Shown here piece after piece: positions 1-64,000 of a stretch of 64,000 bases of DNA. Origin of the DNA: Sphingomonas natans (GTDB taxonomy: Bacteria > Pseudomonadota > Alphaproteobacteria > Sphingomonadales > Sphingomonadaceae); the NCBI RefSeq assembly GCF_030546695.1, contig NZ_JAUOTP010000001.1:620001-684000 (forward strand), written 5' to 3'. The notes under the pieces were generated by a model, which was not told the DNA's origin, searched no databases, and saw only the letters and a list, made by a program, of their open reading frames with translations. The position numbers and the translations under genes are program-made. Within the stretch, counting starts at the first letter, position 1. Every line of letters begins with the position of its first letter.

Positions 1-186
1 GCGACCGGCGCCTGCCCGCTGTTCCGCCTGATCGACACGCCCGACGCCGCGCTCCTCTTCGATCGCCTCGCGCACGCCGGCATCCTCGTCCGCCCCTTCG
101 CCGATCGGCCCACCTGGCTCCGCTTCGGCCTCCCCGCCGACGATGCGGCCTTCGCCCGGCTCGATCGGGCGCTGGCGGATGGCTGA
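1..186 (+). CDS. cobD: Threonine-phosphate decarboxylase, C-terminal fragment (cut by window edge)
   Basis: Only the last 61 codons are present, read in frame 1 from the first base to TGA at 184-186. The fragment has the C-terminal pattern of class I/II PLP aminotransferase-fold enzymes of this family: a GILVRPF segment followed by LRFGLP and a short final helix. The family (CobC in Pseudomonas naming, CobD in Salmonella naming) makes the aminopropanol-phosphate arm of cobalamin. The assignment rests on this signature and on the next two genes, cbiB and cobQ, with which it is translationally coupled: its stop overlaps the cbiB start by 8 bases. The PLP lysine lies outside the window. Confidence 0.8.
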   Translation, partial: ATGACPLFRLIDTPDAALLFDRLAHAGILVRPFADRPTWLRFGLPADDAAFARLDRALADG

Positions 187-1117
187 TCCGATCGCGCTGA
201 CCGCGCTCGCGCTCGATGCGACGATCGGCTGGCCGAACGCGCTCTATGTGCGCATCGGCCACCCGGTCGGCGCCTTCGCGCGCCTGATCGACAAGGCCGA
301 ATGGCGCTGGAATCGCGCGACGACGCCCGCCGCCACGCGCCGCGCCTCCGGAATCCTCCTGTTGCTCATTCTCGTCGCGCTTGCCGCCGCCGGCGGCTGG
401 GCGATCGAGCGCGTCGCACACGCGTTCGTCGGCCGTTGGGCGTGGATCGTCATCGCCATCGCCGCTTGGCCCGGCCTCGCGCAGCGCAGCCTGTTCGATC
501 ATGTCCGCGCCGTCGCCCGCCCGCTCGCGAGCGGCGATCTCGTCGAAGCCCGGCGCAAGCTCGCCCGCATCGTCGGCCGCGACACCGAAACGCTCGACGA
601 AGCCGGCATCGCCCGCGCCGCAATCGAAAGCCTCGCCGAAAGCGTCTGCGACGGCGTCATCGCCCCGCTTTTCTGGCTACTCCTGCTCGGCCTGCCCGGC
701 CTGTGGGCGTTCAAGGCGATCAGCACCGCGGACAGCCTGATCGGCCACAAGGAAATGCGCTGGCGCGCCTTCGGCTGGGCGGCCGCGCGCACCGACGATC
801 TCGCCAACTGGATCCCCGCGCGCCTCTCTGGCCTGCTCCTGTGCCTCGCCGCCCCCGGCGGCTGGCGGACGATGGCGCGCGATCATGCCGCCCACGCCTC
901 GCCCAATGGCGGCTGGCCGGAGTCGGCGATGGCCGGCGCGCTCGGCATCGCGCTCGGCGGCGGCGCCACTTATGACGGCGTCATGCACCCCAAGCCCTGG
1001 ATCAACGCAGAGGGGCGCACCGCCAGCTCGCCCGATCTCGCCAACGCATTGCGGATCTACGTCCGCGCCTGCGCGCTCGCTTGGGTAATCGTGGGAGGCT
1101 TCGCATGGGCGCTCTGA
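179..1117 (+). CDS. cbiB: Adenosylcobinamide-phosphate synthase CbiB
   Basis: A 312-aa integral membrane protein that attaches the aminopropanol (phosphate) arm to adenosylcobyric acid. The start ATG at 179 lies inside the end of cobD (ATGGCTGA overlap) and gives the family-like N-terminus [19 protein letters not shown]; the reading frame is open further upstream, but that would only lengthen the overlap. Hydrophobic segments lie near residues 1-20, 60-80 and 85-110, with others around 165-185 and at the C-terminus. The family signatures [13 protein letters not shown] and [13 protein letters not shown] are present. It is placed between cobD and cobQ, as is common in alphaproteobacterial cob operons. 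Confidence 0.95.
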
Positions 1118-2556
1118 TGCTCCAGGGCACCGGCTCGGACGTCGGCAAATCGGTGCTCGTCGCAGCCCTCTGCCGCGCCCTCGCCAATCGCGGCCTGTCG
1201 GTGCGCCCGTTCAAGCCGCAGAATATGAGCAACAATGCCGCCGTCACTGCGGATGGCGGCGAGATCGGGCGCGCGCAAGCGACGCAGGCCATGGCCTGCC
1301 GCGTGCCGCCCTCGGTCGACATGAACCCGGTCCTGCTCAAGCCCGAGGGCGACCGCACCTCGCAGATCATCGTCCGCGGCAGGGTGCGCGGCAAGCTGGA
1401 GGCGGGGCGCTGGCGCGAGGGCCGGATCGGTCTGCTCGACGAGGTGCTCGAAAGCTATCGCACGCTCCGCGCCCAGTGCGACATCGTCGTTGTCGAGGGC
1501 GCGGGCTCGCCCGCCGAGATCAACCTGCGCGCGGGCGACATCGCCAATATGGGCTTCGCGCGCGCCGCTGGCGTGCCCGTCATCCTCGTCGGCGATATCG
1601 ATCGCGGCGGCGTCATCGCCTCCTTGGTCGGCACGAATACCGTGATCGATCCCGAGGATGTGGCGATGATCCGCGGCTTCCTCGTCAACAAATTCCGCGG
1701 AGACCCGGCCCTGTTCGCGGGCGGCATGATCGCGATCGAGGAGCGCACCGGCTGGCCGGGCTTCGGCCTGATCCCGTGGCTAGCCCCCGCCTTTCGCTTG
1801 CCGAGCGAGGACGCCGTCATCCTCGAACGCGCCCGCCCCGCCGGCGAGCGTCGCCTCGTGATCGCGTGCCCGATCACGCCGCGCATCGCCAATTTCGACG
1901 ATCTCGATCCGCTGCGGCTCGAACCCGGAATCGACGTCGTCATGGTCCCACCCGGCCAGCCCATCCCCGACGCCGCCCTGATCATCCTCGCCGGATCGAA
2001 GGCAACGACTGCCGACCTGCTGTTCCTGCGCGATCAGCAATGGGACGTCGATATCATCGCGCATCACCGCAAGGGCCGGCCGGTTCTCGGCCTGTGCGGC
2101 GGCTATCAGATGCTCGGCCGCTCGGTCGCCGATCCGGACGGGGTCGAAGGTCCCCCACGCGAGGTGCCCGGTCTCGGCCTGCTCGACGTCACGACGATCC
2201 TGACCGGCGACAAGACCGTCCGCCAAGTCTCGGGCGAGGCGCTGAGCGCGCCCTTCACTGGCTATGAGATCCACCTCGGCGAAACCGAAGGCCCCGATCG
2301 CCAGCGCCCGCTCTGCACGCTGGACGGCCGCCCCGAGGGCGCCACCAGCGCAGACGGCCTCGTCGCGGGCAGCTATGTCCACGGCCTGCTCGGTCTCGCC
2401 GCGCAGCGCCGCGCCTGGCTTGCCCGCATCGGTATCGACAGCACCGGCCCCGATCATCACGCCGATATCGATGCCGCGCTCGATGAACTGGCCGCCGCAT
2501 TTGAGCAGCATGTCGATGTCGACGCCTTGATCGCGCTCGCTCAGACCGCCCAGTAA
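1105..2556 (+). CDS. cobQ: Cobyric acid synthase CobQ
   Basis: A 483-aa glutamine-dependent amidase that converts adenosylcobyrinic acid a,c-diamide to adenosylcobyric acid. The N-terminal synthetase domain opens with the P-loop-like GTGSDVGKS and then [10 protein letters not shown]. The C-terminal class I glutamine amidotransferase domain has the nucleophile loop [11 protein letters not shown] (Cys331) and a late SYVHGL histidine motif. I chose ATG 1105 because GGGAGG lies just upstream and the protein then begins [12 protein letters not shown]; the frame is open to a TTG at 1081. It overlaps cbiB by 13 bases. Its 3' end overlaps the convergent cobS 3' end by 16 bases. Confidence 0.96.
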
Positions 2557-3254
2557 ACCGCACAGGCGAGGCACAGCCCCGTCTCGACCAGCTCGATACC
2601 CGCCCCATGCACGTCGCCGGTGACGCCGCCCACCTTCGCCTTCGCCCACCAGGCGAAGCCCGCGATCAGCAAAGGCGCCATCACCAGCCACGGCAGCAAC
2701 ACGCAGCCGCCCGCCAGGATCAGCAGCCACCCCATCCCGTCGCGCGTCCGCGCCGCGCTGGCGATCGCCGCACCCAGCCCTTCCGGCTTCAACGGCACCA
2801 GCCACCCCGCCCACAGCAAGGGCCCGATCCGCGCCGCCGCCGGGATCGCCACCAGCGCGCGCCAGTCGCCCGCGATCAGGTGCAGCAGCACGAACTTCGC
2901 GAGCAATTGCAAGCCGATCGCGACGACCGCGAAGCTCCCGGCGTGCGGATCGCTCATCACCGCCAGCAGCCGCTCGCGCCGTCCGTGCGCCGCACCCAGC
3001 CCGTCCGCCACATCGCCCAGCCCATCCAGATGCAGCGCCCCGGTGACCGCCACCCACGCAACAAGACCGCCCAGCGCGCCGACCCACGGATCGACAAGCG
3101 ACCCCGTCCACGCAACCGCCGCAACCATCACGCCGATCAGCAGCCCGACGAGCGGGTAGAGCCGGATCGCCGCCGCAAAATCCCCGTCTTGTGTCGCGAT
3201 GCGCGGCACGGGCAGCCGCGTCAGAAAACCGATCGCGACGATCAGTCGCCGCAA
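2541..3254 (-). CDS. cobS: Adenosylcobinamide-GDP ribazoletransferase CobS
   Basis: A polytopic membrane protein of 237 aa that joins alpha-ribazole (phosphate) to adenosylcobinamide-GDP, the last ring-assembly step. The family core is visible as [32 protein letters not shown], with the acidic DGLGDVADG motif, followed by several hydrophobic helices. The best start is TTG at 3254, which gives [17 protein letters not shown], matching the usual N-terminus of the family; no ATG or GTG fits. It overlaps the end of cobC by 13 bases, so the two are coupled. It is the last gene of the riboswitch-led operon. Confidence 0.9.
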
Positions 3255-3793
3255 GGCCAGAGCCCCGCAATCTGCGCGCCGCCCTCCCAGCGGTGGAAGC
3301 CCAGCATCACGCCGTAAGGCAGATCGAACTGCCAGATCGCCTTCATGTCGAACCCGCACAGGATATGCAGCGCCGCGCGCATCGACCCGCCATGCGTCAC
3401 GACCAGAGCCGGCTCCTCGGGCAGCGCATCGATCGCCTCGCTTACCCTCCCCACCAGCGTCGACCAGCGCTCCCCCCCGGGAGGCGGAAAGCCATCGGGA
3501 TCGTCCCAGAACCGCCCCAGCGTCTCGGCATCGATCTCGGCGGCGGCGAGCCCATCCCACGCGCCGAAATCGAGTTCGCGCCAGCGCGGATCGATCCGCG
3601 GCACGCCAATCGCCTCGGCGCATTGCCGCGCGCGGCGCAGGTCGGACGAGATCAATCGCACCGGCCCCAGCTCGCGCCCCTGATCGCGGCAGGCGGCGAT
3701 CCCCGCCGCGGTCGCGTCGCAATCCGTCCGCCCCAGCATCAGCCCCGCGAGGATCGGCTCGCCATGGCGCATCAGATAGAGCGGCGCGCTCAT
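3242..3793 (-). CDS. cobC: Histidine phosphatase family protein, probable alpha-ribazole phosphatase CobC
   Basis: A 183-aa histidine (phosphoglycerate mutase-like) phosphatase. The catalytic RHGEP motif is at residues 9-13 and the second histidine is in VVTHGG near residue 134. RELDFGAWDG is the usual third conserved block. In cobalamin synthesis this family dephosphorylates alpha-ribazole-phosphate or the final cobalamin-phosphate. Its location between cobT and cobS, with ATGA overlap to cobT and 13-base overlap to cobS, makes the cobalamin role much more likely than a general phosphatase. Confidence 0.85.
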   Translation of the reverse strand: MSAPLYLMRHGEPILAGLMLGRTDCDATAAGIAACRDQGRELGPVRLISSDLRRARQCAEAIGVPRIDPRWRELDFGAWDGLAAAEIDAETLGRFWDDPDGFPPPGGERWSTLVGRVSEAIDALPEEPALVVTHGGSMRAALHILCGFDMKAIWQFDLPYGVMLGFHRWEGGAQIAGLWPCGD

Positions 3794-4800
3794 CCGGCCG
3801 AGACCCCCGCCTCGGCGAAGGTCGCCATGCCGTCATGTGCGGCCAGCGCGGCGCGGATCACGCCTACCGCCACTGCCGCCCCGCTCCCCTCGCCCAGCCG
3901 CATGCCGAGGGACAGCAAGGGCTCGAGTCCGAGCTTATCGAGCAACCGGCGATGGCCCGGCTCGACCGAGCAATGGCCCGCGATCAGATGATCGACGATA
4001 GTGGGGTAGAAAGCGGCGAGCGGCGCGACGGCGGAGGTGCAGATGAACCCGTCGAGCACGATCGGCACGCGCGCGTGCCGCGCGGCCAGCACCGCCCCCG
4101 CAATCGCCACGATCTCGCGCCCGCCCAGCCGGCGCAAAATTTCAAACGGCGAGGTCAGCGCGCCGGCATGCGTCGCGAGCCCCGCTTCGACGGTCGCCAC
4201 CTTGCGTGCGATGCCCGCCGGATCGACACCGGTTCCCGGTCCCACCCAGTCAACCGCCTCGCCTCCGAAACTGGCGGCGGCGAGCGCGGCGGCGGCGGTG
4301 GAATTGCCGATTCCCATCTCGCCGAGCACCAGCAGATCGGCATCGCCGATCGCAGCCGCGCCCGCATTCAGCGCCGCGAGACACTCGCCTTCGTCCATCG
4401 CCGGGCGGAGCGTGAAATCGGCGGTCGGCCGGTCGAGTTCGAGCGGAACGACCGCGAGCGAAAGGCCAGCCGCACCCGCCAGCGCGTTGATCGCCGCACC
4501 GCCAGCCGAGAAGTTCGCAACCATCTGCGCGGTCACCGCTGCCGGGAACGCGCTCACGCCGCGCGCGACCACGCCGTGATTGCCCGCGAAGACGATCGCC
4601 CGGCCGCGCTCGATCGCCGGACGCATCGTTCCCTGCCAACCCGCAAGGAAGATCGCGATCTCTTCCAGCCGACCGAGCGAACCGGGCGGCTTGGTCAGCT
4701 GGCCCTGCCGCTCGCGCGCCGCATTGCGCGCTGCCTCGTCCGACGCGGACAGATCGCCCAGCGCGGCCTCGAAATCGGCGACGGAGCGGAACATCGTCAT
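3790..4800 (-). CDS. cobT: Nicotinate-nucleotide-dimethylbenzimidazole phosphoribosyltransferase CobT
   Basis: A 336-aa enzyme that activates the lower-ligand base (5,6-dimethylbenzimidazole) to alpha-ribazole-phosphate. Recognised by GQLTKPPGSLGRLEEIA near the N-terminus, FAGNHGV, EMGIGNSTAAAAL, and the C-terminal MRLGEGSGAA motif that carries the catalytic glutamate. ATG 4800 overlaps the stop of the DUF1636 gene (ATGA at 4797-4800); a second ATG two codons in, at 4794, is also possible. Length is normal for the family. Confidence 0.95.
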   Translation of the reverse strand: MTMFRSVADFEAALGDLSASDEAARNAARERQGQLTKPPGSLGRLEEIAIFLAGWQGTMRPAIERGRAIVFAGNHGVVARGVSAFPAAVTAQMVANFSAGGAAINALAGAAGLSLAVVPLELDRPTADFTLRPAMDEGECLAALNAGAAAIGDADLLVLGEMGIGNSTAAAALAAASFGGEAVDWVGPGTGVDPAGIARKVATVEAGLATHAGALTSPFEILRRLGGREIVAIAGAVLAARHARVPIVLDGFICTSAVAPLAAFYPTIVDHLIAGHCSVEPGHRRLLDKLGLEPLLSLGMRLGEGSGAAVAVGVIRAALAAHDGMATFAEAGVSAG

Positions 4801-5180
4801 TCGGCGACGAAGCCCGCGGGCGGCACCCGAACGAGGAAATGCCCCTTCACGCCTTCGGGCCATTCACGATACGGCACCCTGCCCGCGTCACTCTCCGCAT
4901 AAGCCGCCGCATAATCGAGGATCGCCTGCGCCGCCGCATCGTCGGGCGCGAACCGGCCGAGCACATAGCCGATCTTGCCCGGCGCGCGCAGATGGACCGT
5001 GCAGCTGTCGGCGCAGGCGAACAGGCAGGGCATCTCCTCGATCGCGATGCCGGCATAAGCAAGCGTCGTGGCCTGCGCCCGCCGGAGCGCGGAGACCAGC
5101 ACCGCGCCGGCCGGGGCCCCGTCGCGCTTGCACGTATTGCAGGCGACGAGGGACGGACCGTCCGCTGCCGGTTTCAACAT
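4797..5180 (-). CDS. DUF1636 family cysteine-rich (thioredoxin-like ferredoxin) protein
   Basis: A 127-aa protein with a cysteine pattern typical of DUF1636: CNTCKRD near the N-terminus, then MPCLFACADSC about 45 residues later. In thioredoxin-like [2Fe-2S] ferredoxins such cysteines bind a cluster, but cluster binding here is an inference. Genes of this family often sit in cobalamin operons of alphaproteobacteria and their function is not established. It follows the membrane-protein gene by 22 bases and overlaps cobT by four. ATG 5180 is the first good start after the membrane gene. Confidence 0.8.
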   Translation of the reverse strand: MLKPAADGPSLVACNTCKRDGAPAGAVLVSALRRAQATTLAYAGIAIEEMPCLFACADSCTVHLRAPGKIGYVLGRFAPDDAAAQAILDYAAAYAESDAGRVPYREWPEGVKGHFLVRVPPAGFVAE

Positions 5181-5202
5181 GACCGAGCCCCGAGCGTCAC
5201 GC

Positions 5203-5742
5203 TCAGGCGGCGGCCAGCCGTCCGCGCGCGGCGGCCGGCACACCGATCGCCACGAGCCCCCGATAGAGCAGCAGCAAAGCCAGCAGGATCGCGCCGTCGC
5301 GCACGAACCCTTGCGCAAAGTAGGTCGGCGAGAGCGCGATGCCGATACCGCCCAGCACCAGCGACCAGAGCACCAGCATCCCCTTGTAGCCCGCGACCGC
5401 GCCGAGATAGGCGGCGCCCAGCTGCAACGCCGATCCGCCCCGCGCCCGGCGCTCGGCCCAGCGCGCCGCGAGCAGCGAGACGATCGCCGCCGTGCCGATC
5501 GCCCCGCCCCACATCAGCGTCTTCGAGCTGTGCGAATAATGGTGGATGCCGAAGCCCACGGCTTGCGAAGCGAACCACGCCACTGCCATCAGCAGCAGGC
5601 CGTCGCGCCGGCCCATCCGCGTCGCCGCCAGCGCGGCCAACGCCGCGAACGGCGTCGCACAAGCGAGCGCCCAGCTGCCGGCCACGCTCGCCGCCGAAAG
5701 CAACAGGATCCACAGCAGCGAGCCGTCACGCGTTCCGATCAT
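5203..5742 (-). CDS. Membrane protein of unknown function in the cobalamin operon
   Basis: A 179-aa protein with about five hydrophobic helices (near residues 9-30, 47-68, 77-95, 105-128 and 145-165) and little soluble sequence. A histidine-rich spot (GIHHYSHS) follows the second helix. I do not recognise a named family. ATG 5742 has GGGAGA seven bases upstream; an in-frame ATG at 5769 overlaps the btuB stop (TGATG) and would add nine residues. Position between the outer-membrane corrinoid receptor and the corrinoid assembly genes suggests a role in corrinoid or cobalt passage through the inner membrane, but nothing in the sequence proves this. Confidence 0.75.
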   Translation of the reverse strand: MIGTRDGSLLWILLLSAASVAGSWALACATPFAALAALAATRMGRRDGLLLMAVAWFASQAVGFGIHHYSHSSKTLMWGGAIGTAAIVSLLAARWAERRARGGSALQLGAAYLGAVAGYKGMLVLWSLVLGGIGIALSPTYFAQGFVRDGAILLALLLLYRGLVAIGVPAAARGRLAAA

Positions 5743-5768
5743 CGTCGATCTCCCATGGTAGCTGTGCA

Positions 5769-7757
5769 TCAGAAGCGGCCCCGGAAGCCGGCATAATAGC
5801 TGCGGCCCAATGTGCCATAGCGCGCCACCGTCGCATACGTCTCGTCGAACAGGTTCTCGACGCGCGCGAACAGCGCGACCTGCTTCGTTAGCGGCACTTC
5901 GCCGCGCAGATCGACGAGCGTATAGGGCGCGAGCCGCGTCGTATGCGTCGCATTGTCGAAGCTCTCGCCCGCCCAGCGGACCGCGACGCCGAGCGACGCG
6001 CCTTCGGGAATTGCATAGGTGACCGATCCGTTCGCGGTGTGACGCGGCCGGCGCGCGAGCTGATAGCCATAGGTCGCGACACCCGGCGAGCGATCCTCGG
6101 ACGCCGTCCAGGTAAAATTGCCGTCGAGCGACAGGCGGGCGATCGGCTTCACCGCCGCGCTCGCCTCGATGCCCCGCGCGAAGGCGCGCGAGACGTTCTG
6201 ATAATAGCCGAAGCGGCGCAGGGTCGTGCTGCCCGGCACGAAGCAGAGCGGCGACGTCGATGCCGTGGTGCAGCCCGTATAGATGATCAGGTCGCGCGAG
6301 CGGCGCTCGAAATAGGTCGCGCCGAAGCTGACCTTGCCGTCCCACAGATGCTGCTCGGCCCCCGCATCCCAGCCCTTCGCCCGCTCGGGATTGAGCGCCG
6401 TATTCCCGTATTCCGAGAAGAGCTGATACAGCGTCGGCGCCTTGAAGCCCTCGGAATAGCTGGCGCGCAATACAGTGCCGGTCGAAAGCGCCCAGGCCGC
6501 ACCGCCCGAAAACAGCGTCTTGCTGCCATAGCGATTATGATCGTCGTGGCGGACGCCCCCGGTAAGCGTCAGGCCCTTGATCAGCTCGGCATTGACCTGT
6601 CCGTAGATGCCGGTCAGCTCGGCCTTGCCGCGCGCGGGCGCAGGGATCGGCGTCGCCAGCGCGGAGGGAGGCGAGACGCTGCGGAACGAGCTGCGCTCAT
6701 TCTCGATCCCGAACACCGCATCCACGCCCGACGTCACCGCGAGCGAGCCCTGATATTCGATGCGCTTGTTCTTGCCCGCCGCGTCGAACGTCTGTGCGCG
6801 GGGCAAGGTCGGGTTGTAATTGTCGCGATTTGTGTCGGTATAGCCGTAGGCGACGCGGTTGCGCAGCCGCCCGTCGAACAGATCGACGTTCAGGCCGGCA
6901 TAGCCGACGAACTCCTTGTTGAGGCTATATTCGAAGCTGTCGCCCGAGAAGCCGTCGATATCGACGCGCCCGTTCGAATAATAACCGCGCACGTCGGCGC
7001 TGACGCCGTCGGCGATCTCCAGCACCGCGCGCCCGGTGACGCTCTGGTTGGTATAGCCGTCACGCTCGCGGCCGCCGGCCGACGGCGCGATCGCCGAGAT
7101 GCCGTCGGTCGTGAAGGCCTGCGCGCCGATCCGCCACGCCAGCGGCCCGGTCAGCCCGCCGATGCCGGCGCGCCCGCTCGCGGTGCGGCGGCTGCCCGCT
7201 TCCGCATCGAAGCTGCCCTCGAGGCTCTTGGTCGGCAGCGGCGTGACGATATTGACGACGCCGCCGATCGCCTGGCTGCCCCAAAGCGTCGATTGCGGCC
7301 CGCGCAGCACCTCGATGCGTGCGGCGTCGCCCGTCAGCAGGTTCGCGAAATTATAGCCGCCGCCCGTGCTCGACGGATCGTTGAGCTTCACCCCGTCGAT
7401 GACGACGACGGTCTGGTCGCTCTCCGCGCCGCGGATGCGTAGCGATGTCGCGGTGCCGTAGCCGCCGTTGCGCGACAGGCTCACGCCCGGCGTGCGCAGC
7501 AGCAAGTCCGCCACCGAAAGGTCGCCGGCGCGATCGATATCGACCTTGTCGAGCACCGTGATCGAGGAGGCGATCCGATCGATCGAGACTGGCGAGCGCG
7601 TCGCGGTGACGACAATCGTCGACGGATCGGCGGAATCGCTGCCGGCCGTGGCCGGAACGGCAGCGGCATCCGGCTGCGGCGCCTCGGGCGCGAACTGCGC
7701 AAGGGCGGTGGCCGGCGCGAACAGAGCAAGGCCGGCGATCAGAACAGCATTCTTCAT
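5769..7757 (-). CDS. btuB: TonB-dependent vitamin B12 receptor BtuB
   Basis: A 662-aa outer-membrane receptor. Signal peptide at residues 1-21 ending TALA-Q; a TonB-box-like STIVVTATR around residue 50; plug domain with RIRGAESDQTVVVIDGVKLNDP and VLRGPQSTLWGSQAIGGVVNI; then a long beta-barrel ending in the terminal phenylalanine typical of outer-membrane proteins (YAGFRGRF). ATG 7757 has GGGGGA upstream. The cobalamin riboswitch upstream and the cob genes downstream identify the ligand as cobalamin or another corrinoid. Riboswitch control predicts repression when B12 is sufficient. Confidence 0.93.
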   Translation of the reverse strand: MKNAVLIAGLALFAPATALAQFAPEAPQPDAAAVPATAGSDSADPSTIVVTATRSPVSIDRIASSITVLDKVDIDRAGDLSVADLLLRTPGVSLSRNGGYGTATSLRIRGAESDQTVVVIDGVKLNDPSSTGGGYNFANLLTGDAARIEVLRGPQSTLWGSQAIGGVVNIVTPLPTKSLEGSFDAEAGSRRTASGRAGIGGLTGPLAWRIGAQAFTTDGISAIAPSAGGRERDGYTNQSVTGRAVLEIADGVSADVRGYYSNGRVDIDGFSGDSFEYSLNKEFVGYAGLNVDLFDGRLRNRVAYGYTDTNRDNYNPTLPRAQTFDAAGKNKRIEYQGSLAVTSGVDAVFGIENERSSFRSVSPPSALATPIPAPARGKAELTGIYGQVNAELIKGLTLTGGVRHDDHNRYGSKTLFSGGAAWALSTGTVLRASYSEGFKAPTLYQLFSEYGNTALNPERAKGWDAGAEQHLWDGKVSFGATYFERRSRDLIIYTGCTTASTSPLCFVPGSTTLRRFGYYQNVSRAFARGIEASAAVKPIARLSLDGNFTWTASEDRSPGVATYGYQLARRPRHTANGSVTYAIPEGASLGVAVRWAGESFDNATHTTRLAPYTLVDLRGEVPLTKQVALFARVENLFDETYATVARYGTLGRSYYAGFRGRF

Positions 7758-7873
7758 TATAGTCCCCCGTAACAACAAGCGACCCCGGCCCGCTTGTGCG
7801 AACCGGAGTGGTTGAAGTCGTCTCTCGGGTTTCCCCGTCCGTTCGGCGCACCCTGGCCGATCGAAGGACGACC

Positions 7874-8046
7874 GCGACGGGCAGGTCTCCTGGCTTGCGG
7901 GTCGCCGCCCTCCTTGCCGCCTTCTCAGGGTCGAAACCCCAATGGCATGTGGCAAGGTGACTCACCGCTCACAGTTGCAGGGGCAGCCGGGGTCTCGAAC
8001 CCCGTTCCCTATTAATCTCCCTCGCGGGAAAACCTGTCGCGAAACG
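7874..8046 (-). promoter_or_regulatory. Cobalamin (adenosylcobalamin-class) riboswitch
   Basis: On the minus strand this leader carries the canonical elements in order: a GGGAACGGGG / CCCCGGCTGCCCCTGCAACTGTGAGCGG-type core (split here; near 7960-8015), a variable arm containing GCCACATGCCA, and the 3' B12-box AGCCAGGAGACCTGCC at about 7880-7895. It ends about 115 bases before the btuB start and so should control the six-gene btuB-to-cobS operon. The ends are approximate because I placed them by eye. Confidence 0.93.
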
Positions 8047-8090
8047 GCCCTTAGGCGGGGAAAAGCGTGTCGGTCAACGGGGGTGCGCGA

Positions 8091-8225
8091 TCAGCAGATC
8101 ACGCGATCCCCGACGCGGCGGCATGCCTGGGGCTTCGTCCAGTCGGGCAGGACCAACGCCGCGACGCCGAGCGAGACGACCAGCAAGGCGACGGCGGACG
8201 TGCGGACGATATTGTTCGATTTCAT
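8091..8225 (-). CDS. Small predicted membrane or exported peptide, 44 aa, unknown
   Basis: A 44-codon frame from ATG 8225 to TGA 8091. Residues 8-27 form one hydrophobic helix preceded by an Arg (MKSNNIVRTSAVALLVVSL at the start). The tail holds DWTKPQACRRVGDRVIC with two cysteines. It sits 54 bases after eda, in the same direction, and just before the riboswitch. There is no convincing Shine-Dalgarno directly before the ATG, so it may not be translated. The architecture (one TM or signal anchor plus a short Cys tail) is coding-like, but I recognise no family. Confidence 0.4.
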   Translation of the reverse strand: MKSNNIVRTSAVALLVVSLGVAALVLPDWTKPQACRRVGDRVIC

Positions 8226-8279
8226 GGCGGCGCGTGTAGCGCCGCCCCTCTCAACGAGCCGTTACCGACCGCCCGGCCG

Positions 8280-8894
8280 TCAGACGGCGAGCTGGCTCGC
8301 CGCCTTGGCCGCCGCCGTAACCGCCGCATAATCCTCGATCTTGCGCGGCACGATCCAGCTGCCGCCGACGCACAGCACTTCGGGGATCGCCAGCCACGTC
8401 GGCGCGGTCGCCAGGCTCACGCCGCCCGTCGGGCAGAAGCGCGCCTGATAGAAAGGCGCCGCCAGCGCCTTCAGCGCGGGGATGCCGCCGGCGGCTTCGG
8501 CCGGGAAGAACTTGAAATGGCTGAGGCCCAGATCCAGCCCGAGCATGATGTCGGCGGCGTTGGCGGTGCCCGGCAGGAACGGCACGCCGCTCTCAATCGC
8601 GGCACGGCCGAGTTTCTCGGTCAGCCCCGGGCTGACGATGAACGTCGCACCCGCATCGATTGCGCTCTGGAGTTGCGTCTCGTTCGTCACGGTGCCCGCG
8701 CCGACGACCGCGCCCTCAACCTTCGCCATCTCGCGGATCACGTCGAGCGCCGCCGGGGTGCGCAGCGTCACCTCCAGCGCGCGGATGCCGCCCGCGACGA
8801 GCGCCTCGGCGATCGGCCGCGCCTGCGCGGCGTCGTCGATCACGAGCACCGGGATTACCGGCGCGAGGGTCATGATGCTGGCGATGTCGTTCAA
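8280..8894 (-). CDS. eda: 2-keto-3-deoxy-6-phosphogluconate aldolase (KDPG/KHG aldolase)
   Basis: A 204-aa class I aldolase that splits KDPG into pyruvate and glyceraldehyde-3-phosphate, the final step of uronate and Entner-Doudoroff catabolism. Motifs: PVLVIDDAAQARPIAEALVAGG, the glutamate-bearing ALEVTLRTP, GAGTV, and the Schiff-base lysine in HFKFFPAEAAGG, followed by FCPTGGV. TTG 8894 is preferred because GGAGG lies five bases upstream; ATG 8873 is the alternative. It is the last enzyme gene of the uxaC-kduI-kduD-kdgK-esterase-eda operon. Confidence 0.93.
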   Translation of the reverse strand: MNDIASIMTLAPVIPVLVIDDAAQARPIAEALVAGGIRALEVTLRTPAALDVIREMAKVEGAVVGAGTVTNETQLQSAIDAGATFIVSPGLTEKLGRAAIESGVPFLPGTANAADIMLGLDLGLSHFKFFPAEAAGGIPALKALAAPFYQARFCPTGGVSLATAPTWLAIPEVLCVGGSWIVPRKIEDYAAVTAAAKAASQLAV

Positions 8895-8916
8895 GCGTGC
8901 CTCCGCGAGTTGCAAT

Positions 8917-9912
8917 TCAGCCCAGCCCCTGCGTCCGCGCCCAGGCGAGGAACAGGTCGGGCCAAGCCTCGGCCGGCTTGCCCATCGCAAGCCGCAGCCC
9001 GAAGCCATGTCCGCCGGCCGTGAACAGATGCGTCTCGACCGGCACGCCGGCCTTCTTCAACGCCGCCCGATAAAGCAAGCTGTTCTCGACGGGCACCGCC
9101 GGATCGTCCTCGGCATGGACGAGGAAGGTGGGCGGCGTCTCGCGCGTGACATTGTTCGCGGGCGTGTGCGCCGCCTCCAGCGCGGGCGAAGCGTCCTTGC
9201 CGACCAGCAATTCGCGCGAGCCCGAATGCGCGATCGGCAGCGTCATCGATTGGACCGCATAGATCGGTGCGGACACATCGGGCCGCGCGCTCAGCCGGTC
9301 CGCCGCATCAACAGGCGCATAGACTTTCGAGCCGAAACGCGTCGAAAGGTCGCCGCAGACATGTCCGCCTGCGGAAAAGCCCATCGCCGCGATCCGCTCG
9401 GGCTGCAGCGCATAATCCCGCGCGCGATGCCGGATGATCCGCATCGCCCGCTGCGCATCGGCCAAAGCCACGTCCGGTCCCGCCGCCCAGCCGTCGCCCG
9501 GCAGGCGATAGAAGAGCACGAACACGATGAAGCCGCGCGCCGACAGCCAGCGCGCAATCTCATAGCCCTCCTTGTCGATCACGATGCGCGCATAGCCACC
9601 GCCGGGCGTGACCAGCACCGCCGATCCGTTCGGAATGCGCGGCCGGAACACGACGAGCCGCGGCCGGGTGACGCCCCGCACCGCGCGATCGGTGAGCGAG
9701 GCATCCTTGCTGCGCTCGTCGACCGTCTCCACCGGCGGCTTCGCCGGCATGCCCGGCGCGCCCTTCGGCCACAGATCGATCGTCTCGTCGGGCTCGGGCA
9801 GCCCGGCGGCAATATGACCGCCCGCGACGGACGGCGGCGGCGTCTGCGCCTCCGCGCTGGACGCCAGGCCCGTGATCGCAGCGGACAGGATCAGCGTGCG
9901 ACGGTCGATCAT
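8917..9912 (-). CDS. Exported alpha/beta hydrolase, probable carbohydrate acetylesterase
   Basis: A 331-aa alpha/beta-hydrolase. The N-terminus MIDRRTLILSAAITGLASSAEA is a signal peptide with an RR pair, possibly Tat-type. The oxyanion region is TPGGGYARI, the nucleophile elbow GFSAGGH, the acid HAEDDPAVP, and the histidine GGHGFGL. This resembles the acetyl-xylan/pectin acetylesterase-like hydrolases found in polysaccharide clusters. The start lies four bases after the kdgK stop, within the uronate operon, so deacetylation of pectic oligosaccharides is a reasonable inference; the substrate is not shown by the sequence. Confidence 0.8.
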   Translation of the reverse strand: MIDRRTLILSAAITGLASSAEAQTPPPSVAGGHIAAGLPEPDETIDLWPKGAPGMPAKPPVETVDERSKDASLTDRAVRGVTRPRLVVFRPRIPNGSAVLVTPGGGYARIVIDKEGYEIARWLSARGFIVFVLFYRLPGDGWAAGPDVALADAQRAMRIIRHRARDYALQPERIAAMGFSAGGHVCGDLSTRFGSKVYAPVDAADRLSARPDVSAPIYAVQSMTLPIAHSGSRELLVGKDASPALEAAHTPANNVTRETPPTFLVHAEDDPAVPVENSLLYRAALKKAGVPVETHLFTAGGHGFGLRLAMGKPAEAWPDLFLAWARTQGLG

Positions 9913-9916
9913 CGGC

Positions 9917-10924
9917 TCAGCGGCGCACGTCCAGCCCGCCGGCGAGGAAGGCATCGATATCGGCCTGACGGAACAAGGCGGCATCGCCGGGCAGCGAATG
10001 CTTGAGCGCTGTCAGCGCGAGCCCGACCTGCGCGGCCTTCGCGATATCGCCCCCCTGGCGCAGCGCGTGAAGCACGCCCGAAGCGAAGGCGTCGCCACCG
10101 CCGATCCGATCGACGATGCCCGCGAGCACGATCTCCTCGGTCTGGGCATGGCCCTCGCGCGAATCCAGCCGCGCCGACAGGCGATGCTGGTCGACCGTAT
10201 CGACGTGGCGCGCGGTCGAGGCGATGAGCTGGAGCTTCGGAAAAGCCTCGAACGCGGCATCCGCCGCCTTCTGCCGGCGATCCTCGCCATCGCCGCCGAA
10301 ATCGCGGCCCAGCAGCAGCGCGATGTCGCGATGATTGCCGAACAATATCTCGGCGCGCGACACGAGCTCCATCAAAATCTCGCGCGGCTTGGCGTCCCAG
10401 CGTTCCCACAGTTTCGCGCGATAATTGCCGTCGAACGAGATCGGGACATTGCGCGCCGACGCCGCCTCGGCGGCGATGATCGCGGCCTTGGCCGAGACCG
10501 GGCCGAGCGCGGGCGTGATGCCGGACAAATGCAGGCGATCGACGCCGTCGAGCAACGTATCCCAGTCCCACGCATCGGCGGGCGCCTCGGCGAAGGCCGA
10601 CCCGGCGCGATCGTAGATCACCTCGGTCGCGCGCATCCCCGCGCCCGACGTGACGAGATAGAGCCCCATCCGCTCGCCCGCGAGTTGGATCGCCTTCGTG
10701 TCGATCCCATGCCCGCGCAGCGTGCCGACCGCCGAACGCCCGAGATCATTGTCGGGCACGCGGCTGACGAAGCCGACATCATGCCCGAGCCGCGCGAGCG
10801 CGGTCGCGACATTGGCCTCCGCGCCTGCGACCCACACGTCCAGCTTGGGCGTCTGGAGCAGCATCTCGCGCCCCGGGGGCGAGAGGCGCAGCATGATCTC
10901 GCCGAAGGCGAGGAATTTAGCCAT
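9917..10924 (-). CDS. kdgK: 2-keto-3-deoxygluconate kinase
   Basis: A 335-aa PfkB/ribokinase-family sugar kinase that phosphorylates KDG to KDPG. N-terminal FLAFGEIMLRLSPPG and the C-terminal anion-hole/catalytic-base motif IGGGDAFASGVLHALR are clear. The substrate is assigned from the operon: KduD and UxaA both produce KDG and Eda consumes KDPG. The spacing of four bases to the downstream esterase indicates co-transcription. A REP-like palindrome fills the 156 bases between this gene and kduD. Confidence 0.92.
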   Translation of the reverse strand: MAKFLAFGEIMLRLSPPGREMLLQTPKLDVWVAGAEANVATALARLGHDVGFVSRVPDNDLGRSAVGTLRGHGIDTKAIQLAGERMGLYLVTSGAGMRATEVIYDRAGSAFAEAPADAWDWDTLLDGVDRLHLSGITPALGPVSAKAAIIAAEAASARNVPISFDGNYRAKLWERWDAKPREILMELVSRAEILFGNHRDIALLLGRDFGGDGEDRRQKAADAAFEAFPKLQLIASTARHVDTVDQHRLSARLDSREGHAQTEEIVLAGIVDRIGGGDAFASGVLHALRQGGDIAKAAQVGLALTALKHSLPGDAALFRQADIDAFLAGGLDVRR

Positions 10925-10944
10925 TCATATTCTCCGTCCCTGCC

Positions 10945-11062
10945 CCGTTTGGTTCGAGCAGCTTCGAGCTTGTCGAGAAGCGCCCGTCGAGAACTTGGTG
11001 CAGGCTTCTCGACTGCGATCTCGACAAGCTCGATCTTCGCTCGAAGCAAACGGTTGGGGGCT
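10945..11062. repeat. REP-like extragenic palindrome (copy 1)
   Basis: Imperfect inverted repeat between kduD and kdgK. The left arm contains CTTCGAGCTTGTCGAGAAGC and the right arm GCTTCTCGACTGCGATCTCGACAAGCTCGAT, and both outer ends carry CCGTTTG/CAAACGG. It belongs to the TTCGACAAGCTC family seen again at 16888-16985 and 26098-26192. It may fold in the transcript and shift expression between the upstream and downstream halves of the operon. Confidence 0.7.
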
Positions 11063-11080
11063 AGCCTCGCGCAATCGAGT

Positions 11081-11836
11081 TCAGCGCCCCATCCACCCGC
11101 CGTCGACGGTCAGGATATGGCCCTGCACGTAGTCCGACGCCGGCGCCGACAGGAACACCGCCGCCCCGCCCAGATCCGACGCCGCACCCCAGCGCCCGGC
11201 CGGAATCCGCTCGAGGATCTGGCGGTTGCGCGTCTCGTCCGCGCGCAGCGCCTCGGTGTTGTTCGTCTCGATATAGCCCGGCGCGATGCCGTTGACGGTC
11301 ACGCCCTTGGCCGCCCACTCATTGGCGAGCAGCTTGGTCAGCCCCGCCACGCCCGATTTGGACGAGGTGTAGCTCGGCACGCGGATGCCGCCCTGGAAGC
11401 TCAGCAACGAGGCAATGTTGACGATCTTGCCATAGCCCTGCGCGATCATGTGCCGCCCCGCCGCCTGGCACAGGAAGAACACCGACTTCAGATTGGTGCC
11501 CATCACCACATCCCAATCGGCCTCGGTGAAATCCACCGAATCCGCGCGGCGGATGATGCCCGCATTGTTGATCAGAATGTGGAGCCCGCCGAGCTTCTCG
11601 ACCGCCTCGTCCACCACGCGCTGGACCGGCTCGATCGAGGAGAGGTCGGCCGAGACGATCTCGGCCTTCCGCCCCAGCGCGCGCGCTTTCTCCACCGTCT
11701 CGGTCGCGGGCGTGCGGCCGACCGCGGCGATGTCGGCGCCGGCTTCCGCCAGCGCCAGCGCGATCGCCTGGCCGATGCCCGTATTGGCGCCGGTGACGAT
11801 CGCCACCTTGCCCGACAGATCGAAGATGTTCGCCAT
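11081..11836 (-). CDS. kduD: 2-deoxy-D-gluconate 3-dehydrogenase / 2-keto-3-deoxygluconate oxidoreductase KduD
   Basis: A 251-aa short-chain dehydrogenase that reduces 2,5-diketo-3-deoxygluconate to KDG. Cofactor motif TGANTGIG near residue 15, NNAGI near residue 92, catalytic Ser in IASLLSF and Tyr/Lys in YTSSKSG, and the C-terminal VDGGWMGR typical of KduD. ATG 11836 begins MANIFDLSGKVAIVTG. It lies 14 bases after kduI, the isomerase that makes its substrate. Confidence 0.95.
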   Translation of the reverse strand: MANIFDLSGKVAIVTGANTGIGQAIALALAEAGADIAAVGRTPATETVEKARALGRKAEIVSADLSSIEPVQRVVDEAVEKLGGLHILINNAGIIRRADSVDFTEADWDVVMGTNLKSVFFLCQAAGRHMIAQGYGKIVNIASLLSFQGGIRVPSYTSSKSGVAGLTKLLANEWAAKGVTVNGIAPGYIETNNTEALRADETRNRQILERIPAGRWGAASDLGGAAVFLSAPASDYVQGHILTVDGGWMGR

Positions 11837-11850
11837 GCTGCCCGCTCCGC

Positions 11851-12693
11851 TTACTGGAGCTGGCAGATGTCGAGGACGTTCATGTCCGTATAATCGAGAT
11901 TCTCGCCGGCCATCGCCCAGATGAAGGCGTAGGACTTGGTGCCCGAACCCATGTGGATCGACCAGGGCGGCGAGATCACGGCTTCCTCGTTCTGCATGAC
12001 GATATGGCGGGTCGCCTCGCCCTCGCCCATGAAGTGCATCACGCGATCCTTGTCGAGATCGTCCAGCTCGAAGTAGAAATAGATCTCGCTGCGGCGCTCG
12101 TGGATGTGCGGCGGCATCGTGTTCCAGACCGAGCCTTCCTTCAGGACGGTCAGGCCCATCACCAGCTGCGCGCTCTCGCAGATGCCGGGGATGACGAGCT
12201 GGTAGATCGTCCGCTCGTTCGATTCCGCGAGGCTGCCGCGCTCCAGCTTGGTCGCCTGCTCGGTCGAGATCTTGCGCGTCGTGAACGCCTTGTGCGCGGG
12301 GCACGAGGCCAGATAGAAACGCGCGCCGTCGCCCGAGAACTGGACGTCCTTCGCGCCCATCGTCACGTAGAGCGTGTCCTTGTTGGCGAGCTCGAACGTC
12401 TCGCCGTCGACGGTGACGGTGCCGAGCACCTTGCCGACATTGACGACCGCGAGTTCGCGCCGCTCGAGGAAGGGATGGCCCGCCGCCGAGGCCGGCTCGG
12501 TCTGGTCGGGAAGCTTCACGCTGCCCGAGACCACAGCTACGCCGCCGATCACGAAGCGCTCGGCGTGCGTGTAATTGAGCACGACCTCGCCGTCGCGGAA
12601 CAGGCCCTGGATCAGGTAGCGATCGCGCAGCTCTTCATTGTTGACGCACTCCATCATGTCGGGGTGCGTGCCGTAATAGGTCTTGTCGAACAT
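11851..12693 (-). CDS. kduI: 5-dehydro-4-deoxy-D-glucuronate isomerase KduI
   Basis: A 280-aa cupin-fold isomerase that converts 5-keto-4-deoxyuronate, from unsaturated oligogalacturonides, to 2,5-diketo-3-deoxygluconate. Zinc-site residues lie in [18 protein letters not shown] and later [13 protein letters not shown]. The whole length matches the family (about 278-280 aa). ATG 12693 has GGAGA eight bases upstream. Presence of KduI with KduD shows the cell receives products of pectate or rhamnogalacturonan lyases, not only free galacturonate. Confidence 0.97.
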
Positions 12694-12716
12694 CGGGATC
12701 TCCGGGGAAAAGAGGG

Positions 12717-14159
12717 TCAGGCCGCGCGCGCGGCGGAAAGGGGCGTGTCGATGCGATAGGCCTTGCGGACGAGGCCGTTGGTCAGCTCGTGGGCCAGCTC
12801 GACCGCCTCCCAATCCTCGATCCGGTGCTCGGCGACAAGCCGGGCAAGGAAGCTGCAATCGACGCGGCGGGCGACATCGTGCCGCGCCGGGATCGAGAGG
12901 AAGGCGCGCGTATCGTCGTTGAAGCCGACCGTATTGTAGAAGCCGGCCGTCTCGGTCGTCGTCTCGCGGAAGCGGCGCATGCCCTCGGGGCTGTCGTGGA
13001 ACCACCAGGACGGGCCCAGCTTCAGGCACGGATAATGGCCCGCGAGCGGCGCCAGTTCGCGCGCATAGACGCTCTCGTCGAGCGTGAAGAGGATGATCGA
13101 CAGCTCGGTGCTCGTGCCGAAGCGATCGAGCAGCGGCTTGAGCGCGCGGACATAATCGGTGCGGCTCGGAATGTCGGCGCCCTTGTCGCGGCCGTGGCTC
13201 GCGAACAGGCCGGCATTGTGGTTGCGGAAGGCGCCCGGATGGATCTGCATGACCATCCCGTCCTCCACCGACATCGCCGCCATCTCGGTCAGCATCTGCG
13301 CGCGGAACAGCTCGGCATCGTCGAGCGTCCACGCGCCCTTCGTCACCTTCGCGAACAACGCCTCGGCCTCGACGGTCGAAAGATTGGCGGTCTGCGCGGT
13401 CGGGTGGCCGTGGTCGGTCGCGGTCGCGCCGGCGGCGCGGAAATCGGCGCGGCGCTTGCGGTGCGCAGCGAGATAGCCGGTCCAGCTATAGACGTCCTCG
13501 CCGGTCACTTCGGCGAAGGTCGCCATCGACGCGGCGAAATTCTCATGCTCGACGTCGATGACCGCATCGGGGCGATAGGTCGTGACGACGCGCCCGCCCC
13601 AGCCCGAGCGATGGATCCGATGATGCGCCGAGAGATCGTCCTGCGGTCCTTCGGTGGTCGCGAGGAAATCGATGCGGAAGCGATCGAACAGAGCGCGCGG
13701 GCGGAACGCCTCGCTCGCCAGCTTCTCGTTGATCGTGTCGAAATAGAGATCGGCGGTCGCGCCTTCCAGCGCCACGTCGATGCCGAACACGTCGGCGAAC
13801 ACATGGTCGAGCCACATGCGCGAAGGCGTGCCGCGGAACAGGCGATAATTGTCCGCGAACAGGCGCCACGCCTTGCGCGGGTCGGTCGCGGGCACGCCGC
13901 CACGATGCGGGATCGCCAGATCGTCGAGCGCGATGCCCTGGCTGTAGAGCATCCGGTACACATAATGATCGGGCGCGAGCAGCAGGGTGGTCGCGTCGGT
14001 CCAGTTCTGGTTGTCGGCGAACCAGGTCGGATCGGTGTGCCCGTGCGGGCTCACGATCGGCAGGCCGGATATTTCCGCATACAGGCTGCGCGCGATGCCG
14101 CGCATCGTCGGATCGCTCGGGAACAGCCGGTCCGGATTGAGCTCGAGTTGCCGTGCCAT
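12717..14159 (-). CDS. uxaC: Glucuronate/galacturonate isomerase UxaC
   Basis: A 480-aa member of the amidohydrolase-superfamily uronate isomerases, converting galacturonate to tagaturonate (and glucuronate to fructuronate). Motifs: [15 protein letters not shown] (metal-binding HGH), MRMWLDHVF-like region (here [14 protein letters not shown]), and a C-terminal [16 protein letters not shown] block. ATG 14159 has a strong AGGAGG. It is the first enzyme gene of the minus-strand operon; a copy of the putative operator (14201-14215) lies 42 bases upstream. Confidence 0.96.
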
Positions 14160-14200
14160 CTTGGTCCTCCTTGGGTACTCCGGGGGAGCAGGCGAGGCGC

Positions 14201-14215
14201 TGGTAAGCGGTGTCA
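14201..14215 (-). promoter_or_regulatory. Putative uronate-regulator operator, copy 1 (before uxaC)
   Basis: On the minus strand the 15-mer TGACACCGCTTACCA. It matches the sequences at 15336 and 18510 at 11-12 of 15 positions. It sits in the 82-base gap between the lacI stop and the uxaC start. Confidence 0.5.
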
Positions 14216-14241
14216 CGGCCCTATGCAACCGTGGATGGGCG

Positions 14242-15270
14242 TCAGTCGATCGGCGGCGCGACCGATCCACGCCGGATGAGCGTCGAGATGAACAGAGAGG
14301 GCTCCTCGACCAGTTCCTCTTCCTCCCCGACCCCCGAAATCAGCTTCAGCGCCGCCGAGCGGCCCATCGACACGGTCGGCCAGCGCACCGTCGTCAGCGG
14401 GGGCCAGACATGCGCAGCGACGGGCGTATCGTCGAAGCCGATGATCGAAAGATCGCGCGGGATATCGAGCCCGCGCGCGCGCGCCGCATGCATGACGCCC
14501 GCCGCCATCGTGTCGCTGGACGAGAAGATCGCGGTCGGCCTCGGGGTCAGATCCAGCAGGCGCTCTGCGGCGACGAGCCCGGATTCGAACGTATAGTCGC
14601 CACCCGCGATCAGGCTGCGCTGGAGCGGCAGGCCCGCCTCGCGCAAAGCATCCTCGAATCCCGCGCGCCGCTCGGTCGCGGAGCGGAAGCCCTGCGGCCC
14701 GGCGATCAGCCCGATCCGGCGATGCCCCTGCTCGATCAGATAGGCGACCGCGCCGCGCACCGCCTCGCGATCGTTCGACGCGACCATATGCGCGTCGTCG
14801 TCCAGCGAGACCGAGCACATCCGCACATAGCGGCAGCCGATCTCGCGGCAGAGCTGGACGATCGACTCATTCTCGCTGATCGGCGGCATCAGCAGCACGC
14901 CGAACAGGCGCTGCCGCTCGAGGAAATAGCGCAGATCGCTGAGCATGCTCTGCGCGCCGCGATTGAGCGGGCGGACGACAAGCTCGAACTCGGTGCCCTG
15001 CAGGCCCTCCAGCATCCCGCGCTGGACGTTCATCACAGTCTGCGCGTTCGGATTGTCGTGGACGAGGCCGACCAGATAATTGCGCCTCAGCGCGAGCGCG
15101 CGCGCCTGCGGATTGGGAATATAGCCGATATCGGCGATGACCGTCTCCACGCGCAGCCGCGTGTCCCCGTTGAGCAGGGGGGACTTGTTGATGACGCGGC
15201 TGACCGTCTTCTTCGAGACGCCCGCGATCCGCGCCACGTCGTTGATCGTCGGCTGCCCCGTTTTCTGCAT
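14242..15270 (-). CDS. LacI-family transcriptional regulator of the uronate island
   Basis: A 342-aa repressor. The LacI helix-turn-helix spans about residues 8-32 (TINDVARIAGVSKKTVSRVI), then the hinge region with NPQARALALRR, then a periplasmic-binding-protein-like effector domain containing LIAGPQGFRSATERRAGF and IIGFDDTPVA. The alternative upstream ATG at 15285 adds five residues. It is divergent from uxaA and lies ahead of uxaC, so it is the likely local regulator; the effector (KDG or a uronate) is not shown by sequence. Confidence 0.92.
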   Translation of the reverse strand: MQKTGQPTINDVARIAGVSKKTVSRVINKSPLLNGDTRLRVETVIADIGYIPNPQARALALRRNYLVGLVHDNPNAQTVMNVQRGMLEGLQGTEFELVVRPLNRGAQSMLSDLRYFLERQRLFGVLLMPPISENESIVQLCREIGCRYVRMCSVSLDDDAHMVASNDREAVRGAVAYLIEQGHRRIGLIAGPQGFRSATERRAGFEDALREAGLPLQRSLIAGGDYTFESGLVAAERLLDLTPRPTAIFSSSDTMAAGVMHAARARGLDIPRDLSIIGFDDTPVAAHVWPPLTTVRWPTVSMGRSAALKLISGVGEEEELVEEPSLFISTLIRRGSVAPPID

Positions 15271-15335
15271 AGACAGTGCCCCCATCGTCGCCGGCCCCCG
15301 CCGCAGCCTTGCAGAAATGCGCTCGGCCCCGTACT

Positions 15336-15350
15336 TGACACCGGTTCCCC
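15336..15350 (+). promoter_or_regulatory. Putative uronate-regulator operator, copy 2 (lacI-uxaA intergenic)
   Basis: TGACACCGGTTCCCC with the LacI-like ACCGGT centre, in the 108-base divergent region between lacI and uxaA. It is about 30 bases from the uxaA start and could repress both directions. Confidence 0.55.
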
Positions 15351-15378
15351 TAAGACCTGTTACCGAAAGGCTCAAGGC

Positions 15379-16860
15379 GTGCCCGAAGCGATCCGTATCC
15401 ATCCCGCTGACGATGTCGCGACGATGCTGGCGGACGTTGCCGCAGGCGAGACCGTGACGCTGCCCGGCCTGGAACTGACGGCGCTCGACGCGGTCGCGCG
15501 CGGCCACAAGATCGCGCTCCGGCCGATCACCGAGGGCGAGGCGATCCGCAAGTTCGGCGCGCCGATCGGGCATGCAACGGCGGCGATCGCGCCAGGCCAG
15601 CATGTCCATTCGCATAACCTGCACACGGGCCTGACCGGCACGCTCGATTATCGCTTCGAAGCGGGCGCGCCGCCGCCGCCGGAGCCCAACGGGCAGCGCG
15701 GCTTTCTCGGCTATCGCCGTCCAGACGGCCGCGTCGGCACGCGCAACGAGATCTGGATCCTGCCGACGGTCGGCTGCGTCGCGCGCACCTCTCAGCGCAT
15801 CGCCGAGAAATCGGCCGCACTCGCCGAGGGCAAGGTCGATGGCGTCCACGCCTTCAGTCACCAGTTCGGCTGCTCGCAATTGGGCGACGATCTCGCCGGC
15901 ACGCGCCACGTGCTCGCCAGCCTCGCATGTCATCCCAATGCGGGCGGCGTGCTGATCGTCGGCCTCGGCTGCGAAGAGAATCAGATCGATCAGTTGCTGG
16001 CGGACGTGCCCGAATGGCGCCGCCCGTTCATCCGCACCGTCACCTCGCAATTCGCCGAGGACGAGACGGCCGACGGCATCGCCAAGGTCGCCGAGCTGAT
16101 CGAGATCGCCGCGCAGGCGAAGCGCGAGATGGTCGGGCTGGAAGCGCTCGTGCTCGGCGTGAAGTGCGGTGGATCGGACGGGCTCTCGGGGCTGACCGCC
16201 AACCCGCTCGTCGGGCGGATGAGCGATCGCGTCGCCGAGGCCGGCGGTAGCGTGATCCTGACCGAAATCCCCGAAATCTTCGGCGCCGAGCATCTGCTGA
16301 TGCAGCGCGCTTTGGGCGCCGAGGCGTTCGATCGCATCGGCGAGCTCGTCAACCGCTTCAAGCAGGGCTTCATCGATATCGGCGAGCCGGTCTCCGAGAA
16401 CCCCTCCCCCGGCAATGTCGCCGGCGGGATCACGACGCTGGAGGAGAAATCGCTCGGCGCGGTCCAGAAGGGCGGCCACGCGACCGTCGTCGACGTGATC
16501 GATTATGGCGCGCGCATCAGCCGCCACGGCCTGACTTTGCTGGAGGCGCCCGGCAACGATGCCGTGTCCTCGACCGCGCTCGCCGCGGCAGGCGCGACCG
16601 TGATCCTGTTCACCACCGGGCGGGGCACGCCGCTCGGCTTTCCCGTGCCGACCGTGAAGATCGCGTCGAACAGCGCGCTGGCCGCGCGCAAGCCCGGCTG
16701 GATCGATTTCGATGCGGGCGCGGTGCTGGAGCAGGGCTTCCCCGCGACCGAGGAAGCGATGCTCGATCATATCCGCGACATCGCCTCGGGCGCCGAGACC
16801 AAGGCCGAGATCAACGGCGAGCGTGAAATCGCCATCTGGAAGCGAGGCGTTACGCTGTGA
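15379..16860 (+). CDS. uxaA: Altronate dehydratase UxaA
   Basis: A 493-aa dehydratase that converts altronate to KDG. The N-terminal SAF-like domain ends near HSHNLHTG, and the main domain begins GFLGYRRPDGRVGTRNEIWI, with HQFGCSQLGDD and VLGVKCGGSDGLSG further on. No ATG fits the N-terminus; GTG 15379 gives VPEAIRIHPADD, with AAGG upstream, and a normal family length of about 495 aa. It starts the plus-strand half of the uronate island. Confidence 0.96.
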   Translation: MPEAIRIHPADDVATMLADVAAGETVTLPGLELTALDAVARGHKIALRPITEGEAIRKFGAPIGHATAAIAPGQHVHSHNLHTGLTGTLDYRFEAGAPPPPEPNGQRGFLGYRRPDGRVGTRNEIWILPTVGCVARTSQRIAEKSAALAEGKVDGVHAFSHQFGCSQLGDDLAGTRHVLASLACHPNAGGVLIVGLGCEENQIDQLLADVPEWRRPFIRTVTSQFAEDETADGIAKVAELIEIAAQAKREMVGLEALVLGVKCGGSDGLSGLTANPLVGRMSDRVAEAGGSVILTEIPEIFGAEHLLMQRALGAEAFDRIGELVNRFKQGFIDIGEPVSENPSPGNVAGGITTLEEKSLGAVQKGGHATVVDVIDYGARISRHGLTLLEAPGNDAVSSTALAAAGATVILFTTGRGTPLGFPVPTVKIASNSALAARKPGWIDFDAGAVLEQGFPATEEAMLDHIRDIASGAETKAEINGEREIAIWKRGVTL

Positions 16861-16887
16861 CGCCGAGCGCACGTACGACCGCAACAT

Positions 16888-16985
16888 CCCGAACCCTTCG
16901 TGCTGAGCCTGTCGAAGCACCGTCCTTGTTCTCTGCCTCGGTCGAAAGGAAGAACGGCTCTTCGACAAGCTCAGGGCGAACGGGG
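16888..16985. repeat. REP-like extragenic palindrome (copy 2)
   Basis: Between uxaA and the reductase gene. Outer arms CCGAACCCTTCGTGCTGAG and CTCAGGGCGAACGGGG are inverted, with inner CCTGTCGAAGC and TTCGACAAG. This is the clearest copy of the TTCGACAAGCTCAGG family in the window. Confidence 0.8.
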
Positions 16986-16993
16986 TTGGGGCT

Positions 16994-18472
16994 GTGCCTG
17001 TCATCAAATCAAACTGTGAGCCTGTCGCTTTGAACCGCCTCAACGCCCGCCAATTGGCTGACCTGCCTTCCACGATCACCGCCCCGGGCCATGCGATGCC
17101 GAGCAAGACCGGCATCGTCCATTTCGGCCCCGGCGCGTTCCACCGCGCGCATCAGGCGGCCTATATCGATACGGTCCTCGATCACGATCCGCGCTGGGGC
17201 ATTGCCGCGGTATCGCTGCGCACGCGCGGCACGATCGCCGCGCTGGAAGAGCAGGCCGGCGCCTATACGATCGGCATCCGCGATGCCGCGCCCGGCTGGC
17301 GCGTGATCGCCGCGCACAACCGCTTCCTCGCCTCGGACGACGCCGCCGAGACCGCGGCCTTGCTCGCCTCGCCCGATGTCGGCCTCGTCACCACGACCGT
17401 GACCGAGAAGGGCTATTGCCTCGCCCCGGACGGCACGCTCGACGCCAACCACCCGGATATCGTCCACGACATCTCCGGCGCGCCCACGCCGCGCAGCGTG
17501 ATCGGCTGGATGGTTTCCGGCCTCGCCGCGAGGCGCGCTGCGCGGATCGCACCGTTCGTGCCGATGCCGTGCGACAATCTCGCCAATAACGGCGCCAAGC
17601 TTCATGCCGCACTCGCGGCCTTCGCCCGCCTGCGCGACCCCGAGCTCGCGCGCTGGATCGAGGGCGAGGTGCGCGTACCGGGGACGATGGTCGATTCGAT
17701 CACTCCCGCTTCCGACACCGCCTTCCTCGACATGGCTGAGGCCGCGCTCGGCCGGCGCGACGACGCCGCCGTCCAGCGCGAGACCTTCGTCCAGTGGGTG
17801 ATCGAGGATATCGGCCGCCCGCTCGGCCCCGATCTCGGTGGCGCGGGCGCGACGATCACGAACGACGTCGCCGGCTATGAGAATGCCAAGCTGCGCCTGC
17901 TCAACGGGCCGCATTCGACGCTGGCCTATGTCGGGCTGCTGCGCGGCCATGCGAGCGTCGCAGAGGCGATGGGCGATGCCGCGCTCGCCACCTTCGTCGA
18001 GGCGATGATGAAGGACGAGATCGCGCCGATGCTGCGGCAGGTGCCCGGCCTCGATCTCGGCGCCTATATCGCCGCAGTGCTCGGCCGCTTCCGCAATCCC
18101 GCGATCATCCACAAGCTGGAGCAGATCGCGATGGATGGCTCGCAGAAGCTTCCTTACCGGCTCGTTGATACGCTCGCCGAGGCGCGTAGGCGCGGGCTGA
18201 TGCCAGCGCGGATCGTCGCGGCGCTCGGCTGCTGGATCACCTTCGCGATGCAGCGCGCGCGCACCGGCACGACGATCGTCGACCCGCTCGGCACGACGAT
18301 CGCCGCCGCCGCGGCCGACGGCGATGCCGGGACCGTCCTCGCCCGCCTGCTCGACGCAGGCATCCTCCTGCCTCCCGAGCTTGCCCGCGACGAGGCGCTC
18401 GTCGCCGCGATCGCCGGCGCGGCGGACGCGGCTTTCGCCGGAAATTGGGACAGGATAGGCTTGGCCCGATGA
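16994..18472 (+). CDS. uxaB: Tagaturonate/fructuronate reductase (mannitol dehydrogenase family)
   Basis: A long-chain mannitol-dehydrogenase-family NAD-dependent reductase of up to 492 aa. N-terminal dinucleotide region GIVHFGPGAFHRAHQAAYID; catalytic block NAKLRLLNGPHSTLAYVG with the Lys/Asn/His set typical of the family. With UxaC and UxaA beside it, reduction of tagaturonate to altronate is the expected role; sequence alone does not separate it from fructuronate reductase UxuB. The start is uncertain: GTG 16994 abuts the palindrome, while TTG 17030 (LNRLNARQLADLP) fits the family N-terminus better and gives 480 aa. Confidence 0.85.
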   Translation: MPVIKSNCEPVALNRLNARQLADLPSTITAPGHAMPSKTGIVHFGPGAFHRAHQAAYIDTVLDHDPRWGIAAVSLRTRGTIAALEEQAGAYTIGIRDAAPGWRVIAAHNRFLASDDAAETAALLASPDVGLVTTTVTEKGYCLAPDGTLDANHPDIVHDISGAPTPRSVIGWMVSGLAARRAARIAPFVPMPCDNLANNGAKLHAALAAFARLRDPELARWIEGEVRVPGTMVDSITPASDTAFLDMAEAALGRRDDAAVQRETFVQWVIEDIGRPLGPDLGGAGATITNDVAGYENAKLRLLNGPHSTLAYVGLLRGHASVAEAMGDAALATFVEAMMKDEIAPMLRQVPGLDLGAYIAAVLGRFRNPAIIHKLEQIAMDGSQKLPYRLVDTLAEARRRGLMPARIVAALGCWITFAMQRARTGTTIVDPLGTTIAAAAADGDAGTVLARLLDAGILLPPELARDEALVAAIAGAADAAFAGNWDRIGLAR

Positions 18473-18509
18473 GCGGGATCGCGTCGGGGCGAGCGGGCAT
18501 GCTTGTCAC

Positions 18510-18524
18510 TGACACCGGTTTCCA
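18510..18524 (+). promoter_or_regulatory. Putative uronate-regulator operator, copy 3 (before the FAH-family gene)
   Basis: TGACACCGGTTTCCA, 40 bases before the TTG start of the hydratase gene. It suggests a separate promoter for the hydratase-transporter-LamG group under the same regulator. Confidence 0.55.
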
Positions 18525-18563
18525 TTAATCGGCCGCGAGTTCGAAAACGGAGGGGAAGAGGCG

Positions 18564-19358
18564 TTGACGTCCGACACCGGCAGCCAGAATCTAAGCCAGA
18601 TCGCGCACGCCTTCGTGACCGCGCGCAAGTCCCGCACCGCGCTTCTCACCTATCCGGGCACCATTCCGGCGAGCATCGCCGAGGCTTATGAGGTTCAGGA
18701 CCAGGCGATCGCGCTTTATGGCGACGAGGTCGGCGGCTGGAAGGTCGGCCGCATCAATCCCCCCGTCGATGGCGTGAACCGCCTCGCCGGCCCGATCTTC
18801 ACCGACGTCATCTTCGACGAGACGCCCGCGCCGATCGCGATGCCCGTCTTCGGCGAGGGCTTCGCCGCCGCCGAAGCCGAGTTCCTGCTGCGCATCGGCA
18901 CCGCGCCAGATCCCGCCAAGACGAGCTACACGATCGAAGAGGCGGCAACGCTGCTCGATGCGGTGCATATCGGCATCGAGATCGCCAGCTCGCCTTATCC
19001 GGGGATCAACGCCGACGGCCCGCTCGTCACCATCTCCGATTTCGGCAACAACAACGGCCTCGTCATCGGCGCCGAAATCCCGAACTGGCGCGATCGCGAT
19101 CTCAACGCCTGGATCGTCGAACTCGACATCAATGGCGAGCCGATCGGCAGCAAGACCGCCGCCGAAATGCTCGACGGCCCGATCGGCGCCGCGCGATTCC
19201 TCTTCGAGGTGATGGCGAAGCGTGGCATCGCGCTGACGCCGGGGCAGTGGATCTCGAGCGGCGCGGTCACCGGCGTCCATCCGGTCGCGGTGGGCGATGC
19301 GGTCGAGGTGCGGTTCGACCGCCGGCTCGTGACCAGCTGCACGATCACCGCGCTCTAA
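18564..19358 (+). CDS. Fumarylacetoacetate hydrolase-family protein (2-keto-4-pentenoate hydratase-like)
   Basis: A 264-aa protein of the FAH/MhpD superfamily. Recognised by GGWKVGRINPP, AAEAEFLLRIG (metal-ligand glutamates), AVHIGIEIASSPYP, ISDFGNNNGLVIG and the final WISSGAVTGVHPVAVGDAVEVRF. Its place between the uronate reductase and the hexuronate transporter suggests action on a 2-keto-deoxy acid of the pathway, but the substrate is not determined. The start is TTG 18564 with GAGG upstream; no ATG is suitable. Confidence 0.85.
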   Translation: MTSDTGSQNLSQIAHAFVTARKSRTALLTYPGTIPASIAEAYEVQDQAIALYGDEVGGWKVGRINPPVDGVNRLAGPIFTDVIFDETPAPIAMPVFGEGFAAAEAEFLLRIGTAPDPAKTSYTIEEAATLLDAVHIGIEIASSPYPGINADGPLVTISDFGNNNGLVIGAEIPNWRDRDLNAWIVELDINGEPIGSKTAAEMLDGPIGAARFLFEVMAKRGIALTPGQWISSGAVTGVHPVAVGDAVEVRFDRRLVTSCTITAL

Positions 19359-19379
19359 AAGAACAAGGGAGAGGGACCG

Positions 19380-20666
19380 ATGGCCACAGAAGCAGCGCCG
19401 GAGGTCATCGCCGCCGCCGAGCGGGTCGGCAAATATCGCTGGGTGATCTGCGGGCTGCTCTTCGCGGCGACCGCGATCAACTATGTCGATCGCCAGATGA
19501 TCGGGCTCCTGAAGCCGACCATTTCGGCCGAGCTCGGCTGGAACGAGACGACCTATGCCGACATCGTCTTCTGGTTCCAGGCGGCCTACTCGATCGGCTA
19601 TCTGAGCTTCGGCAAGATCGTCGACATGGTCGGCGCGCGGATCGGCTATTCGGTCGCCTTCCTGATCTGGACGCTCGGCCACACGCTCTGCGGCTTCGTC
19701 GGCAACGCCTTTCAATTCTCGCTCGCCCGCGCCGTGCTGGGTCTCGGCGAATCGGGCAATTTCCCCTCGGGCATCAAGGCGACGACCGAGTGGTTCCCTG
19801 CGCGCGAGCGCGCGCTCGCCACGGGCATCTTCAACGCCGGCGCCAATGTCGGCGCGATCGTCGCGCCCTTGCTCGTGCCCTTGCTGACAGCCCTCTACGG
19901 CTGGCGCATGGCGTTCGTCGTCACCGGCGCGGGTAGCCTCGTCTGGCTGATCGCCTGGATCGCCATCTATCGCCGCCCGCGCGAGACGAAGGCGCTCACC
20001 GCCGGCGAACTGGCCTATATCGAGAGCGATCCCGCCGATTCCTCCGAGAAGATCGGCTGGCTGCGGCTGCTGCGCTATCGCGAGACCTGGGCGTTCGCGC
20101 TCGGCAAGTTCCTGACCGATCCGATCTGGTGGCTGTTCCTGTTCTGGACGCCCGATTTCCTCGCCAAGACCTATCATCTCGATCTGCTGAGCTTCGGCCC
20201 GCCGCTGGTCGTCATCTATCTGATTTCGGACATGGGCAGCGTCGCGGGCGGCTTCGCCTCGTCGAAGATGATGCAGCGTGGCCTCTCCGCCAACGTCGCG
20301 CGCAAGCTGACGATGCTCGCCTGCGCCTTCCTGATCATGCCGATCTTCTTCATCCAATATGTGAGCGGGCTGTGGCAGGCGGTCGCGATCCTCGGCCTCG
20401 TCACTGCCGCGCACCAGGCCTTCTCCGCCAATATCTACACGATCCCATCGGACATGTTCCCGCGCAACGCGGTCGGCTCGGTCATCGGCATCGGCGGCAC
20501 GTTGGGCGGGATCGGCGGCATGTGCATGGCCAAGTTCGTCGGTTACGTACTGGATACGACGGGCAGCTACACGCCGATCTTCGCGGTCGCGGGCAGCGTC
20601 TATCTGATCGCGATCCTCGTCATCCACCTCCTCTCGCCGCGCCTCGCGAGGGTCGACCGGATCTGA
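19380..20666 (+). CDS. MFS hexuronate transporter (anion:cation symporter family, ExuT-like)
   Basis: A 428-aa inner-membrane permease with about 12 helices. Family signatures: INYVDRQMIGLLKPTI after the first helix, LGLGESGNFPSGIKATTEWFPARERALATGIFNAGANVGAIVAP (split here as the ACS-family loop 4-5), and DFLAKTYHLDLLSFGPP in the second half. These resemble ExuT and related hexuronate carriers. ATG 19380 has GGGAGAGG upstream. It is the likely entry route for galacturonate or short uronates in this island. Confidence 0.9.
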   Translation: MATEAAPEVIAAAERVGKYRWVICGLLFAATAINYVDRQMIGLLKPTISAELGWNETTYADIVFWFQAAYSIGYLSFGKIVDMVGARIGYSVAFLIWTLGHTLCGFVGNAFQFSLARAVLGLGESGNFPSGIKATTEWFPARERALATGIFNAGANVGAIVAPLLVPLLTALYGWRMAFVVTGAGSLVWLIAWIAIYRRPRETKALTAGELAYIESDPADSSEKIGWLRLLRYRETWAFALGKFLTDPIWWLFLFWTPDFLAKTYHLDLLSFGPPLVVIYLISDMGSVAGGFASSKMMQRGLSANVARKLTMLACAFLIMPIFFIQYVSGLWQAVAILGLVTAAHQAFSANIYTIPSDMFPRNAVGSVIGIGGTLGGIGGMCMAKFVGYVLDTTGSYTPIFAVAGSVYLIAILVIHLLSPRLARVDRI

Positions 20667-20716
20667 TCGTCCCGGCGACGGGCAAGAGCCCGCGCCATTC
20701 TCCGGAGAGCCCACAC

Positions 20717-23700
20717 GTGCAGACCCGCGCCGCCTCGTTGCTGAAACTCGGCATCCTATCGCTGAGCCTCGCTGGCCTCGTCCCGGCGGCGGCAGCGCCG
20801 GACGCGACGGGCCTCCTCTTCCGCCTCTCCGCCGACAAGGATCTCGTCGCCGATGTCGCGACGGGCGACGCCCAGCCCAATTTCCTGAGCGGCGTCACGA
20901 TCACACCCGATGGCGCGATCGGCAGCGCGGTGCGCTGGCCCGACGACGGCTATGTCGCGTGGAAGGCGCCCGGCAACATGGCGGCGCAGCGTGGCACGCT
21001 CTCCTTCTTCTGGCGCGCACGCCAGCCGGTCGGCGAGACGCCGTTCGTATTGTTCCGCACCGGCTTCGCCGATCATACGAGCTGGGACATGGCGTTCCTG
21101 CGGATCGACTGGAATGGCCACGGCTTCGACGCCTTCGTCACCGACGCCAATCTGTCGCGCGTCCGCGTCTCGTGGACAATCCCCACCCCGCCGACGCCCG
21201 AGGCGTGGCACCATCTCGCCTTCGCCTGGGACGAGACGGTCGGCGTCCGCCTGTTCTGGGACGGCAAGCTCGTCGCCTCGAAGCTGCAGAAGGCCGATCT
21301 CGACAGCGGTCTCGATCAGTTCGGGCTCGCCGCGCGGATCATGTCGCCGCACCAGGTGCAGAGCCGCTACAGCTTCATGCGCGGCAGCGATTTCGACGAG
21401 ATCCGCGTCTACGATCACATGCTGGCGACAGGCGACGTCGCCGCGCTCGCCGCGAAGGGCGATCCCGCTCCCGCCTCTGCCCTGTCCGACAGCGCCGCGC
21501 GCCAGCTAGCGTGGCTGCACCGCTACGGCTGGGACAAGGCCTCGCCCCCCGTCCTCGCCGATCCGGTCACGCGCGTCCGCAAGGTCGAGTTCGCCGACGC
21601 GAAGGATCTGAAGGCATGGATGTGGAAGGGCGTCGACGGCATCCCGGAGACGACCTGGCCCGGCGTCTATAATCGCTCGCGCCTGCCCGGCCGCGACGAT
21701 TATTTCGAGCTGCCCGACTGGAACACCTATGTCGAGGGCGGCAAGACCTACGACCTGACCTTGCCCACCGGCGAGGCGTTCAACCGCGTCGAGATACGCG
21801 GCGCGGCCTATGGCGATCTCGCCTGGTCGGCGGACGGCACGCGCTATGCGAGCCTCGCCAAACGCCCGCAGGGCGTGGTCCGCTCGGTCATGGATCTCAC
21901 CGAGCGCACCGGCGGCAAGCTGCGCTTCACGAACGTGATGCAGGAGCAGCCGATCCAGGAGATCTGGGCCTATGACATAGGCGCGGGCAAGGAGCCCGAA
22001 GGCACGTTCAAGCTCAGCTACAAGATCGATGCCTCGGCTGCGCCCGATCTTGCGGTACTGACCGATCTCAACGCCTTCATCGCGAGCCGCTACGCCCCCG
22101 ACGAGCGCAGCACATTGCTTGCCATGCCGATCGGCGGTGCGCGCGCCGCGGTCGGCGCGGGCGATGCCGCCGCGGCGGGCGCCGCCGTCCGCCCCAAGGG
22201 CCTCGCCCCGATCGTCCATATCCTGATTCCGGCCGGCTTCGGCGAGGCGCCGCCCGGGCGCCCGTTCGCACGCGCCTGGGCCTATGGCTGGCAGAACATC
22301 CATGACGGGCTTGACGGCATCGCCATCGACATTCCCGCGCTGAAGCTCAAGCCGCGTCCCGACGGGCTGATCCCGCTCAACATCAAGGTCAAGGATCCGA
22401 TCTGGCCGGGCCGCGACATGATCGATCTCTCGGTCTCGGTTCGCCCGAACGAAAAGCGCACGCTCTGGCTCGATCTGCGCGATCGCATCCTGTCCAATGA
22501 CAGCCTCTATCTGACGATGGCCTCCGCCGCGCCCGACTTCGACGCGCAGGCGCTCGACGGGGCGGCGATCCGGCTCGTGTTCAAGGATCGCGCCGCCGCG
22601 CTCGAGGAGCATGTCGCCGACCGGCTCAATCAGGTGAAGGACAATTGGGCCTTCCTCGTCGAGGAACATACGACCTCGAAGCGCGCGGGCCTCTACCAGC
22701 GTCTCTATGCCGACACGACCGATCTGCTGCGCGTCGATCCCGACAATCTGGAGGGCCGCGCTTACTGGGCGGACATCAATTACACGCCCGCCAACCTGCC
22801 GCCGGTTACCCTCCCCGCCATCCCGGCCGGCGTGCCTGCCTGGGCCGCGCGCCAGCTCCAGGATCTCGCCGCGACGCGCCGCTTCGTCGATTGGTGGATC
22901 GACGAGCGGCAGGTGCCTTATGGCGATTTCGGCGGGGGCATATCCGACGATGATGATCTGACCGGCCAGTGGCCGGGGCTCGCTCTGATGGGAGTCCAGC
23001 CCGACAAGATCAACGCCTCGCTGCGCGCGCTGACCGAGGCCTCGTATCGCAACGGCATGCACACCAACGGGCTCGGCACGATCGAGACCGACGAGCTGCA
23101 CACCTATGAGGAAGGGCTCAACGCGGACGCTGAGCGGCTTTATCTGAACTGGGGCGAGCCCGTGGCCCTCGAGCGGCTGATGGCGACGGCCAGGGCGCTG
23201 CACCGCGTCGCGCTCGTCAACCCGGCCGGGCATCTTCATCTCGCCAGCAGCTGGTATGGCGGGCGCCAGATCCACCGCGACGATCCCTGGTCGTGGCAGA
23301 AGCCCTATGGCTTCCTGATCCTCCACGCGCCGACCCTGCTCGGCCTCTACAACGGCAATCCGGATGCGCGTGGGCTCGTCACCGGGCTGATGGATGGCTG
23401 GATCGCGCACGGCAAGCAGGCCGCCGATGGCATCTGGTCCTTCCCGAACGAGATCAACTTTTATTCGGACAAGGAGCGTGTCGGCGACGGCGGCGGTGCC
23501 ACGACGGTGCTGCAGCCCGCCTGGGCCGCCTATCGCTTCACGGGCGACGCCAAATATCTGCGCCCGATTCTCGGCCGCGTGGCCAAGGCCGGCCCGTCGG
23601 CGCTCGCCGAGTTCAACGAGAATAGCTTCGATGTGCTCCCGGAGGGGCCAGCTTGGCGCAAGGCGCTTGCAGGCAAGGCCGGCACCGATTCCTTCTCGCG

Positions 23701-24538
23701 CTATGCCGCCTGGGCGCAGACCGGCGATCTCGCCCCGCTCGCCGCGCTCCACACGGATTCCTTGCGCGACAAGATGCAGCATGAGGCGATGCTGACGACC
23801 GGCCATTGGTGGTCCGATCGCGTCGATTCACCGAGCGACATTCTCCAGCGCGAGCGGCTCGGCGGCGTCGCGCTCCGGCGCGGCCTGTTCTGGCCGGGTA
23901 ACACCGTCAGCTGGCGCTTCGCCGATTCCGCAGCCGCCGAGCAGGTTGCGATCCTCGTCCCCGGCGCGACGCCCGATCGCTTCCGCGTCATCGCGTACAA
24001 CACCAGCGCGGTGCCGCAGCGCGCGACGATGACCGGATGGAGCGTCACCGCCGGCCGCTGGACGATGAAGGCCGCGACGAGCATCGACGAGGGCAAGACG
24101 CTGGCCTCGTCCGCCCCTGACACTCAGGTCACGCTGGAGCGCGGCGCGGGCGTCGAGGTGAGCTTCGCACCGAACACCACCACCGTCCTCGATTTCGCGC
24201 TGGCCACGCCGACGACACCCGCCGCGGACCGCGCCGATCTCGGCATCGGTACGGACGACGTGGTCCGGCGCGGCCGCGCTGTCGCGGTGACGGTCCACAG
24301 CCTCGGCGCGCACGACGCGGTCGGCGGCACGGCCGAACTGGTTGGCGCGGATGGCAGCGTACTGGCGACGGCTACCGTCCCCACGCTCGCCGCCCCGCTC
24401 GATCTGACGCCAAAGACGGCGGCCATCCGGCTGACGCTCCCCGCCGGCATCGCGCCCACCTCGGTCCGCGTCCGCCTTCGGCTTCCGAACAACGCGCCGG
24501 AAGTGACCTATCTCAACAACGAGATCCCGCTCCGGTGA
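20717..24538 (+). CDS. Large exported LamG-domain protein, putative novel pectin-active enzyme
   Basis: A 1273-aa protein starting at GTG 20717 (GGAGA nine bases upstream). Signal peptide about residues 1-27. A concanavalin/LamG-like jelly roll about 30-235 (GTLSFFWRARQPVGE, AWHHLAFAWDE, FDEIRVYD). A beta-rich middle region to about 700. A helical region about 705-1090, with paired-helix character and conserved-looking acidic/aromatic stretches (WWIDERQVPYGDFGGG, then DDDDLTGQWPG; later DELHTYEEGLNADAERLY and HLASSWYGGRQIHRDDPWSW), suggests an (alpha/alpha) toroid like several lyases and hydrolases. A C-terminal CARDB/Ig-like beta domain follows. I cannot name a CAZy family. The position after the hexuronate transporter suggests action on a uronate-containing polysaccharide. 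Confidence 0.8.
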   Translation: MQTRAASLLKLGILSLSLAGLVPAAAAPDATGLLFRLSADKDLVADVATGDAQPNFLSGVTITPDGAIGSAVRWPDDGYVAWKAPGNMAAQRGTLSFFWRARQPVGETPFVLFRTGFADHTSWDMAFLRIDWNGHGFDAFVTDANLSRVRVSWTIPTPPTPEAWHHLAFAWDETVGVRLFWDGKLVASKLQKADLDSGLDQFGLAARIMSPHQVQSRYSFMRGSDFDEIRVYDHMLATGDVAALAAKGDPAPASALSDSAARQLAWLHRYGWDKASPPVLADPVTRVRKVEFADAKDLKAWMWKGVDGIPETTWPGVYNRSRLPGRDDYFELPDWNTYVEGGKTYDLTLPTGEAFNRVEIRGAAYGDLAWSADGTRYASLAKRPQGVVRSVMDLTERTGGKLRFTNVMQEQPIQEIWAYDIGAGKEPEGTFKLSYKIDASAAPDLAVLTDLNAFIASRYAPDERSTLLAMPIGGARAAVGAGDAAAAGAAVRPKGLAPIVHILIPAGFGEAPPGRPFARAWAYGWQNIHDGLDGIAIDIPALKLKPRPDGLIPLNIKVKDPIWPGRDMIDLSVSVRPNEKRTLWLDLRDRILSNDSLYLTMASAAPDFDAQALDGAAIRLVFKDRAAALEEHVADRLNQVKDNWAFLVEEHTTSKRAGLYQRLYADTTDLLRVDPDNLEGRAYWADINYTPANLPPVTLPAIPAGVPAWAARQLQDLAATRRFVDWWIDERQVPYGDFGGGISDDDDLTGQWPGLALMGVQPDKINASLRALTEASYRNGMHTNGLGTIETDELHTYEEGLNADAERLYLNWGEPVALERLMATARALHRVALVNPAGHLHLASSWYGGRQIHRDDPWSWQKPYGFLILHAPTLLGLYNGNPDARGLVTGLMDGWIAHGKQAADGIWSFPNEINFYSDKERVGDGGGATTVLQPAWAAYRFTGDAKYLRPILGRVAKAGPSALAEFNENSFDVLPEGPAWRKALAGKAGTDSFSRYAAWAQTGDLAPLAALHTDSLRDKMQHEAMLTTGHWWSDRVDSPSDILQRERLGGVALRRGLFWPGNTVSWRFADSAAAEQVAILVPGATPDRFRVIAYNTSAVPQRATMTGWSVTAGRWTMKAATSIDEGKTLASSAPDTQVTLERGAGVEVSFAPNTTTVLDFALATPTTPAADRADLGIGTDDVVRRGRAVAVTVHSLGAHDAVGGTAELVGADGSVLATATVPTLAAPLDLTPKTAAIRLTLPAGIAPTSVRVRLRLPNNAPEVTYLNNEIPLR

Positions 24539-25722
24539 TCCTCGGCCGCCGCACCCTGATCGCTGGCGCGGCAGCCACCGCGTTCGCCGCGCGCCTGCCC
24601 GCCGCCGGCTCTGCCGACGCGGAGGCGACGGCCGCGCTCGACGCCGCCGCCGCCGAGAAGGATCCCGCCAAGGCGCTTGCCTTGCTGCGCAGCATTTCGA
24701 GGAAGGGCCTCAGCCGCGCCCGCGCGCTCGATCTTGAGGCCGCGCGCGCCGGGCTCGCGATCGATGTCGCTCTGGCCGATGCCACCGCCGCCACGCGCTA
24801 TACGCTGCAACTCCAGCGCGCGATCGGCAGCGATCTCGATCCCGCGCGCGCGCGGGCGCGGCTGGAGGCGGAACTGCAGCGGCTCCACGCCCGCGCCGCG
24901 CCGCTTTTCGCCCGCCTGGGAGACACGTCGGGCGACATCGGCGCGCGCTACAGCCGCCTGTGGCGCGACGAGCGCTATCTCTATGCAGACGACGAAGCCG
25001 GCCGCGCCCGCGCCGTCGCCGACATGAACGCGACGCTAGCCGGGATGCGCGATCGCCTCCCCCTCGCGTTCGCGGGCCTGCCCCCGTGGTGCGCGAACGT
25101 CTCGACGCGCGCGCTCAATCCTGCCGAGATCGCCGCGGGCAAGAACGGCTACCGCGCGCCGCCCACCGCCGATGCGCCCGGCCTCTACATCGTCGATCTG
25201 AAGGACATACGGCGCCGCCCGAGCTGGACGCTGCCGAGCGTCGTCGCGCACGAATTGCTGCCCGGGCATATGGTCCAGCTGCCGCTCGCCGCGCCGCACC
25301 CGCTCCGCCAGCGCTACACCGTCAATTATCCGGAAGGCTGGGCGATCTATGCCGAGCAGCTCGCCGCCAGCGAAGGCGCGTTCGCGGCCGATCCGCGGGT
25401 CGAGCTCGGCCATATCCATTGGCTGCTGTTCCGCGTCGGCCGCGCGCTCGTCGATCTCGGCATCCACCGGTCGGGCTGGTCGATCGAGGCCGCGCGCGCG
25501 AAGCTCGTCGCGTGGCAGGGCGAGCCAGCCTATTTCGCGCCCTTCGATCCCGATCTCGCGCGCACCGCGAAGGAGCCCGCCGGCTGGGCCTCGCATGCCT
25601 TGATCTGGCTCGCCCTCGCCGATCGCGCGCCGCGCACCGGCTCGCGCAAGCGCTTCCACGCGAGCGTCTTAGTCGATGGCCCGCTGCGCACCGAGAATAT
25701 TGGCGCTAGGATGCGCGCATGA
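24535..25722 (+). CDS. DUF885-family putative metallopeptidase, short form
   Basis: A 395-aa exported protein starting GTG 24535, overlapping the LamG stop (GTGA). The N-terminus MILGRRTLIAGAAATAFAARLPAAG has an RR pair like a Tat signal. The DUF885 metal site is visible: HELLPGH at residues 239-245 and the downstream glutamate in EGWAIYAEQL (Glu267). DUF885 proteins are usually near 600 aa, so this copy is shorter, apparently in the N-terminal half. Coupling to a polysaccharide-island gene is unusual for a peptidase-like protein. Substrate unknown. Confidence 0.8.
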   Translation: MILGRRTLIAGAAATAFAARLPAAGSADAEATAALDAAAAEKDPAKALALLRSISRKGLSRARALDLEAARAGLAIDVALADATAATRYTLQLQRAIGSDLDPARARARLEAELQRLHARAAPLFARLGDTSGDIGARYSRLWRDERYLYADDEAGRARAVADMNATLAGMRDRLPLAFAGLPPWCANVSTRALNPAEIAAGKNGYRAPPTADAPGLYIVDLKDIRRRPSWTLPSVVAHELLPGHMVQLPLAAPHPLRQRYTVNYPEGWAIYAEQLAASEGAFAADPRVELGHIHWLLFRVGRALVDLGIHRSGWSIEAARAKLVAWQGEPAYFAPFDPDLARTAKEPAGWASHALIWLALADRAPRTGSRKRFHASVLVDGPLRTENIGARMRA

Positions 25723-26117
25723 TCGAACGCATCGGCCACATCAACATCAAGACCCCGCTCTTCGCGGAGACCTGCGCCTTCTACGAGGCGTTGTTCGATC
25801 TGCGCCGCGTGCCCGCGCTGACGATGGCCGATCAGGAGCGCAATGCCTGGCTTGCCACCGCCGAGGGGCAGCCCGTCATCCACGTCAACACCGGCGAAAC
25901 GCCCGCCCCGAGCGGCCCGGCGCGGCTCGATCATGTCGCGTTCGAATGCCGCGATGTGGCGGCGATGCGCGCGCGCCTCGACGCGCTCGGCGTCCCCCAC
26001 GTCCACGCCGTCTCGCGCGTGCCGACGCTCGAGCAGGTGTTCTTCACCGACCTCAACGGGATCCGGATCGAGCTGACCTTCGATACGGCAAACATCCCCC
26101 AATCCCGTTCGTCCTGA
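25719..26117 (+). CDS. VOC (glyoxalase/dioxygenase fold) family protein
   Basis: A 132-aa protein with the paired beta-alpha-beta modules of the vicinal-oxygen-chelate fold: MIERIGHINIKTP (first metal histidine), RLDHVAFECRDVAAMRARL (second), and a final FFTDLNGIRIELTF with the terminal glutamate. The ATG overlaps the DUF885 stop (ATGA). It ends the plus-strand uronate transcription unit. The reaction is not indicated; glyoxalase-like or lyase activity on a small acid is possible. Confidence 0.85.
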   Translation: MIERIGHINIKTPLFAETCAFYEALFDLRRVPALTMADQERNAWLATAEGQPVIHVNTGETPAPSGPARLDHVAFECRDVAAMRARLDALGVPHVHAVSRVPTLEQVFFTDLNGIRIELTFDTANIPQSRSS

Positions 26118-26192
26118 GCGAAGTCGAAGGACGGGCTGCAAGCGGGGCGTCTGCCCGGATCACATGCTTCGACTCCGCTCAGCACGAGCGGG
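26098..26192. repeat. REP-like extragenic palindrome (copy 3)
   Basis: Overlaps the end of the VOC gene and fills the gap to murU. Inverted arms CCCGTTCGTCCTGAGCGAAG and CTTCGACTCCGCTCAGCACG, related to copies 1 and 2. It lies between convergent genes and could serve as a bidirectional transcript end. Confidence 0.75.
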
Positions 26193-26215
26193 GATCGGAT
26201 GAGAACGGCTTAGGA

Positions 26216-26971
26216 TCAGCCTTCGCGCAGCATCGCCTCGGTCTTGCCGACCGCCGGCGGCGTGCCGACATCGAACCACAACCCCTGGTGGACGACACCG
26301 TAGAGTCTACCGGAGGCGATCGCCCGATCGAACAGCAGGTTCATTGAAAAGGACCCCGCCGGCACGTCCGCGAACAGCCGCTTCGAGACGATCTGCACGC
26401 CCGTGAACACGAACGGCGCCACGCGCCCGGCCTTGCGCCGCGAGAGCCGGCCGGCCGCATCCATGTGGAAATCGCCCTGCCCGTTGTGGCAGTTCGCCCG
26501 CGCCAGCGGCACGACCAGCAGCAGGCAATCCATCTCGGCGTCGTCCCAACGGTCGCCGAGCAGGCGGATCGCGTCGATCGGCCCGTCGATCCACAGATTG
26601 TCGCTGTTGACGACGACGAAGCGGTCGTCCTCCAGCAGCGGCAGCGCCTTGGCGATCCCGCCGCCCGTCTCGAGCAGTTCGCCGCGCTCGTCGGAGAACA
26701 ACAGCTCGATCCCCTTGGCGCGCTTGAGGTGTCCCTCCAGCGCATCGGCCAGATAGTGAAGATTGACGACCGCGCGCTCGACGCCCGCCGCGCGCAGCCG
26801 GTCCAGCGCATGATCGATGAGCGGCTTGCCCGCCACCTCCACCATCGGCTTGGGCCGCATCGCGGTGAGCGGGCGCATCCTCTTGCCCAGCCCCGCGGCG
26901 AGCAGCATCGCGGTCCGGATCGGCGCGGTGCTCGGTTGCGGCCGGAGCGCGAGCGGTGCCTTGCGGCTCAC
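26216..26971 (-). CDS. murU: Nucleotidyltransferase, probable N-acetylmuramate-1-phosphate uridylyltransferase MurU
   Basis: A 251-aa sugar-phosphate nucleotidyltransferase. The N-terminal signature AMLLAAGLGKRMRPLT and the KPMVEVAGKPLIDHALDRL block are diagnostic of the fold, and FVVVNSDNLWIDG holds the metal-binding Asp. In alphaproteobacteria and Pseudomonas, the pair AmgK/MurU recycles peptidoglycan N-acetylmuramate to UDP-MurNAc. GTG 26971 overlaps the amgK stop (GTGA) and has AAGG upstream. The gene order tsaE-amgK-murU supports the assignment. Confidence 0.88.
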   Translation of the reverse strand: MSRKAPLALRPQPSTAPIRTAMLLAAGLGKRMRPLTAMRPKPMVEVAGKPLIDHALDRLRAAGVERAVVNLHYLADALEGHLKRAKGIELLFSDERGELLETGGGIAKALPLLEDDRFVVVNSDNLWIDGPIDAIRLLGDRWDDAEMDCLLLVVPLARANCHNGQGDFHMDAAGRLSRRKAGRVAPFVFTGVQIVSKRLFADVPAGSFSMNLLFDRAIASGRLYGVVHQGLWFDVGTPPAVGKTEAMLREG

Positions 26972-27936
26972 GACCGATGGCCTTCCCAATGGCCGGCGCG
27001 CTTCTCGACCGGCACGGCGGCGTCGAACCACGCCTTGACCGGCGCCAGCGCCGGATGCGCGAGATCGCGCTCCAGATAGGCCCATACGCGCGGCTGGTAG
27101 CCTAGGTAACGCGGCTTGCCATCACGCTTCCACAGCCGGGTGAAGATGCCGAGGATCTTCGTATTCCGCTGCGCGCCGAGCAGCGCGTAGGCGGCCTCGT
27201 CGACCGGCCCATAATGAGCGAGCATCGCCGCCTCCAGCTCGGGCGAGACGTCGCGCCGCGCATCCTGCAGCAGCGAGACCAGATCATAGGCCGGATGCCC
27301 CGCCAGCGCGTCCTGAAAGTCGAGCAGGCCGAGGCTGCCGTCGCCCAGCAGCATGATATTCTCGGCATGATAATCGCGCAGCGCGGTCACGCTCCGGTCG
27401 GCCGCGATCGGCGCCAGCGCCTCGTCCCATGCCTCCGCATAGCCCGGCGGCACATCGAGCCCGACGGCAGGCATGTACCAGTCGGGGAACAGAGCCGCCT
27501 CGCGCTGATAGACCCCCATGTCGTAGGCCGGCAGCGGCCCGGCGGGATGGCGATGCAGGTCGCGCAGCAGATCGATCGCGGCGGTGTAGATCAGCGTCTC
27601 GCGCGCCGGATCGGCGGCGATCATCTCGGCCATCCGATCGTCGCCGAAATCCTCGAGAAGGATCAGCCCTACCGCCAGATCGCGCGCCATCACCTTCGGC
27701 GCGGCAAACCCCAGAGCGTGCAGATGATCGGCGACAGCCAGGAATGGGCGGCTATCCTCATGCTGCGGCGGCGCATCCATCAGCACCGCCGTCCGGCCGT
27801 CATCGACGACGCGGAAATAGCGGCGGAACGAGGCATCGCCCGCAAGCGGCAGGATCATCGCCCCGCCCCAGCCGTGCGTTTGCAGAAAGGCCGGCGCGGC
27901 GTCCGGCGGGGTCATGATCAGGGGGCTGGCGGCCAT
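26968..27936 (-). CDS. amgK: Aminoglycoside-phosphotransferase-family kinase, probable N-acetylmuramate/N-acetylglucosamine kinase AmgK
   Basis: A 322-aa kinase of the APH/choline-kinase fold. Phosphate-binding LPLAGDASFRRYFRV, catalytic loop ALRDYHAENIML (Asp and Asn), and LLDFQDAL (metal Asp). It supplies MurNAc-1-phosphate to MurU. ATG 27936 has GGGAGC eight bases upstream and overlaps tsaE by 19 bases; ATG 27915 is an alternative. Followed by murU with a GTGA overlap. Confidence 0.88.
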   Translation of the reverse strand: MAASPLIMTPPDAAPAFLQTHGWGGAMILPLAGDASFRRYFRVVDDGRTAVLMDAPPQHEDSRPFLAVADHLHALGFAAPKVMARDLAVGLILLEDFGDDRMAEMIAADPARETLIYTAAIDLLRDLHRHPAGPLPAYDMGVYQREAALFPDWYMPAVGLDVPPGYAEAWDEALAPIAADRSVTALRDYHAENIMLLGDGSLGLLDFQDALAGHPAYDLVSLLQDARRDVSPELEAAMLAHYGPVDEAAYALLGAQRNTKILGIFTRLWKRDGKPRYLGYQPRVWAYLERDLAHPALAPVKAWFDAAVPVEKRAGHWEGHRS

Positions 27937-28373
27937 CGCCGCTCCCAAGACGGACCCGCTTCCCAAGTCAAGCGACGGCCGCCCTCCGGCCCCGTCTCGA
28001 TCGACAGAGCGAGCGCATCGGGCCACCGGCCGGGGCCGAGCCGTTCGGCCCATTCGATCACGAGCGCGGTGTCGACGAGCGCATCGTCGAGCCCCAGTTC
28101 CTCCGCCTCCTCCGGATCGTCGATCCGATAGAGATCGACATGCCAGACGGGCACGCGCAGCTCCTCATAGGCGATCACGATCGGGAAGCTCGGGCTTGGC
28201 GCGTCCTCGTCGAGCCCGAGGCCTGCGAGCAGCCCGCGCGCCAGCGTCGTCTTCCCCGCACCCAAGGGCCCCGCCAGCGTCACCACGTCGCCGACCCGCA
28301 AGCGCGCCGCCAGCGACCGGCCCAGCGCCGCGGTCTCGTCGGGGCCTGCGAGCGCAAGCGACCCGCGCGTCAT
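27918..28373 (-). CDS. tsaE: tRNA threonylcarbamoyladenosine biosynthesis ATPase TsaE
   Basis: A 151-aa protein of the TsaE (YjeE) family, the ATPase partner of TsaB/TsaD in making t6A at position 37 of ANN-decoding tRNAs. Walker A AGPLGAGKTTLARGLL near residue 34, PSPSFPIV, and HVDLYRIDDPEEAEELGLDD are all family hallmarks. Its ATG overlaps the divL stop (ATGA at 28370-28373). Confidence 0.95.
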   Translation of the reverse strand: MTRGSLALAGPDETAALGRSLAARLRVGDVVTLAGPLGAGKTTLARGLLAGLGLDEDAPSPSFPIVIAYEELRVPVWHVDLYRIDDPEEAEELGLDDALVDTALVIEWAERLGPGRWPDALALSIETGPEGGRRLTWEAGPSWERRWPPAP

Positions 28374-30736
28374 GCGGCCTCGGCTTCGCGGCCGAGCGGC
28401 AGCAGCACGAAAACGCTCGTGCCCCGCCCAATCTCGCTCTCCATTCGGATCGTCCCGCCATGCGCCTCGACGAGCTGGCGCGACAGAGGCAGGCCGACGC
28501 CCCCGCCGCGGCGACCGGCCGGCTCACCTTCGCCCGTGCTCTCGCGGCTCAGCCGATCGAAGATCCGCGTCGTCTTGTGGTCGGGTATGCCGCGGCCGTT
28601 GTCCGACACGACGATCTCGGCGAAGCGCCCCGCCACGCGGCTGCGCACGAGGATACGCCCGCCCGCCGTCGTGTAGGCGACCGAATTGCGCAGCAGATGA
28701 TCCATCACCTGGCGCAGCCGCCTCTTGTCGCCGAGCACGGTCTCGTCGCCCGAGGTGACGTCGATCGCCACGGTCAATCCCGCCGCATTGGCGGGATCGG
28801 CGATGGAGCGCGAGGCCTCGCGCACCAGATCGCCGACATTGACCGTCTCCATCTCCAGCGGCAGCGCGCCCGCCTCGCTCTGCGAGAGATCCAGTGCATC
28901 GCCCATCAGCGCGCTCAATCGCGTGACCGCCGACAGGATCGCATCGACATATTCGCGCGCCGGCGCGGGGAGATCGCCGGCATAGCCCGCCGCCAGCATC
29001 TCGGCGAAGCCGGCGATGGAGGTCAGCGGCACGCGCAATTCGTAGCTCATGCTGGAGACGAAGGCGTTCTTGAGGCTGTTCGCCTGCTCCAGCGCGTCGT
29101 TGCGCTCGCGCAGCGCCTCCTCGATTCCCCGGCTCGCGGTGATGTCGAGCAAGGTGAAGAGCGCATTGCCATCGGGCAGCGGGACCGCGGCAAATTCGAA
29201 ATGGCGCCCGTCGTTCAGCGCGATCCGCCCCGAGCGCTGCTGCCGATCGATCGTCGCAGTGCGGACGAGTTCGCGAATCATCCCCGCGCGCGACGGATCC
29301 TGCAGCTTGGGCGCGAGCGCCTGGACGAGCATGTCGACGCGCGGATGCTGGACGAGTGCGGCCTCCTCCAGCCCCCAGATCTCGCGGAAGCGGTTGTTCC
29401 ACAGATGCAGCCGACCATCCGCCGCGAAGACGCCGATCGCCTCGAACAGATTTTCGAAGGTGGCGGCGCGCACCCGCAGCAAGGTATCGCGCGCGCTGGC
29501 AAGCTGGAGATGCTCGGTCCGGTCCTCGAAGATCAGCAGCAGGCCGCCGTCCGGCAGCGGCTGGCCGACCACGCGCAGATGCGTCCCGCCCGGAAGCTGC
29601 CACGTCTCTTCGACCGGCTCCGGAGCGTGGAACCAGCCGCGTCGCTCGCTGCGCCAGCTGGGGAAATCGCGGATCTCGGGCGCGCGCTGCGCCTCGCGCA
29701 TCCGTTCGAGAATGCGATCGAATTCGGGGCGATCCGAAAGCCAGTCCGGATCGAGATCGAACAGACGCATGAAGTAGCGATTGTAGAAGACCAGCCCCTG
29801 ATCGGGGCCGAACTGCGCGACGCCTGCCGACAGACGATCCAGCATGTCACGCTGCGCACGAACGAACCGAACCAGATCGGCGCGCGCGTCCTCGAGTTCC
29901 TGTACGTCCATCGCGAAGCCGGCGACGCCGATCGAGCCGACCGGCACATCGACCACGCGCATCATCCGCCGCTCGCCGGTGATGATCGCGGGCGCGGTGC
30001 GCGTCGAGATATGGCCGTGCGCCAGCGTCGATCGCGCGACGGACTGGGCGGTGCCCTCGCTGTCCGTCTCGATCAATTCCATGCCGCGCCGGACGACCTC
30101 AGCGGCATTCTCAGCCTCCACCGCGCGGACGAAGGCGCTGTTGACGAGCGCGAGATGCAGATCGGGTCCGCGATACCACATCGGAAAAGGCGCCGCCTCG
30201 ATCAGCGTGGAAAGCCCGTCCAGCGCCGCACTCAGCCGGCGCGTCTCGGCGGAGAGGCGATCGATCTGCTCGCTGCTTCCGCTGACGTCGGTGAGCCAGA
30301 TAAGCACCGCGCGGTCCGACACGCCGGGCGCCGAATACGGGCCGCCCGCGAAACAGACGACGCGCATCGATCCGGGCAGCGCGACATATTCGGTGAAGCG
30401 CTTGCCCGTATCCAGCGATGCGATCAGGACGCCTTCGAGATGATCGACCGTCTCGCGATCGAACCCGCCGTCCAGCAGGTCGCTCAACGCGCGCGGCGCC
30501 TCCGGCAGGCCGAGCCATGCGGCCGCGCGGGGCGAGGCTTCGATCCGGCCATCGGGATAGATCAGCATCGGCACGGTAGGCGCCGCTTCCAGCAGCCCGG
30601 CGACGGCGCGCGCATCGGCCTCCACCCTCCGCGCGCGGATCGTGCGCGACAGGCCGAGCCAGGTCGCGACCGCCGCGAGGCAGAGCCATGCGGCGCCTGC
30701 CAACGAAAGCAGCGCGGCCGTGGAAGGCGGCGTCAT
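28370..30736 (-). CDS. divL: DivL-type cell-cycle pseudo-histidine kinase (Tyr in place of the phospho-His)
   Basis: A 788-aa sensor-kinase-like protein: one N-terminal helix (about residues 8-27), several PAS-like domains (about 50-540), a dimerisation helix pair, and a C-terminal HATPase domain with DNGRG and GGGVGLPLSRQL motifs. The H-box reads SMSYELRVPLTS: codon 29044-29042 is TAC, so residue 565 is Tyr where ordinary kinases have His. That is the hallmark of Caulobacter DivL (Tyr550, about 770 aa), which regulates CckA-CtrA. Downstream tsaE-amgK-murU is, to my recollection, also the Caulobacter order. ATG 30736 has GGAGG five bases upstream. Confidence 0.9.
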   Translation of the reverse strand: MTPPSTAALLSLAGAAWLCLAAVATWLGLSRTIRARRVEADARAVAGLLEAAPTVPMLIYPDGRIEASPRAAAWLGLPEAPRALSDLLDGGFDRETVDHLEGVLIASLDTGKRFTEYVALPGSMRVVCFAGGPYSAPGVSDRAVLIWLTDVSGSSEQIDRLSAETRRLSAALDGLSTLIEAAPFPMWYRGPDLHLALVNSAFVRAVEAENAAEVVRRGMELIETDSEGTAQSVARSTLAHGHISTRTAPAIITGERRMMRVVDVPVGSIGVAGFAMDVQELEDARADLVRFVRAQRDMLDRLSAGVAQFGPDQGLVFYNRYFMRLFDLDPDWLSDRPEFDRILERMREAQRAPEIRDFPSWRSERRGWFHAPEPVEETWQLPGGTHLRVVGQPLPDGGLLLIFEDRTEHLQLASARDTLLRVRAATFENLFEAIGVFAADGRLHLWNNRFREIWGLEEAALVQHPRVDMLVQALAPKLQDPSRAGMIRELVRTATIDRQQRSGRIALNDGRHFEFAAVPLPDGNALFTLLDITASRGIEEALRERNDALEQANSLKNAFVSSMSYELRVPLTSIAGFAEMLAAGYAGDLPAPAREYVDAILSAVTRLSALMGDALDLSQSEAGALPLEMETVNVGDLVREASRSIADPANAAGLTVAIDVTSGDETVLGDKRRLRQVMDHLLRNSVAYTTAGGRILVRSRVAGRFAEIVVSDNGRGIPDHKTTRIFDRLSRESTGEGEPAGRRGGGVGLPLSRQLVEAHGGTIRMESEIGRGTSVFVLLPLGREAEAA

Positions 30737-30837
30737 CACGACCTCCACCTTCCCCGCCGCACTGTTATCGAGCCGTCCATCGGACGCTCTTATTCAGGCA
30801 AGCGGCGCAACTCACAAGCGCCACCTGCTCTTATCGA

Positions 30838-32250
30838 TCAATAGCGATAATGATCGGGCTTGAACGGCCCTTCGGTCGACACGCCGATATAAGCGGCCTG
30901 CTTTTCCGTGAGCTTCGTCATCTTGACGCCGAGCTTGTCGAGGTGAAGCGCGGCGACCTTCTCGTCGAGATGCTTCGGCAGGACGAACACTTCGTTCTTA
31001 TACTGGCCGGGCTTGGTCCACAGCTCGATCTGCGCCAGCACCTGATTGGTGAAGCTGGACGACATGACGAACGACGGGTGGCCGGTGGCGCAGCCGAGAT
31101 TCACGAGGCGGCCCTTGGCGAGGACGATGATCTGGTTGCCGTCCGGGAACTTGACGATGTCGGTGCCCGGCTTGATCTCGGTCCACTCATAGTTCGACAG
31201 AGCCGCGATCTGGATCTCGCTGTCGAAGTGGCCGATGTTGCAGACGATCGAGTTGGGCTTCATCGCCTTCATGTGATCGGCGGTGATGACGTCGGCATTG
31301 CCGGTCGCGGTGCAGAAGATGTCGGCGCGCTTGACCGCATCCTCCATCGTCACGACCTCGAAGCCCTCCATCGCCGCCTGCAGCGCGCAGATCGGATCGA
31401 TTTCGGTGACCATCACGCGCGCGCCGCCGTTGCGGAGCGACTGGGCCGAACCCTTGCCGACATCGCCGAAGCCGGCGACGCAGGCGACCTTGCCGGCGAG
31501 CATCACGTCGGTGGCGCGACGGATCGCGTCGACGAGGCTTTCCTTGCAGCCATACAGATTGTCGAACTTCGACTTGGTCACGCTGTCATTGACGTTGATC
31601 GCGGGGAAAGGCAGCTCGCCCTTCTTCGCGATCTCGTACAGGCGGTGGACGCCCGTGGTCGTCTCTTCCGAAACGCCCTTCAGGTTGCGCACCGTCTCGG
31701 TCACATAGCCCGGCTTGGCGGCGATGAACGCCTTCAGCGCGCGCTGGAACTCGACTTCTTCCTCATTCTCGGGCTCGCCGAACGACTGGCCGGCTTCGAG
31801 CTTCGCGCCCCAGAGCGCGAACATCGTCGCGTCGCCGCCGTCATCCAGGATCATGTTGGCGGTGACGCCGTCACCCCAATCGAAGATGTTGCCGACATAA
31901 TCCCAATATTCGGCGAGCGTCTCGCCCTTGACGGCGAACACCGGAATGCCACGCGCGGCGATCGCGGCGGCGGCATGGTCCTGCGTCGAATAGATATTGC
32001 ACGTCGCCCAGCGGACATCGGCGCCGAGCGCGACGAGCGTCTCGATCAGCACGGCGGTCTGGATCGTCATGTGGAGCGAGCCGGTGATGCGCGCGCCCTT
32101 GAGTGGCTGCGACGCGCCGAATTCCTCGCGCAGCGCCATCAGACCCGGCATTTCGGTCTCGGCAATCTCGATTTCGCGACGGCCGAACTCGGCAAGGCTG
32201 ATGTCGTGGACAAGATAATCGGTGAAGGGGATTTGGGTGGCAGTGGCCAC
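30838..32250 (-). CDS. ahcY: Adenosylhomocysteinase (SAH hydrolase)
   Basis: A 470-aa NAD-dependent enzyme that splits S-adenosylhomocysteine into adenosine and homocysteine. Recognised by the N-terminal [30 protein letters not shown] region, the NAD loop [15 protein letters not shown], and the C-terminal ending [12 protein letters not shown] 32250 is used ([16 protein letters not shown]) with AGGAG upstream. A perfect 20-bp palindrome upstream is a likely operator. Confidence 0.97.
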
Positions 32251-32338
32251 GATAGGTCTCCTCGGCGCGAGCCTGATGCGCAGCCCGAGGGTCGGACCGC
32301 CTGGGTGCGGCCCTAGCCGCCCCAAGCGATCAAATCAA

Positions 32339-32358
32339 ATATAAAGATGTCTTTATAT
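32339..32358 (-). promoter_or_regulatory. Perfect 20-bp palindrome upstream of ahcY, probable SahR-type operator
   Basis: ATATAAAGATGTCTTTATAT: nine-base arms with a two-base centre, 88 bases before the ahcY start and far more AT-rich than its surroundings. ArsR-family regulators of the SAH/SAM cycle (SahR) bind AT-rich palindromes near ahcY in proteobacteria. The regulator gene is not in this window. Confidence 0.6.
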
Positions 32359-32371
32359 GTACCGACAAGGC

Positions 32372-32905
32372 TCAGTCGGCGGGGCCGGCTGGTCGCGTCG
32401 ACACGGGCGATATGGCAGCGACCGTGATCGAGCCGGCCGGGCTTTCGCATGCTCCCTCGGGCAAGGCGGTGGCTATCCCCTGGCGCTGGGCGAGGAGGAC
32501 AAGCCCCTCCTCTGATCCCGCCATCATCGCAGCTTCCCGTGCGAGAGAGGCGACGCCCGTGCAAACCTCTTTATTGCCCTGTCGCGCGCCATAAGCATTG
32601 GCAAGACTGGTCGCAAAGCCGTCATATCGGCGCTGCCCTTCGACGGGGCCGTGCGCCTTGAAGAAGTGAATCTTGAGTCGCTCGTTCATCTTCTGGATGG
32701 TCGGCTTGTTCGCGTTCAGAAACGCATTGTAGTCGGCCGTGATGTCAACATGCATGACCTGGCAGCGCAACGTCGCGACCATAAGCAGCGACTGAAAATC
32801 GCGGATCGTTCCCGCGGAAATCTCCTGATCGTTCCAGCATGCCGCCTGAACCGGCGCGGTCGCCAGTGCCACCGCCGCAAGTGCGGCGCCCATACGCTTG
32901 ATCAT
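32372..32905 (-). CDS. Exported protein of unknown function
   Basis: A 177-aa protein with a clear signal peptide (MIKRMGAALAAVALATAPVQAA) and a mature part starting CWNDQEISAGTIRDFQSLLM. The mature region is mostly helical and holds Cys residues that could pair in the periplasm (CWND, LRCQ, VCTG, ACES). I recognise no family. It lies upstream of ahcY on the same strand, but its 3' end is only 13 bases from the palindromic site, so the two are probably separately transcribed. Confidence 0.75.
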   Translation of the reverse strand: MIKRMGAALAAVALATAPVQAACWNDQEISAGTIRDFQSLLMVATLRCQVMHVDITADYNAFLNANKPTIQKMNERLKIHFFKAHGPVEGQRRYDGFATSLANAYGARQGNKEVCTGVASLAREAAMMAGSEEGLVLLAQRQGIATALPEGACESPAGSITVAAISPVSTRPAGPAD

Positions 32906-33039
32906 ACAAACCCCCGTGTCGCCCTGCGCCGTCAATCGGCGCCCCCGCGACAGGTGGGTTAAAGCACAGGATGGGTAATCAAATTCTCAACGAACAGAAC
33001 GGCCTACCGCAAAATCGGGCACCTTCCCGAAACGAGCGG

Positions 33040-33612
33040 TCAGGCGTGGCCCGCCGTCGAGGCGAGCAAGCGGACATCGATCCCGGCGGTCGCGAAGGCG
33101 CGCGGCCAGCGCTCCTCGGGCGGTACGGCGAACAGCAGATCGGGATCCCCCGGTGTGTGAAACCAGCCGTGCTGCGTCATCTCGCCATCCAGCTGGCCGT
33201 CGCCCCAGCCGGCATAGCCGAGCGCAATCAGCCAGCGCGCGGGCCCGCTCCCCTCGGCCAGCGCGCGCAGCACGTCCAGCGTGCTCGTCAGCGAGAAAGC
33301 CTTGTTCACAACGACCGTATCCTCGCCCGTCCAGTCGCCGGAATGAAGCACGAAGCCGCGTTGCGGATCGACCGGCCCGCCGAGATGGATCGGCGCGTCG
33401 GGCGCCACCCCGGGCTCGATCTCCAATTGCTCCATCAATTGGTGGAGACGCAGACGCGGCACGATCTGTCCCACGCCGATCCCGAGCGCGCCTTCGGGGC
33501 TGTGAACGCACAGCGCGATCACGGCGTGCGCGAAACGGGGATCGCCGATCCCCGGCATCGCCAGCAGCAACTGGCCCGCCAGCGAGCGATATTCGAGGTC
33601 GGAGCGTGCCAT
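33040..33612 (-). CDS. YqgE/AlgH family protein (UPF0301)
   Basis: A 190-aa protein of the UPF0301 family. N-terminal LAGQLLLAMPGIGDPRFAHAVIALCVHSPEGALGI and the later LIALGYAGWGDGQLDGEM are the conserved blocks. The biochemical role of the family is not established; members are often linked to alginate or general transcriptional effects. It is divergent from the peroxiredoxin gene, with 102 bases between the starts. Confidence 0.92.
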   Translation of the reverse strand: MARSDLEYRSLAGQLLLAMPGIGDPRFAHAVIALCVHSPEGALGIGVGQIVPRLRLHQLMEQLEIEPGVAPDAPIHLGGPVDPQRGFVLHSGDWTGEDTVVVNKAFSLTSTLDVLRALAEGSGPARWLIALGYAGWGDGQLDGEMTQHGWFHTPGDPDLLFAVPPEERWPRAFATAGIDVRLLASTAGHA

Positions 33613-33714
33613 GGCGGCCAGTATAAACGGGACAGGGAGCGGGTCCAGCCGCGGCCTTCCGCCGCAGCGGGGTGCCTGTTAGGACAGGCCATCCCTGCCC
33701 CTACGAGGACCAGC

Positions 33715-34197
33715 ATGACCATATCCGTCGGCGATACGCTTCCCCCCGTGACCTTCATGACGATGACGTCCGATGGCCCTTCGCCCGTCGAGAGCGAGGC
33801 CTATTTTGCGGGCCGCAAGATCGCGCTCTTCTCGCTGCCGGGCGCCTTCACGCCGACCTGCTCGGCCAAGCATCTCCCCGGATTCGTCGAGAAAGCCGAC
33901 GAGTTGAAGGCAAAGGGCGTGGACGAGATCGCCTGCACCGCGGTCAACGACGTGTTCGTGATGGGCGCCTGGGCCAAGGACCAGGGCGCCGAGGGCAAGG
34001 TCACGCTGCTGGCCGATGGCAATGCCGCGTTCGTCGAGGCGATCGGCCTGACGATGGACGGCAGCAAGTTCGGCCTCGGCACGCGCGGCCAGCGTTTTTC
34101 GATGATCGTCGACGACGGCAAGGTCACGACGCTGAACATCGAGGCGCCCGGCGATTTCCAGGTCAGCTCGGCCGATTATCTGCTCGGCCAGCTCTGA
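33715..34197 (+). CDS. Peroxiredoxin, Prx5/hybrid type
   Basis: A 160-aa thiol peroxidase with peroxidatic Cys49 in LPGAFTPTCSAKHLPGF, followed by the family's FVEKADELKAKGVDEIACTAVNDVFVM. No second conserved Cys of the 2-Cys type is obvious, fitting Prx5-type enzymes that use glutaredoxin or a low-molecular thiol. ATG 33715 has GAGGA nine bases upstream. The next gene, amn, starts one base after its stop. Confidence 0.92.
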   Translation: MTISVGDTLPPVTFMTMTSDGPSPVESEAYFAGRKIALFSLPGAFTPTCSAKHLPGFVEKADELKAKGVDEIACTAVNDVFVMGAWAKDQGAEGKVTLLADGNAAFVEAIGLTMDGSKFGLGTRGQRFSMIVDDGKVTTLNIEAPGDFQVSSADYLLGQL

Positions 34198-34198
34198 C

Positions 34199-35641
34199 AT
34201 GCCGACCTCGCGCAGCCTGAAGATCGTCGACGAGCTGGATGCGCTGTATCGCGCGTCGGTGACCCGGCTGCGCGAGGCTCTCGCCCGCTATATCGAAAAA
34301 GGCGAGCGGCCCGATCCGGCGGGGCGCGCCGCGGGCGCCTTCGCTTATCCGCAGATCAAGCTGCATTATGATGGCGAGCATGTCCCCGGCCCGTTGGGCC
34401 GCGCTTACGGGCGGCTCAATACGCCCGGCGACTATGCGATCAGCGTCACCCAGCCGGCGATGTTCCGCGACTATCTGGCGACGCAGCTCGACATGCTGAT
34501 CGACGATTTCGGCGTCTGGGTCGATGTCGGCACGAGCAGCGACGAGATCCCCTATCCCTATGTGCTCGATTCGAGCCTCGATCTCGCCGACGTCCGCGCG
34601 ATCGAGCTCGCCCGCATCTTCCCCTCGACCGAGCTGGAGCGGATCGGCGACGAACTCGCAGACGGCACCTGGACGCACGGCGACGATCAGCCGCGCCCGC
34701 TGGCTTTGTTCGATGCCGCGCGCGTCGATTTCAGCCTCGCGCGGCTGCGCCACTATACGGGCACTCCGCCCGCGCACGTTCAGAAGTACATCCTGTTCAC
34801 CAACTATAACCGCTACGTCGACGAGTTCGTCGGCTGGGCCAAGGAGCAGCTGAAGCAAGGCGGCCGGTACGTGATGCTGAGCGGCGCCGGCGGGCTGGAG
34901 CTGCGCGCAGGCGATCCCGACCCAGAGACGGCGATCACCGATGCAGCCTGGAAGAAGCACCAGATGCCGGCCTATCATCTCGTCGCCGAGGACGGATCGG
35001 GCATCACGCTCGTCAATATCGGCGTCGGCCCCTCCAACGCGAAGACGATCACCGATCATCTCGCGGTCATGCGCCCCGAGGCGTGGCTGATGATCGGCCA
35101 TTGTGGCGGCCTGCGCCCGAGCCAGCGGATCGGCGACTATGTCCTCGCCCATGCCTATCTGCGCGACGATCATGTCCTGGACGACGTGCTCCCACCCGAA
35201 ATCCCGATCCCGGCGATCGCCGAGATCCAGCAGGCGCTGAGCAAGGGCGCCGAGAAGATTTCCGGCCAGAGCCGCGAGGAGCTGAAGGCGCGGATGCGAA
35301 CCGGAACGGTCGTCACCACCGACGATCGCAACTGGGAGCTGCGCTACACCTCCTCCGCATTGCGCTTCAGCCAGAGCCGCGCCGTCGCGATCGACATGGA
35401 GAGCGCAACGCTCGCCGCCCAGGGCTTCCGCTTCCGCGTCCCCTACGGCACGCTGCTGTGCGTTTCGGACAAGCCGATCCACGGCGAGATCAAGCTGCCC
35501 GGCCAGGCCAATCGCTTCTACGAGCGCGCGATCGCCGAGCATCTCCAGATCGGCATCGCGGCGATCGACGAGCTGCGCCTCGGCGGCGAACAGCTCCACA
35601 GCCGCAAGCTGCGCGCCTTCAACGAGCCGCCTTTTCGGTGA
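34199..35641 (+). CDS. amn: AMP nucleosidase
   Basis: A 480-aa enzyme that hydrolyses AMP to adenine and ribose-5-phosphate. The N-terminal AMN domain runs to about residue 180; the C-terminal nucleoside-phosphorylase-like domain has VNIGVGPSNAKTITDHLAVMRPEAWLMIGHCGGL and the substrate-binding AIDMESATLAAQGFRFRVPYGTLLCVSDKP. Full family length. The start follows the peroxiredoxin stop by one base. It influences adenylate pools, and its coupling to a peroxidase gene may reflect stress physiology. Confidence 0.95.
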   Translation: MPTSRSLKIVDELDALYRASVTRLREALARYIEKGERPDPAGRAAGAFAYPQIKLHYDGEHVPGPLGRAYGRLNTPGDYAISVTQPAMFRDYLATQLDMLIDDFGVWVDVGTSSDEIPYPYVLDSSLDLADVRAIELARIFPSTELERIGDELADGTWTHGDDQPRPLALFDAARVDFSLARLRHYTGTPPAHVQKYILFTNYNRYVDEFVGWAKEQLKQGGRYVMLSGAGGLELRAGDPDPETAITDAAWKKHQMPAYHLVAEDGSGITLVNIGVGPSNAKTITDHLAVMRPEAWLMIGHCGGLRPSQRIGDYVLAHAYLRDDHVLDDVLPPEIPIPAIAEIQQALSKGAEKISGQSREELKARMRTGTVVTTDDRNWELRYTSSALRFSQSRAVAIDMESATLAAQGFRFRVPYGTLLCVSDKPIHGEIKLPGQANRFYERAIAEHLQIGIAAIDELRLGGEQLHSRKLRAFNEPPFR

Positions 35642-36588
35642 TTGGCGAGCCGCCTCGCGTCGAGGTCGCGATGGCGACGTTCAACGGCGCCCGCTACCTG
35701 CCGGAAATGCTCGCATCGATCGCGGCGCAGGACTGGCCGACGCTTGCGATCGTCGCATCGGACGACGGCTCGAAGGATGCCACGCTCGAGGTGCTGCGCA
35801 GCCTTCATGACATCCCGATCCGCATGATCGAGAATCCGGGGCCGCACGGCATCATCGAGAATTTCGCGCACGCCGTCGCGGCGACGACCGCGCCCTATGT
35901 CGCGCTGTGCGATCAGGACGATGTCTGGCGCGCAGACAAGGTCACGCGGCTGATGGCGGCGATGCAGGCGATCGAGGCGGAGCACGGCACGGCACGGCCC
36001 GCACTGGTCTTTTCGGACCTCGAACTGGTCGACGGCGCGTTGCAGACGATCGCGCCATCCTATTTCGCGCAAGGCGATGTCGATCGCCAGGCCCGCACGC
36101 TCGCCGATTTCGCGCTCGTCAATCACGTCCCCGGATGTGCGATGCTGGCGAACCGGGCGCTGATCGATCGCGCCTTTCCGCTGCCGCCCGGCTTCCATAT
36201 TCACGATTGGTGGATGGTGCTCGTCGCGACCACCACCGGAACCATCGGCGCGGTTGACGCGCCATTGATCCGCTATCGCCAGCACGGCGGAAACAATATC
36301 GGGATCTTCGCTCAACCGCCGACGCTATGGGCGCGCCTCCGCCGCAAGCTGGCCAGCCCGCTTGGATATATCTCCAGCCGGCGCGATTTCTATCGTCAGT
36401 CCGCACATGTCACGCGTGCAACCCTGACAGCCCTCGAAGCTCGCGTCGGGCCCGAGCTGAGCGCGGAGGATCGAGCCTTGCTCGACGGGCTTCTGCGGGG
36501 TTCCTTCTCGCGCCGGCGGCGCGTGATGGCAGGCGCCCGGACGGGCCTGTCGCGCGCCAATCGACTGGGAACCCTCTTCTATCTCTGA
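35638..36588 (+). CDS. Family 2 glycosyltransferase
   Basis: A 316-aa GT-A enzyme. N-terminal VEVAMATFNGARYLPEMLASIAAQ, the nucleotide-sugar region ASDDGSKDAT, the DxD-like CDQDDVW and the later FHIHDWWM form the GT2 pattern seen in rhamnosyl- and other O-antigen or capsule transferases. GTG 35638 overlaps the amn stop (GTGA). No partner glycan genes adjoin it here, so the acceptor is unknown. Confidence 0.88.
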   Translation: MIGEPPRVEVAMATFNGARYLPEMLASIAAQDWPTLAIVASDDGSKDATLEVLRSLHDIPIRMIENPGPHGIIENFAHAVAATTAPYVALCDQDDVWRADKVTRLMAAMQAIEAEHGTARPALVFSDLELVDGALQTIAPSYFAQGDVDRQARTLADFALVNHVPGCAMLANRALIDRAFPLPPGFHIHDWWMVLVATTTGTIGAVDAPLIRYRQHGGNNIGIFAQPPTLWARLRRKLASPLGYISSRRDFYRQSAHVTRATLTALEARVGPELSAEDRALLDGLLRGSFSRRRRVMAGARTGLSRANRLGTLFYL

Positions 36589-36612
36589 CGGCACGCGCAT
36601 GTGCCGATGGCC

Positions 36613-37746
36613 CTACTCGGCCAGCGTCACCCGGTTGCGGCCTTCGCTCTTCGCGCGATAGAGCGCGCGATCGGCGCGCTCCAGCGCGTCTCGCAGCGAG
36701 CGGTGATCGGCGTCGAGCGAGGCCACCCCGAAGCTGGCGGTGATCGCGGGCATCCCCTGCGGATCGATGCTGGCGACGGTGAGCAGGCTACGCACGCGAT
36801 CCATGCGCTGGCGCAGGACCGGGCCGTCGACGCCGATCGCCAGGATCGCGAATTCCTCGCCACCCAGCCGTGCGAGCAGATCGCCGGATCCCGTGGCGCT
36901 GCGCAGCGTCTCGGCGAAGCGCGCGAGCGTGGCGTCGCCGACGGCATGGCCATGGCCGTCGTTGATACCCTTGAAACCGTCTATGTCGGCGATGGCGACC
37001 GCCGCCGCGGTCCCGCCCGACGCGCGGAACCGATCGAGCAGGTGCCGCGCGCCTTCTTCGAACCCGCGGCGGTTCCAGACCCCCGTCAGCGCATCGGTGC
37101 GCGCCAGACGCTCCAGCGCCTGCGCGCGATCCTCGTTCAGGCAACTCATGATGACGACGCCGCACAGCACGAGCAACGGGACGAACAGGGACGAGGTGAA
37201 CTCCAGCATCGCGACCGACGGGAAGCGCAGCGCAACGATCGCCAGCGTCAGGCACAGGCTGGCGAACAGGCCGCAGATCAGCGCGCCGATCCAGGCCGAG
37301 GGCGAGGCGTGGCGATGCCGCGGACCGACGGCGACGGCGGCGAGCGCGCCGCCGCCTGCGATGACGACCATCGCCATCGACGATCGCAGCATCGGATCGG
37401 AGAGCGCGAGATCCTGGAGAAGGCTGACGCCGATCGCCGTGCCGACCCAGATCGCCAGCATCACCACGCCGCGATCTGGCTTCTCGGCGCGCTGGCGCAC
37501 GCCGCGGGCGCCGAGCAAGGCGGCGGCGAACCAGCAGAGCGCCAGCGCGGCGCCGGGGAAGACGAACCGGATCGCCAGCACCGCCTCGATCGCTGTCGTG
37601 GCCCAGCCCGCGCCGACGACGACGAAGGCCCAGAGCCAGCTCGCCGCATGATCCGCGCGGCCCATGCGTCGCCACTGCTCGTACGTGGCGACTGCGAACA
37701 GTGCACATACGAGGACCGGCACGAAGATCGCGGCACCGACTGACAT
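36613..37746 (-). CDS. Membrane-bound diguanylate cyclase (GGDEF domain)
   Basis: A 377-aa protein with about six hydrophobic helices in residues 1-205 and a C-terminal GGDEF domain: RTDALTGVWNRRGFE, VAIADIDGFKGINDGHGHAVGD and the active-site loop RLGGEEFAIL. The position four residues before the loop where an inhibitory RxxD would lie reads GSGD, so the product-inhibition site is missing. It should make cyclic di-GMP. ATG 37746 is used; a GTG one codon upstream is possible. Confidence 0.92.
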   Translation of the reverse strand: MSVGAAIFVPVLVCALFAVATYEQWRRMGRADHAASWLWAFVVVGAGWATTAIEAVLAIRFVFPGAALALCWFAAALLGARGVRQRAEKPDRGVVMLAIWVGTAIGVSLLQDLALSDPMLRSSMAMVVIAGGGALAAVAVGPRHRHASPSAWIGALICGLFASLCLTLAIVALRFPSVAMLEFTSSLFVPLLVLCGVVIMSCLNEDRAQALERLARTDALTGVWNRRGFEEGARHLLDRFRASGGTAAAVAIADIDGFKGINDGHGHAVGDATLARFAETLRSATGSGDLLARLGGEEFAILAIGVDGPVLRQRMDRVRSLLTVASIDPQGMPAITASFGVASLDADHRSLRDALERADRALYRAKSEGRNRVTLAE

Positions 37747-37894
37747 CACCGGGATGAACGTCCTGGCCTAGCGACGCGCCCGATGCGCGACGTCCAGACG
37801 TGCCTTACCCGCGACAGGCAAATATTCGCTTAAGCCGCACAACATCCACACCCCCCGGTGCGCGCCCTGCGGGTTTGCGCACCAGTTCCGGGGT

Positions 37895-38686
37895 TTACGA
37901 TTCGTTGAGCGACTCCGCCAGCAGAAAGGACGAGATTTCTGCGCCGAGTTCGTGCCGCAGCACCGCGGTCATGTGATTGCCCGGGATCGCGACGAAGCGG
38001 CCGTCCGGAAGCGCCTCGGCGAGGCCCTCGCCCGAACCATTGTCCTGATCCTCGGCGCCGTTGAGCACGAGCACTGGAGTCGCGATCCCGGCAAGCGCCT
38101 CGCGCGACGTATCGACGAAGCTGTCGAGCAACGGGATCATCGCCTTGGGATCGCCGCCTGTCGTCTTGAGGAAGGCCTCCGAAAACCATTCGGCGGAGCC
38201 ACGGGGATTGCTGCCGAAATTCTCGAGCACCTTCCGGAAGAAATCGCCCCTACCGGCGGTGTGGAGGATGCCCCCCAATCCCATGCCCGACAGGATTGCG
38301 CGGCGCGGGCGGGCGCCGCGGGCGAGCATGCGCAGAACGGTCCGACCGCCCAGCGAGTAGCCGCCGAGATCATAATCGACGAGGCCGAGATGCGCGAGCA
38401 ATGCCTCGCCGTCATCGGCGAGGATGTCGGGCGGATAGGCCGCGGGATCGTGCGGCGCGCCGCTGCGGCCGTGCCCGCGCAGATCGGGCAGGATCAGGCG
38501 GAACCCCGCCTCGACGACCCGCGCGGCATGCCCATAACGAATCCAGTTGGTCCAGGCGTTCGAAAAGAGGCCGTGGATCAGGACCAGCGGACGCGCGCCG
38601 ACATCGCCCATCTCGACATAAGCGAGACGCGTGCCATCGGCGGCGGGAAAGAAGATCGGCTCGGGTTCAGTCGGGGAGCTTGCCAA
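37895..38686 (-). CDS. Alpha/beta hydrolase
   Basis: A 263-aa cytoplasmic alpha/beta-hydrolase. LVLIHGLFSNAWTNWI (oxyanion HG), LPDLRGHGRSG, nucleophile elbow GGYSLGGRT, acid in VLVLNGAEDQDN, and histidine in IPGNHMTAV. Substrate unknown. The likely start is TTG 38686, which overlaps the preceding GFA gene by 20 bases; there is no ATG near the family N-terminus. Confidence 0.82.
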   Translation of the reverse strand: MASSPTEPEPIFFPAADGTRLAYVEMGDVGARPLVLIHGLFSNAWTNWIRYGHAARVVEAGFRLILPDLRGHGRSGAPHDPAAYPPDILADDGEALLAHLGLVDYDLGGYSLGGRTVLRMLARGARPRRAILSGMGLGGILHTAGRGDFFRKVLENFGSNPRGSAEWFSEAFLKTTGGDPKAMIPLLDSFVDTSREALAGIATPVLVLNGAEDQDNGSGEGLAEALPDGRFVAIPGNHMTAVLRHELGAEISSFLLAESLNES

Positions 38687-39110
38687 CGGCCTGGATCCAT
38701 CTGTCGGTGGTGTTGGGATTGTCTTCGGAGCGGGTGCCGGGGAGATGGGACGTATCGGCCCAAGCCGGCAGCATGCTCTCGACGGCGAAATGGTGCGTCG
38801 GCACGAAGCGCGTCGGATCATCGAACGACCCGAGCGTCAGATCGATGTTCGTCGCCCCTTCGAGGAAGACGAAGCCGAGCGGCGTGCCGCAGGACGAACA
38901 GAAAGGCCGGCGCGCGATCGGTGAGGACTGGTACCAGTCGGGCGCATGCTCCCAGCGCACCTGCCCGACGGGCACGTTAACGAAGGCGATCGATGCGCCG
39001 CCGGTCGCACAACGGCACATCCGGCAGTGACACAGATAGGCGTCGTCGCTGTCGATCTCGGCCGTGTAGCGGACGCGGCCGCACTGGCAGCCGCCGGTCA
39101 TGCACGTCAT
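38667..39110 (-). CDS. GFA-family (glutathione-dependent formaldehyde-activating-like) zinc protein
   Basis: A 147-aa protein with the CENP-V/GFA zinc-binding pattern: GGCQCGRVRY, CHCRMCR about 20 residues on, and FCSSCGTPL. Members bind zinc; enzymatic function is usually unproven. ATG 39110 has GAGGG six bases upstream; ATG 39101 is also in frame. A second, unrelated GFA copy lies at 50909-51271. Confidence 0.87.
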   Translation of the reverse strand: MTCMTGGCQCGRVRYTAEIDSDDAYLCHCRMCRCATGGASIAFVNVPVGQVRWEHAPDWYQSSPIARRPFCSSCGTPLGFVFLEGATNIDLTLGSFDDPTRFVPTHHFAVESMLPAWADTSHLPGTRSEDNPNTTDRWIQAVGKLPD

Positions 39111-39366
39111 CGCATCCCTCCGGCCGCATGCCGCCAGCAACAGCGAGCGATCGCTAAAGCCGCAATTGTCTCAGGCAACGCGTCCCGAAAACATCGCGGG
39201 CACGAAATGATGTTTCGCGCACGTCGGGCACGTGACGGCTCGGAGAAGAGCATCGCGGCGATCGATCTAGGCGTGACGAAAGGCATGGGTCCGACTCGCT
39301 GCCAGGCGGACGACCCAAGTCTCACGAAAAATCCGACATTGCAAAGCGCGGCGAAGAAGCCGCGGC
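39111..39366. other. Intergenic region after dnaA
   Basis: 256 bases without a convincing gene. Next to the dnaA stop, minus-strand CCGCGGC and GCCGCG can form a hairpin around 39345-39366 followed by a weak CTTTG, a possible terminator. The rest shows no tRNA, repeat or motif I can support. Confidence 0.4.
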
Positions 39367-40764
39367 TCAGGCCTCGAGTTGCCGGATCAGCAGGCGCACA
39401 TCGGCATCGAGCTCGGCATCGGCCGCGCGCAGTTCCTCGATCCGCTTGACCGCGTGGATCACGGTCGTGTGATCGCGCCCGCCGAACCGGCGGCCGATCT
39501 CGGGCAGCGAGCGCTGAGTGAGCTGCTTGGCAAGATACATCGCGATCTGGCGAGGACGCGCGACTTCGCGCGCGCGGCGCGCCGAGCCCATTTCCGACTG
39601 GCGGATCCGGTAATGATCGCAGACGCGCCGCTGGATCTCGTCGATCGTGACGCGGCGCTGGCTGGCGCGCAGCTGATCCGCGAGCGCCGCCTGCGTGAAT
39701 TCCAGATCGATCGGACGCTTCGAGAGATGCGCGAAGGCCAGAACGCGCGTCAGCGCGCCTTCCAGCTCGCGGATCGACGCCGTAAGCCGCTTGGCGAGGA
39801 ACATCACCACGTCGTTCGGCACGACGACGGCCGGCTGCGTCTCCAGCTTCTTGAGGATGATGTTGTAGCGCAGCTCGAAATCGGCGGTGTTTACGTCGGC
39901 GACGAGACCCCAGGACAGGCGCGAAAGGATCCGGCTTTCGATCCCCTCCAGATCCTGGGGGCTGCGATCGGCGCTGATGACGAGCCGACGCCCGGCCGAG
40001 ATCAGCTCGTTCATCGTGTGGAAGAATTCCTCCTGCGTGGAATCCTTGCCGGCGATGAACTGGACGTCGTCGATCAGTAGCAGATCGGCTGCGCGCAGCC
40101 GCGCCTTGAAGCTGTGCGTGTCCTTGGCGCGCATCGCTGCCACGAACTCGTACATGAACTTCTCGGAGGTCATGTAGATGACCTTGGAGCCCGGATGGCG
40201 CGCGCGATAATCGTGGCCGATGGCGTGCATCAGGTGCGTCTTGCCCAGCCCCACGCCGCCATGAAGGAAGAGCGGGTTGAAGCCGAGCTTGCCGCCTTCG
40301 GCCAGCGTCTTGGCCGCATTGTAGGCGAGCTCGTTCGCCTTGCCGACGACGAAGCTGTCGAAGGTGAAGCGATCCTCGAGCTGGCTGCCGCGATCGATCT
40401 CGACGACGACGGGCTCGGGCGTCACCGCGTCCGGCGCGGGCGCATCGATGGCGAAGATGGCGCGGACCGGAGCATCGCCGCGCGCCTCGACAAGGATTTC
40501 GCCACAACCCGGCAGGGCCGCGTGCCACGCGGCGGCGAGCTGCTCGGCGAAATGGCTCTGGACCCACTCGGCGAGAAAGGCGGACGGCGCGATCAGGCGC
40601 ACGGCGCCCGATTCGGAATCTAGGCCAGCCAATTCGAGCGCCTTCAGCCAGCCATCGAACGAGCGCTGGCCGCAGCTCTTGCGCAGCGTGTCCCGCACGG
40701 CCTGCCACGCGGCGTCGACCGTGAGGGGAGCCGCGGCCGCCGCATCCATCTGCCTGGCCCTCAT
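39367..40764 (-). CDS. dnaA: Chromosomal replication initiator DnaA
   Basis: A 465-aa AAA+ initiator. Domain I about residues 10-90 (AWQAVRDTLRKSCGQRSFDGWL), AAA+ domain with Walker A GGVGLGKTHLMHAIGHD and Walker B LLLIDDVQFI, and the C-terminal DNA-binding domain IV ending in the GRDHTTVIHAVKRIEEL signature. The start is uncertain between ATG 40764 and ATG 40749 (MDAAAAAPLTV). dnaA lies downstream of rpsT on the same strand, an order seen in many alphaproteobacteria. Confidence 0.97.
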   Translation of the reverse strand: MRARQMDAAAAAPLTVDAAWQAVRDTLRKSCGQRSFDGWLKALELAGLDSESGAVRLIAPSAFLAEWVQSHFAEQLAAAWHAALPGCGEILVEARGDAPVRAIFAIDAPAPDAVTPEPVVVEIDRGSQLEDRFTFDSFVVGKANELAYNAAKTLAEGGKLGFNPLFLHGGVGLGKTHLMHAIGHDYRARHPGSKVIYMTSEKFMYEFVAAMRAKDTHSFKARLRAADLLLIDDVQFIAGKDSTQEEFFHTMNELISAGRRLVISADRSPQDLEGIESRILSRLSWGLVADVNTADFELRYNIILKKLETQPAVVVPNDVVMFLAKRLTASIRELEGALTRVLAFAHLSKRPIDLEFTQAALADQLRASQRRVTIDEIQRRVCDHYRIRQSEMGSARRAREVARPRQIAMYLAKQLTQRSLPEIGRRFGGRDHTTVIHAVKRIEELRAADAELDADVRLLIRQLEA

Positions 40765-40881
40765 TGCTTCACGCACGCGCACGTCTCTCCCGTTCGCGCC
40801 GGCGATGTCCGTGGCGCGTGGTTTGGCATTAATGAAGAATGCCCCCACGCAACGGCCCCCCGTACGCTTCGGCTCTCGCAA

Positions 40882-41110
40882 TAATATGGACGCTGGATCG
40901 GAGAATCACCCGTCCGGCAAAGCCAGACTAAGGACGTCCTGACCGGGCAATCAAGCGGTCAAATCGTCACCGATCTGAAATAAACCCGCTTGACAGGGGC
41001 AGACATCAAAAATCGCTGAGATTTTTTTCAAGTAGTTGAAAATAAAGGGAGATTTTTATGACATCTCGGAGAATCATTTGTTTTCCGAGGGATGCGTCCG
41101 ACATTGCAGA
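40882..41110. other. AT-richer region upstream of dnaA
   Basis: The stretch 40965-41075 is clearly lower in GC than the rest of the window, with runs such as AGATTTTTTTCAAGTAGTTG. It should hold the dnaA promoter. I see no canonical TTATCCACA DnaA boxes, so I do not call an origin. Confidence 0.45.
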
Positions 41111-41113
41111 CGC

Positions 41114-41151
41114 AGCAAAAAGCCCGCCGATCTGCGCGATCAGCGGGCTTG
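41114..41151 (-). terminator. Rho-independent terminator of rpsT
   Basis: Minus strand: AAGCCCGC, a 14-base loop TGATCGCGCAGATC that can itself pair, then GGCGGGCTTTTT. A GC-rich stem followed by a T-run, 33 bases after the rpsT stop. Strong. Confidence 0.85.
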
Positions 41152-41183
41152 CAAATCAGCTCCGATTTGGAGCCTGATATGAG

Positions 41184-41447
41184 TTAGGCGAGTGCGGAGA
41201 CCGCCTTCGTCAGCCGCGCGAACTTGCGCGAGACGGTGTTCTTGTGGAGCACACCCTTCGACACGCCACGCGCCATTTCCGGCTGCGCTGCGGCGAGCGC
41301 TGCCGCAGCTGCTGCCTTGTCGCCGGCGCCGATCGCCGATTCGACCTTCTTGACGAAGGTGCGGATGCGGCTGACGCGCGCGCCGTTGATTTCGGCACGG
41401 CGATCATTGCGGCGGATGCGCTTCTTGGCTTGCGGCGTGTTCGCCAT
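41184..41447 (-). CDS. rpsT: 30S ribosomal protein S20
   Basis: An 87-aa basic protein with the S20 pattern [21 protein letters not shown], then [13 protein letters not shown], and the C-terminal [19 protein letters not shown]. It binds 16S rRNA in the small subunit. Full length. A strong terminator follows, and dnaA is next downstream. Confidence 0.98.
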
Positions 41448-41575
41448 TCTGTCGAAACCCTCGGGCTAAAATTGGAAGAGCGGCGCGAGGCAAGCCCAGC
41501 GCCGGGAAGCGGGCCCACTACAGAAAGGGGGCTGTTTCGTCAACCTTGCGGGCGGGCGGGGGAAAGGGAACAGCT

Positions 41576-41708
41576 TGTTCACGCAGAGGCGCAGAGGCGC
41601 GGAGAGGTATCGGGCACCTAATGCGCGCCGATCCTCTCGGTAGAAAAGGCCTCCGGCCGGAGGCCCATCGAATTTCTGTTCCTCCGCGTCTCCGCGTCTC
41701 TGCGTGAA
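41576..41708. repeat. Extragenic inverted repeat, CACGCAGAG family (copy 1)
   Basis: Left arm CACGCAGAGGCGCAGAGGCG and right arm CGCGTCTCCGCGTCTCTGCG are inverted and imperfect. It lies between the rpsT 5' region and the mutM 3' end. A sister copy is at 49959-50040. Confidence 0.75.
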
Positions 41709-41716
41709 CAGCCTTC

Positions 41717-42529
41717 TTACTTCTGACACTTTGGACACCAGAAGGTCGATCGCCCGCCGTCCACCTGCCGCGCGACGGTACCGCCGCATTCGCAAGGCTC
41801 GCCCTCGCGCCCATAGACGCGGAACTGCTTCGAGAAATAGCCAAGCTGGCCATCGGGCCGCGCATAATCGCGTAGGGACGAGCCGCCCGCCTCGATCGCA
41901 GCCTCCAGCACTTCGTGGATCGCCGTCACGAGCTTCTTCAGCTTGCCGAGCGACACCGATCCCGCCGGCGCGCGCGGATTGATACGCGCGACGTTGAGCG
42001 CCTCGCACACATAGATGTTACCGAGTCCCGCGACGATGCGCTGATCGAGCAAAAGAATCTTGATCGGCGCGTTGCGATTCTCGAACTTTTTGGCGAGAAA
42101 GGCCGCGGTCAGCTCGTCGCCGAGCGGCTCGGGGCCGAGCGCCTTGAAGGCGGGAAAGTCGGCCAGTTCATCGGTGCGCACCAGATCCAGCGAGCCGAAG
42201 CGGCGCGGATCGCACAGGGACAACCGCCTGCCCTGCTCGGTCGCCAGCACGAGATGATCGTGTTTGCCCAATTCCTCCGGATCGACGCGCCAGCGCCCGG
42301 ACATGCCGAGATGGAAGATCATCGTGTCGCCGCGATCAGTATCGATCAGCCCATATTTGGCGCGGCGGTGCAGGCCGATGACGCGTGCGCCGGTCATGCG
42401 CTGGCGCAGGTCCACGGGGATGGGGCGGCGCAGATCGGCGCGGCGCGGCTCGACGGCGGTCAGCCGCTCGCCTTCGAGGACGGGCCGCAGCCCGCGCACG
42501 GTGGTCTCGACCTCGGGAAGCTCGGGCAT
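41717..42529 (-). CDS. mutM: Formamidopyrimidine-DNA glycosylase (Fpg/MutM)
   Basis: A 270-aa bifunctional base-excision-repair glycosylase and AP lyase. N-terminal catalytic PELPEVETTVRGL (Pro2 nucleophile, Glu3), central H2TH with QRIVAGLGNIYVCEALN, and the C-terminal zinc finger CECGGTVARQVDGGRSTFWCPKCQK (split motif: CEC and CPKC). Full length. It diverges from ubiE with 47 bases between the starts. Confidence 0.97.
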   Translation of the reverse strand: MPELPEVETTVRGLRPVLEGERLTAVEPRRADLRRPIPVDLRQRMTGARVIGLHRRAKYGLIDTDRGDTMIFHLGMSGRWRVDPEELGKHDHLVLATEQGRRLSLCDPRRFGSLDLVRTDELADFPAFKALGPEPLGDELTAAFLAKKFENRNAPIKILLLDQRIVAGLGNIYVCEALNVARINPRAPAGSVSLGKLKKLVTAIHEVLEAAIEAGGSSLRDYARPDGQLGYFSKQFRVYGREGEPCECGGTVARQVDGGRSTFWCPKCQK

Positions 42530-42576
42530 GACCGGCCGCTAGCCCATTCCCGCCCGCCCCGCTATGGCGCCGATCC

Positions 42577-43308
42577 ATGAGCGAAACCGTGTCGTTCGGC
42601 TATGCCGAGGTCAGTCCCGAAGAGAAGACGCAGAAGGTGGGCGAGGTCTTCGCCCGCGTCGCGCGTCGCTACGATATCATGAACGATGCGATGTCGGCGG
42701 GCATGCACCGTTTGTGGAAGGACCGCTTCGTCGCGCGCGTGAAGCCGCGCGAGGGCGAGGCGATCCTCGACATGGCGGGCGGCACCGGCGACATCGCCTT
42801 CCGCATGGCCAAGCGCGGCGCGGCCGTCACCGTCTCGGACATCAACCCGTCCATGCTCGGCGTCGGCCAGGACCGCGCCGCCAAGAAAGGCATCGAGGGG
42901 CTCGCATGGAGCGAGCAGAATGCGGAGATCCTGAGCTTCGCCGACCGGAGCTTCGACGCCTACACGATCGCCTTCGGTATCCGGAACGTGACCGACATTC
43001 CCGCGGCGCTCAGCGAAGCGCACCGCGTGCTGAAGCGCGGCGGCCGCTTCTTCTGCCTGGAGTTCTCGACGACGCTCTGGCCGGGCTTCGCCGACATTTA
43101 CGACGTCTATTCGCACAAGGTGGTGCCCAAGCTCGGCAAGCTGATCGCCGACGACGAGGAGAGCTACCGCTATCTGATCGAGTCGATCCGCCGCTTTCCC
43201 GGCATGGACCGTTTCAAGGCGATGATCGGCGAGGCCGGCTTCGTCCAGGCCAAAGCCGAGCCGATCCTGGGCGGGCTCGTCGCGATCCATTCGGGCTGGA
43301 AGATATGA
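42577..43308 (+). CDS. ubiE: Ubiquinone/menaquinone biosynthesis C-methyltransferase UbiE
   Basis: A 243-aa SAM-dependent C-methyltransferase acting in ubiquinone synthesis. VFARVARRYDIMNDAMSAGMHRLWKD is the family opening, ILDMAGGTGDIAFRMA the SAM motif, and IAFGIRNVTDIPAALSEAHRVLKRGGRFFCLEFS the second signature. ubiB follows after a palindromic spacer, and both enzymes serve the same pathway. Confidence 0.97.
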   Translation: MSETVSFGYAEVSPEEKTQKVGEVFARVARRYDIMNDAMSAGMHRLWKDRFVARVKPREGEAILDMAGGTGDIAFRMAKRGAAVTVSDINPSMLGVGQDRAAKKGIEGLAWSEQNAEILSFADRSFDAYTIAFGIRNVTDIPAALSEAHRVLKRGGRFFCLEFSTTLWPGFADIYDVYSHKVVPKLGKLIADDEESYRYLIESIRRFPGMDRFKAMIGEAGFVQAKAEPILGGLVAIHSGWKI

Positions 43309-43316
43309 GTAACGTT

Positions 43317-43450
43317 CCTCCCCCACAGGGGGAGGGGGACCATCCGCAGGATGGTGGAGGGGTATTCCCGGTCGAGGGGCAATCTTCCATCGCGAGCGGT
43401 GACACCCCTCCACCGCACTTCGTGCGGTCCCCCTTCCCTTCCAGGGGAGG
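43317..43450. repeat. Composite extragenic palindrome between ubiE and ubiB
   Basis: Nested inverted arms: CTCCCCCACAGGGGGAG at the left and CCTTCCCTTCCAGGGGAGG at the right, with an inner pair CAGGATGGTGGAGGGGT and ACCCCTCCACCGCACTTCG. Typical of sphingomonad intergenic palindromes. It interrupts an otherwise coupled ubiE-ubiB unit. Confidence 0.7.
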
Positions 43451-43459
43451 ACTTGTTCT

Positions 43460-44992
43460 TTGACCTCGCCTTTCGTCCACAGCTTCCGGCTGCTGCGCTG
43501 GGGCCGCATCCTCGCCAAGCATGGAGCGCTCACGGGGATCGAACGCGATCCCAACACGCCCGCCGCCGTGCGCCGCCTCGTCCGCCTCGCCCGCTTCGGC
43601 GCGCGCGTGCCGGCGCAGCCGCGTTATGCCGATGCCTTCCAGGCGATCGGCCCGGCCGCGATCAAGCTCGGCCAGGCGCTGGCGACGCGGCCCGATCTCG
43701 TCGGCGAAGTGGCCGCGCTCGATCTGACGCGGCTGCAGGACGCCGTCCCGCCCGCCCCCTTCGCGCTCGTCCGCGCCGAGATCGAGCGCAGCCTGGAGAT
43801 GTCGATCGAGCAGGCTTATGCCGCCTTCGATCCCGAGCCGGTCGGCGCGGCCTCGATCGCGCAGGTCCACCGCGCGACGACGCACGAAGGGCTGGATGTC
43901 GCGGTCAAGGTGTTGCGGCCGGGCATCGAGGAGGACCTCGCCCGCGCGATCGAGACCTATGAGTGGGCGGCGGCGCAGGCCGAGGCGCTCGGCGGCGAGT
44001 TTTCGCGCCTGAAGCCGCGCCTCGTTATCGCCCATTTCCGGCAGTGGACCTCGCGCGAGCTGGATCTGCGCCGCGAGGCAGCCTCCGCCTCCGAGCTCGC
44101 CGAGAATATGGCGGCCGAGCCCGGCTTCACCGTGCCGACGATCGACTGGAGCCGCACCACGCGCCGCGTGATGACGCTGCAATGGGTGCCCGGCATCAAG
44201 CTTTCCGATCGTTCGGCGCTGATCGCCGCTGGGCATGATCCGCATAATCTGGCCGCGATCGTCGTGCGCTCGTTCCTGCGCCAGGCGATCATGGACGGCT
44301 TCTTCCACGCCGATCTTCATCAGGGCAATCTGTTCGCGCTCGCCGACGGGCGGATCGCCGCGATCGATTTCGGGATCATGGGGCGGATCAACCGCCAGGC
44401 GCGGCTGTGGCTCGCCGAGATCCTCCACGGGCTGCTGACGGGCAATTACAAGCGCGTTGCCGAGATCCATTTCGAGGCGGGCTATGTGCCCTCGCACCAC
44501 AATCTCGCCGAGTTCACCACCGCCTTGCGCGCGGTCGGTGAACCGATCCGCGGCCTGCCGGTCAAGGACGTGTCGATCGGGCAGATGCTCGACGGTTTGT
44601 TCGCGATCACGCGCGATTTCGACATGGAGACGCAGCCGCATCTGCTGCTGCTCCAGAAGACGATGGTGATGGTCGAGGGCGTCGCCTCGATGCTCGATCC
44701 CGACATCAACATGTGGGAAGTCAGCGGGCCGTTCGTGAAGGAATGGCTGCGCGACGAGCTCGGCCCCGAGGCGTTCCTCGCCGATCGCCTGACCGAGGAC
44801 ATGCGCACGCTCTTCCGCCTGCCGGAGCTCGTTCGCCGGATCGAGGCGCGCTATCCTGCGCCCGGCGCCGCCCCCCCGCCCCCGCCGCTCCGGCAGGTCG
44901 AGGTCGTGCGATTGGGCGGCGGCTGGCGCTATGTCGTCGTCGCGCTGCTCGCCGGCATCGCCGGCGCGGCGATCACGCACCTGCTGCTGTGA
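43460..44992 (+). CDS. ubiB: Ubiquinone biosynthesis accessory kinase-like protein UbiB
   Basis: A 510-aa atypical kinase-like (ABC1/ADCK) protein. The invariant KxGQ motif is in AAIKLGQALATRPD, the Ala-rich loop in VGAASIAQVHRA, the catalytic-type HADLHQGN and metal-binding IDFGIMG. A single C-terminal membrane helix (YVVVALLAGIAGAAITHLLL) anchors it. TTG 43460 follows GGGGAGG by about 11 bases. Required for ubiquinone synthesis, probably in lipid-precursor handling. Confidence 0.95.
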   Translation: MTSPFVHSFRLLRWGRILAKHGALTGIERDPNTPAAVRRLVRLARFGARVPAQPRYADAFQAIGPAAIKLGQALATRPDLVGEVAALDLTRLQDAVPPAPFALVRAEIERSLEMSIEQAYAAFDPEPVGAASIAQVHRATTHEGLDVAVKVLRPGIEEDLARAIETYEWAAAQAEALGGEFSRLKPRLVIAHFRQWTSRELDLRREAASASELAENMAAEPGFTVPTIDWSRTTRRVMTLQWVPGIKLSDRSALIAAGHDPHNLAAIVVRSFLRQAIMDGFFHADLHQGNLFALADGRIAAIDFGIMGRINRQARLWLAEILHGLLTGNYKRVAEIHFEAGYVPSHHNLAEFTTALRAVGEPIRGLPVKDVSIGQMLDGLFAITRDFDMETQPHLLLLQKTMVMVEGVASMLDPDINMWEVSGPFVKEWLRDELGPEAFLADRLTEDMRTLFRLPELVRRIEARYPAPGAAPPPPPLRQVEVVRLGGGWRYVVVALLAGIAGAAITHLLL

Positions 44993-45011
44993 CCGCCGGG
45001 ATGATCCACCC

Positions 45012-45701
45012 ATGACGCCGCGCGAACTGATCGCGACCGCGCAGGTGCCCGGCGGGCAGGAGCTGCGCCTCGTGCGCCACGGCGGCGATCACATGATCCT
45101 GCTCGATCGCAACGAATTGATGAGCAGCCGCGTCGGCGGCTCCGAGGAGGCGCTCGCGACGCTCGTCTGCGACCGGATCGGCCAGCGCCCGGCCATTCAT
45201 CTCCTGATCGGCGGCTACGGCATGGGCTTCACCCTGCGCGCCGCGCTCGCGGCGCTCGGTCGCGACGCGACGCTGACCGTCGCCGAACTCGTCCCCGAAA
45301 TCATCGATTGGGCGCGCGGGCCGATGGCGGCGCTGACCGCGGGCTGTCTCGACGATCCGCGCGTTCGCCTGGTCGAAGGCGATGTCGCGCGGCTCATCGG
45401 CGAAGGGCGCGAAACCTATGACGCGATCCTGCTCGACGTCGATAATGGCCCCGACGGGCTCAGCCGCGCGGGCAATGACGGCCTCTATTCGGCGGAGGGG
45501 CTCAAAATGGCCAAGGCGGCGCTGAAGCCGGGCGGCATCCTCGCCGTCTGGTCGGCGGCGCCGGACAATGCTTTCGTCCGCCGGATGAAGGACCGCGGTT
45601 TCCTGGTCGAGGAAATCGTCGCCCGCGCGCGCAGCAACGGCAAGGGCCCCCGCCACCTGATCTGGCTGGCGACCAGGCGCGGCGGCCCGGAGCCCCGCTA
45701 A
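45012..45701 (+). CDS. Spermidine synthase-like methyltransferase-fold protein
   Basis: A 229-aa Rossmann-fold protein. LIGGYGMGFTLRAALAAL is the SAM/decarboxy-SAM-binding loop, AELVPEIIDWAR and LLDVDNGPDGL follow, as in spermidine-synthase-like proteins. It lacks the full N-terminal domain of true SpeE, so polyamine synthesis is not assured. It follows ubiB by 19 bases and ends convergently with the Crp/Fnr gene (4-base overlap). Confidence 0.8.
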   Translation: MTPRELIATAQVPGGQELRLVRHGGDHMILLDRNELMSSRVGGSEEALATLVCDRIGQRPAIHLLIGGYGMGFTLRAALAALGRDATLTVAELVPEIIDWARGPMAALTAGCLDDPRVRLVEGDVARLIGEGRETYDAILLDVDNGPDGLSRAGNDGLYSAEGLKMAKAALKPGGILAVWSAAPDNAFVRRMKDRGFLVEEIVARARSNGKGPRHLIWLATRRGGPEPR

Positions 45702-46444
45702 AGCGCCGACGGTGTCCCGAGACGATCGAGATGCAGATAGCGGACGTCGAAATCGGCGATGCGCGTGAGCTGCTCGAAGTCCATGATCCGGATCGAACGC
45801 TTCTTGCGCTCGATGAAGCCATCCGTCTCGAGCCCGCGCAGCGTCCGGTTCACGTGGATGCTCGTCAGCGCGAGCGCATCCGCGAGTTGCTCCTGCGTCA
45901 TCGGCAGATCGTAATTCAGCCGGGTGCCGAGCCCGGCGACCGAGATGCGGATCGCGAATTCGCAAAGCAGATGCGCGGTGCGCGCCCGCGCGTCCCGCCG
46001 CCCGACGTTGAGCGTCCATTCGCGGAAGATCGCGGCATCGACCAACGTCTCGTACCACATCGCCTGCCCGACCTGCGGGTGGTTGGCGGCAAGGTCTCGA
46101 ATGGCCTGGACGGGGATCAGGGCGACTTCGATCGCGGTCAGCGCCTGAACATTGTGATCGGCGCGCCGCAGAATGGAATTGTGCAGATCGACGACGTCGC
46201 CCTTCATGTGCACCGAAAAGATCTGGCGCCCACCATTGCCCGCGACCTTATGGCGAATGGCGTAGCCCGACAGCAAAAGACAGGAATGCGTGGGCTTGTC
46301 GTCTTCGCGAACGACGAAATCCTGCGCGCGCATGGCGCGAACAGTATGCGGCAGGGCCAGTATCGCGTCTTGATCGTCAGTCGAGAGAGGAAGCCAAAGC
46401 TGGAGTTTTTCCAACATCGGTTTGAGCGCGGAAGAAATGGTCAT
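45698..46444 (-). CDS. Crp/Fnr-family transcriptional regulator
   Basis: A 248-aa regulator: N-terminal cyclic-nucleotide-binding-like beta domain (SCLLLSGYAIRHKV, GDVVDLHNSIL) and C-terminal winged helix LPMTQEQLADALALTSIHVNRTLRGLETDGFIERKK. No N-terminal Fnr-type cysteine cluster is seen, so it is not an oxygen-sensing Fnr. ATG 46444 begins MTISSALKPMLEKLQLWLPL. Target genes unknown; it diverges from coaBC. Confidence 0.9.
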   Translation of the reverse strand: MTISSALKPMLEKLQLWLPLSTDDQDAILALPHTVRAMRAQDFVVREDDKPTHSCLLLSGYAIRHKVAGNGGRQIFSVHMKGDVVDLHNSILRRADHNVQALTAIEVALIPVQAIRDLAANHPQVGQAMWYETLVDAAIFREWTLNVGRRDARARTAHLLCEFAIRISVAGLGTRLNYDLPMTQEQLADALALTSIHVNRTLRGLETDGFIERKKRSIRIMDFEQLTRIADFDVRYLHLDRLGTPSAL

Positions 46445-46697
46445 AAACGCTCCGTTCTTTGACGGGAGCGCTTCGCATCTCTCAGCCATCGACAGCCAGG
46501 AGACAGGCCGACGAAGTCCGTATCTTATCCACCGAAGACGCGCATGTATCTATGTTATTTATATAGATTAAATCGCAAAGAAATCCGGTGACTGACAAGG
46601 AGTGAAGATCGCGCGTCAGCCTTCGGCCGCACGGCGGACGGCATCCGGCAGACCCTGCCCTCTCGACTTGCACCGCGCAACAGGCCATCTGGCGGCG
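46445..46697. other. Divergent region between the Crp/Fnr gene and coaBC
   Basis: 253 bases. Around 46540-46580 there is a markedly AT-rich patch (TGTATCTATGTTATTTATAT), the probable promoter area. No ORF, repeat or terminator convinces me. Confidence 0.4.
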
Positions 46698-47948
46698 GTG
46701 ACCGGCAAACGCATCCTCCTGATCGTCGGTGGCGGTATCGCCGCCTACAAGGCCTGCGAGCTCGTTCGCGCGCTGCGCAGGCAGGGCGATACGGTGCGTT
46801 GCGTGCTCACCGCCGGCGGCGCGCATTTCGTCACGCCGATGACGCTCGCGGCGCTGAGCGAACAGCCCGTCCACACCTCTTTGTGGGACCTGAAGGACGA
46901 GGCCGAGATGGGGCATATCCAGCTCAGCCGCGAGGCGGATCTCGTCGTCGTCTGCCCCGCCACCGCCGATCTGATGGCCAAGATGGCCGCCGGCATCGCC
47001 GACGATCTGGCGACGACGCTTCTGCTCGCGACCGACAAGCCGGTACTCGCCGTCCCCGCGATGAACGTGCGGATGTGGAGCCATGCGGCGACACGTCGCA
47101 ACGTCGCGACGCTGCGCGCCGACGGCGTCACTGTCGTCGAGCCCGACGAAGGACCGATGGCGTGCGGCGAATATGGCCCCGGCCGCCTGCCCGAGATCGA
47201 CGCGATCGTGACCGCGATCGGAACGATGCTGGCATCTCCGGGTCCGTCGGTTCCGAGTCCGTCGAACGCAATCGCTGCGGCGTCCCCCAGGACAAGCGGA
47301 AAAGCTTTGGCGGGCAAGCGCGCGCTCGTCACCGCCGGGCCGACGCACGAGCCGATCGATCCCGTCCGCTACATCGCCAACCGTTCCTCCGGTAAGCAGG
47401 GCTTCGCCATCGCCGCCGCCCTGGCCGAAGCCGGGGCTGACGTGACGTTGGTCGCCGGGCCGGTTGCGTTGGCGACCCCAGCGGGCGTCTCGCGTATCGA
47501 TGTCGAGACCGCCGCCGAGATGGCCGCCGCGGTCGAGGCGGCGCTGCCGGCCGACGTCGCGGTGATGGTCGCGGCCGTCGCCGACTGGCGCACCGATGGC
47601 GCGGAGCAGAAGATCAAGAAGAGCGGCGATGCGCCGCCGACGCTGAGCCTGATCGAGAATCCCGACATCCTCGCCAGCCTTGCCGCCAATGCGCGGCGCC
47701 CGGCCTTGCTGATCGGCTTTGCCGCGGAGACGCAGGACGTGATGACCCATGCGGTCGTCAAACGCGCGCACAAGGGCGCCGACTGGATCGTTGCCAACGA
47801 CGTTTCGGGGGACGTGATGGGCGGGGATCGCAACAGCGTTCACATCGTCACCGCCGGGGGCATCGAAAGCTGGCCCAGCGCCAGCAAGGACGACGTCGCC
47901 CGCCGCCTCGTTGCCCGCATCGCCGATGCCCTGGGAGCCAGTGTTTGA
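46698..47948 (+). CDS. coaBC: Bifunctional phosphopantothenoylcysteine decarboxylase/phosphopantothenate-cysteine ligase CoaBC
   Basis: A 416-aa bifunctional enzyme of coenzyme A synthesis. The flavin decarboxylase half begins [24 protein letters not shown] and includes [10 protein letters not shown]; the ligase half begins [27 protein letters not shown] and contains AAVADWR. GTG 46698 is preferred since it starts directly at the conserved N-terminus; the frame is open to a GTG at 46602. dut overlaps its stop (TTGA). Confidence 0.95.
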
Positions 47949-48388
47949 CCGAGATCGCGATCCGCCTGAAGCGCCTGCCCCACGGCGAGGGCCTGCCCTT
48001 GCCCGCTTATGCGACCGCGCAGGCGGCGGGCATGGATGTCGTCGCCGCCGAGGATCTGACGCTGGCCCCGGGCGGGCGCGCCGCGATCGCGACCGGCTTC
48101 GCGATCGCCATCCCTGCGGGCTACGAAGTGCAGGTCCGCCCTCGCTCGGGCCTCGCGCTCAAGAACGGGATCACTTGCCTCAATACGCCCGGTACGATCG
48201 ACGCCGATTATCGCGGCGAAGTGAAGGTGATCCTCGCCAATCTCGGCGCCGAGCCCTTCGCGGTGAAGCGCGGCGAGCGCATCGCCCAGCTGGTGCCGGC
48301 GCCGGTGCAGCGGGCGCGCTTCGAGCAGGTGGAAGAGCTGGACGATACGGCGCGCGGGATGGGCGGCTTCGGATCGACGGGGCGGTGA
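47945..48388 (+). CDS. dut: dUTP diphosphatase (dUTPase)
   Basis: A 147-aa trimeric dUTPase. The five motifs appear in order: [43 protein letters not shown] and the C-terminal [10 protein letters not shown] arm. TTG 47945 overlaps the coaBC stop. coaBC-dut linkage is conserved among many bacteria. Confidence 0.97.
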
Positions 48389-48423
48389 TCGCAGCCAGCA
48401 CGAGATGTGCTAATATCCAGCGT

Positions 48424-48891
48424 ATGAACAAGCCGATTCATCCTTTGATCGCATCTGACGGCGGTAACGTCGCCTATGAGGATGACGCATATGGTTGGGC
48501 GATCGAGCAGGCGGCTCACCTTCGGGCAGGGCACATCGACCGGCTCGATCTGATCAACCTGGCCGAGGAAATCGAGGACGTGGCGAAAAGCGAGCGGCGC
48601 GCGGCCGAATCAGCCCTTCGCATTCTCATGATGCACGTCCTCAAGTGGCAGATGCAGTCCGATCGCCGGACCCGATCGTGGTCGCTTTCGATCCTGGCTC
48701 AGCGGATCGCTTACGATCGGCAGCTGGAGGACAATCCCAGCCTGGCGCCGCTTGCCGATGACATGCGTGCAAAAGCATTCAAACGATCCCGCATCGAGGC
48801 GGCGCAAGAAATGGATGTCCCACTGCGCTCCATTCCGCTCGAGCCGCCATCCTGGCCGACGATCCTCGACGAGCCGTTCGAAGTCGATTGA
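48424..48891 (+). CDS. DUF29 family protein
   Basis: A 155-aa protein with the DUF29 pattern: YGWAIEQAAHLRAGHIDRLDLINLAEEIEDVAKSERR, HVLKWQMQSDRRTRSWS and QRIAYDRQLEDNPSL. The fold is helical and the function is unknown; such genes are often abundant in cyanobacteria and patchy elsewhere. It sits between dut and the ThiF/MoeB gene, whose TTG overlaps its stop. Confidence 0.88.
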   Translation: MNKPIHPLIASDGGNVAYEDDAYGWAIEQAAHLRAGHIDRLDLINLAEEIEDVAKSERRAAESALRILMMHVLKWQMQSDRRTRSWSLSILAQRIAYDRQLEDNPSLAPLADDMRAKAFKRSRIEAAQEMDVPLRSIPLEPPSWPTILDEPFEVD

Positions 48892-49640
48892 CCTTCTCCG
48901 ACGACCAACTCGATCGCTATGCCCGTCACATCGTCCTGAAGGAGATTGGCGGGGCGGGTCAGCAACGCCTGCTCGGCGCGCATGTCGCGCTGATCGGCGC
49001 GGGCGGGATCGGCTCGCCTGCGATCCAGTATCTCGCTGCCGCCGGCGTCGGCCGGCTGACCGTCATCGATGACGATCAGGTTTCGCTCTCCAATCTCCAG
49101 CGCCAGACGCTCTACACGACGCGCGATGTCGGCTCGAACAAGGTGGTGATGGTCGCCAATGCGGTGCAGCGGATGAACCCCGACGTCCGCGTCAGCCCAC
49201 GCCAGATGCGGATCGATGCCGACAATGCCGCAGCCTTGCTGTTCGGCGTGGACGTGGTGCTCGACGGGTCCGACAGTTTCGCGACGCGGCTGATCGTCGC
49301 CGATGCGGCACTGGCCAAGCGCATCCCGCTCGTCTCGGCCGCGGTCGGCCAGTTCGAGGGGCAACTCGCCGTCTATCGCGGATATCAGGCGGACAAGCCC
49401 TGCTATCGCTGCCTCGTCGGCAATGCGCCCGCCATGCCCGACGCCTCCTGCGCCGATCAGGGCGTGCTCGGCGCGCTGACGGGCGTGATGGGCAGCCTCG
49501 CCGCGATCGAGGCCATCCGCCAGATCGTGCCGTTCGGCGAAGACAGCGCGGGCAAGTTGCTGCTGCTCGACGCGCTCGCCTTCCGCTTCCGCACGATCGG
49601 CCTGCCCAAGGACCCCGCCTGCCGATGCGCCGGGGGCTGA
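48888..49640 (+). CDS. ThiF/MoeB/HesA-family adenylyltransferase
   Basis: A 250-aa E1-like enzyme that adenylates the C-terminus of a ubiquitin-fold sulfur carrier (MoaD or ThiS). DDQLDRYARHIVLKEIGGAGQQRLLGAHVALIGAGGIGSP with the ATP-binding GAGGIG, then the zinc-type cysteines in PCYRCLVG and PACRCAGG. The last pair is C-x-C instead of the usual CxxC, which may weaken zinc binding. No sulfur-carrier gene adjoins it, so molybdopterin versus thiamine role is open. Confidence 0.9.
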   Translation: MTFSDDQLDRYARHIVLKEIGGAGQQRLLGAHVALIGAGGIGSPAIQYLAAAGVGRLTVIDDDQVSLSNLQRQTLYTTRDVGSNKVVMVANAVQRMNPDVRVSPRQMRIDADNAAALLFGVDVVLDGSDSFATRLIVADAALAKRIPLVSAAVGQFEGQLAVYRGYQADKPCYRCLVGNAPAMPDASCADQGVLGALTGVMGSLAAIEAIRQIVPFGEDSAGKLLLLDALAFRFRTIGLPKDPACRCAGG

Positions 49641-49942
49641 CGATCATCGTCTCGGGGCCGGACCCCGATAGGCTGCGGAGCGCGCTCGGCATCGCGGCGG
49701 CAGAAGCGGCGCTGGGCGGAAAAGTGCGGCTGTTCTTCGATGCCGGGTCGGTCTCCCTGCTGGCGGCTCTGCCGGCAGCGCTCCAGCCGCTGCGCGATGC
49801 TGCGCTCGATCTCGGCGTGCAGGTCTTCGTCTGTCAGACGGGGCTGGCCGAACAGGATATCCGCCTCGATCCCCGGTTCGAGGCGGCCGGCCTCGTCGCG
49901 CTCATGGCCGGGCTTGGCGAGGATCGTTTGCTGCTGGCCTGA
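49625..49942 (+). CDS. DsrE-like small protein
   Basis: A 105-aa protein with a DsrE-like alpha/beta fold: LTIIVSGPDPDRLRSALGIAAAEAALGG, LFFDAGSVSLL and QVFVCQTGLAEQDI, with one Cys at the position where DsrE-like sulfur-transfer proteins often have a catalytic thiol. It overlaps the ThiF/MoeB gene by 16 bases, suggesting a sulfur-transfer pair. Confidence 0.72.
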   Translation: MRRGLTIIVSGPDPDRLRSALGIAAAEAALGGKVRLFFDAGSVSLLAALPAALQPLRDAALDLGVQVFVCQTGLAEQDIRLDPRFEAAGLVALMAGLGEDRLLLA

Positions 49943-49958
49943 GAAAATAAGGATTCAT

Positions 49959-50040
49959 CACGCAGAGACGCGGAGGCGCGGAGAAGAGTTTGAATGAAGG
50001 GCTGCGCCGCTCCCTTTCGTTCTCTGCGTCTCCGCGCGAT
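49959..50040. repeat. Extragenic inverted repeat, CACGCAGAG family (copy 2)
   Basis: Left arm CACGCAGAGACGCGGAGGCG, right arm TCTCTGCGTCTCCGCGCG. Same family as 41576-41708. It lies between the convergent DsrE-like and TonB-like genes and could end both transcripts. Confidence 0.75.
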
Positions 50041-50077
50041 AAAAATCTTTCTCCATCGCGGCCGGCGACGAAACGCG

Positions 50078-50863
50078 TCAGCCCTCGCCGTCCTTGTTGT
50101 CGGGATGGTCGGTCAGCGTGATCCGGATCCGGACCCAGGTGCCGACCAACGTCTTGCCGCCGACGCGCGGCGGGCGGACGAGGAACTGGAACGCCGCCTG
50201 GCGCATCCCGCGCGCAATGCCGATGCCCGGGAAGGAATCGCCAAGCTCCTGGCAATCCTCGACATGATAACGCGCGACCGTCCGGCATGCGATTTCGCCC
50301 CACGCGCCCTCGGGCAACTGGCGATGCGGCATATAGGTCGTCAGCTCGGCCGGGTTGGGCCGGCGATACCATTCGGCCGCGTAGAGCAATTGCCCGTTCG
50401 GCCCCATCGACGAGGGCGTATCACCCTCGCCGCCGCCCGCGGCCGATGCGCTCGCCTGGCCGGTCGGGGGACCGTCGTGGGGCGTGTTCATCGCGGTATC
50501 GACCTTGCTCACGTCGCTGCGGCTGAGCTCGATGAAATTGTCGGGCATCTTCAGCGGCGTCGGCATCTTGACGATCGGCGGCGGAGTAGCAGCCGGCATG
50601 GGCGGGGGCGTCGTCGCCTTGGGCTGCGCGGCGGCGGGCTTGGCGGCGGCCTTCTGCGTCGCTTTTTCGGGCGTGGGACCTGGCATCACCGAGAAGGTCA
50701 TCAGCGAACCGACCTTGCCCATCGGCGCGAACTGAGGGGGGGCGAGCCGCAGCAGCAGCCACAAGAGCAGCAGATGCGCGATAATCGTCAGCGTCAGCGC
50801 CGTCGCCCGCCGGCGAAGGGGCTGCGCCTCCCACTTCCACCATAAGGACTTCAGGCTGAGCAT
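50078..50863 (-). CDS. TonB-like energy-transducer protein
   Basis: A 261-aa protein with one N-terminal helix (about residues 24-42, LTLTIIAHLLLLWLLLRL), a Pro/Ala/Lys-rich periplasmic linker (about 62-105), and a C-terminal globular domain ending in WVRIRITLTDHPD. This is the TonB/TolA-type layout. The C-terminal domain is not a canonical TonB CTD, so it may be a specialised partner for one receptor. No exbB/exbD lies nearby. Confidence 0.72.
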   Translation of the reverse strand: MLSLKSLWWKWEAQPLRRRATALTLTIIAHLLLLWLLLRLAPPQFAPMGKVGSLMTFSVMPGPTPEKATQKAAAKPAAAQPKATTPPPMPAATPPPIVKMPTPLKMPDNFIELSRSDVSKVDTAMNTPHDGPPTGQASASAAGGGEGDTPSSMGPNGQLLYAAEWYRRPNPAELTTYMPHRQLPEGAWGEIACRTVARYHVEDCQELGDSFPGIGIARGMRQAAFQFLVRPPRVGGKTLVGTWVRIRITLTDHPDNKDGEG

Positions 50864-50908
50864 CTCAGGCGCCGCTATCGGGCCGCGCGCCGTCGCGAAA
50901 GCCCTAAG

Positions 50909-51271
50909 TTACGCGATTGCGCCGGGATGATTCTTTCCATCGAACGCGACGACCCGCGTCTCGAGCGTTTCCGCGTCATCGATGCAGCGCAGATTGAGGC
51001 TGATTCCGTCCGGATGCGAGCGCGGCTTATAGTAGCTCTTGATCCCGCACTGGCTGCAGAAGATGTGCCGCGCCTTGCCGCTGCCGAAGCGATAGGTGGT
51101 GATCTCCTTCTTGCCCTCCACCAGGGTGAAATCGCTTTCGGCAACGATCACATGGAGATAGCCGGTCATCCGGCAGATCGAGCAGTCGCAATCGAGCACC
51201 TCGACCGGGCCTTCGGGAAGCTTCGCCTCCCAGCGCACCAGTTCGCAATGGCAGCCACCTTCGATCTTCAT
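50909..51271 (-). CDS. GFA-family zinc protein (second copy)
   Basis: A 120-aa protein with GGCHCELVRW, CDCSICRMTGY and FCSQCGIKSYYKP, the GFA/CENP-V zinc pattern. It differs clearly from the copy at 38667-39110. ATG 51271 starts MKIEGGCHC. Function unknown; it follows csaA by 13 bases, so the two are probably co-transcribed. Confidence 0.87.
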   Translation of the reverse strand: MKIEGGCHCELVRWEAKLPEGPVEVLDCDCSICRMTGYLHVIVAESDFTLVEGKKEITTYRFGSGKARHIFCSQCGIKSYYKPRSHPDGISLNLRCIDDAETLETRVVAFDGKNHPGAIA

Positions 51272-51284
51272 GCTCTGCCCTCGT

Positions 51285-51656
51285 TCAAAACAGCCGCCCA
51301 CCGTCCGGCACGGTCTTGTCGGGCGCAAACAGCACCACCTCGCCCGCCTCGTCCGGGAAACCCAAGGTCAGCACTTCGGACAAGAATTTGCCGATCTGCC
51401 GCGGCGGAAAATTGACGACCGCCGCGACCTGCCGCCCGACCAGCGCCTCCGGCGTATAATGCGCAGTGATCTGCGCGCTCGATTTCCGGCAGCCGATCGT
51501 CGGCCCGAAATCGATGACGAGCTTGATCGCGGGCTTGCGCGCCTCCGGAAAGGGCTCGGCCGCGACGATCGTGCCGACGCGGATATCGACCTTCAGGAAA
51601 TCGTCGAAGCCGATCGGGTCGGCCGGCGGCGTGGCGGGATCGTGGAGCAGGTGCAT
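51285..51656 (-). CDS. CsaA-type tRNA-binding domain protein
   Basis: A 123-aa OB-fold protein. [33 protein letters not shown] and the C-terminal [26 protein letters not shown] are the CsaA pattern (a tRNA-binding domain also found at the end of MetRS). CsaA has been linked to chaperone-like or secretion-associated roles. It lies downstream of clpX. Confidence 0.9.
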
Positions 51657-51671
51657 GCCTCGCTCCTCTCA

Positions 51672-51707
51672 CACCCGTCTCTCCCGCGAAAGCGCGAGAG
51701 ACGGGTG
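51672..51707. terminator. Palindrome between clpX and csaA, possible terminator
   Basis: CACCCGTCTCTCCCGC, tetraloop GAAA, GCGCGAGAGACGGGTG: a long near-perfect hairpin right after the clpX stop. No strong T-run, so it may be an extragenic palindrome that shapes the mRNA end. Confidence 0.5.
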
Positions 51708-51714
51708 CGACGCC

Positions 51715-52983
<1,269 letters not shown>

Positions 52984-53162
52984 AACGTCCTTTACCCTCG
53001 GAACGCCGAGTCGGCGTTCATCCTAGTCCTCGGGCTTGCCGGGCGGCAAGGCTTAGCCCGCCCACCTTGCCGTCGGGTTTATGCTCCCGGCAATATGGAA
53101 CCGCCCCGGCGGGGGCACAAGCCCAACCGCCAGATGATCCCCAGCGCGGGGTGAATCGAACG

Positions 53163-53190
53163 AGAGCGGGGGTCCGATCCCCCCGCCCTC
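53163..53190. terminator. GC-rich hairpin after clpP
   Basis: GAGCGGGGG, loop TCCGAT, CCCCCCGCCCTC followed by TTTT on the plus strand. On the minus strand, which clpP uses, the stem is retained but the T-run is on the wrong side, so it is a weak terminator candidate. Confidence 0.35.
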
Positions 53191-53198
53191 TTTTCCGA

Positions 53199-53840
53199 TC
53201 AGGCCGCAGCCGCGTCTTCGCTCGGCGCGGGACGCTTCTCGAACACCTCGTCGATGATGCCGAACGCCTTCGCTTCGTCGGCCTCGAGAAACTTGTCGCG
53301 GTCCATCGCCTTCTCGATCGCCTCGATCGGCTGACCGGTATATTTGGCGTAAAGCGTGTTGAGCGAGTGCCGCATGCGCAGGATCTCGCGCGCCTGGATC
53401 TCGATGTCCGCGGCCATGCCCTGTGCCCCGCCCGAAGGCTGGTGGACCATGATGCGGCTGTTGGTCGTCGCGACGCGCATGCCCGGCTCGCCCGCGGCCA
53501 GCAGGAAGCTGCCCATCGACGCCGCCTGACCGATGCACAAAGTGCCGACGCGTGGCCGGATATATTGCATCGTGTCGTGGATCGCGAGGCCCGCCGTCAC
53601 GACGCCGCCGGGGCTGTTGATGTAGAGATAGATGTCCTTCTTCGGATTCTCGGATTCGAGGAAGAGCAGCTGCGCGCAGATGAGCGAGGCCATATGGTCC
53701 TCGACGCCACCGGTGATGAAGACGATGCGCTCGCGGAGCAGACGCGAGTAGATGTCAAAGCTGCGCTCGCCGCGGTTCGATTGTTCGATGACGATCGGGA
53801 CGAGGCCGCCGAGGATATCGGCGTGGTCGATAGAAGCCAT
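53199..53840 (-). CDS. clpP: ATP-dependent Clp protease proteolytic subunit ClpP
   Basis: A 213-aa serine peptidase. Catalytic Ser108 in [11 protein letters not shown] and His133 in [11 protein letters not shown]; the N-terminal loop region is short and may be processed. Forms the ClpXP protease with ClpX. ATG 53840 starts [17 protein letters not shown]. In alphaproteobacteria tig usually precedes clpP; here a glycan module separates them. Confidence 0.98.
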
Positions 53841-53953
53841 GGGGTCGTTTGTCCTTCTGCCCTTGCGAATGCCAACATCGGCTTTCGGCGATGGCAGTTC
53901 AAGAGCCGCGGCGGGAAGAGCGAACGCGTTGGCGCCGCCCCTCCGCCGCACGG

Positions 53954-54364
53954 TCAGGGCATGCAGATCCGGGCTTCGTCCTTCACCTCGGAACTGGCGC
54001 GATATTTCGCCGTGAAGGCGTCCCAGTCCGCGTCATGGGCCGGTTGCGGCGCGCCGCTATAGACCGTCACCGTCACCGCCTCGTTCGTGGACAGCGCAGG
54101 GCCTCCGCCGCCGAGCGCGATGACGCGTGCCAGCTTGGTAGCCGTCTTGTCCTTGTGCGTGGCGTACCAGCGATTATGCGCGGCCACCGCCTGCTCGAAC
54201 GCCGCCCACTGTCCGGGCTTGATCATATTGTGGCGGATCGTCGTGAAGCGGGTGCCCGCCGGGCAGGCGGTGCCGGGGCTGACGCGAGGCGCCTGCGCCG
54301 GTGCGAGGGTTGCGACGAGCGGCGCGACGACGCACAGCGCGGCCATCAGGATCGGCTTCGACAT
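53954..54364 (-). CDS. Exported small protein, unknown
   Basis: A 136-aa protein with a signal peptide ([25 protein letters not shown]) and a mature region containing [36 protein letters not shown], a ferredoxin-like dimeric alpha-beta barrel-type pattern reminiscent of small stress-associated proteins. AGGAGA lies eight bases upstream. I recognise no named family with confidence. Confidence 0.7.
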
Positions 54365-54445
54365 GTTCGGATCTCCTCGAAAGATTCTGCACATGCCGGC
54401 AAGGGCATGCGCTCGTGTCGTTACGCTACCGCGACGAGAACGAAA

Positions 54446-55489
54446 TCAAACGATCGGAATTGATGGCGCCGCTTCGCTGGGCGGTGTTGGTGGCCCGCCG
54501 ATCCGGTCCCGCACGACATAGATCGGGCGGTGCTTGGCCTCGACGAGGATGCGACCGACATATTCGCCGAGCACGCCCAGCGAAAGCAACTGGATGCCTC
54601 CCAGAAAAAGCGTCGCAACCATGATCGACGCGTAGCCGGCGACATCGACGCCATACAGGATCGTCCGCCCGATCAGGTAGATCGCATAGCCAAGCGCGAT
54701 CACGGCGACCAGCGCGCCGACATAGCTCCACACGCGCAGCGGCACCGTTGAGGCCGAGGTGATGCCGTCGATCGCGAGCTTCCACAGCTTCAGATAGTTG
54801 AATTTGGTCTCGCCGACCGCACGTTCGGCGCGATCATATTCGACCGCGGTCTGGCGGAAGCCCGACCAGGCGAACAGGCCCTTCATGAAGCGGTTGCGCT
54901 CGGGCATCTGCTTGATGACCTCGACGACCTTGCGATCGAGCAGGCGGAAATCGCCGGCATGTTCGGGGATCTTGTCGTCGGACAGCCAATTGTGCGCGCG
55001 ATAATAGAGATCGGCGGTCAGCCGCTTGGGCAGCGAATCCGTCAGCCGATTGCGACGCACACCATAGACGACCTCATAGCCCGAGCGCCATTTGGCGAGC
55101 ATCTCGCCCAGCACTTCCGGCGGATCCTGCAGATCGACATCGAGCGGCACGACGGCATCGCCCAGCACATGATCGATGCCGGCGGACAGGGCCGCCTCCT
55201 TGCCGAAATTCCGCGACAGCGAAATCGCGCATACCCGCGGCTCGCGCTGGTTGGCGAGGACGAGCTCGGCCAGCGTATGATCGGAGCTGCCGTCGTCGAT
55301 GAACAATATCTCCCACGACCAGCTCTCGCCCTCCTGCGCGGCAAGGCCCTCGAGGATGGGCACGACGCGCGTCAGGAACGGCCGGATCGCGACCTCCTCG
55401 TCCTTGACGGGCACGATCAGCGACAATGTCGGCGGCGGCGCCTTCCCGTCGACGAGGACGCGCCCGCCGTAAAGTGGCAGCGCGGTCAC
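54446..55489 (-). CDS. Family 2 glycosyltransferase, polyprenyl-phosphate type (GtrB/ArnC-like)
   Basis: A 347-aa GT2 enzyme: TLSLIVPVKDEEVAIRPFL, LFIDDGSSDHT, LDVDLQDPPEVLGEM (DxD), and two C-terminal helices around residues 250-310. This is the layout of dolichol/undecaprenyl-phosphate glycosyltransferases (GtrB, ArnC, DPM1-like). It likely charges undecaprenyl phosphate with a sugar used by the neighbouring membrane protein. GTG 55489 overlaps the stop of that protein (GTGA). Confidence 0.9.
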   Translation of the reverse strand: MTALPLYGGRVLVDGKAPPPTLSLIVPVKDEEVAIRPFLTRVVPILEGLAAQEGESWSWEILFIDDGSSDHTLAELVLANQREPRVCAISLSRNFGKEAALSAGIDHVLGDAVVPLDVDLQDPPEVLGEMLAKWRSGYEVVYGVRRNRLTDSLPKRLTADLYYRAHNWLSDDKIPEHAGDFRLLDRKVVEVIKQMPERNRFMKGLFAWSGFRQTAVEYDRAERAVGETKFNYLKLWKLAIDGITSASTVPLRVWSYVGALVAVIALGYAIYLIGRTILYGVDVAGYASIMVATLFLGGIQLLSLGVLGEYVGRILVEAKHRPIYVVRDRIGGPPTPPSEAAPSIPIV

Positions 55490-57030
55490 GAGGCGGCCCC
55501 TTCCGGGGCATCGGACGGCCGAAGCCGGGCCACGAACAGTGCGATGATCGCTAGGAGGGGCAGCGGCCAGATCATTCGCGTCTGATAGCGGCTTTGCGGC
55601 TCCGAGATAGCACCCCCGAGAAATCCATTAATCGCCATCGCCAGCGCAAGAAGCAGGAGCCACAGGCAGATCAGCCGAGCCGCCGCCGGAGCGGACGCGC
55701 GAAGACCCGGCAGGAGCATCATCAATGCGACCAGCGACAACGCCACGCTCGCATAGATGACGATGTTCATCGCCGCGAGCGGCCATGCGCCTCGCCCGGC
55801 AGGCGTGGCCGCGATCTCCCGCACGATCTCGTCGGGGAACTGCTTGCCGATGCAGGCCGGCGTCGCGAAGCAGACTTCCTGTACGATATCGACTCTCAGA
55901 TCGGTCAGCTGCAGCAGGCTGTTCCACACGGCAACGCGCAGCGTCCGAACCGGATAGGCCCGGGCGACCGCTACGGCGAAGGCCTTGTCCTCGATCGACA
56001 TCGCCCGCCGCATGTCCGAATCGGCAAGCAGAAAAGCACCGGTCGCGGGCTCGGTCGACCAGAGAAACACGGTCGAACTCGTCCAGGCGCGATACGGAAT
56101 GCGGCACACCGCGAAAGCCCGCCCGCCGCATCCGGCCTCGATATAATCGCGCCCCGGCCCGTCGGCTATGAATCGCGCGGTGATCAGCGGTACGAGCACC
56201 GGCGCCTGGCCGAAATGCGCTTTAACCGCGACGGACGTCGCCGCGATCGACGCGACACCCGTCACGACCGCCGCCATGCCGATCAGCATCGCCCTTGATG
56301 CCTCTCGCCTTGCCACCCAACCCGTTCCGATCAGCGCGCCGAGGACCGCGACCATCCCCGCGAGGATCACGAGATGGGTCAGGTGCGACACAACCGACGC
56401 GATCAAAACAAGCGCAAGGAGCAGGATCTCCCATCGTGCGAACAAGACGCGCGGGGCGAGCAGGATCAGGAAGGCGACGCACCCGAAGCCCGAAAGTGCA
56501 TCGGCCAGCAGCACGCCGTTATACAGCGCGAGCGGCGACAATAGCGAAAGCAAAGCGACCGCGGTCAGCTTGAGACCCGGCCGATCGAGCCCGAAACAGC
56601 GCAGTGCCGCACCGATCAGGAAGTAAGCAATCGCGGCCTGAAGTAGCACGAACAGCCAGAACCGGCTCGACAGCCAGCCCAGCCAGAGGACGATCCCGAA
56701 ATAAGGCGACCGCCCGGCCATGATATAGCCCGAGTCCGGATCGTTACCGCGCGCGGCTGGTCGCAGGCCGCTCGTCTTTTCAGAGGCTGCCGAGGCTGCG
56801 GTAGGTGTCTGCGCGTCAGGATCCGGCCGGGTCCAGAGCGTCCGCGCCGACGGCCCGCCGATGATATGCGCGATGACGTCGCCCGCACGAACATAGGACG
56901 AGGTGTCGGAAAAATAGAATGGCTGACCATTGATCAGCGCCGGCCACATCAAGACCAGTATCGAAGCGACCGCCGTCAACGCCGCGCGTGCTCGGCCGGC
57001 AGCGCCGGCATTCCGATTGGCAGACTCCAT
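55486..57030 (-). CDS. Polytopic membrane protein, possible GT-C-type glycosyltransferase
   Basis: A 514-aa protein with about 10-12 helices and a large loop with acidic residues after helix 1 (FSDTSSYVRAGDVIAH). Placement between two polyprenyl-type GT2 genes, with GTGA coupling to the downstream one, is typical of a lipid-linked-sugar-using GT-C or flippase-like partner. No family motif is clear enough to name it. Confidence 0.75.
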   Translation of the reverse strand: MESANRNAGAAGRARAALTAVASILVLMWPALINGQPFYFSDTSSYVRAGDVIAHIIGGPSARTLWTRPDPDAQTPTAASAASEKTSGLRPAARGNDPDSGYIMAGRSPYFGIVLWLGWLSSRFWLFVLLQAAIAYFLIGAALRCFGLDRPGLKLTAVALLSLLSPLALYNGVLLADALSGFGCVAFLILLAPRVLFARWEILLLALVLIASVVSHLTHLVILAGMVAVLGALIGTGWVARREASRAMLIGMAAVVTGVASIAATSVAVKAHFGQAPVLVPLITARFIADGPGRDYIEAGCGGRAFAVCRIPYRAWTSSTVFLWSTEPATGAFLLADSDMRRAMSIEDKAFAVAVARAYPVRTLRVAVWNSLLQLTDLRVDIVQEVCFATPACIGKQFPDEIVREIAATPAGRGAWPLAAMNIVIYASVALSLVALMMLLPGLRASAPAAARLICLWLLLLALAMAINGFLGGAISEPQSRYQTRMIWPLPLLAIIALFVARLRPSDAPEGAAS

Positions 57031-57085
57031 CGCCCCCTACCCGGCTAGTCCGCCCAGGGAAGGTCTAGCGCGGCCCCATCTGCGG

Positions 57086-58018
57086 TCAAGCATCTTGTCC
57101 CGGCGCCGGGAAGGCAAGGTAAGCGAGGCGGCGCACCTCGCGGCGGCCGCGGACCACCGTATCGAGGATCAGGCCGGTGAACAGGCACAGGCTTGCGAGG
57201 ATCATCAGGCCGGTGACGAGCACGGCGGTCGGTAGACGCGGCACGAGCCCGGTCTGCGCGTAGGTGAGGATCAGCGGAACGGCGAGGATCACCCCGAGCA
57301 ACGCGAGCAGCGCGCCGATCGCCCCGAAGAACAGCACCGGCCGCTCAATCCGGCTGAGCACGAGGATCGTGTTGAGAATGCGGAAGCCGTCGCGATATGT
57401 CGACAGCTTCGAGGCGGACCCCTCCGGCCGGGCACCATATTTCGTCGTGACCTCGGCGACCGGCATGCGCAGTTCCAGCGCATGGACGCTGATCTCGGTC
57501 TCGATCTCGAAGCCGGTCGACAGGATCGGGAAGCTCTTGACGAAGCGGCGCGAAAAGACGCGATAGCCGGACAGGATATCGCTGAAGCTGCGCCCGAAGA
57601 TCCAGGCGAGAAGGCCCGTCAGCAGCAGATTGCCCGTGCGGTGGCCGCGCCGATACGCCTCCTCGATCTCGCTCTCGCGGGCGCCGACGACCATGTCGAG
57701 CTGCTCGTCGAGCAGGCGCGCGACCAGCGCGGGCGCTGCGGCGGCATCATAGGTCGCATCGCCGTCGGCCATCACATAGACGTCCGCATCGACATCGGCG
57801 AACATGCGCCGCACGACGCGGCCCTTGCCCTGCTGCGGCTCTTGGCGGACGATTGCGCCGGCGGCACGCGCCACCTCCACCGTCCGGTCGCTGCTGTTAT
57901 TGTCGTAAACGTAGATAGCCGCGTCCGGCAGCGCCGCGCGGAAGCCCGCGATCGTCGCGCCGATCGCGGCTTCCTCGTTATAGCAAGGCAGCAGGACGAC
58001 GACGCGCGGAGCCGTCAT
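57086..58018 (-). CDS. Family 2 glycosyltransferase with C-terminal membrane helices
   Basis: A 310-aa enzyme: VVVLLPCYNEEAAIGATI, YVYDNNSSDRT, MADGDATYDAAAA (DxD), FGRSFSDILSGYRVFSRRFVKSFP, and two helices near residues 227-285. This matches polyprenyl-phosphate glucosyl/mannosyl transferase-like GT2 proteins. It starts 27 bases after tig and opens the glycan module. Confidence 0.9.
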   Translation of the reverse strand: MTAPRVVVLLPCYNEEAAIGATIAGFRAALPDAAIYVYDNNSSDRTVEVARAAGAIVRQEPQQGKGRVVRRMFADVDADVYVMADGDATYDAAAAPALVARLLDEQLDMVVGARESEIEEAYRRGHRTGNLLLTGLLAWIFGRSFSDILSGYRVFSRRFVKSFPILSTGFEIETEISVHALELRMPVAEVTTKYGARPEGSASKLSTYRDGFRILNTILVLSRIERPVLFFGAIGALLALLGVILAVPLILTYAQTGLVPRLPTAVLVTGLMILASLCLFTGLILDTVVRGRREVRRLAYLAFPAPGQDA

Positions 58019-58044
58019 GTCAGGCGATCCGCGCGTCGCGAACG

Positions 58045-59697
58045 TCAGGCTTCGGTCTTCGGCTTGGGCGCGCGCTTTGGCTTGGCCGGAGCCGCGTCGG
58101 CGACAGGCTCGGCGGTCTCGACCGCCGCATCCGCCTTCGGCTTGGCGGCGCGCTTCGGTTTGGCCGGAGCCGCCTCAGTCGCGTCCGCTGCCGCCTCGAC
58201 AGCAGCCGGCTCGGCCTTAGCCTTGACGGCCTTCGCCTTCTTCGGCGCGGGCTCGGCCGCGGCATGATCGTGATCATGATCGCAATCGGGGCCATGGACA
58301 TGGCCTTCCGTGCCATGATCATGATCGCAATCCGGGCCGTGAACGTGCGGCTTCAGCTCGCCATCGTCGATCTCCTCGATCGCGGCTTCGAGGTCCGCGC
58401 GGGAGACGGTGCGATCGGTGATCGCCGCCTTCTCGAACAGGAAGTCGACGACCTTGTCCTCGTAGAGCGGCGCGCGCAGTTGGGCCGCGGCGACCGGATC
58501 CTGCTGGACATAATCGAGAAAGCGCTGGCGATCCTGCGGCGAATATTGCTGCGCGGCCTGCTGGGCGAGGCGCTGCATTTCCTGCGGCGAGATCTGGACA
58601 TTGTTCTGCTGGCCGATCTCCGAGAGGAGCAGGCCCAGGCGGACCCGACGCTCGGCGATCTTTTTATAATCGTCGCGATCGCCTTCCATCTCCGCGATGG
58701 CGGCTTCCGGATCGGCCTCGTGCGTCGCCTCATGCTCCAGCTGGCGCCAGATCTGGGCGAACTCGGCCTCCACCATCGAAGGCGGCACGTCGAAATCGTG
58801 CGACGCGGCAAGCTGATCGAGCAGCTTGCGCTTCATGTAGGTGCGCGTGAGGCCGTTCAGCTCCTGCTCGATCTGGCTCTTGAAGAGACCGCGCAGCTGC
58901 TCGAGGCCTTCCAGGCCGAACGTCTTGGCGAACTCGTCGTCGATCGTCGGATCGGACGGGATCTTCACCGCCTTGACGACGATGTCGAACGTGGCGGGCT
59001 TGCCGGCCAGGCTCTTCTCGCCATAATCCTTCGGGAAGGTCACGTTGAGCACGCGCTCCTCGCCGAGCTTGGCGCCCTCGAGGCCGCTCTCGAAGCCCGG
59101 GATCAGCTGACCCGAGCCGAGCTCGACCGCCATGTCCGTGCCCGTGCCGCCCGCGAAGGCGACGCCGTCGGCGGTCTTGCCGACGAAATCGATCACGACC
59201 TGGTCGCCCTCGACCGCGGGATGGCCCTCGGCGGCGTCGGTGAACGCTTTCTGGCTCTTGGCGAAGCGATCGAGCTGGGCTGCGATCTCGTCCTCGCCGG
59301 GCTCGACGCTCAGGCGTTCGAGCGTGAGCCCCTCGATGGCAGGCGCGGGGACCTGCGGCAGCACTTCGAGCGCGACCTTGACCTCGATATCCTTGCCGGC
59401 CTCATAATCCTGCTCGAGCGCCACTTCGGGCTGCATCGCGGGGCGCAGACCCTTTTCGGCGAGGAGCGTCTGGACGCCTTCCTGAACCGCGGTGTTGAGC
59501 GCGTCGCGCTCCAGTGCCGGGCCGTGCATCTTCTTGATCAGATTGGCGGGCACCTTGCCCGGCCGGAAGCCCGGCATCTTGATCGTCGGCGCCGCGCGCG
59601 CGACCTCGGCATCGACCTTCGCCAGGATGTCCTTGGCGGGGATGGTGAGGGTGTAGGCTCGCTTGAGGCCTTCGTTCAACGTCTCGACAGTCTGCAT
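58045..59697 (-). CDS. tig: Trigger factor with unusual metal-binding-like C-terminal extension
   Basis: A 550-aa chaperone/prolyl isomerase. Ribosome-binding N-domain with MPGFRPGKVPANLIKK (ribosome loop), FKBP-type PPIase domain starting DQVVIDFVGKTADGVAFAGG, and the C-terminal cradle with the helix ending about residue 447. Beyond it a 28-residue segment (451-478) carries two HVHGPDCDHDH repeats rich in His, Asp and Cys, then about 70 residues rich in Ala, Lys and Pro. Trigger factors are usually near 430-450 aa, so this tail is an addition. ATG 59697. Confidence 0.96.
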   Translation of the reverse strand: MQTVETLNEGLKRAYTLTIPAKDILAKVDAEVARAAPTIKMPGFRPGKVPANLIKKMHGPALERDALNTAVQEGVQTLLAEKGLRPAMQPEVALEQDYEAGKDIEVKVALEVLPQVPAPAIEGLTLERLSVEPGEDEIAAQLDRFAKSQKAFTDAAEGHPAVEGDQVVIDFVGKTADGVAFAGGTGTDMAVELGSGQLIPGFESGLEGAKLGEERVLNVTFPKDYGEKSLAGKPATFDIVVKAVKIPSDPTIDDEFAKTFGLEGLEQLRGLFKSQIEQELNGLTRTYMKRKLLDQLAASHDFDVPPSMVEAEFAQIWRQLEHEATHEADPEAAIAEMEGDRDDYKKIAERRVRLGLLLSEIGQQNNVQISPQEMQRLAQQAAQQYSPQDRQRFLDYVQQDPVAAAQLRAPLYEDKVVDFLFEKAAITDRTVSRADLEAAIEEIDDGELKPHVHGPDCDHDHGTEGHVHGPDCDHDHDHAAAEPAPKKAKAVKAKAEPAAVEAAADATEAAPAKPKRAAKPKADAAVETAEPVADAAPAKPKRAPKPKTEA

Positions 59698-59755
59698 TTT
59701 CTGGCTTCTCGAATGCTTGTCAGGAGGGGCACCACCGACGCGAGACGGCGGTGAC

Positions 59756-59840
59756 TGGTGCGGGCGAAGGGACTCGAACCCCCACATCTTGCGATACTGG
59801 TACCTAAAACCAGCGCGTCTACCAATTCCGCCACGCCCGC
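59756..59840 (-). tRNA. tRNA-Leu(UAG), CCA encoded
   Basis: Minus strand: acceptor GCGGGCG at 59840-59834, paired with the 3' strand before a discriminator A and an encoded CCA (59758-59756). The anticodon arm is CTGGT-TTTAGGT-ACCAG, giving anticodon UAG and codon CUA. Class II long variable arm as in leucine tRNAs; T-arm GGGTTCGAGTCCC. Confidence 0.97.
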
Positions 59841-59864
59841 GTCAGGCCCGGTCGGCGCGATCCC

Positions 59865-61064
59865 CTATAGCAGGGGAGGCGGGACGGCAAGGTCGCTGGT
59901 GGCGCCCGCGCGCCGCCCCGCGAAACGCCGGGACCAGTCGCGAGCCGGTTCCTCGATGAAGCGAAAGGTCAGGTAGGCAACCGCTACCGTCACGCCCAGC
60001 GTCAAGATGGTCACGACATCGCTTGCCAGCGGAAAGGGGCTTATCCGCGTGATGAAAAGGTGGCCCGGATTGGGATCGGCCGTCGCATACAGGCGGACAT
60101 GCACAATCCGCATGACGTTCGCGATCCTCGCCTCGACGAACTCGTGGATGAGGTAGATCGAATAGGACAGCGTACCGACAACGAGAAACGGGCGGTGCAG
60201 CAGGAAACGAGAGATGCCTCCCTGCCCGCGGCAAGCAGCAGGATGACGCTCGCGAACAGCCATGGGCAGAGAAAATAGGCCACGGTCGGCGAGGCCAGGC
60301 AGATCGCCGCCAATGCGGACGATACGGCCCCTATCTCTAGAAAGCTCGCGATCATGGTCGTCATGGCCCTCAGCGGCGCCTCGCGGAATTGCCATGCGAG
60401 GTAGCAGAGGACGCCGATACCGAAGCCATACAGGCATCGCGGGAGCGCACCGGTGCGGATCGTGAAAACATAGTCCGGCGAAAAGGCCGGCGCGACGACG
60501 ATCATCGCGACGATCGCGATCGGGAACAGGCGGCCTGAAAACCGGCAGAGGGCGGCAAAGATCAAATATGCCCAGATTTCGGCAGCGATGCTCCACGTCG
60601 GCAAATTCCAGCCTGCCGGCGACTCCGTCGAGAAGATCTGCACGAGGAACAAGGTCCGCACGAACGCGGGAACGGGATAGTCGCCCAACTGGCTCAGCCC
60701 GATGGCCGGACCAACGACGCCGGCCATGAGCTGGACCGCCGCCATGGCGGACATGACGGCGACGTGCAGCGGATAGAGCCGACCGACTCGCAAAGCCATG
60801 AACCGCAAGGTCGAAAAGCCGCTCCGCAGCCGCCCGCCATAACTTGCCATGATCACGAACCCGCTCAGGACGAAGAAGAAATCGACGAAGTACCCGGCTC
60901 GCTGGATGAGCGTGGATTGCGACAGGATGCCATCCGAATGGAAATGGCTGATCGCCACGCAGCATGCGAAGATCCCCCGCAGGCTGTTGAGTGCGAAAAA
61001 TGGGGGCGCCTCGCATCGGTTCGCTGCGCCGCTCCCAGAGCGGCATCGGCCTGCATTTTCACCG
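59865..61064 (-). pseudogene. Acyltransferase 3 (OafB-like), frameshifted
   Basis: Two minus-strand frames together make one membrane acyltransferase. The first (to about 60220) contains FALNSLRGIFACCVAISHFHSD, FFVLSGFVI, WNLPTWSIAAEIWAY and LLLAAGREASL; the sense then continues in another frame with GGISRFLLHRPFLVVGTLSYSIYLIHEFVEAR to a stop at 59865. The shift lies near 60215-60235, in a GGGCAGGGAGGC context. The upstream start is also unclear: the frame encoding APPFFALNSLRG is preceded by an ATG (about 61064) in a different frame after a run of five C's. Either two real frameshifts, or sequencing errors, in an O-antigen or lipid acyltransferase. Confidence 0.75.
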
Positions 61065-61248
61065 ACGTGAGTCCCTCTATCGCAAGCGCATCCCGCCTGC
61101 CTCACCTGTCCCGCAACCGCCGACACTCTAGCAGGGTGCAGCGCAGCATCGCCAGCAGTGACAGCGGGACCATAACATTTCGGGTCGCCCGGTCCCCGCT
61201 TTCTCCTCGGATCGCCAGCGGCTATGGTCGCAACGATAGGGAGGGCTG

Positions 61249-61956
61249 ATGGCGCATCTGCTGGCCATGTTCGATCAGGTTCGGATCGTGAATTTGGTGG
61301 ACCGCCCGGATAGGCGGCGGGAGGTCACCGCGCAGATCGCGCGCGTCGGCGGCTTCGATGGGGGCCGCGTTGCGTTCCACACCGCCCGGCGTCCGGAAAA
61401 TCCCGGCGACTTCCCAAGTCTGGGCGCGCGCGGCTGCTTCGAAAGCCAACTCGCCGTTTTGCGCAATGCGCGAGACAGCGGCGCCAGGAAGCTGCTCCTG
61501 CTCGAGGACGATCTGGATTTCGTCGGCGTCGAACGCGGCCCTGCCATTTTCAATGAGCTGGCGAAGCGCGACTGGAGCTTCTTTTATGGTGCGCACCGTG
61601 AGGAAGCGCAGGGCCGCACCGGTCTTGTCCGCCTGTCACCCGATGAGGTCGTCATCACGGCCTCGTTCCTGGCATTCGACGGCAAGGTGATCGCCCCGCT
61701 CGTCGACTGGCTGGAGGCGGTTCAGCAGCGTCCGGCCGGCTCCCCCGAATATGGCCCGATGCATGTCGACGGTGCCTATTCGGTCTATCGCGCGCTCAAC
61801 CCGGACCTCGAGACATATGCGGCCTTCCCCCCGCTCGGACGGCAGCGCAGCTCCCGGTCTGACATCACGCAGACCGGAATGATCCTGGATCGCTACGCGG
61901 CTACCCGCCCGATCGCCAACCTGCTGCGTCGCGGAATCGAGCATCTGCGCGGCTGA
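61249..61956 (+). CDS. Family 25 glycosyltransferase-like protein
   Basis: A 235-aa protein with the GT25 pattern of LPS-modifying transferases: VRIVNLVDRPDRRREV, GCFESQLAVLRNARDSGARKLLLLEDDLDF (the DDLDF acidic metal site), FFYGAHREEA and HVDGAYSVYRA. GGGAGG is positioned five bases before ATG 61249. It diverges from the acyltransferase gene and probably belongs to the same surface-glycan set. Confidence 0.85.
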   Translation: MAHLLAMFDQVRIVNLVDRPDRRREVTAQIARVGGFDGGRVAFHTARRPENPGDFPSLGARGCFESQLAVLRNARDSGARKLLLLEDDLDFVGVERGPAIFNELAKRDWSFFYGAHREEAQGRTGLVRLSPDEVVITASFLAFDGKVIAPLVDWLEAVQQRPAGSPEYGPMHVDGAYSVYRALNPDLETYAAFPPLGRQRSSRSDITQTGMILDRYAATRPIANLLRRGIEHLRG

Positions 61957-61973
61957 TCGGATTTGGCACACTA

Positions 61974-61992
61974 CGGAGACGCCCTGTCTCCG
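61974..61992. terminator. Short hairpin between the GT25-like gene and gatB
   Basis: CGGAGAC, loop GCCCT, GTCTCCG: a seven-bp stem between convergent stops. No T-run on either side, so the call is tentative. Confidence 0.35.
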
Positions 61993-62009
61993 GTCCCTCA
62001 CTCCGCCGG

Positions 62010-63503
<1,494 letters not shown>

Positions 63504-63543
63504 GTCGATTTCCAACCTTCAAATAGCTTTGTCATGTTCGTCG

Positions 63544-64000
63544 TTACTTCGGATGCCGCGCGATGAAATCGACGACGGCCTTCATCCTCGGCACCTGATC
63601 CAGGGGCTGGCCGGTATATTGAATGTGCCCGTAGATGTTCGTATCCGTCCCGCTGTACAAGACCAGCAGGCCGCCGACCTTCGTGCGCCACGCCTCCAGA
63701 TATCGCATGTAGATGTCATACATCCGCGGATCGTGGTTGATCGCATTGGCATCGCGCCCCGCCTCGGGATTGTACGCGATGGAATCCGAACCGCCCTCAT
63801 ATCCGATCAGATCGACATTATATTTGTCGGCGATCTTCTTCTGCGCGACGGCCGCCTCGATCGCCTGATCCGCCTCGGCCGGCAGGCGCGCAATCACCTT
63901 TTCGACGCGCGTCGGCCCGGCCTGATCGATATCCTGCACGGTATGCCCGAAATAGGGCGCGATCGCGAGCGCATCGACCGACTTCCAGGTCTCCTTGTGT
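63544..64000 (-). CDS. C-terminal part of a carbohydrate-type protein, cut by window edge
   Basis: The last 151 codons of a larger gene. It includes SVDALAIAPYFGHTVQDIDQ, LIGYEGGSDSIAYNPEAG, INHDPRMYDIYMRYLEAWRTKVGGLLVLYSGTDTNIYGH and a final VVDFIARHPK. The YFGH and GYEGG segments resemble the end of secreted (alpha/beta) glycoside-hydrolase-like barrels, where conserved acids follow beta strands, but I cannot name the family. It ends 41 bases before gatB on the same strand. Confidence 0.65.
   Translation of the reverse strand, partial: HKETWKSVDALAIAPYFGHTVQDIDQAGPTRVEKVIARLPAEADQAIEAAVAQKKIADKYNVDLIGYEGGSDSIAYNPEAGRDANAINHDPRMYDIYMRYLEAWRTKVGGLLVLYSGTDTNIYGHIQYTGQPLDQVPRMKAVVDFIARHPK

Follow-up and report, generated by a model that had tools for sequence, protein, structure and literature searches.

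A LamG protein with a predicted six-hairpin barrel in a uronate gene island of Sphingomonas natans, probably an undescribed enzyme degrading pectin or a related plant glycan

The gene and its neighborhood

We analyzed a window of 64,000 nucleotides from Sphingomonas natans (contig NZ_JAUOTP010000001.1, positions 620,001 to 684,000), in which a gene for a 1273-aa protein lies within an island of uronate-catabolic genes. The features are listed below with coordinates in the window.

5769..7955, minus: TonB-dependent receptor, at the island's edge (domain scan)
8280..9008, minus: KDPG aldolase (TIGR01182, 226 bits, over cut-off)
8917..9984, minus: PaeX-like pectin acetylesterase (NF041902, 314 bits, below the cut-off of 550)
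9917..10924, minus: 2-keto-3-deoxygluconate (KDG)-type sugar kinase (NF041332, 204.6 bits, below cut-off)
11081..12304, minus: KduD, residues 157-407 of the ORF (TIGR01832, 394 bits)
11851..12693, minus: KduI (NF002091, 376.9 bits; start approximate)
12717..14270, minus: uronate isomerase UxaC (NF002794, 562 bits, over cut-off)
14242..15252, minus: LacI-family regulator (Pfam/NCBIfam scans)
15397..16860, plus: altronate/galactarate dehydratase type, GarD (TIGR03248, 249 bits, below cut-off; start approximate)
16994..18472, plus: fructuronate/tagaturonate reductase type, UxuB/UxaB (Pfam Mannitol_dh; NCBIfam below cut-off)
18564..19358, plus: 2-keto-4-pentenoate hydratase-like protein (TIGR03218, E 2.6e-11, below cut-off; no Pfam match)
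19380..20666, plus: MFS transporter, hexuronate/galactonate type (Pfam MFS_1; NCBIfam below subfamily cut-off)
20717..24538, plus: LamG/six-hairpin protein, 1273 aa (ORF, Pfam, relatives, structure models)
20717..20797, plus: signal-peptide-like N terminus, residues 1-27
20945..21439, plus: Laminin_G_3 domain, residues 77-241 (Pfam E 2.1e-8)
21572..21979, plus: discoidin/CBM32-like jelly roll, residues about 286-421
21617..21736, plus: loop of this jelly roll, residues 301-340 (conservation, structure model)
22838..23860, plus: predicted (alpha/alpha)6 barrel, residues 708-1048, putative catalytic domain (structure prediction, conservation, fold comparison)
23906..24529, plus: C-terminal beta region, residues about 1064-1271
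24535..25722, plus: DUF885 gene (PF05960, E 1.2e-47, profile 159-522 of 532)
25719..26117, plus: short ORF of 132 aa, likened to VOC/glyoxalase proteins by eye only (no NCBIfam match)

The 1273-aa ORF is a real gene. Its start codon, GTG at 20717, is preceded by GGAGAG at a distance of seven bases, and its TGA stop at 24536-24538 shares 4 bp with the GTG start of the DUF885 gene. The initial annotation had placed the gene right after a hexuronate transporter, and the upstream gene is a hexuronate-type MFS transporter, for which the nearest NCBIfam model (TIGR00893, D-galactonate transporter) scored 252 bits against a cut-off of 395. KduI and KduD, also named there, both scored over their own NCBIfam cut-offs. 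The dehydratase ORF at 15397..16860 is of the UxaA/GarD type. The view that the island holds no recognised pectinase was correct for seven pectinase models (PF07470, PF00544, PF00295, PF09492, PF14583, PF18370 and PF22842), none of whose matches in the genome fall inside the window, but it passed over the PaeX-like pectin acetylesterase.

Domains and predicted barrel fold

The protein had been described as a signal peptide followed by a LamG jelly roll, a long helical domain and a C-terminal beta domain, and our analysis bore out this layout. The N terminus looked signal-peptide-like when the translation was inspected by eye, Laminin_G_3 scored 34.9 bits and thus passed the Pfam cut-off of 27.6, and the C-terminal beta region was seen by DSSP in the larger of our AlphaFold2 models, which covers the protein without LamG (pLDDT 85.4). 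Searches with the 1273-aa protein returned nothing besides Laminin_G_3 in Pfam (E<=1), and no matches in NCBIfam (E<=1) or, by sequence, in the PDB (E<=10). With three family alignments as queries the PDB gave chance-level matches only, apart from the LamG-type 4qvs (E 0.00089, from one of the three), and a Pfam scan of 70 barrel-domain members hit nine scattered families with a best E of 0.021. A description of a LamG/six-hairpin protein was not found in the literature searched, mostly outside subscription journals.

A second jelly roll (residues about 286-421) had been overlooked in the initial annotation. In the model it resembles CBM32/pectin-binding modules (2jda, AlyQ CBM32), relative to which the conserved loop 301-340 is extra. 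The F5_8 type C family in Pfam gave no match. This loop was modelled with low confidence (pLDDT 27-33, larger model), and its residues 311-330 have a mean identity of 98%, the top conservation within the modelled part and higher than in the barrel.

The helical domain was predicted to be an (alpha/alpha)6 barrel, with a pLDDT of 88.8 and a pTM of 0.89 for the AlphaFold2 domain model. The annotation had called for a comparison with (alpha/alpha) lyases and glycoside hydrolases, and hydrolase folds proved nearest: GH88 and GH76 tied as best, followed by GH47, GH105 and epimerases, while no polysaccharide lyase, GH9 or glucuronyl C5-epimerase was among the 50 matches listed. A likeness to complement C3b in Foldseek with the larger model (11 rows at E<=0.001, mostly C3b), with TM-scores near 0.1, we take to be spurious.

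Fourteen polar residues at the N-terminal ends of the barrel's inner helices are invariant, and acids lie close to where related folds have their catalytic position. One invariant acidic cluster, D792/E793/E798/E799, coincides with the interpolated positions of the GH76 and GH88 catalytic acids; a second consists of D744/D745/D747, and His795, Tyr797, Asn802 and Arg1035 are invariant as well. Asp88 of UGL (GH88) interpolates to residue 793, within the first cluster; the catalytic Asp pair of UGL consists of D88 and D149. By linear interpolation only, the GH76 Asp-Asp pair (catalytic according to PDB titles) would fall on Glu-Glu at residues 798-799. SDDTD in the protein may resemble the GH9 DAGD motif. 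The models support a barrel fold that is used by carbohydrate enzymes, with a suitably placed acidic cluster.

The GH88/GH105 unsaturated uronyl hydrolases are like the barrel protein in their (alpha/alpha)6 barrel, comparable length and uronate pathway, and differ from it by lacking the LamG and jelly-roll modules. PF07470 was unmatched at E<=1 in the window protein and the 70 domain members, and a profile comparison with five GH88/GH105 members from the same genome gave an hhalign probability of 0.5%, both profiles being shallow (Neff 2.0 and 2.7). For GH76, PF03663 was likewise unmatched at E<=1 in the same proteins; these endo-alpha-1,6-mannanases differ further in context, as no mannan genes were found among the scanned neighbors of the 1273-aa gene. 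A search of 120 genomes found GH76 matches in four, over the cut-off in two, too few for a GH76 profile. The pectin lyase families PL1, PL9, PL10, PL11 and PL22 gave no Pfam match on the protein (E<=1), and searches of the genome with PF00544, PF22842, PF09492, PF18370 and PF14583 returned nothing at the LamG/six-hairpin gene.

Relatives, genomic context and pectinases elsewhere in the genome

Near full-length relatives were taken from GTDB genome contigs as the best 80 of 238, which is not a random sample. Neighboring genes were mechanical ORFs picked by base composition, part of which were scanned, and several of the 80 loci are cut by contig ends. Two family alignments held the window protein with 68 or 69 of the 80 loci, the dropped rows being mostly near kin of kept ones. 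A uronate-catabolic gene lies within about 10 kb of 59 of these best 80 relatives, and all 16 Xanthomonadaceae loci have a KDG-type kinase and a TonB receptor nearby, seven of them also a PL10 pectate lyase. Our results thus support an association with uronate and pectin genes that is recurrent in two separate clades. Among 398 Pseudomonadota genomes a domain-profile search found only the LamG/six-hairpin family, in six genomes including that of S. natans, and a whole-protein search found eight, including two where the match is confined to LamG. Relatives also occur in three plasmid records, to which a search with the barrel domain (E<=10) added only five Pantoea rows at E 7.

In Xanthomonas campestris, a polygalacturonate CUT locus, XCC0120-XCC0122, has a TonB receptor gene lying upstream of those for pectin methylesterase and pectate lyase, and seemed to be absent from the other strains compared (PMC1790865). 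The same arrangement is found upstream of the relative in one Xanthomonas locus of our set (L078) and in five others. The LamG gene would correspond to XCC0123, of which no mention was found in the literature searched, mostly outside subscription journals.

The uronate neighbors could still be loosely linked to a protein that acts on a non-uronic plant or microbial glycan. Uronate genes are absent at the remaining 21 of the best 80 loci, the paralog (adjoining a TonB receptor gene in locus L002) and two of the three plasmid relatives sit in other contexts, and mannan-active GH76 and GH47 are among the nearest folds. We consider this unlikely, as the association recurs in two clades and includes PL10 and CE8 neighbors.

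A polysaccharide lyase that feeds unsaturated uronides to KduI/KduD, as the initial annotation proposed, is in our judgment improbable as well. Both Kdu enzymes are present, the genome has no match to PF00544 (PL1), PF22842 (PL9-like), PF09492 (PL10) or PF18370 (RG-I lyase), and the invariant His795, Tyr797, Asn802 and Arg1035 could serve beta-elimination. However, the argument that a maker of unsaturated uronides is missing is one we reject in view of genes elsewhere in the genome, outside the window: five GH88/105 places (PF07470), several GH28 places (PF00295) and, above the cut-off, two PL22-like genes of the oligogalacturonate lyase kind (PF14583). The case for a missing lyase is therefore weak, since PL22-like and GH88/105 genes can supply the Kdu branch. 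Furthermore, the closest folds belong to hydrolases and epimerases, the lack of a lyase among the 50 matches listed being an absence and not an exclusion, and in the seven Xanthomonadaceae loci with PL10 this lyase accompanies the LamG gene and is not replaced by it. In E. coli, KduI and KduD respond to and serve galacturonate and glucuronate too (PMC3578941).

A candidate family of pectin-active hydrolases

A non-catalytic glycan-binding or scaffold protein, with barrel activity lost, would agree with the two binding-type modules, with a jelly-roll loop conserved above the barrel and with a LamG domain that by eye is also strongly conserved among relatives. The fourteen invariant polar residues and the placement of the acids argue against such a loss, which we regard as very unlikely. 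Least credible of all is a uronate or sugar epimerase, as epimerase folds scored under GH88 and GH76, and the size, secretion-type start and binding modules fit a polymer substrate.

Taken together, the absence of a match to any family searched, the sugar-enzyme-like core and the frequent pectin-sugar gene neighbors indicate that the 1273-aa protein is probably an undescribed enzyme that degrades pectin or a similar plant glycan. The earlier proposal of a new pectin-active enzyme is supported by the recurrent context, by a carbohydrate-enzyme fold and by a helical domain without Pfam, NCBIfam or PDB sequence match, but loses the obligatory role as maker of unsaturated uronides. More specifically, we give about an even chance to a new family of secreted glycoside hydrolases acting on uronic-acid, probably pectic, substrates, undescribed in the Pfam, NCBIfam and PDB libraries searched.

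As such a hydrolase, the multidomain protein would be secreted, probably to the periplasm or cell surface, where LamG and the CBM32-like module may bind plant glycan while the six-hairpin barrel would cut an oligo- or polysaccharide that contains uronic acid and is most likely pectic. Cleavage would take place in a pocket at the N-terminal ends of the inner helices, and the clusters D792/E793/E798/E799 and D744/D745/D747 are candidates for the catalytic groups. Released uronic acids might then be imported by the MFS transporter of the preceding gene. Their conversion would fall to the island's enzymes, namely UxaC, the reductase and dehydratase, KduI/KduD, the KDG-type kinase and the KDPG aldolase. 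A bolder and more doubtful version, which we offer tentatively, is that sphingomonads and Xanthomonadaceae share a six-hairpin glycosidase that founds a new CAZy family; in it the near-invariant CBM32-like loop and LamG would complete the active site, and it would cut a uronic-acid linkage of pectin spared by known GH28, GH105 and PL enzymes.

The protein is conserved and has no named family. In sphingomonads its gene adjoins uronate genes, in Xanthomonas those for a pectate lyase or a TonB receptor. If it is active, it would be the founder of a CAZyme family and provide a tool to cut a pectic linkage, and it could be a missing step in pectin feeding by plant-associated sphingomonads and Xanthomonas.

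The LamG gene within a galacturonate-type island

The LamG gene (window 20717-24538, + strand) encodes a protein of 1273 aa, has a GTG start with GGAGAG seven bases 5' of it, and shares 4 bp between its stop and the following gene. The open reading frame, its Laminin_G_3 domain and the KduI/KduD pair nearby were all confirmed, as the initial annotation had described them for a galacturonate-type island. On the + strand the genes are arranged in the following order:

15397-16860, + strand, dehydratase (label below the cut-off of its model)
16994-18472, + strand, fructuronate/tagaturonate reductase (label below the cut-off of its model)
18564-19358, + strand, hydratase-like protein (NCBIfam label below cut-off; no Pfam match)
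19380-20666, + strand, MFS transporter (label below the cut-off of its model)
20717-24538, + strand, LamG gene
24535-25722, + strand, DUF885 gene directly 3' of the LamG gene (covers profile positions 159-522 of 532)
3' of the DUF885 gene, + strand, short ORF

The - strand carries LacI, UxaC, KduI, KduD, a KDG-type kinase, a PaeX-like pectin acetylesterase and KDPG aldolase. KduI, KduD, UxaC and KDPG aldolase score over curated NCBIfam cut-offs; the PaeX-like and kinase labels, like the four + strand labels so marked, fall below those of their models. Cobalamin biosynthesis genes (CobD/CbiB, CobB/CobQ-like, CobS and a DBI_PRT phosphoribosyltransferase) lie 5' of the island, at window 143-4863.

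It had been proposed that the LamG protein is the missing maker of unsaturated uronides, an argument that did not hold at the level of the genome. Five GH88/105 places, several GH28 places and two PL22-like genes over cut-off were found, as was a rhamnogalacturonan-type locus about 500 kb away (L125/L126, own genome C5, about 113000-134000) with GH28, GH35, GH106, GH88 with DUF4861 and a PL22-like gene. Since such genes sit elsewhere in the genome, unsaturated uronides can arise without the LamG protein. Searches of the genome with PL1, PL9-like, PL10 and RG-I lyase models gave no match, and by these models no classical endo-pectate lyase was found. E. coli KduI and KduD are described as responding to galacturonate and glucuronate too (PMC3578941).

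A patchy family with a conserved barrel

The sole Pfam match of the LamG protein is Laminin_G_3 (residues 77-241), and no match was obtained against NCBIfam or PDB sequences. Relatives (the best 80 of 238 places in GTDB genome contigs were kept) occur in Sphingomonas, Novosphingobium, Nitrospirillum, Xanthomonas, Stenotrophomonas and some alphaproteobacterial MAGs. The distribution is patchy, as a domain profile search found the family in 6 of 398 Pseudomonadota genomes, and 7 of 98 near-relative genomes carry it (own genome counted in both). The farthest full-length relative seen has 44.5% identity across the barrel (residues 708-1048), and the family stands apart because searches past it gave chance matches only.

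Catalytic acids named in PDB titles of the fold matches (GH76 D136/D137, D125 and D163/D164; UGL D88) map onto residues 790-802, by a linear interpolation along aligned ranges that is coarse. In this candidate active site D792, E793 and E798 do not vary across 70 rows, and conservation of E799 is 99%; D744, D745 and D747 are likewise invariant. The domain has 42 invariant polar residues in total. Of these, 14 lie near the N termini of inner helices and 7 near those of outer helices, each set covering 78 positions. For the inner helices (14/78 vs 28/336) Fisher's test gave p 0.013, a value to be read as descriptive more than as a test, since the helix classes and the range of positions were assigned after viewing the model. 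The pattern is the one expected of a six-hairpin enzyme pocket, within the limits of a linear, coarse mapping.

The top-conserved block of the modelled part is a jelly-roll loop, residues 311-330 (mean identity 98%, with 16 of its 20 residues invariant). Residues 301-340 (window 21617-21736) are also the least confident place of the AlphaFold2 model (pLDDT about 30), and since LamG was omitted from that model, the loop may lie against LamG or extend to the barrel.

Gene neighbourhoods of relatives

Among the best 80 of 238 loci, one or more uronate-catabolic genes lie near the relative in 59 and two or more in 42, and the neighbours include DUF885 (46 loci), a hydratase-like gene (44) and an MFS gene (42). 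All 16 Xanthomonadaceae loci carry a KDG-type kinase and a TonB receptor of one type, with PL10 in 7 and CE8 in 6; in one of the relatives' loci (L078) the genes run from the kinase through two TonB receptors, a pectinesterase and PL10 to the LamG gene. In X. campestris, XCC0120 is a polygalacturonate-induced receptor gene 5' of genes for pectin methylesterase and pectate lyase (Blanvillain et al., PMC1790865), and the passages of that paper on this locus carry no mention of the LamG gene. A relative on a Novosphingobium plasmid lies alongside kduD, kduI, an MFS and a GH43 gene. The tree splits Xanthomonadaceae (15 rows) from sphingomonads, and the uronate association thus recurs with different partners.

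Counting against the uronate association, no uronate gene was seen in 21 of these best 80 loci, and for 14 of the 21 the sequence in view spans 21.9 kb or more. Among the neighbours scanned in five of the 14 (L013, L038, L046, L053, L054) are TonB receptors, peptidases, permeases, chemotaxis genes and an alpha-L-fucosidase; L046 has an ILVD/EDD dehydratase together with an aldehyde dehydrogenase. A Sphingomonas plasmid relative is near alpha-galactosidase and GH68 genes, the one on an Asticcacaulis plasmid has varied neighbours, including a GH28-related gene some 12 kb away, and the own-genome paralog (50%; L110/L111, own genome C7) is accompanied by TonB receptors and beta-lactamase-fold hydrolases, lying between a gene of each kind.

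Small or partial copies were seen as well. A small LamG protein is encoded near the own-genome paralog, and in Novosphingobium a small LamG-only gene lies directly 3' of the large one (L053:13804-14499, L091:18732-19415). Xanthomonas sp. AmX2 has, 3' of the full gene, a 5'-truncated second copy of its 3' part (L080:15329-16330; 43% identity to the query), and L073 a shorter remnant.

Putative function and family

Sequence comparison does not support placing the LamG protein in GH88/105 or GH76. The predicted fold, and the position next to PL10 in some of the Xanthomonadaceae loci, favour hydrolase over lyase chemistry. Judged against Pfam, NCBIfam and PDB sequences, the barrel likely represents a new six-hairpin family, and the best reading of the LamG protein is a putative secreted carbohydrate-active enzyme for the use of uronate, probably of pectin.
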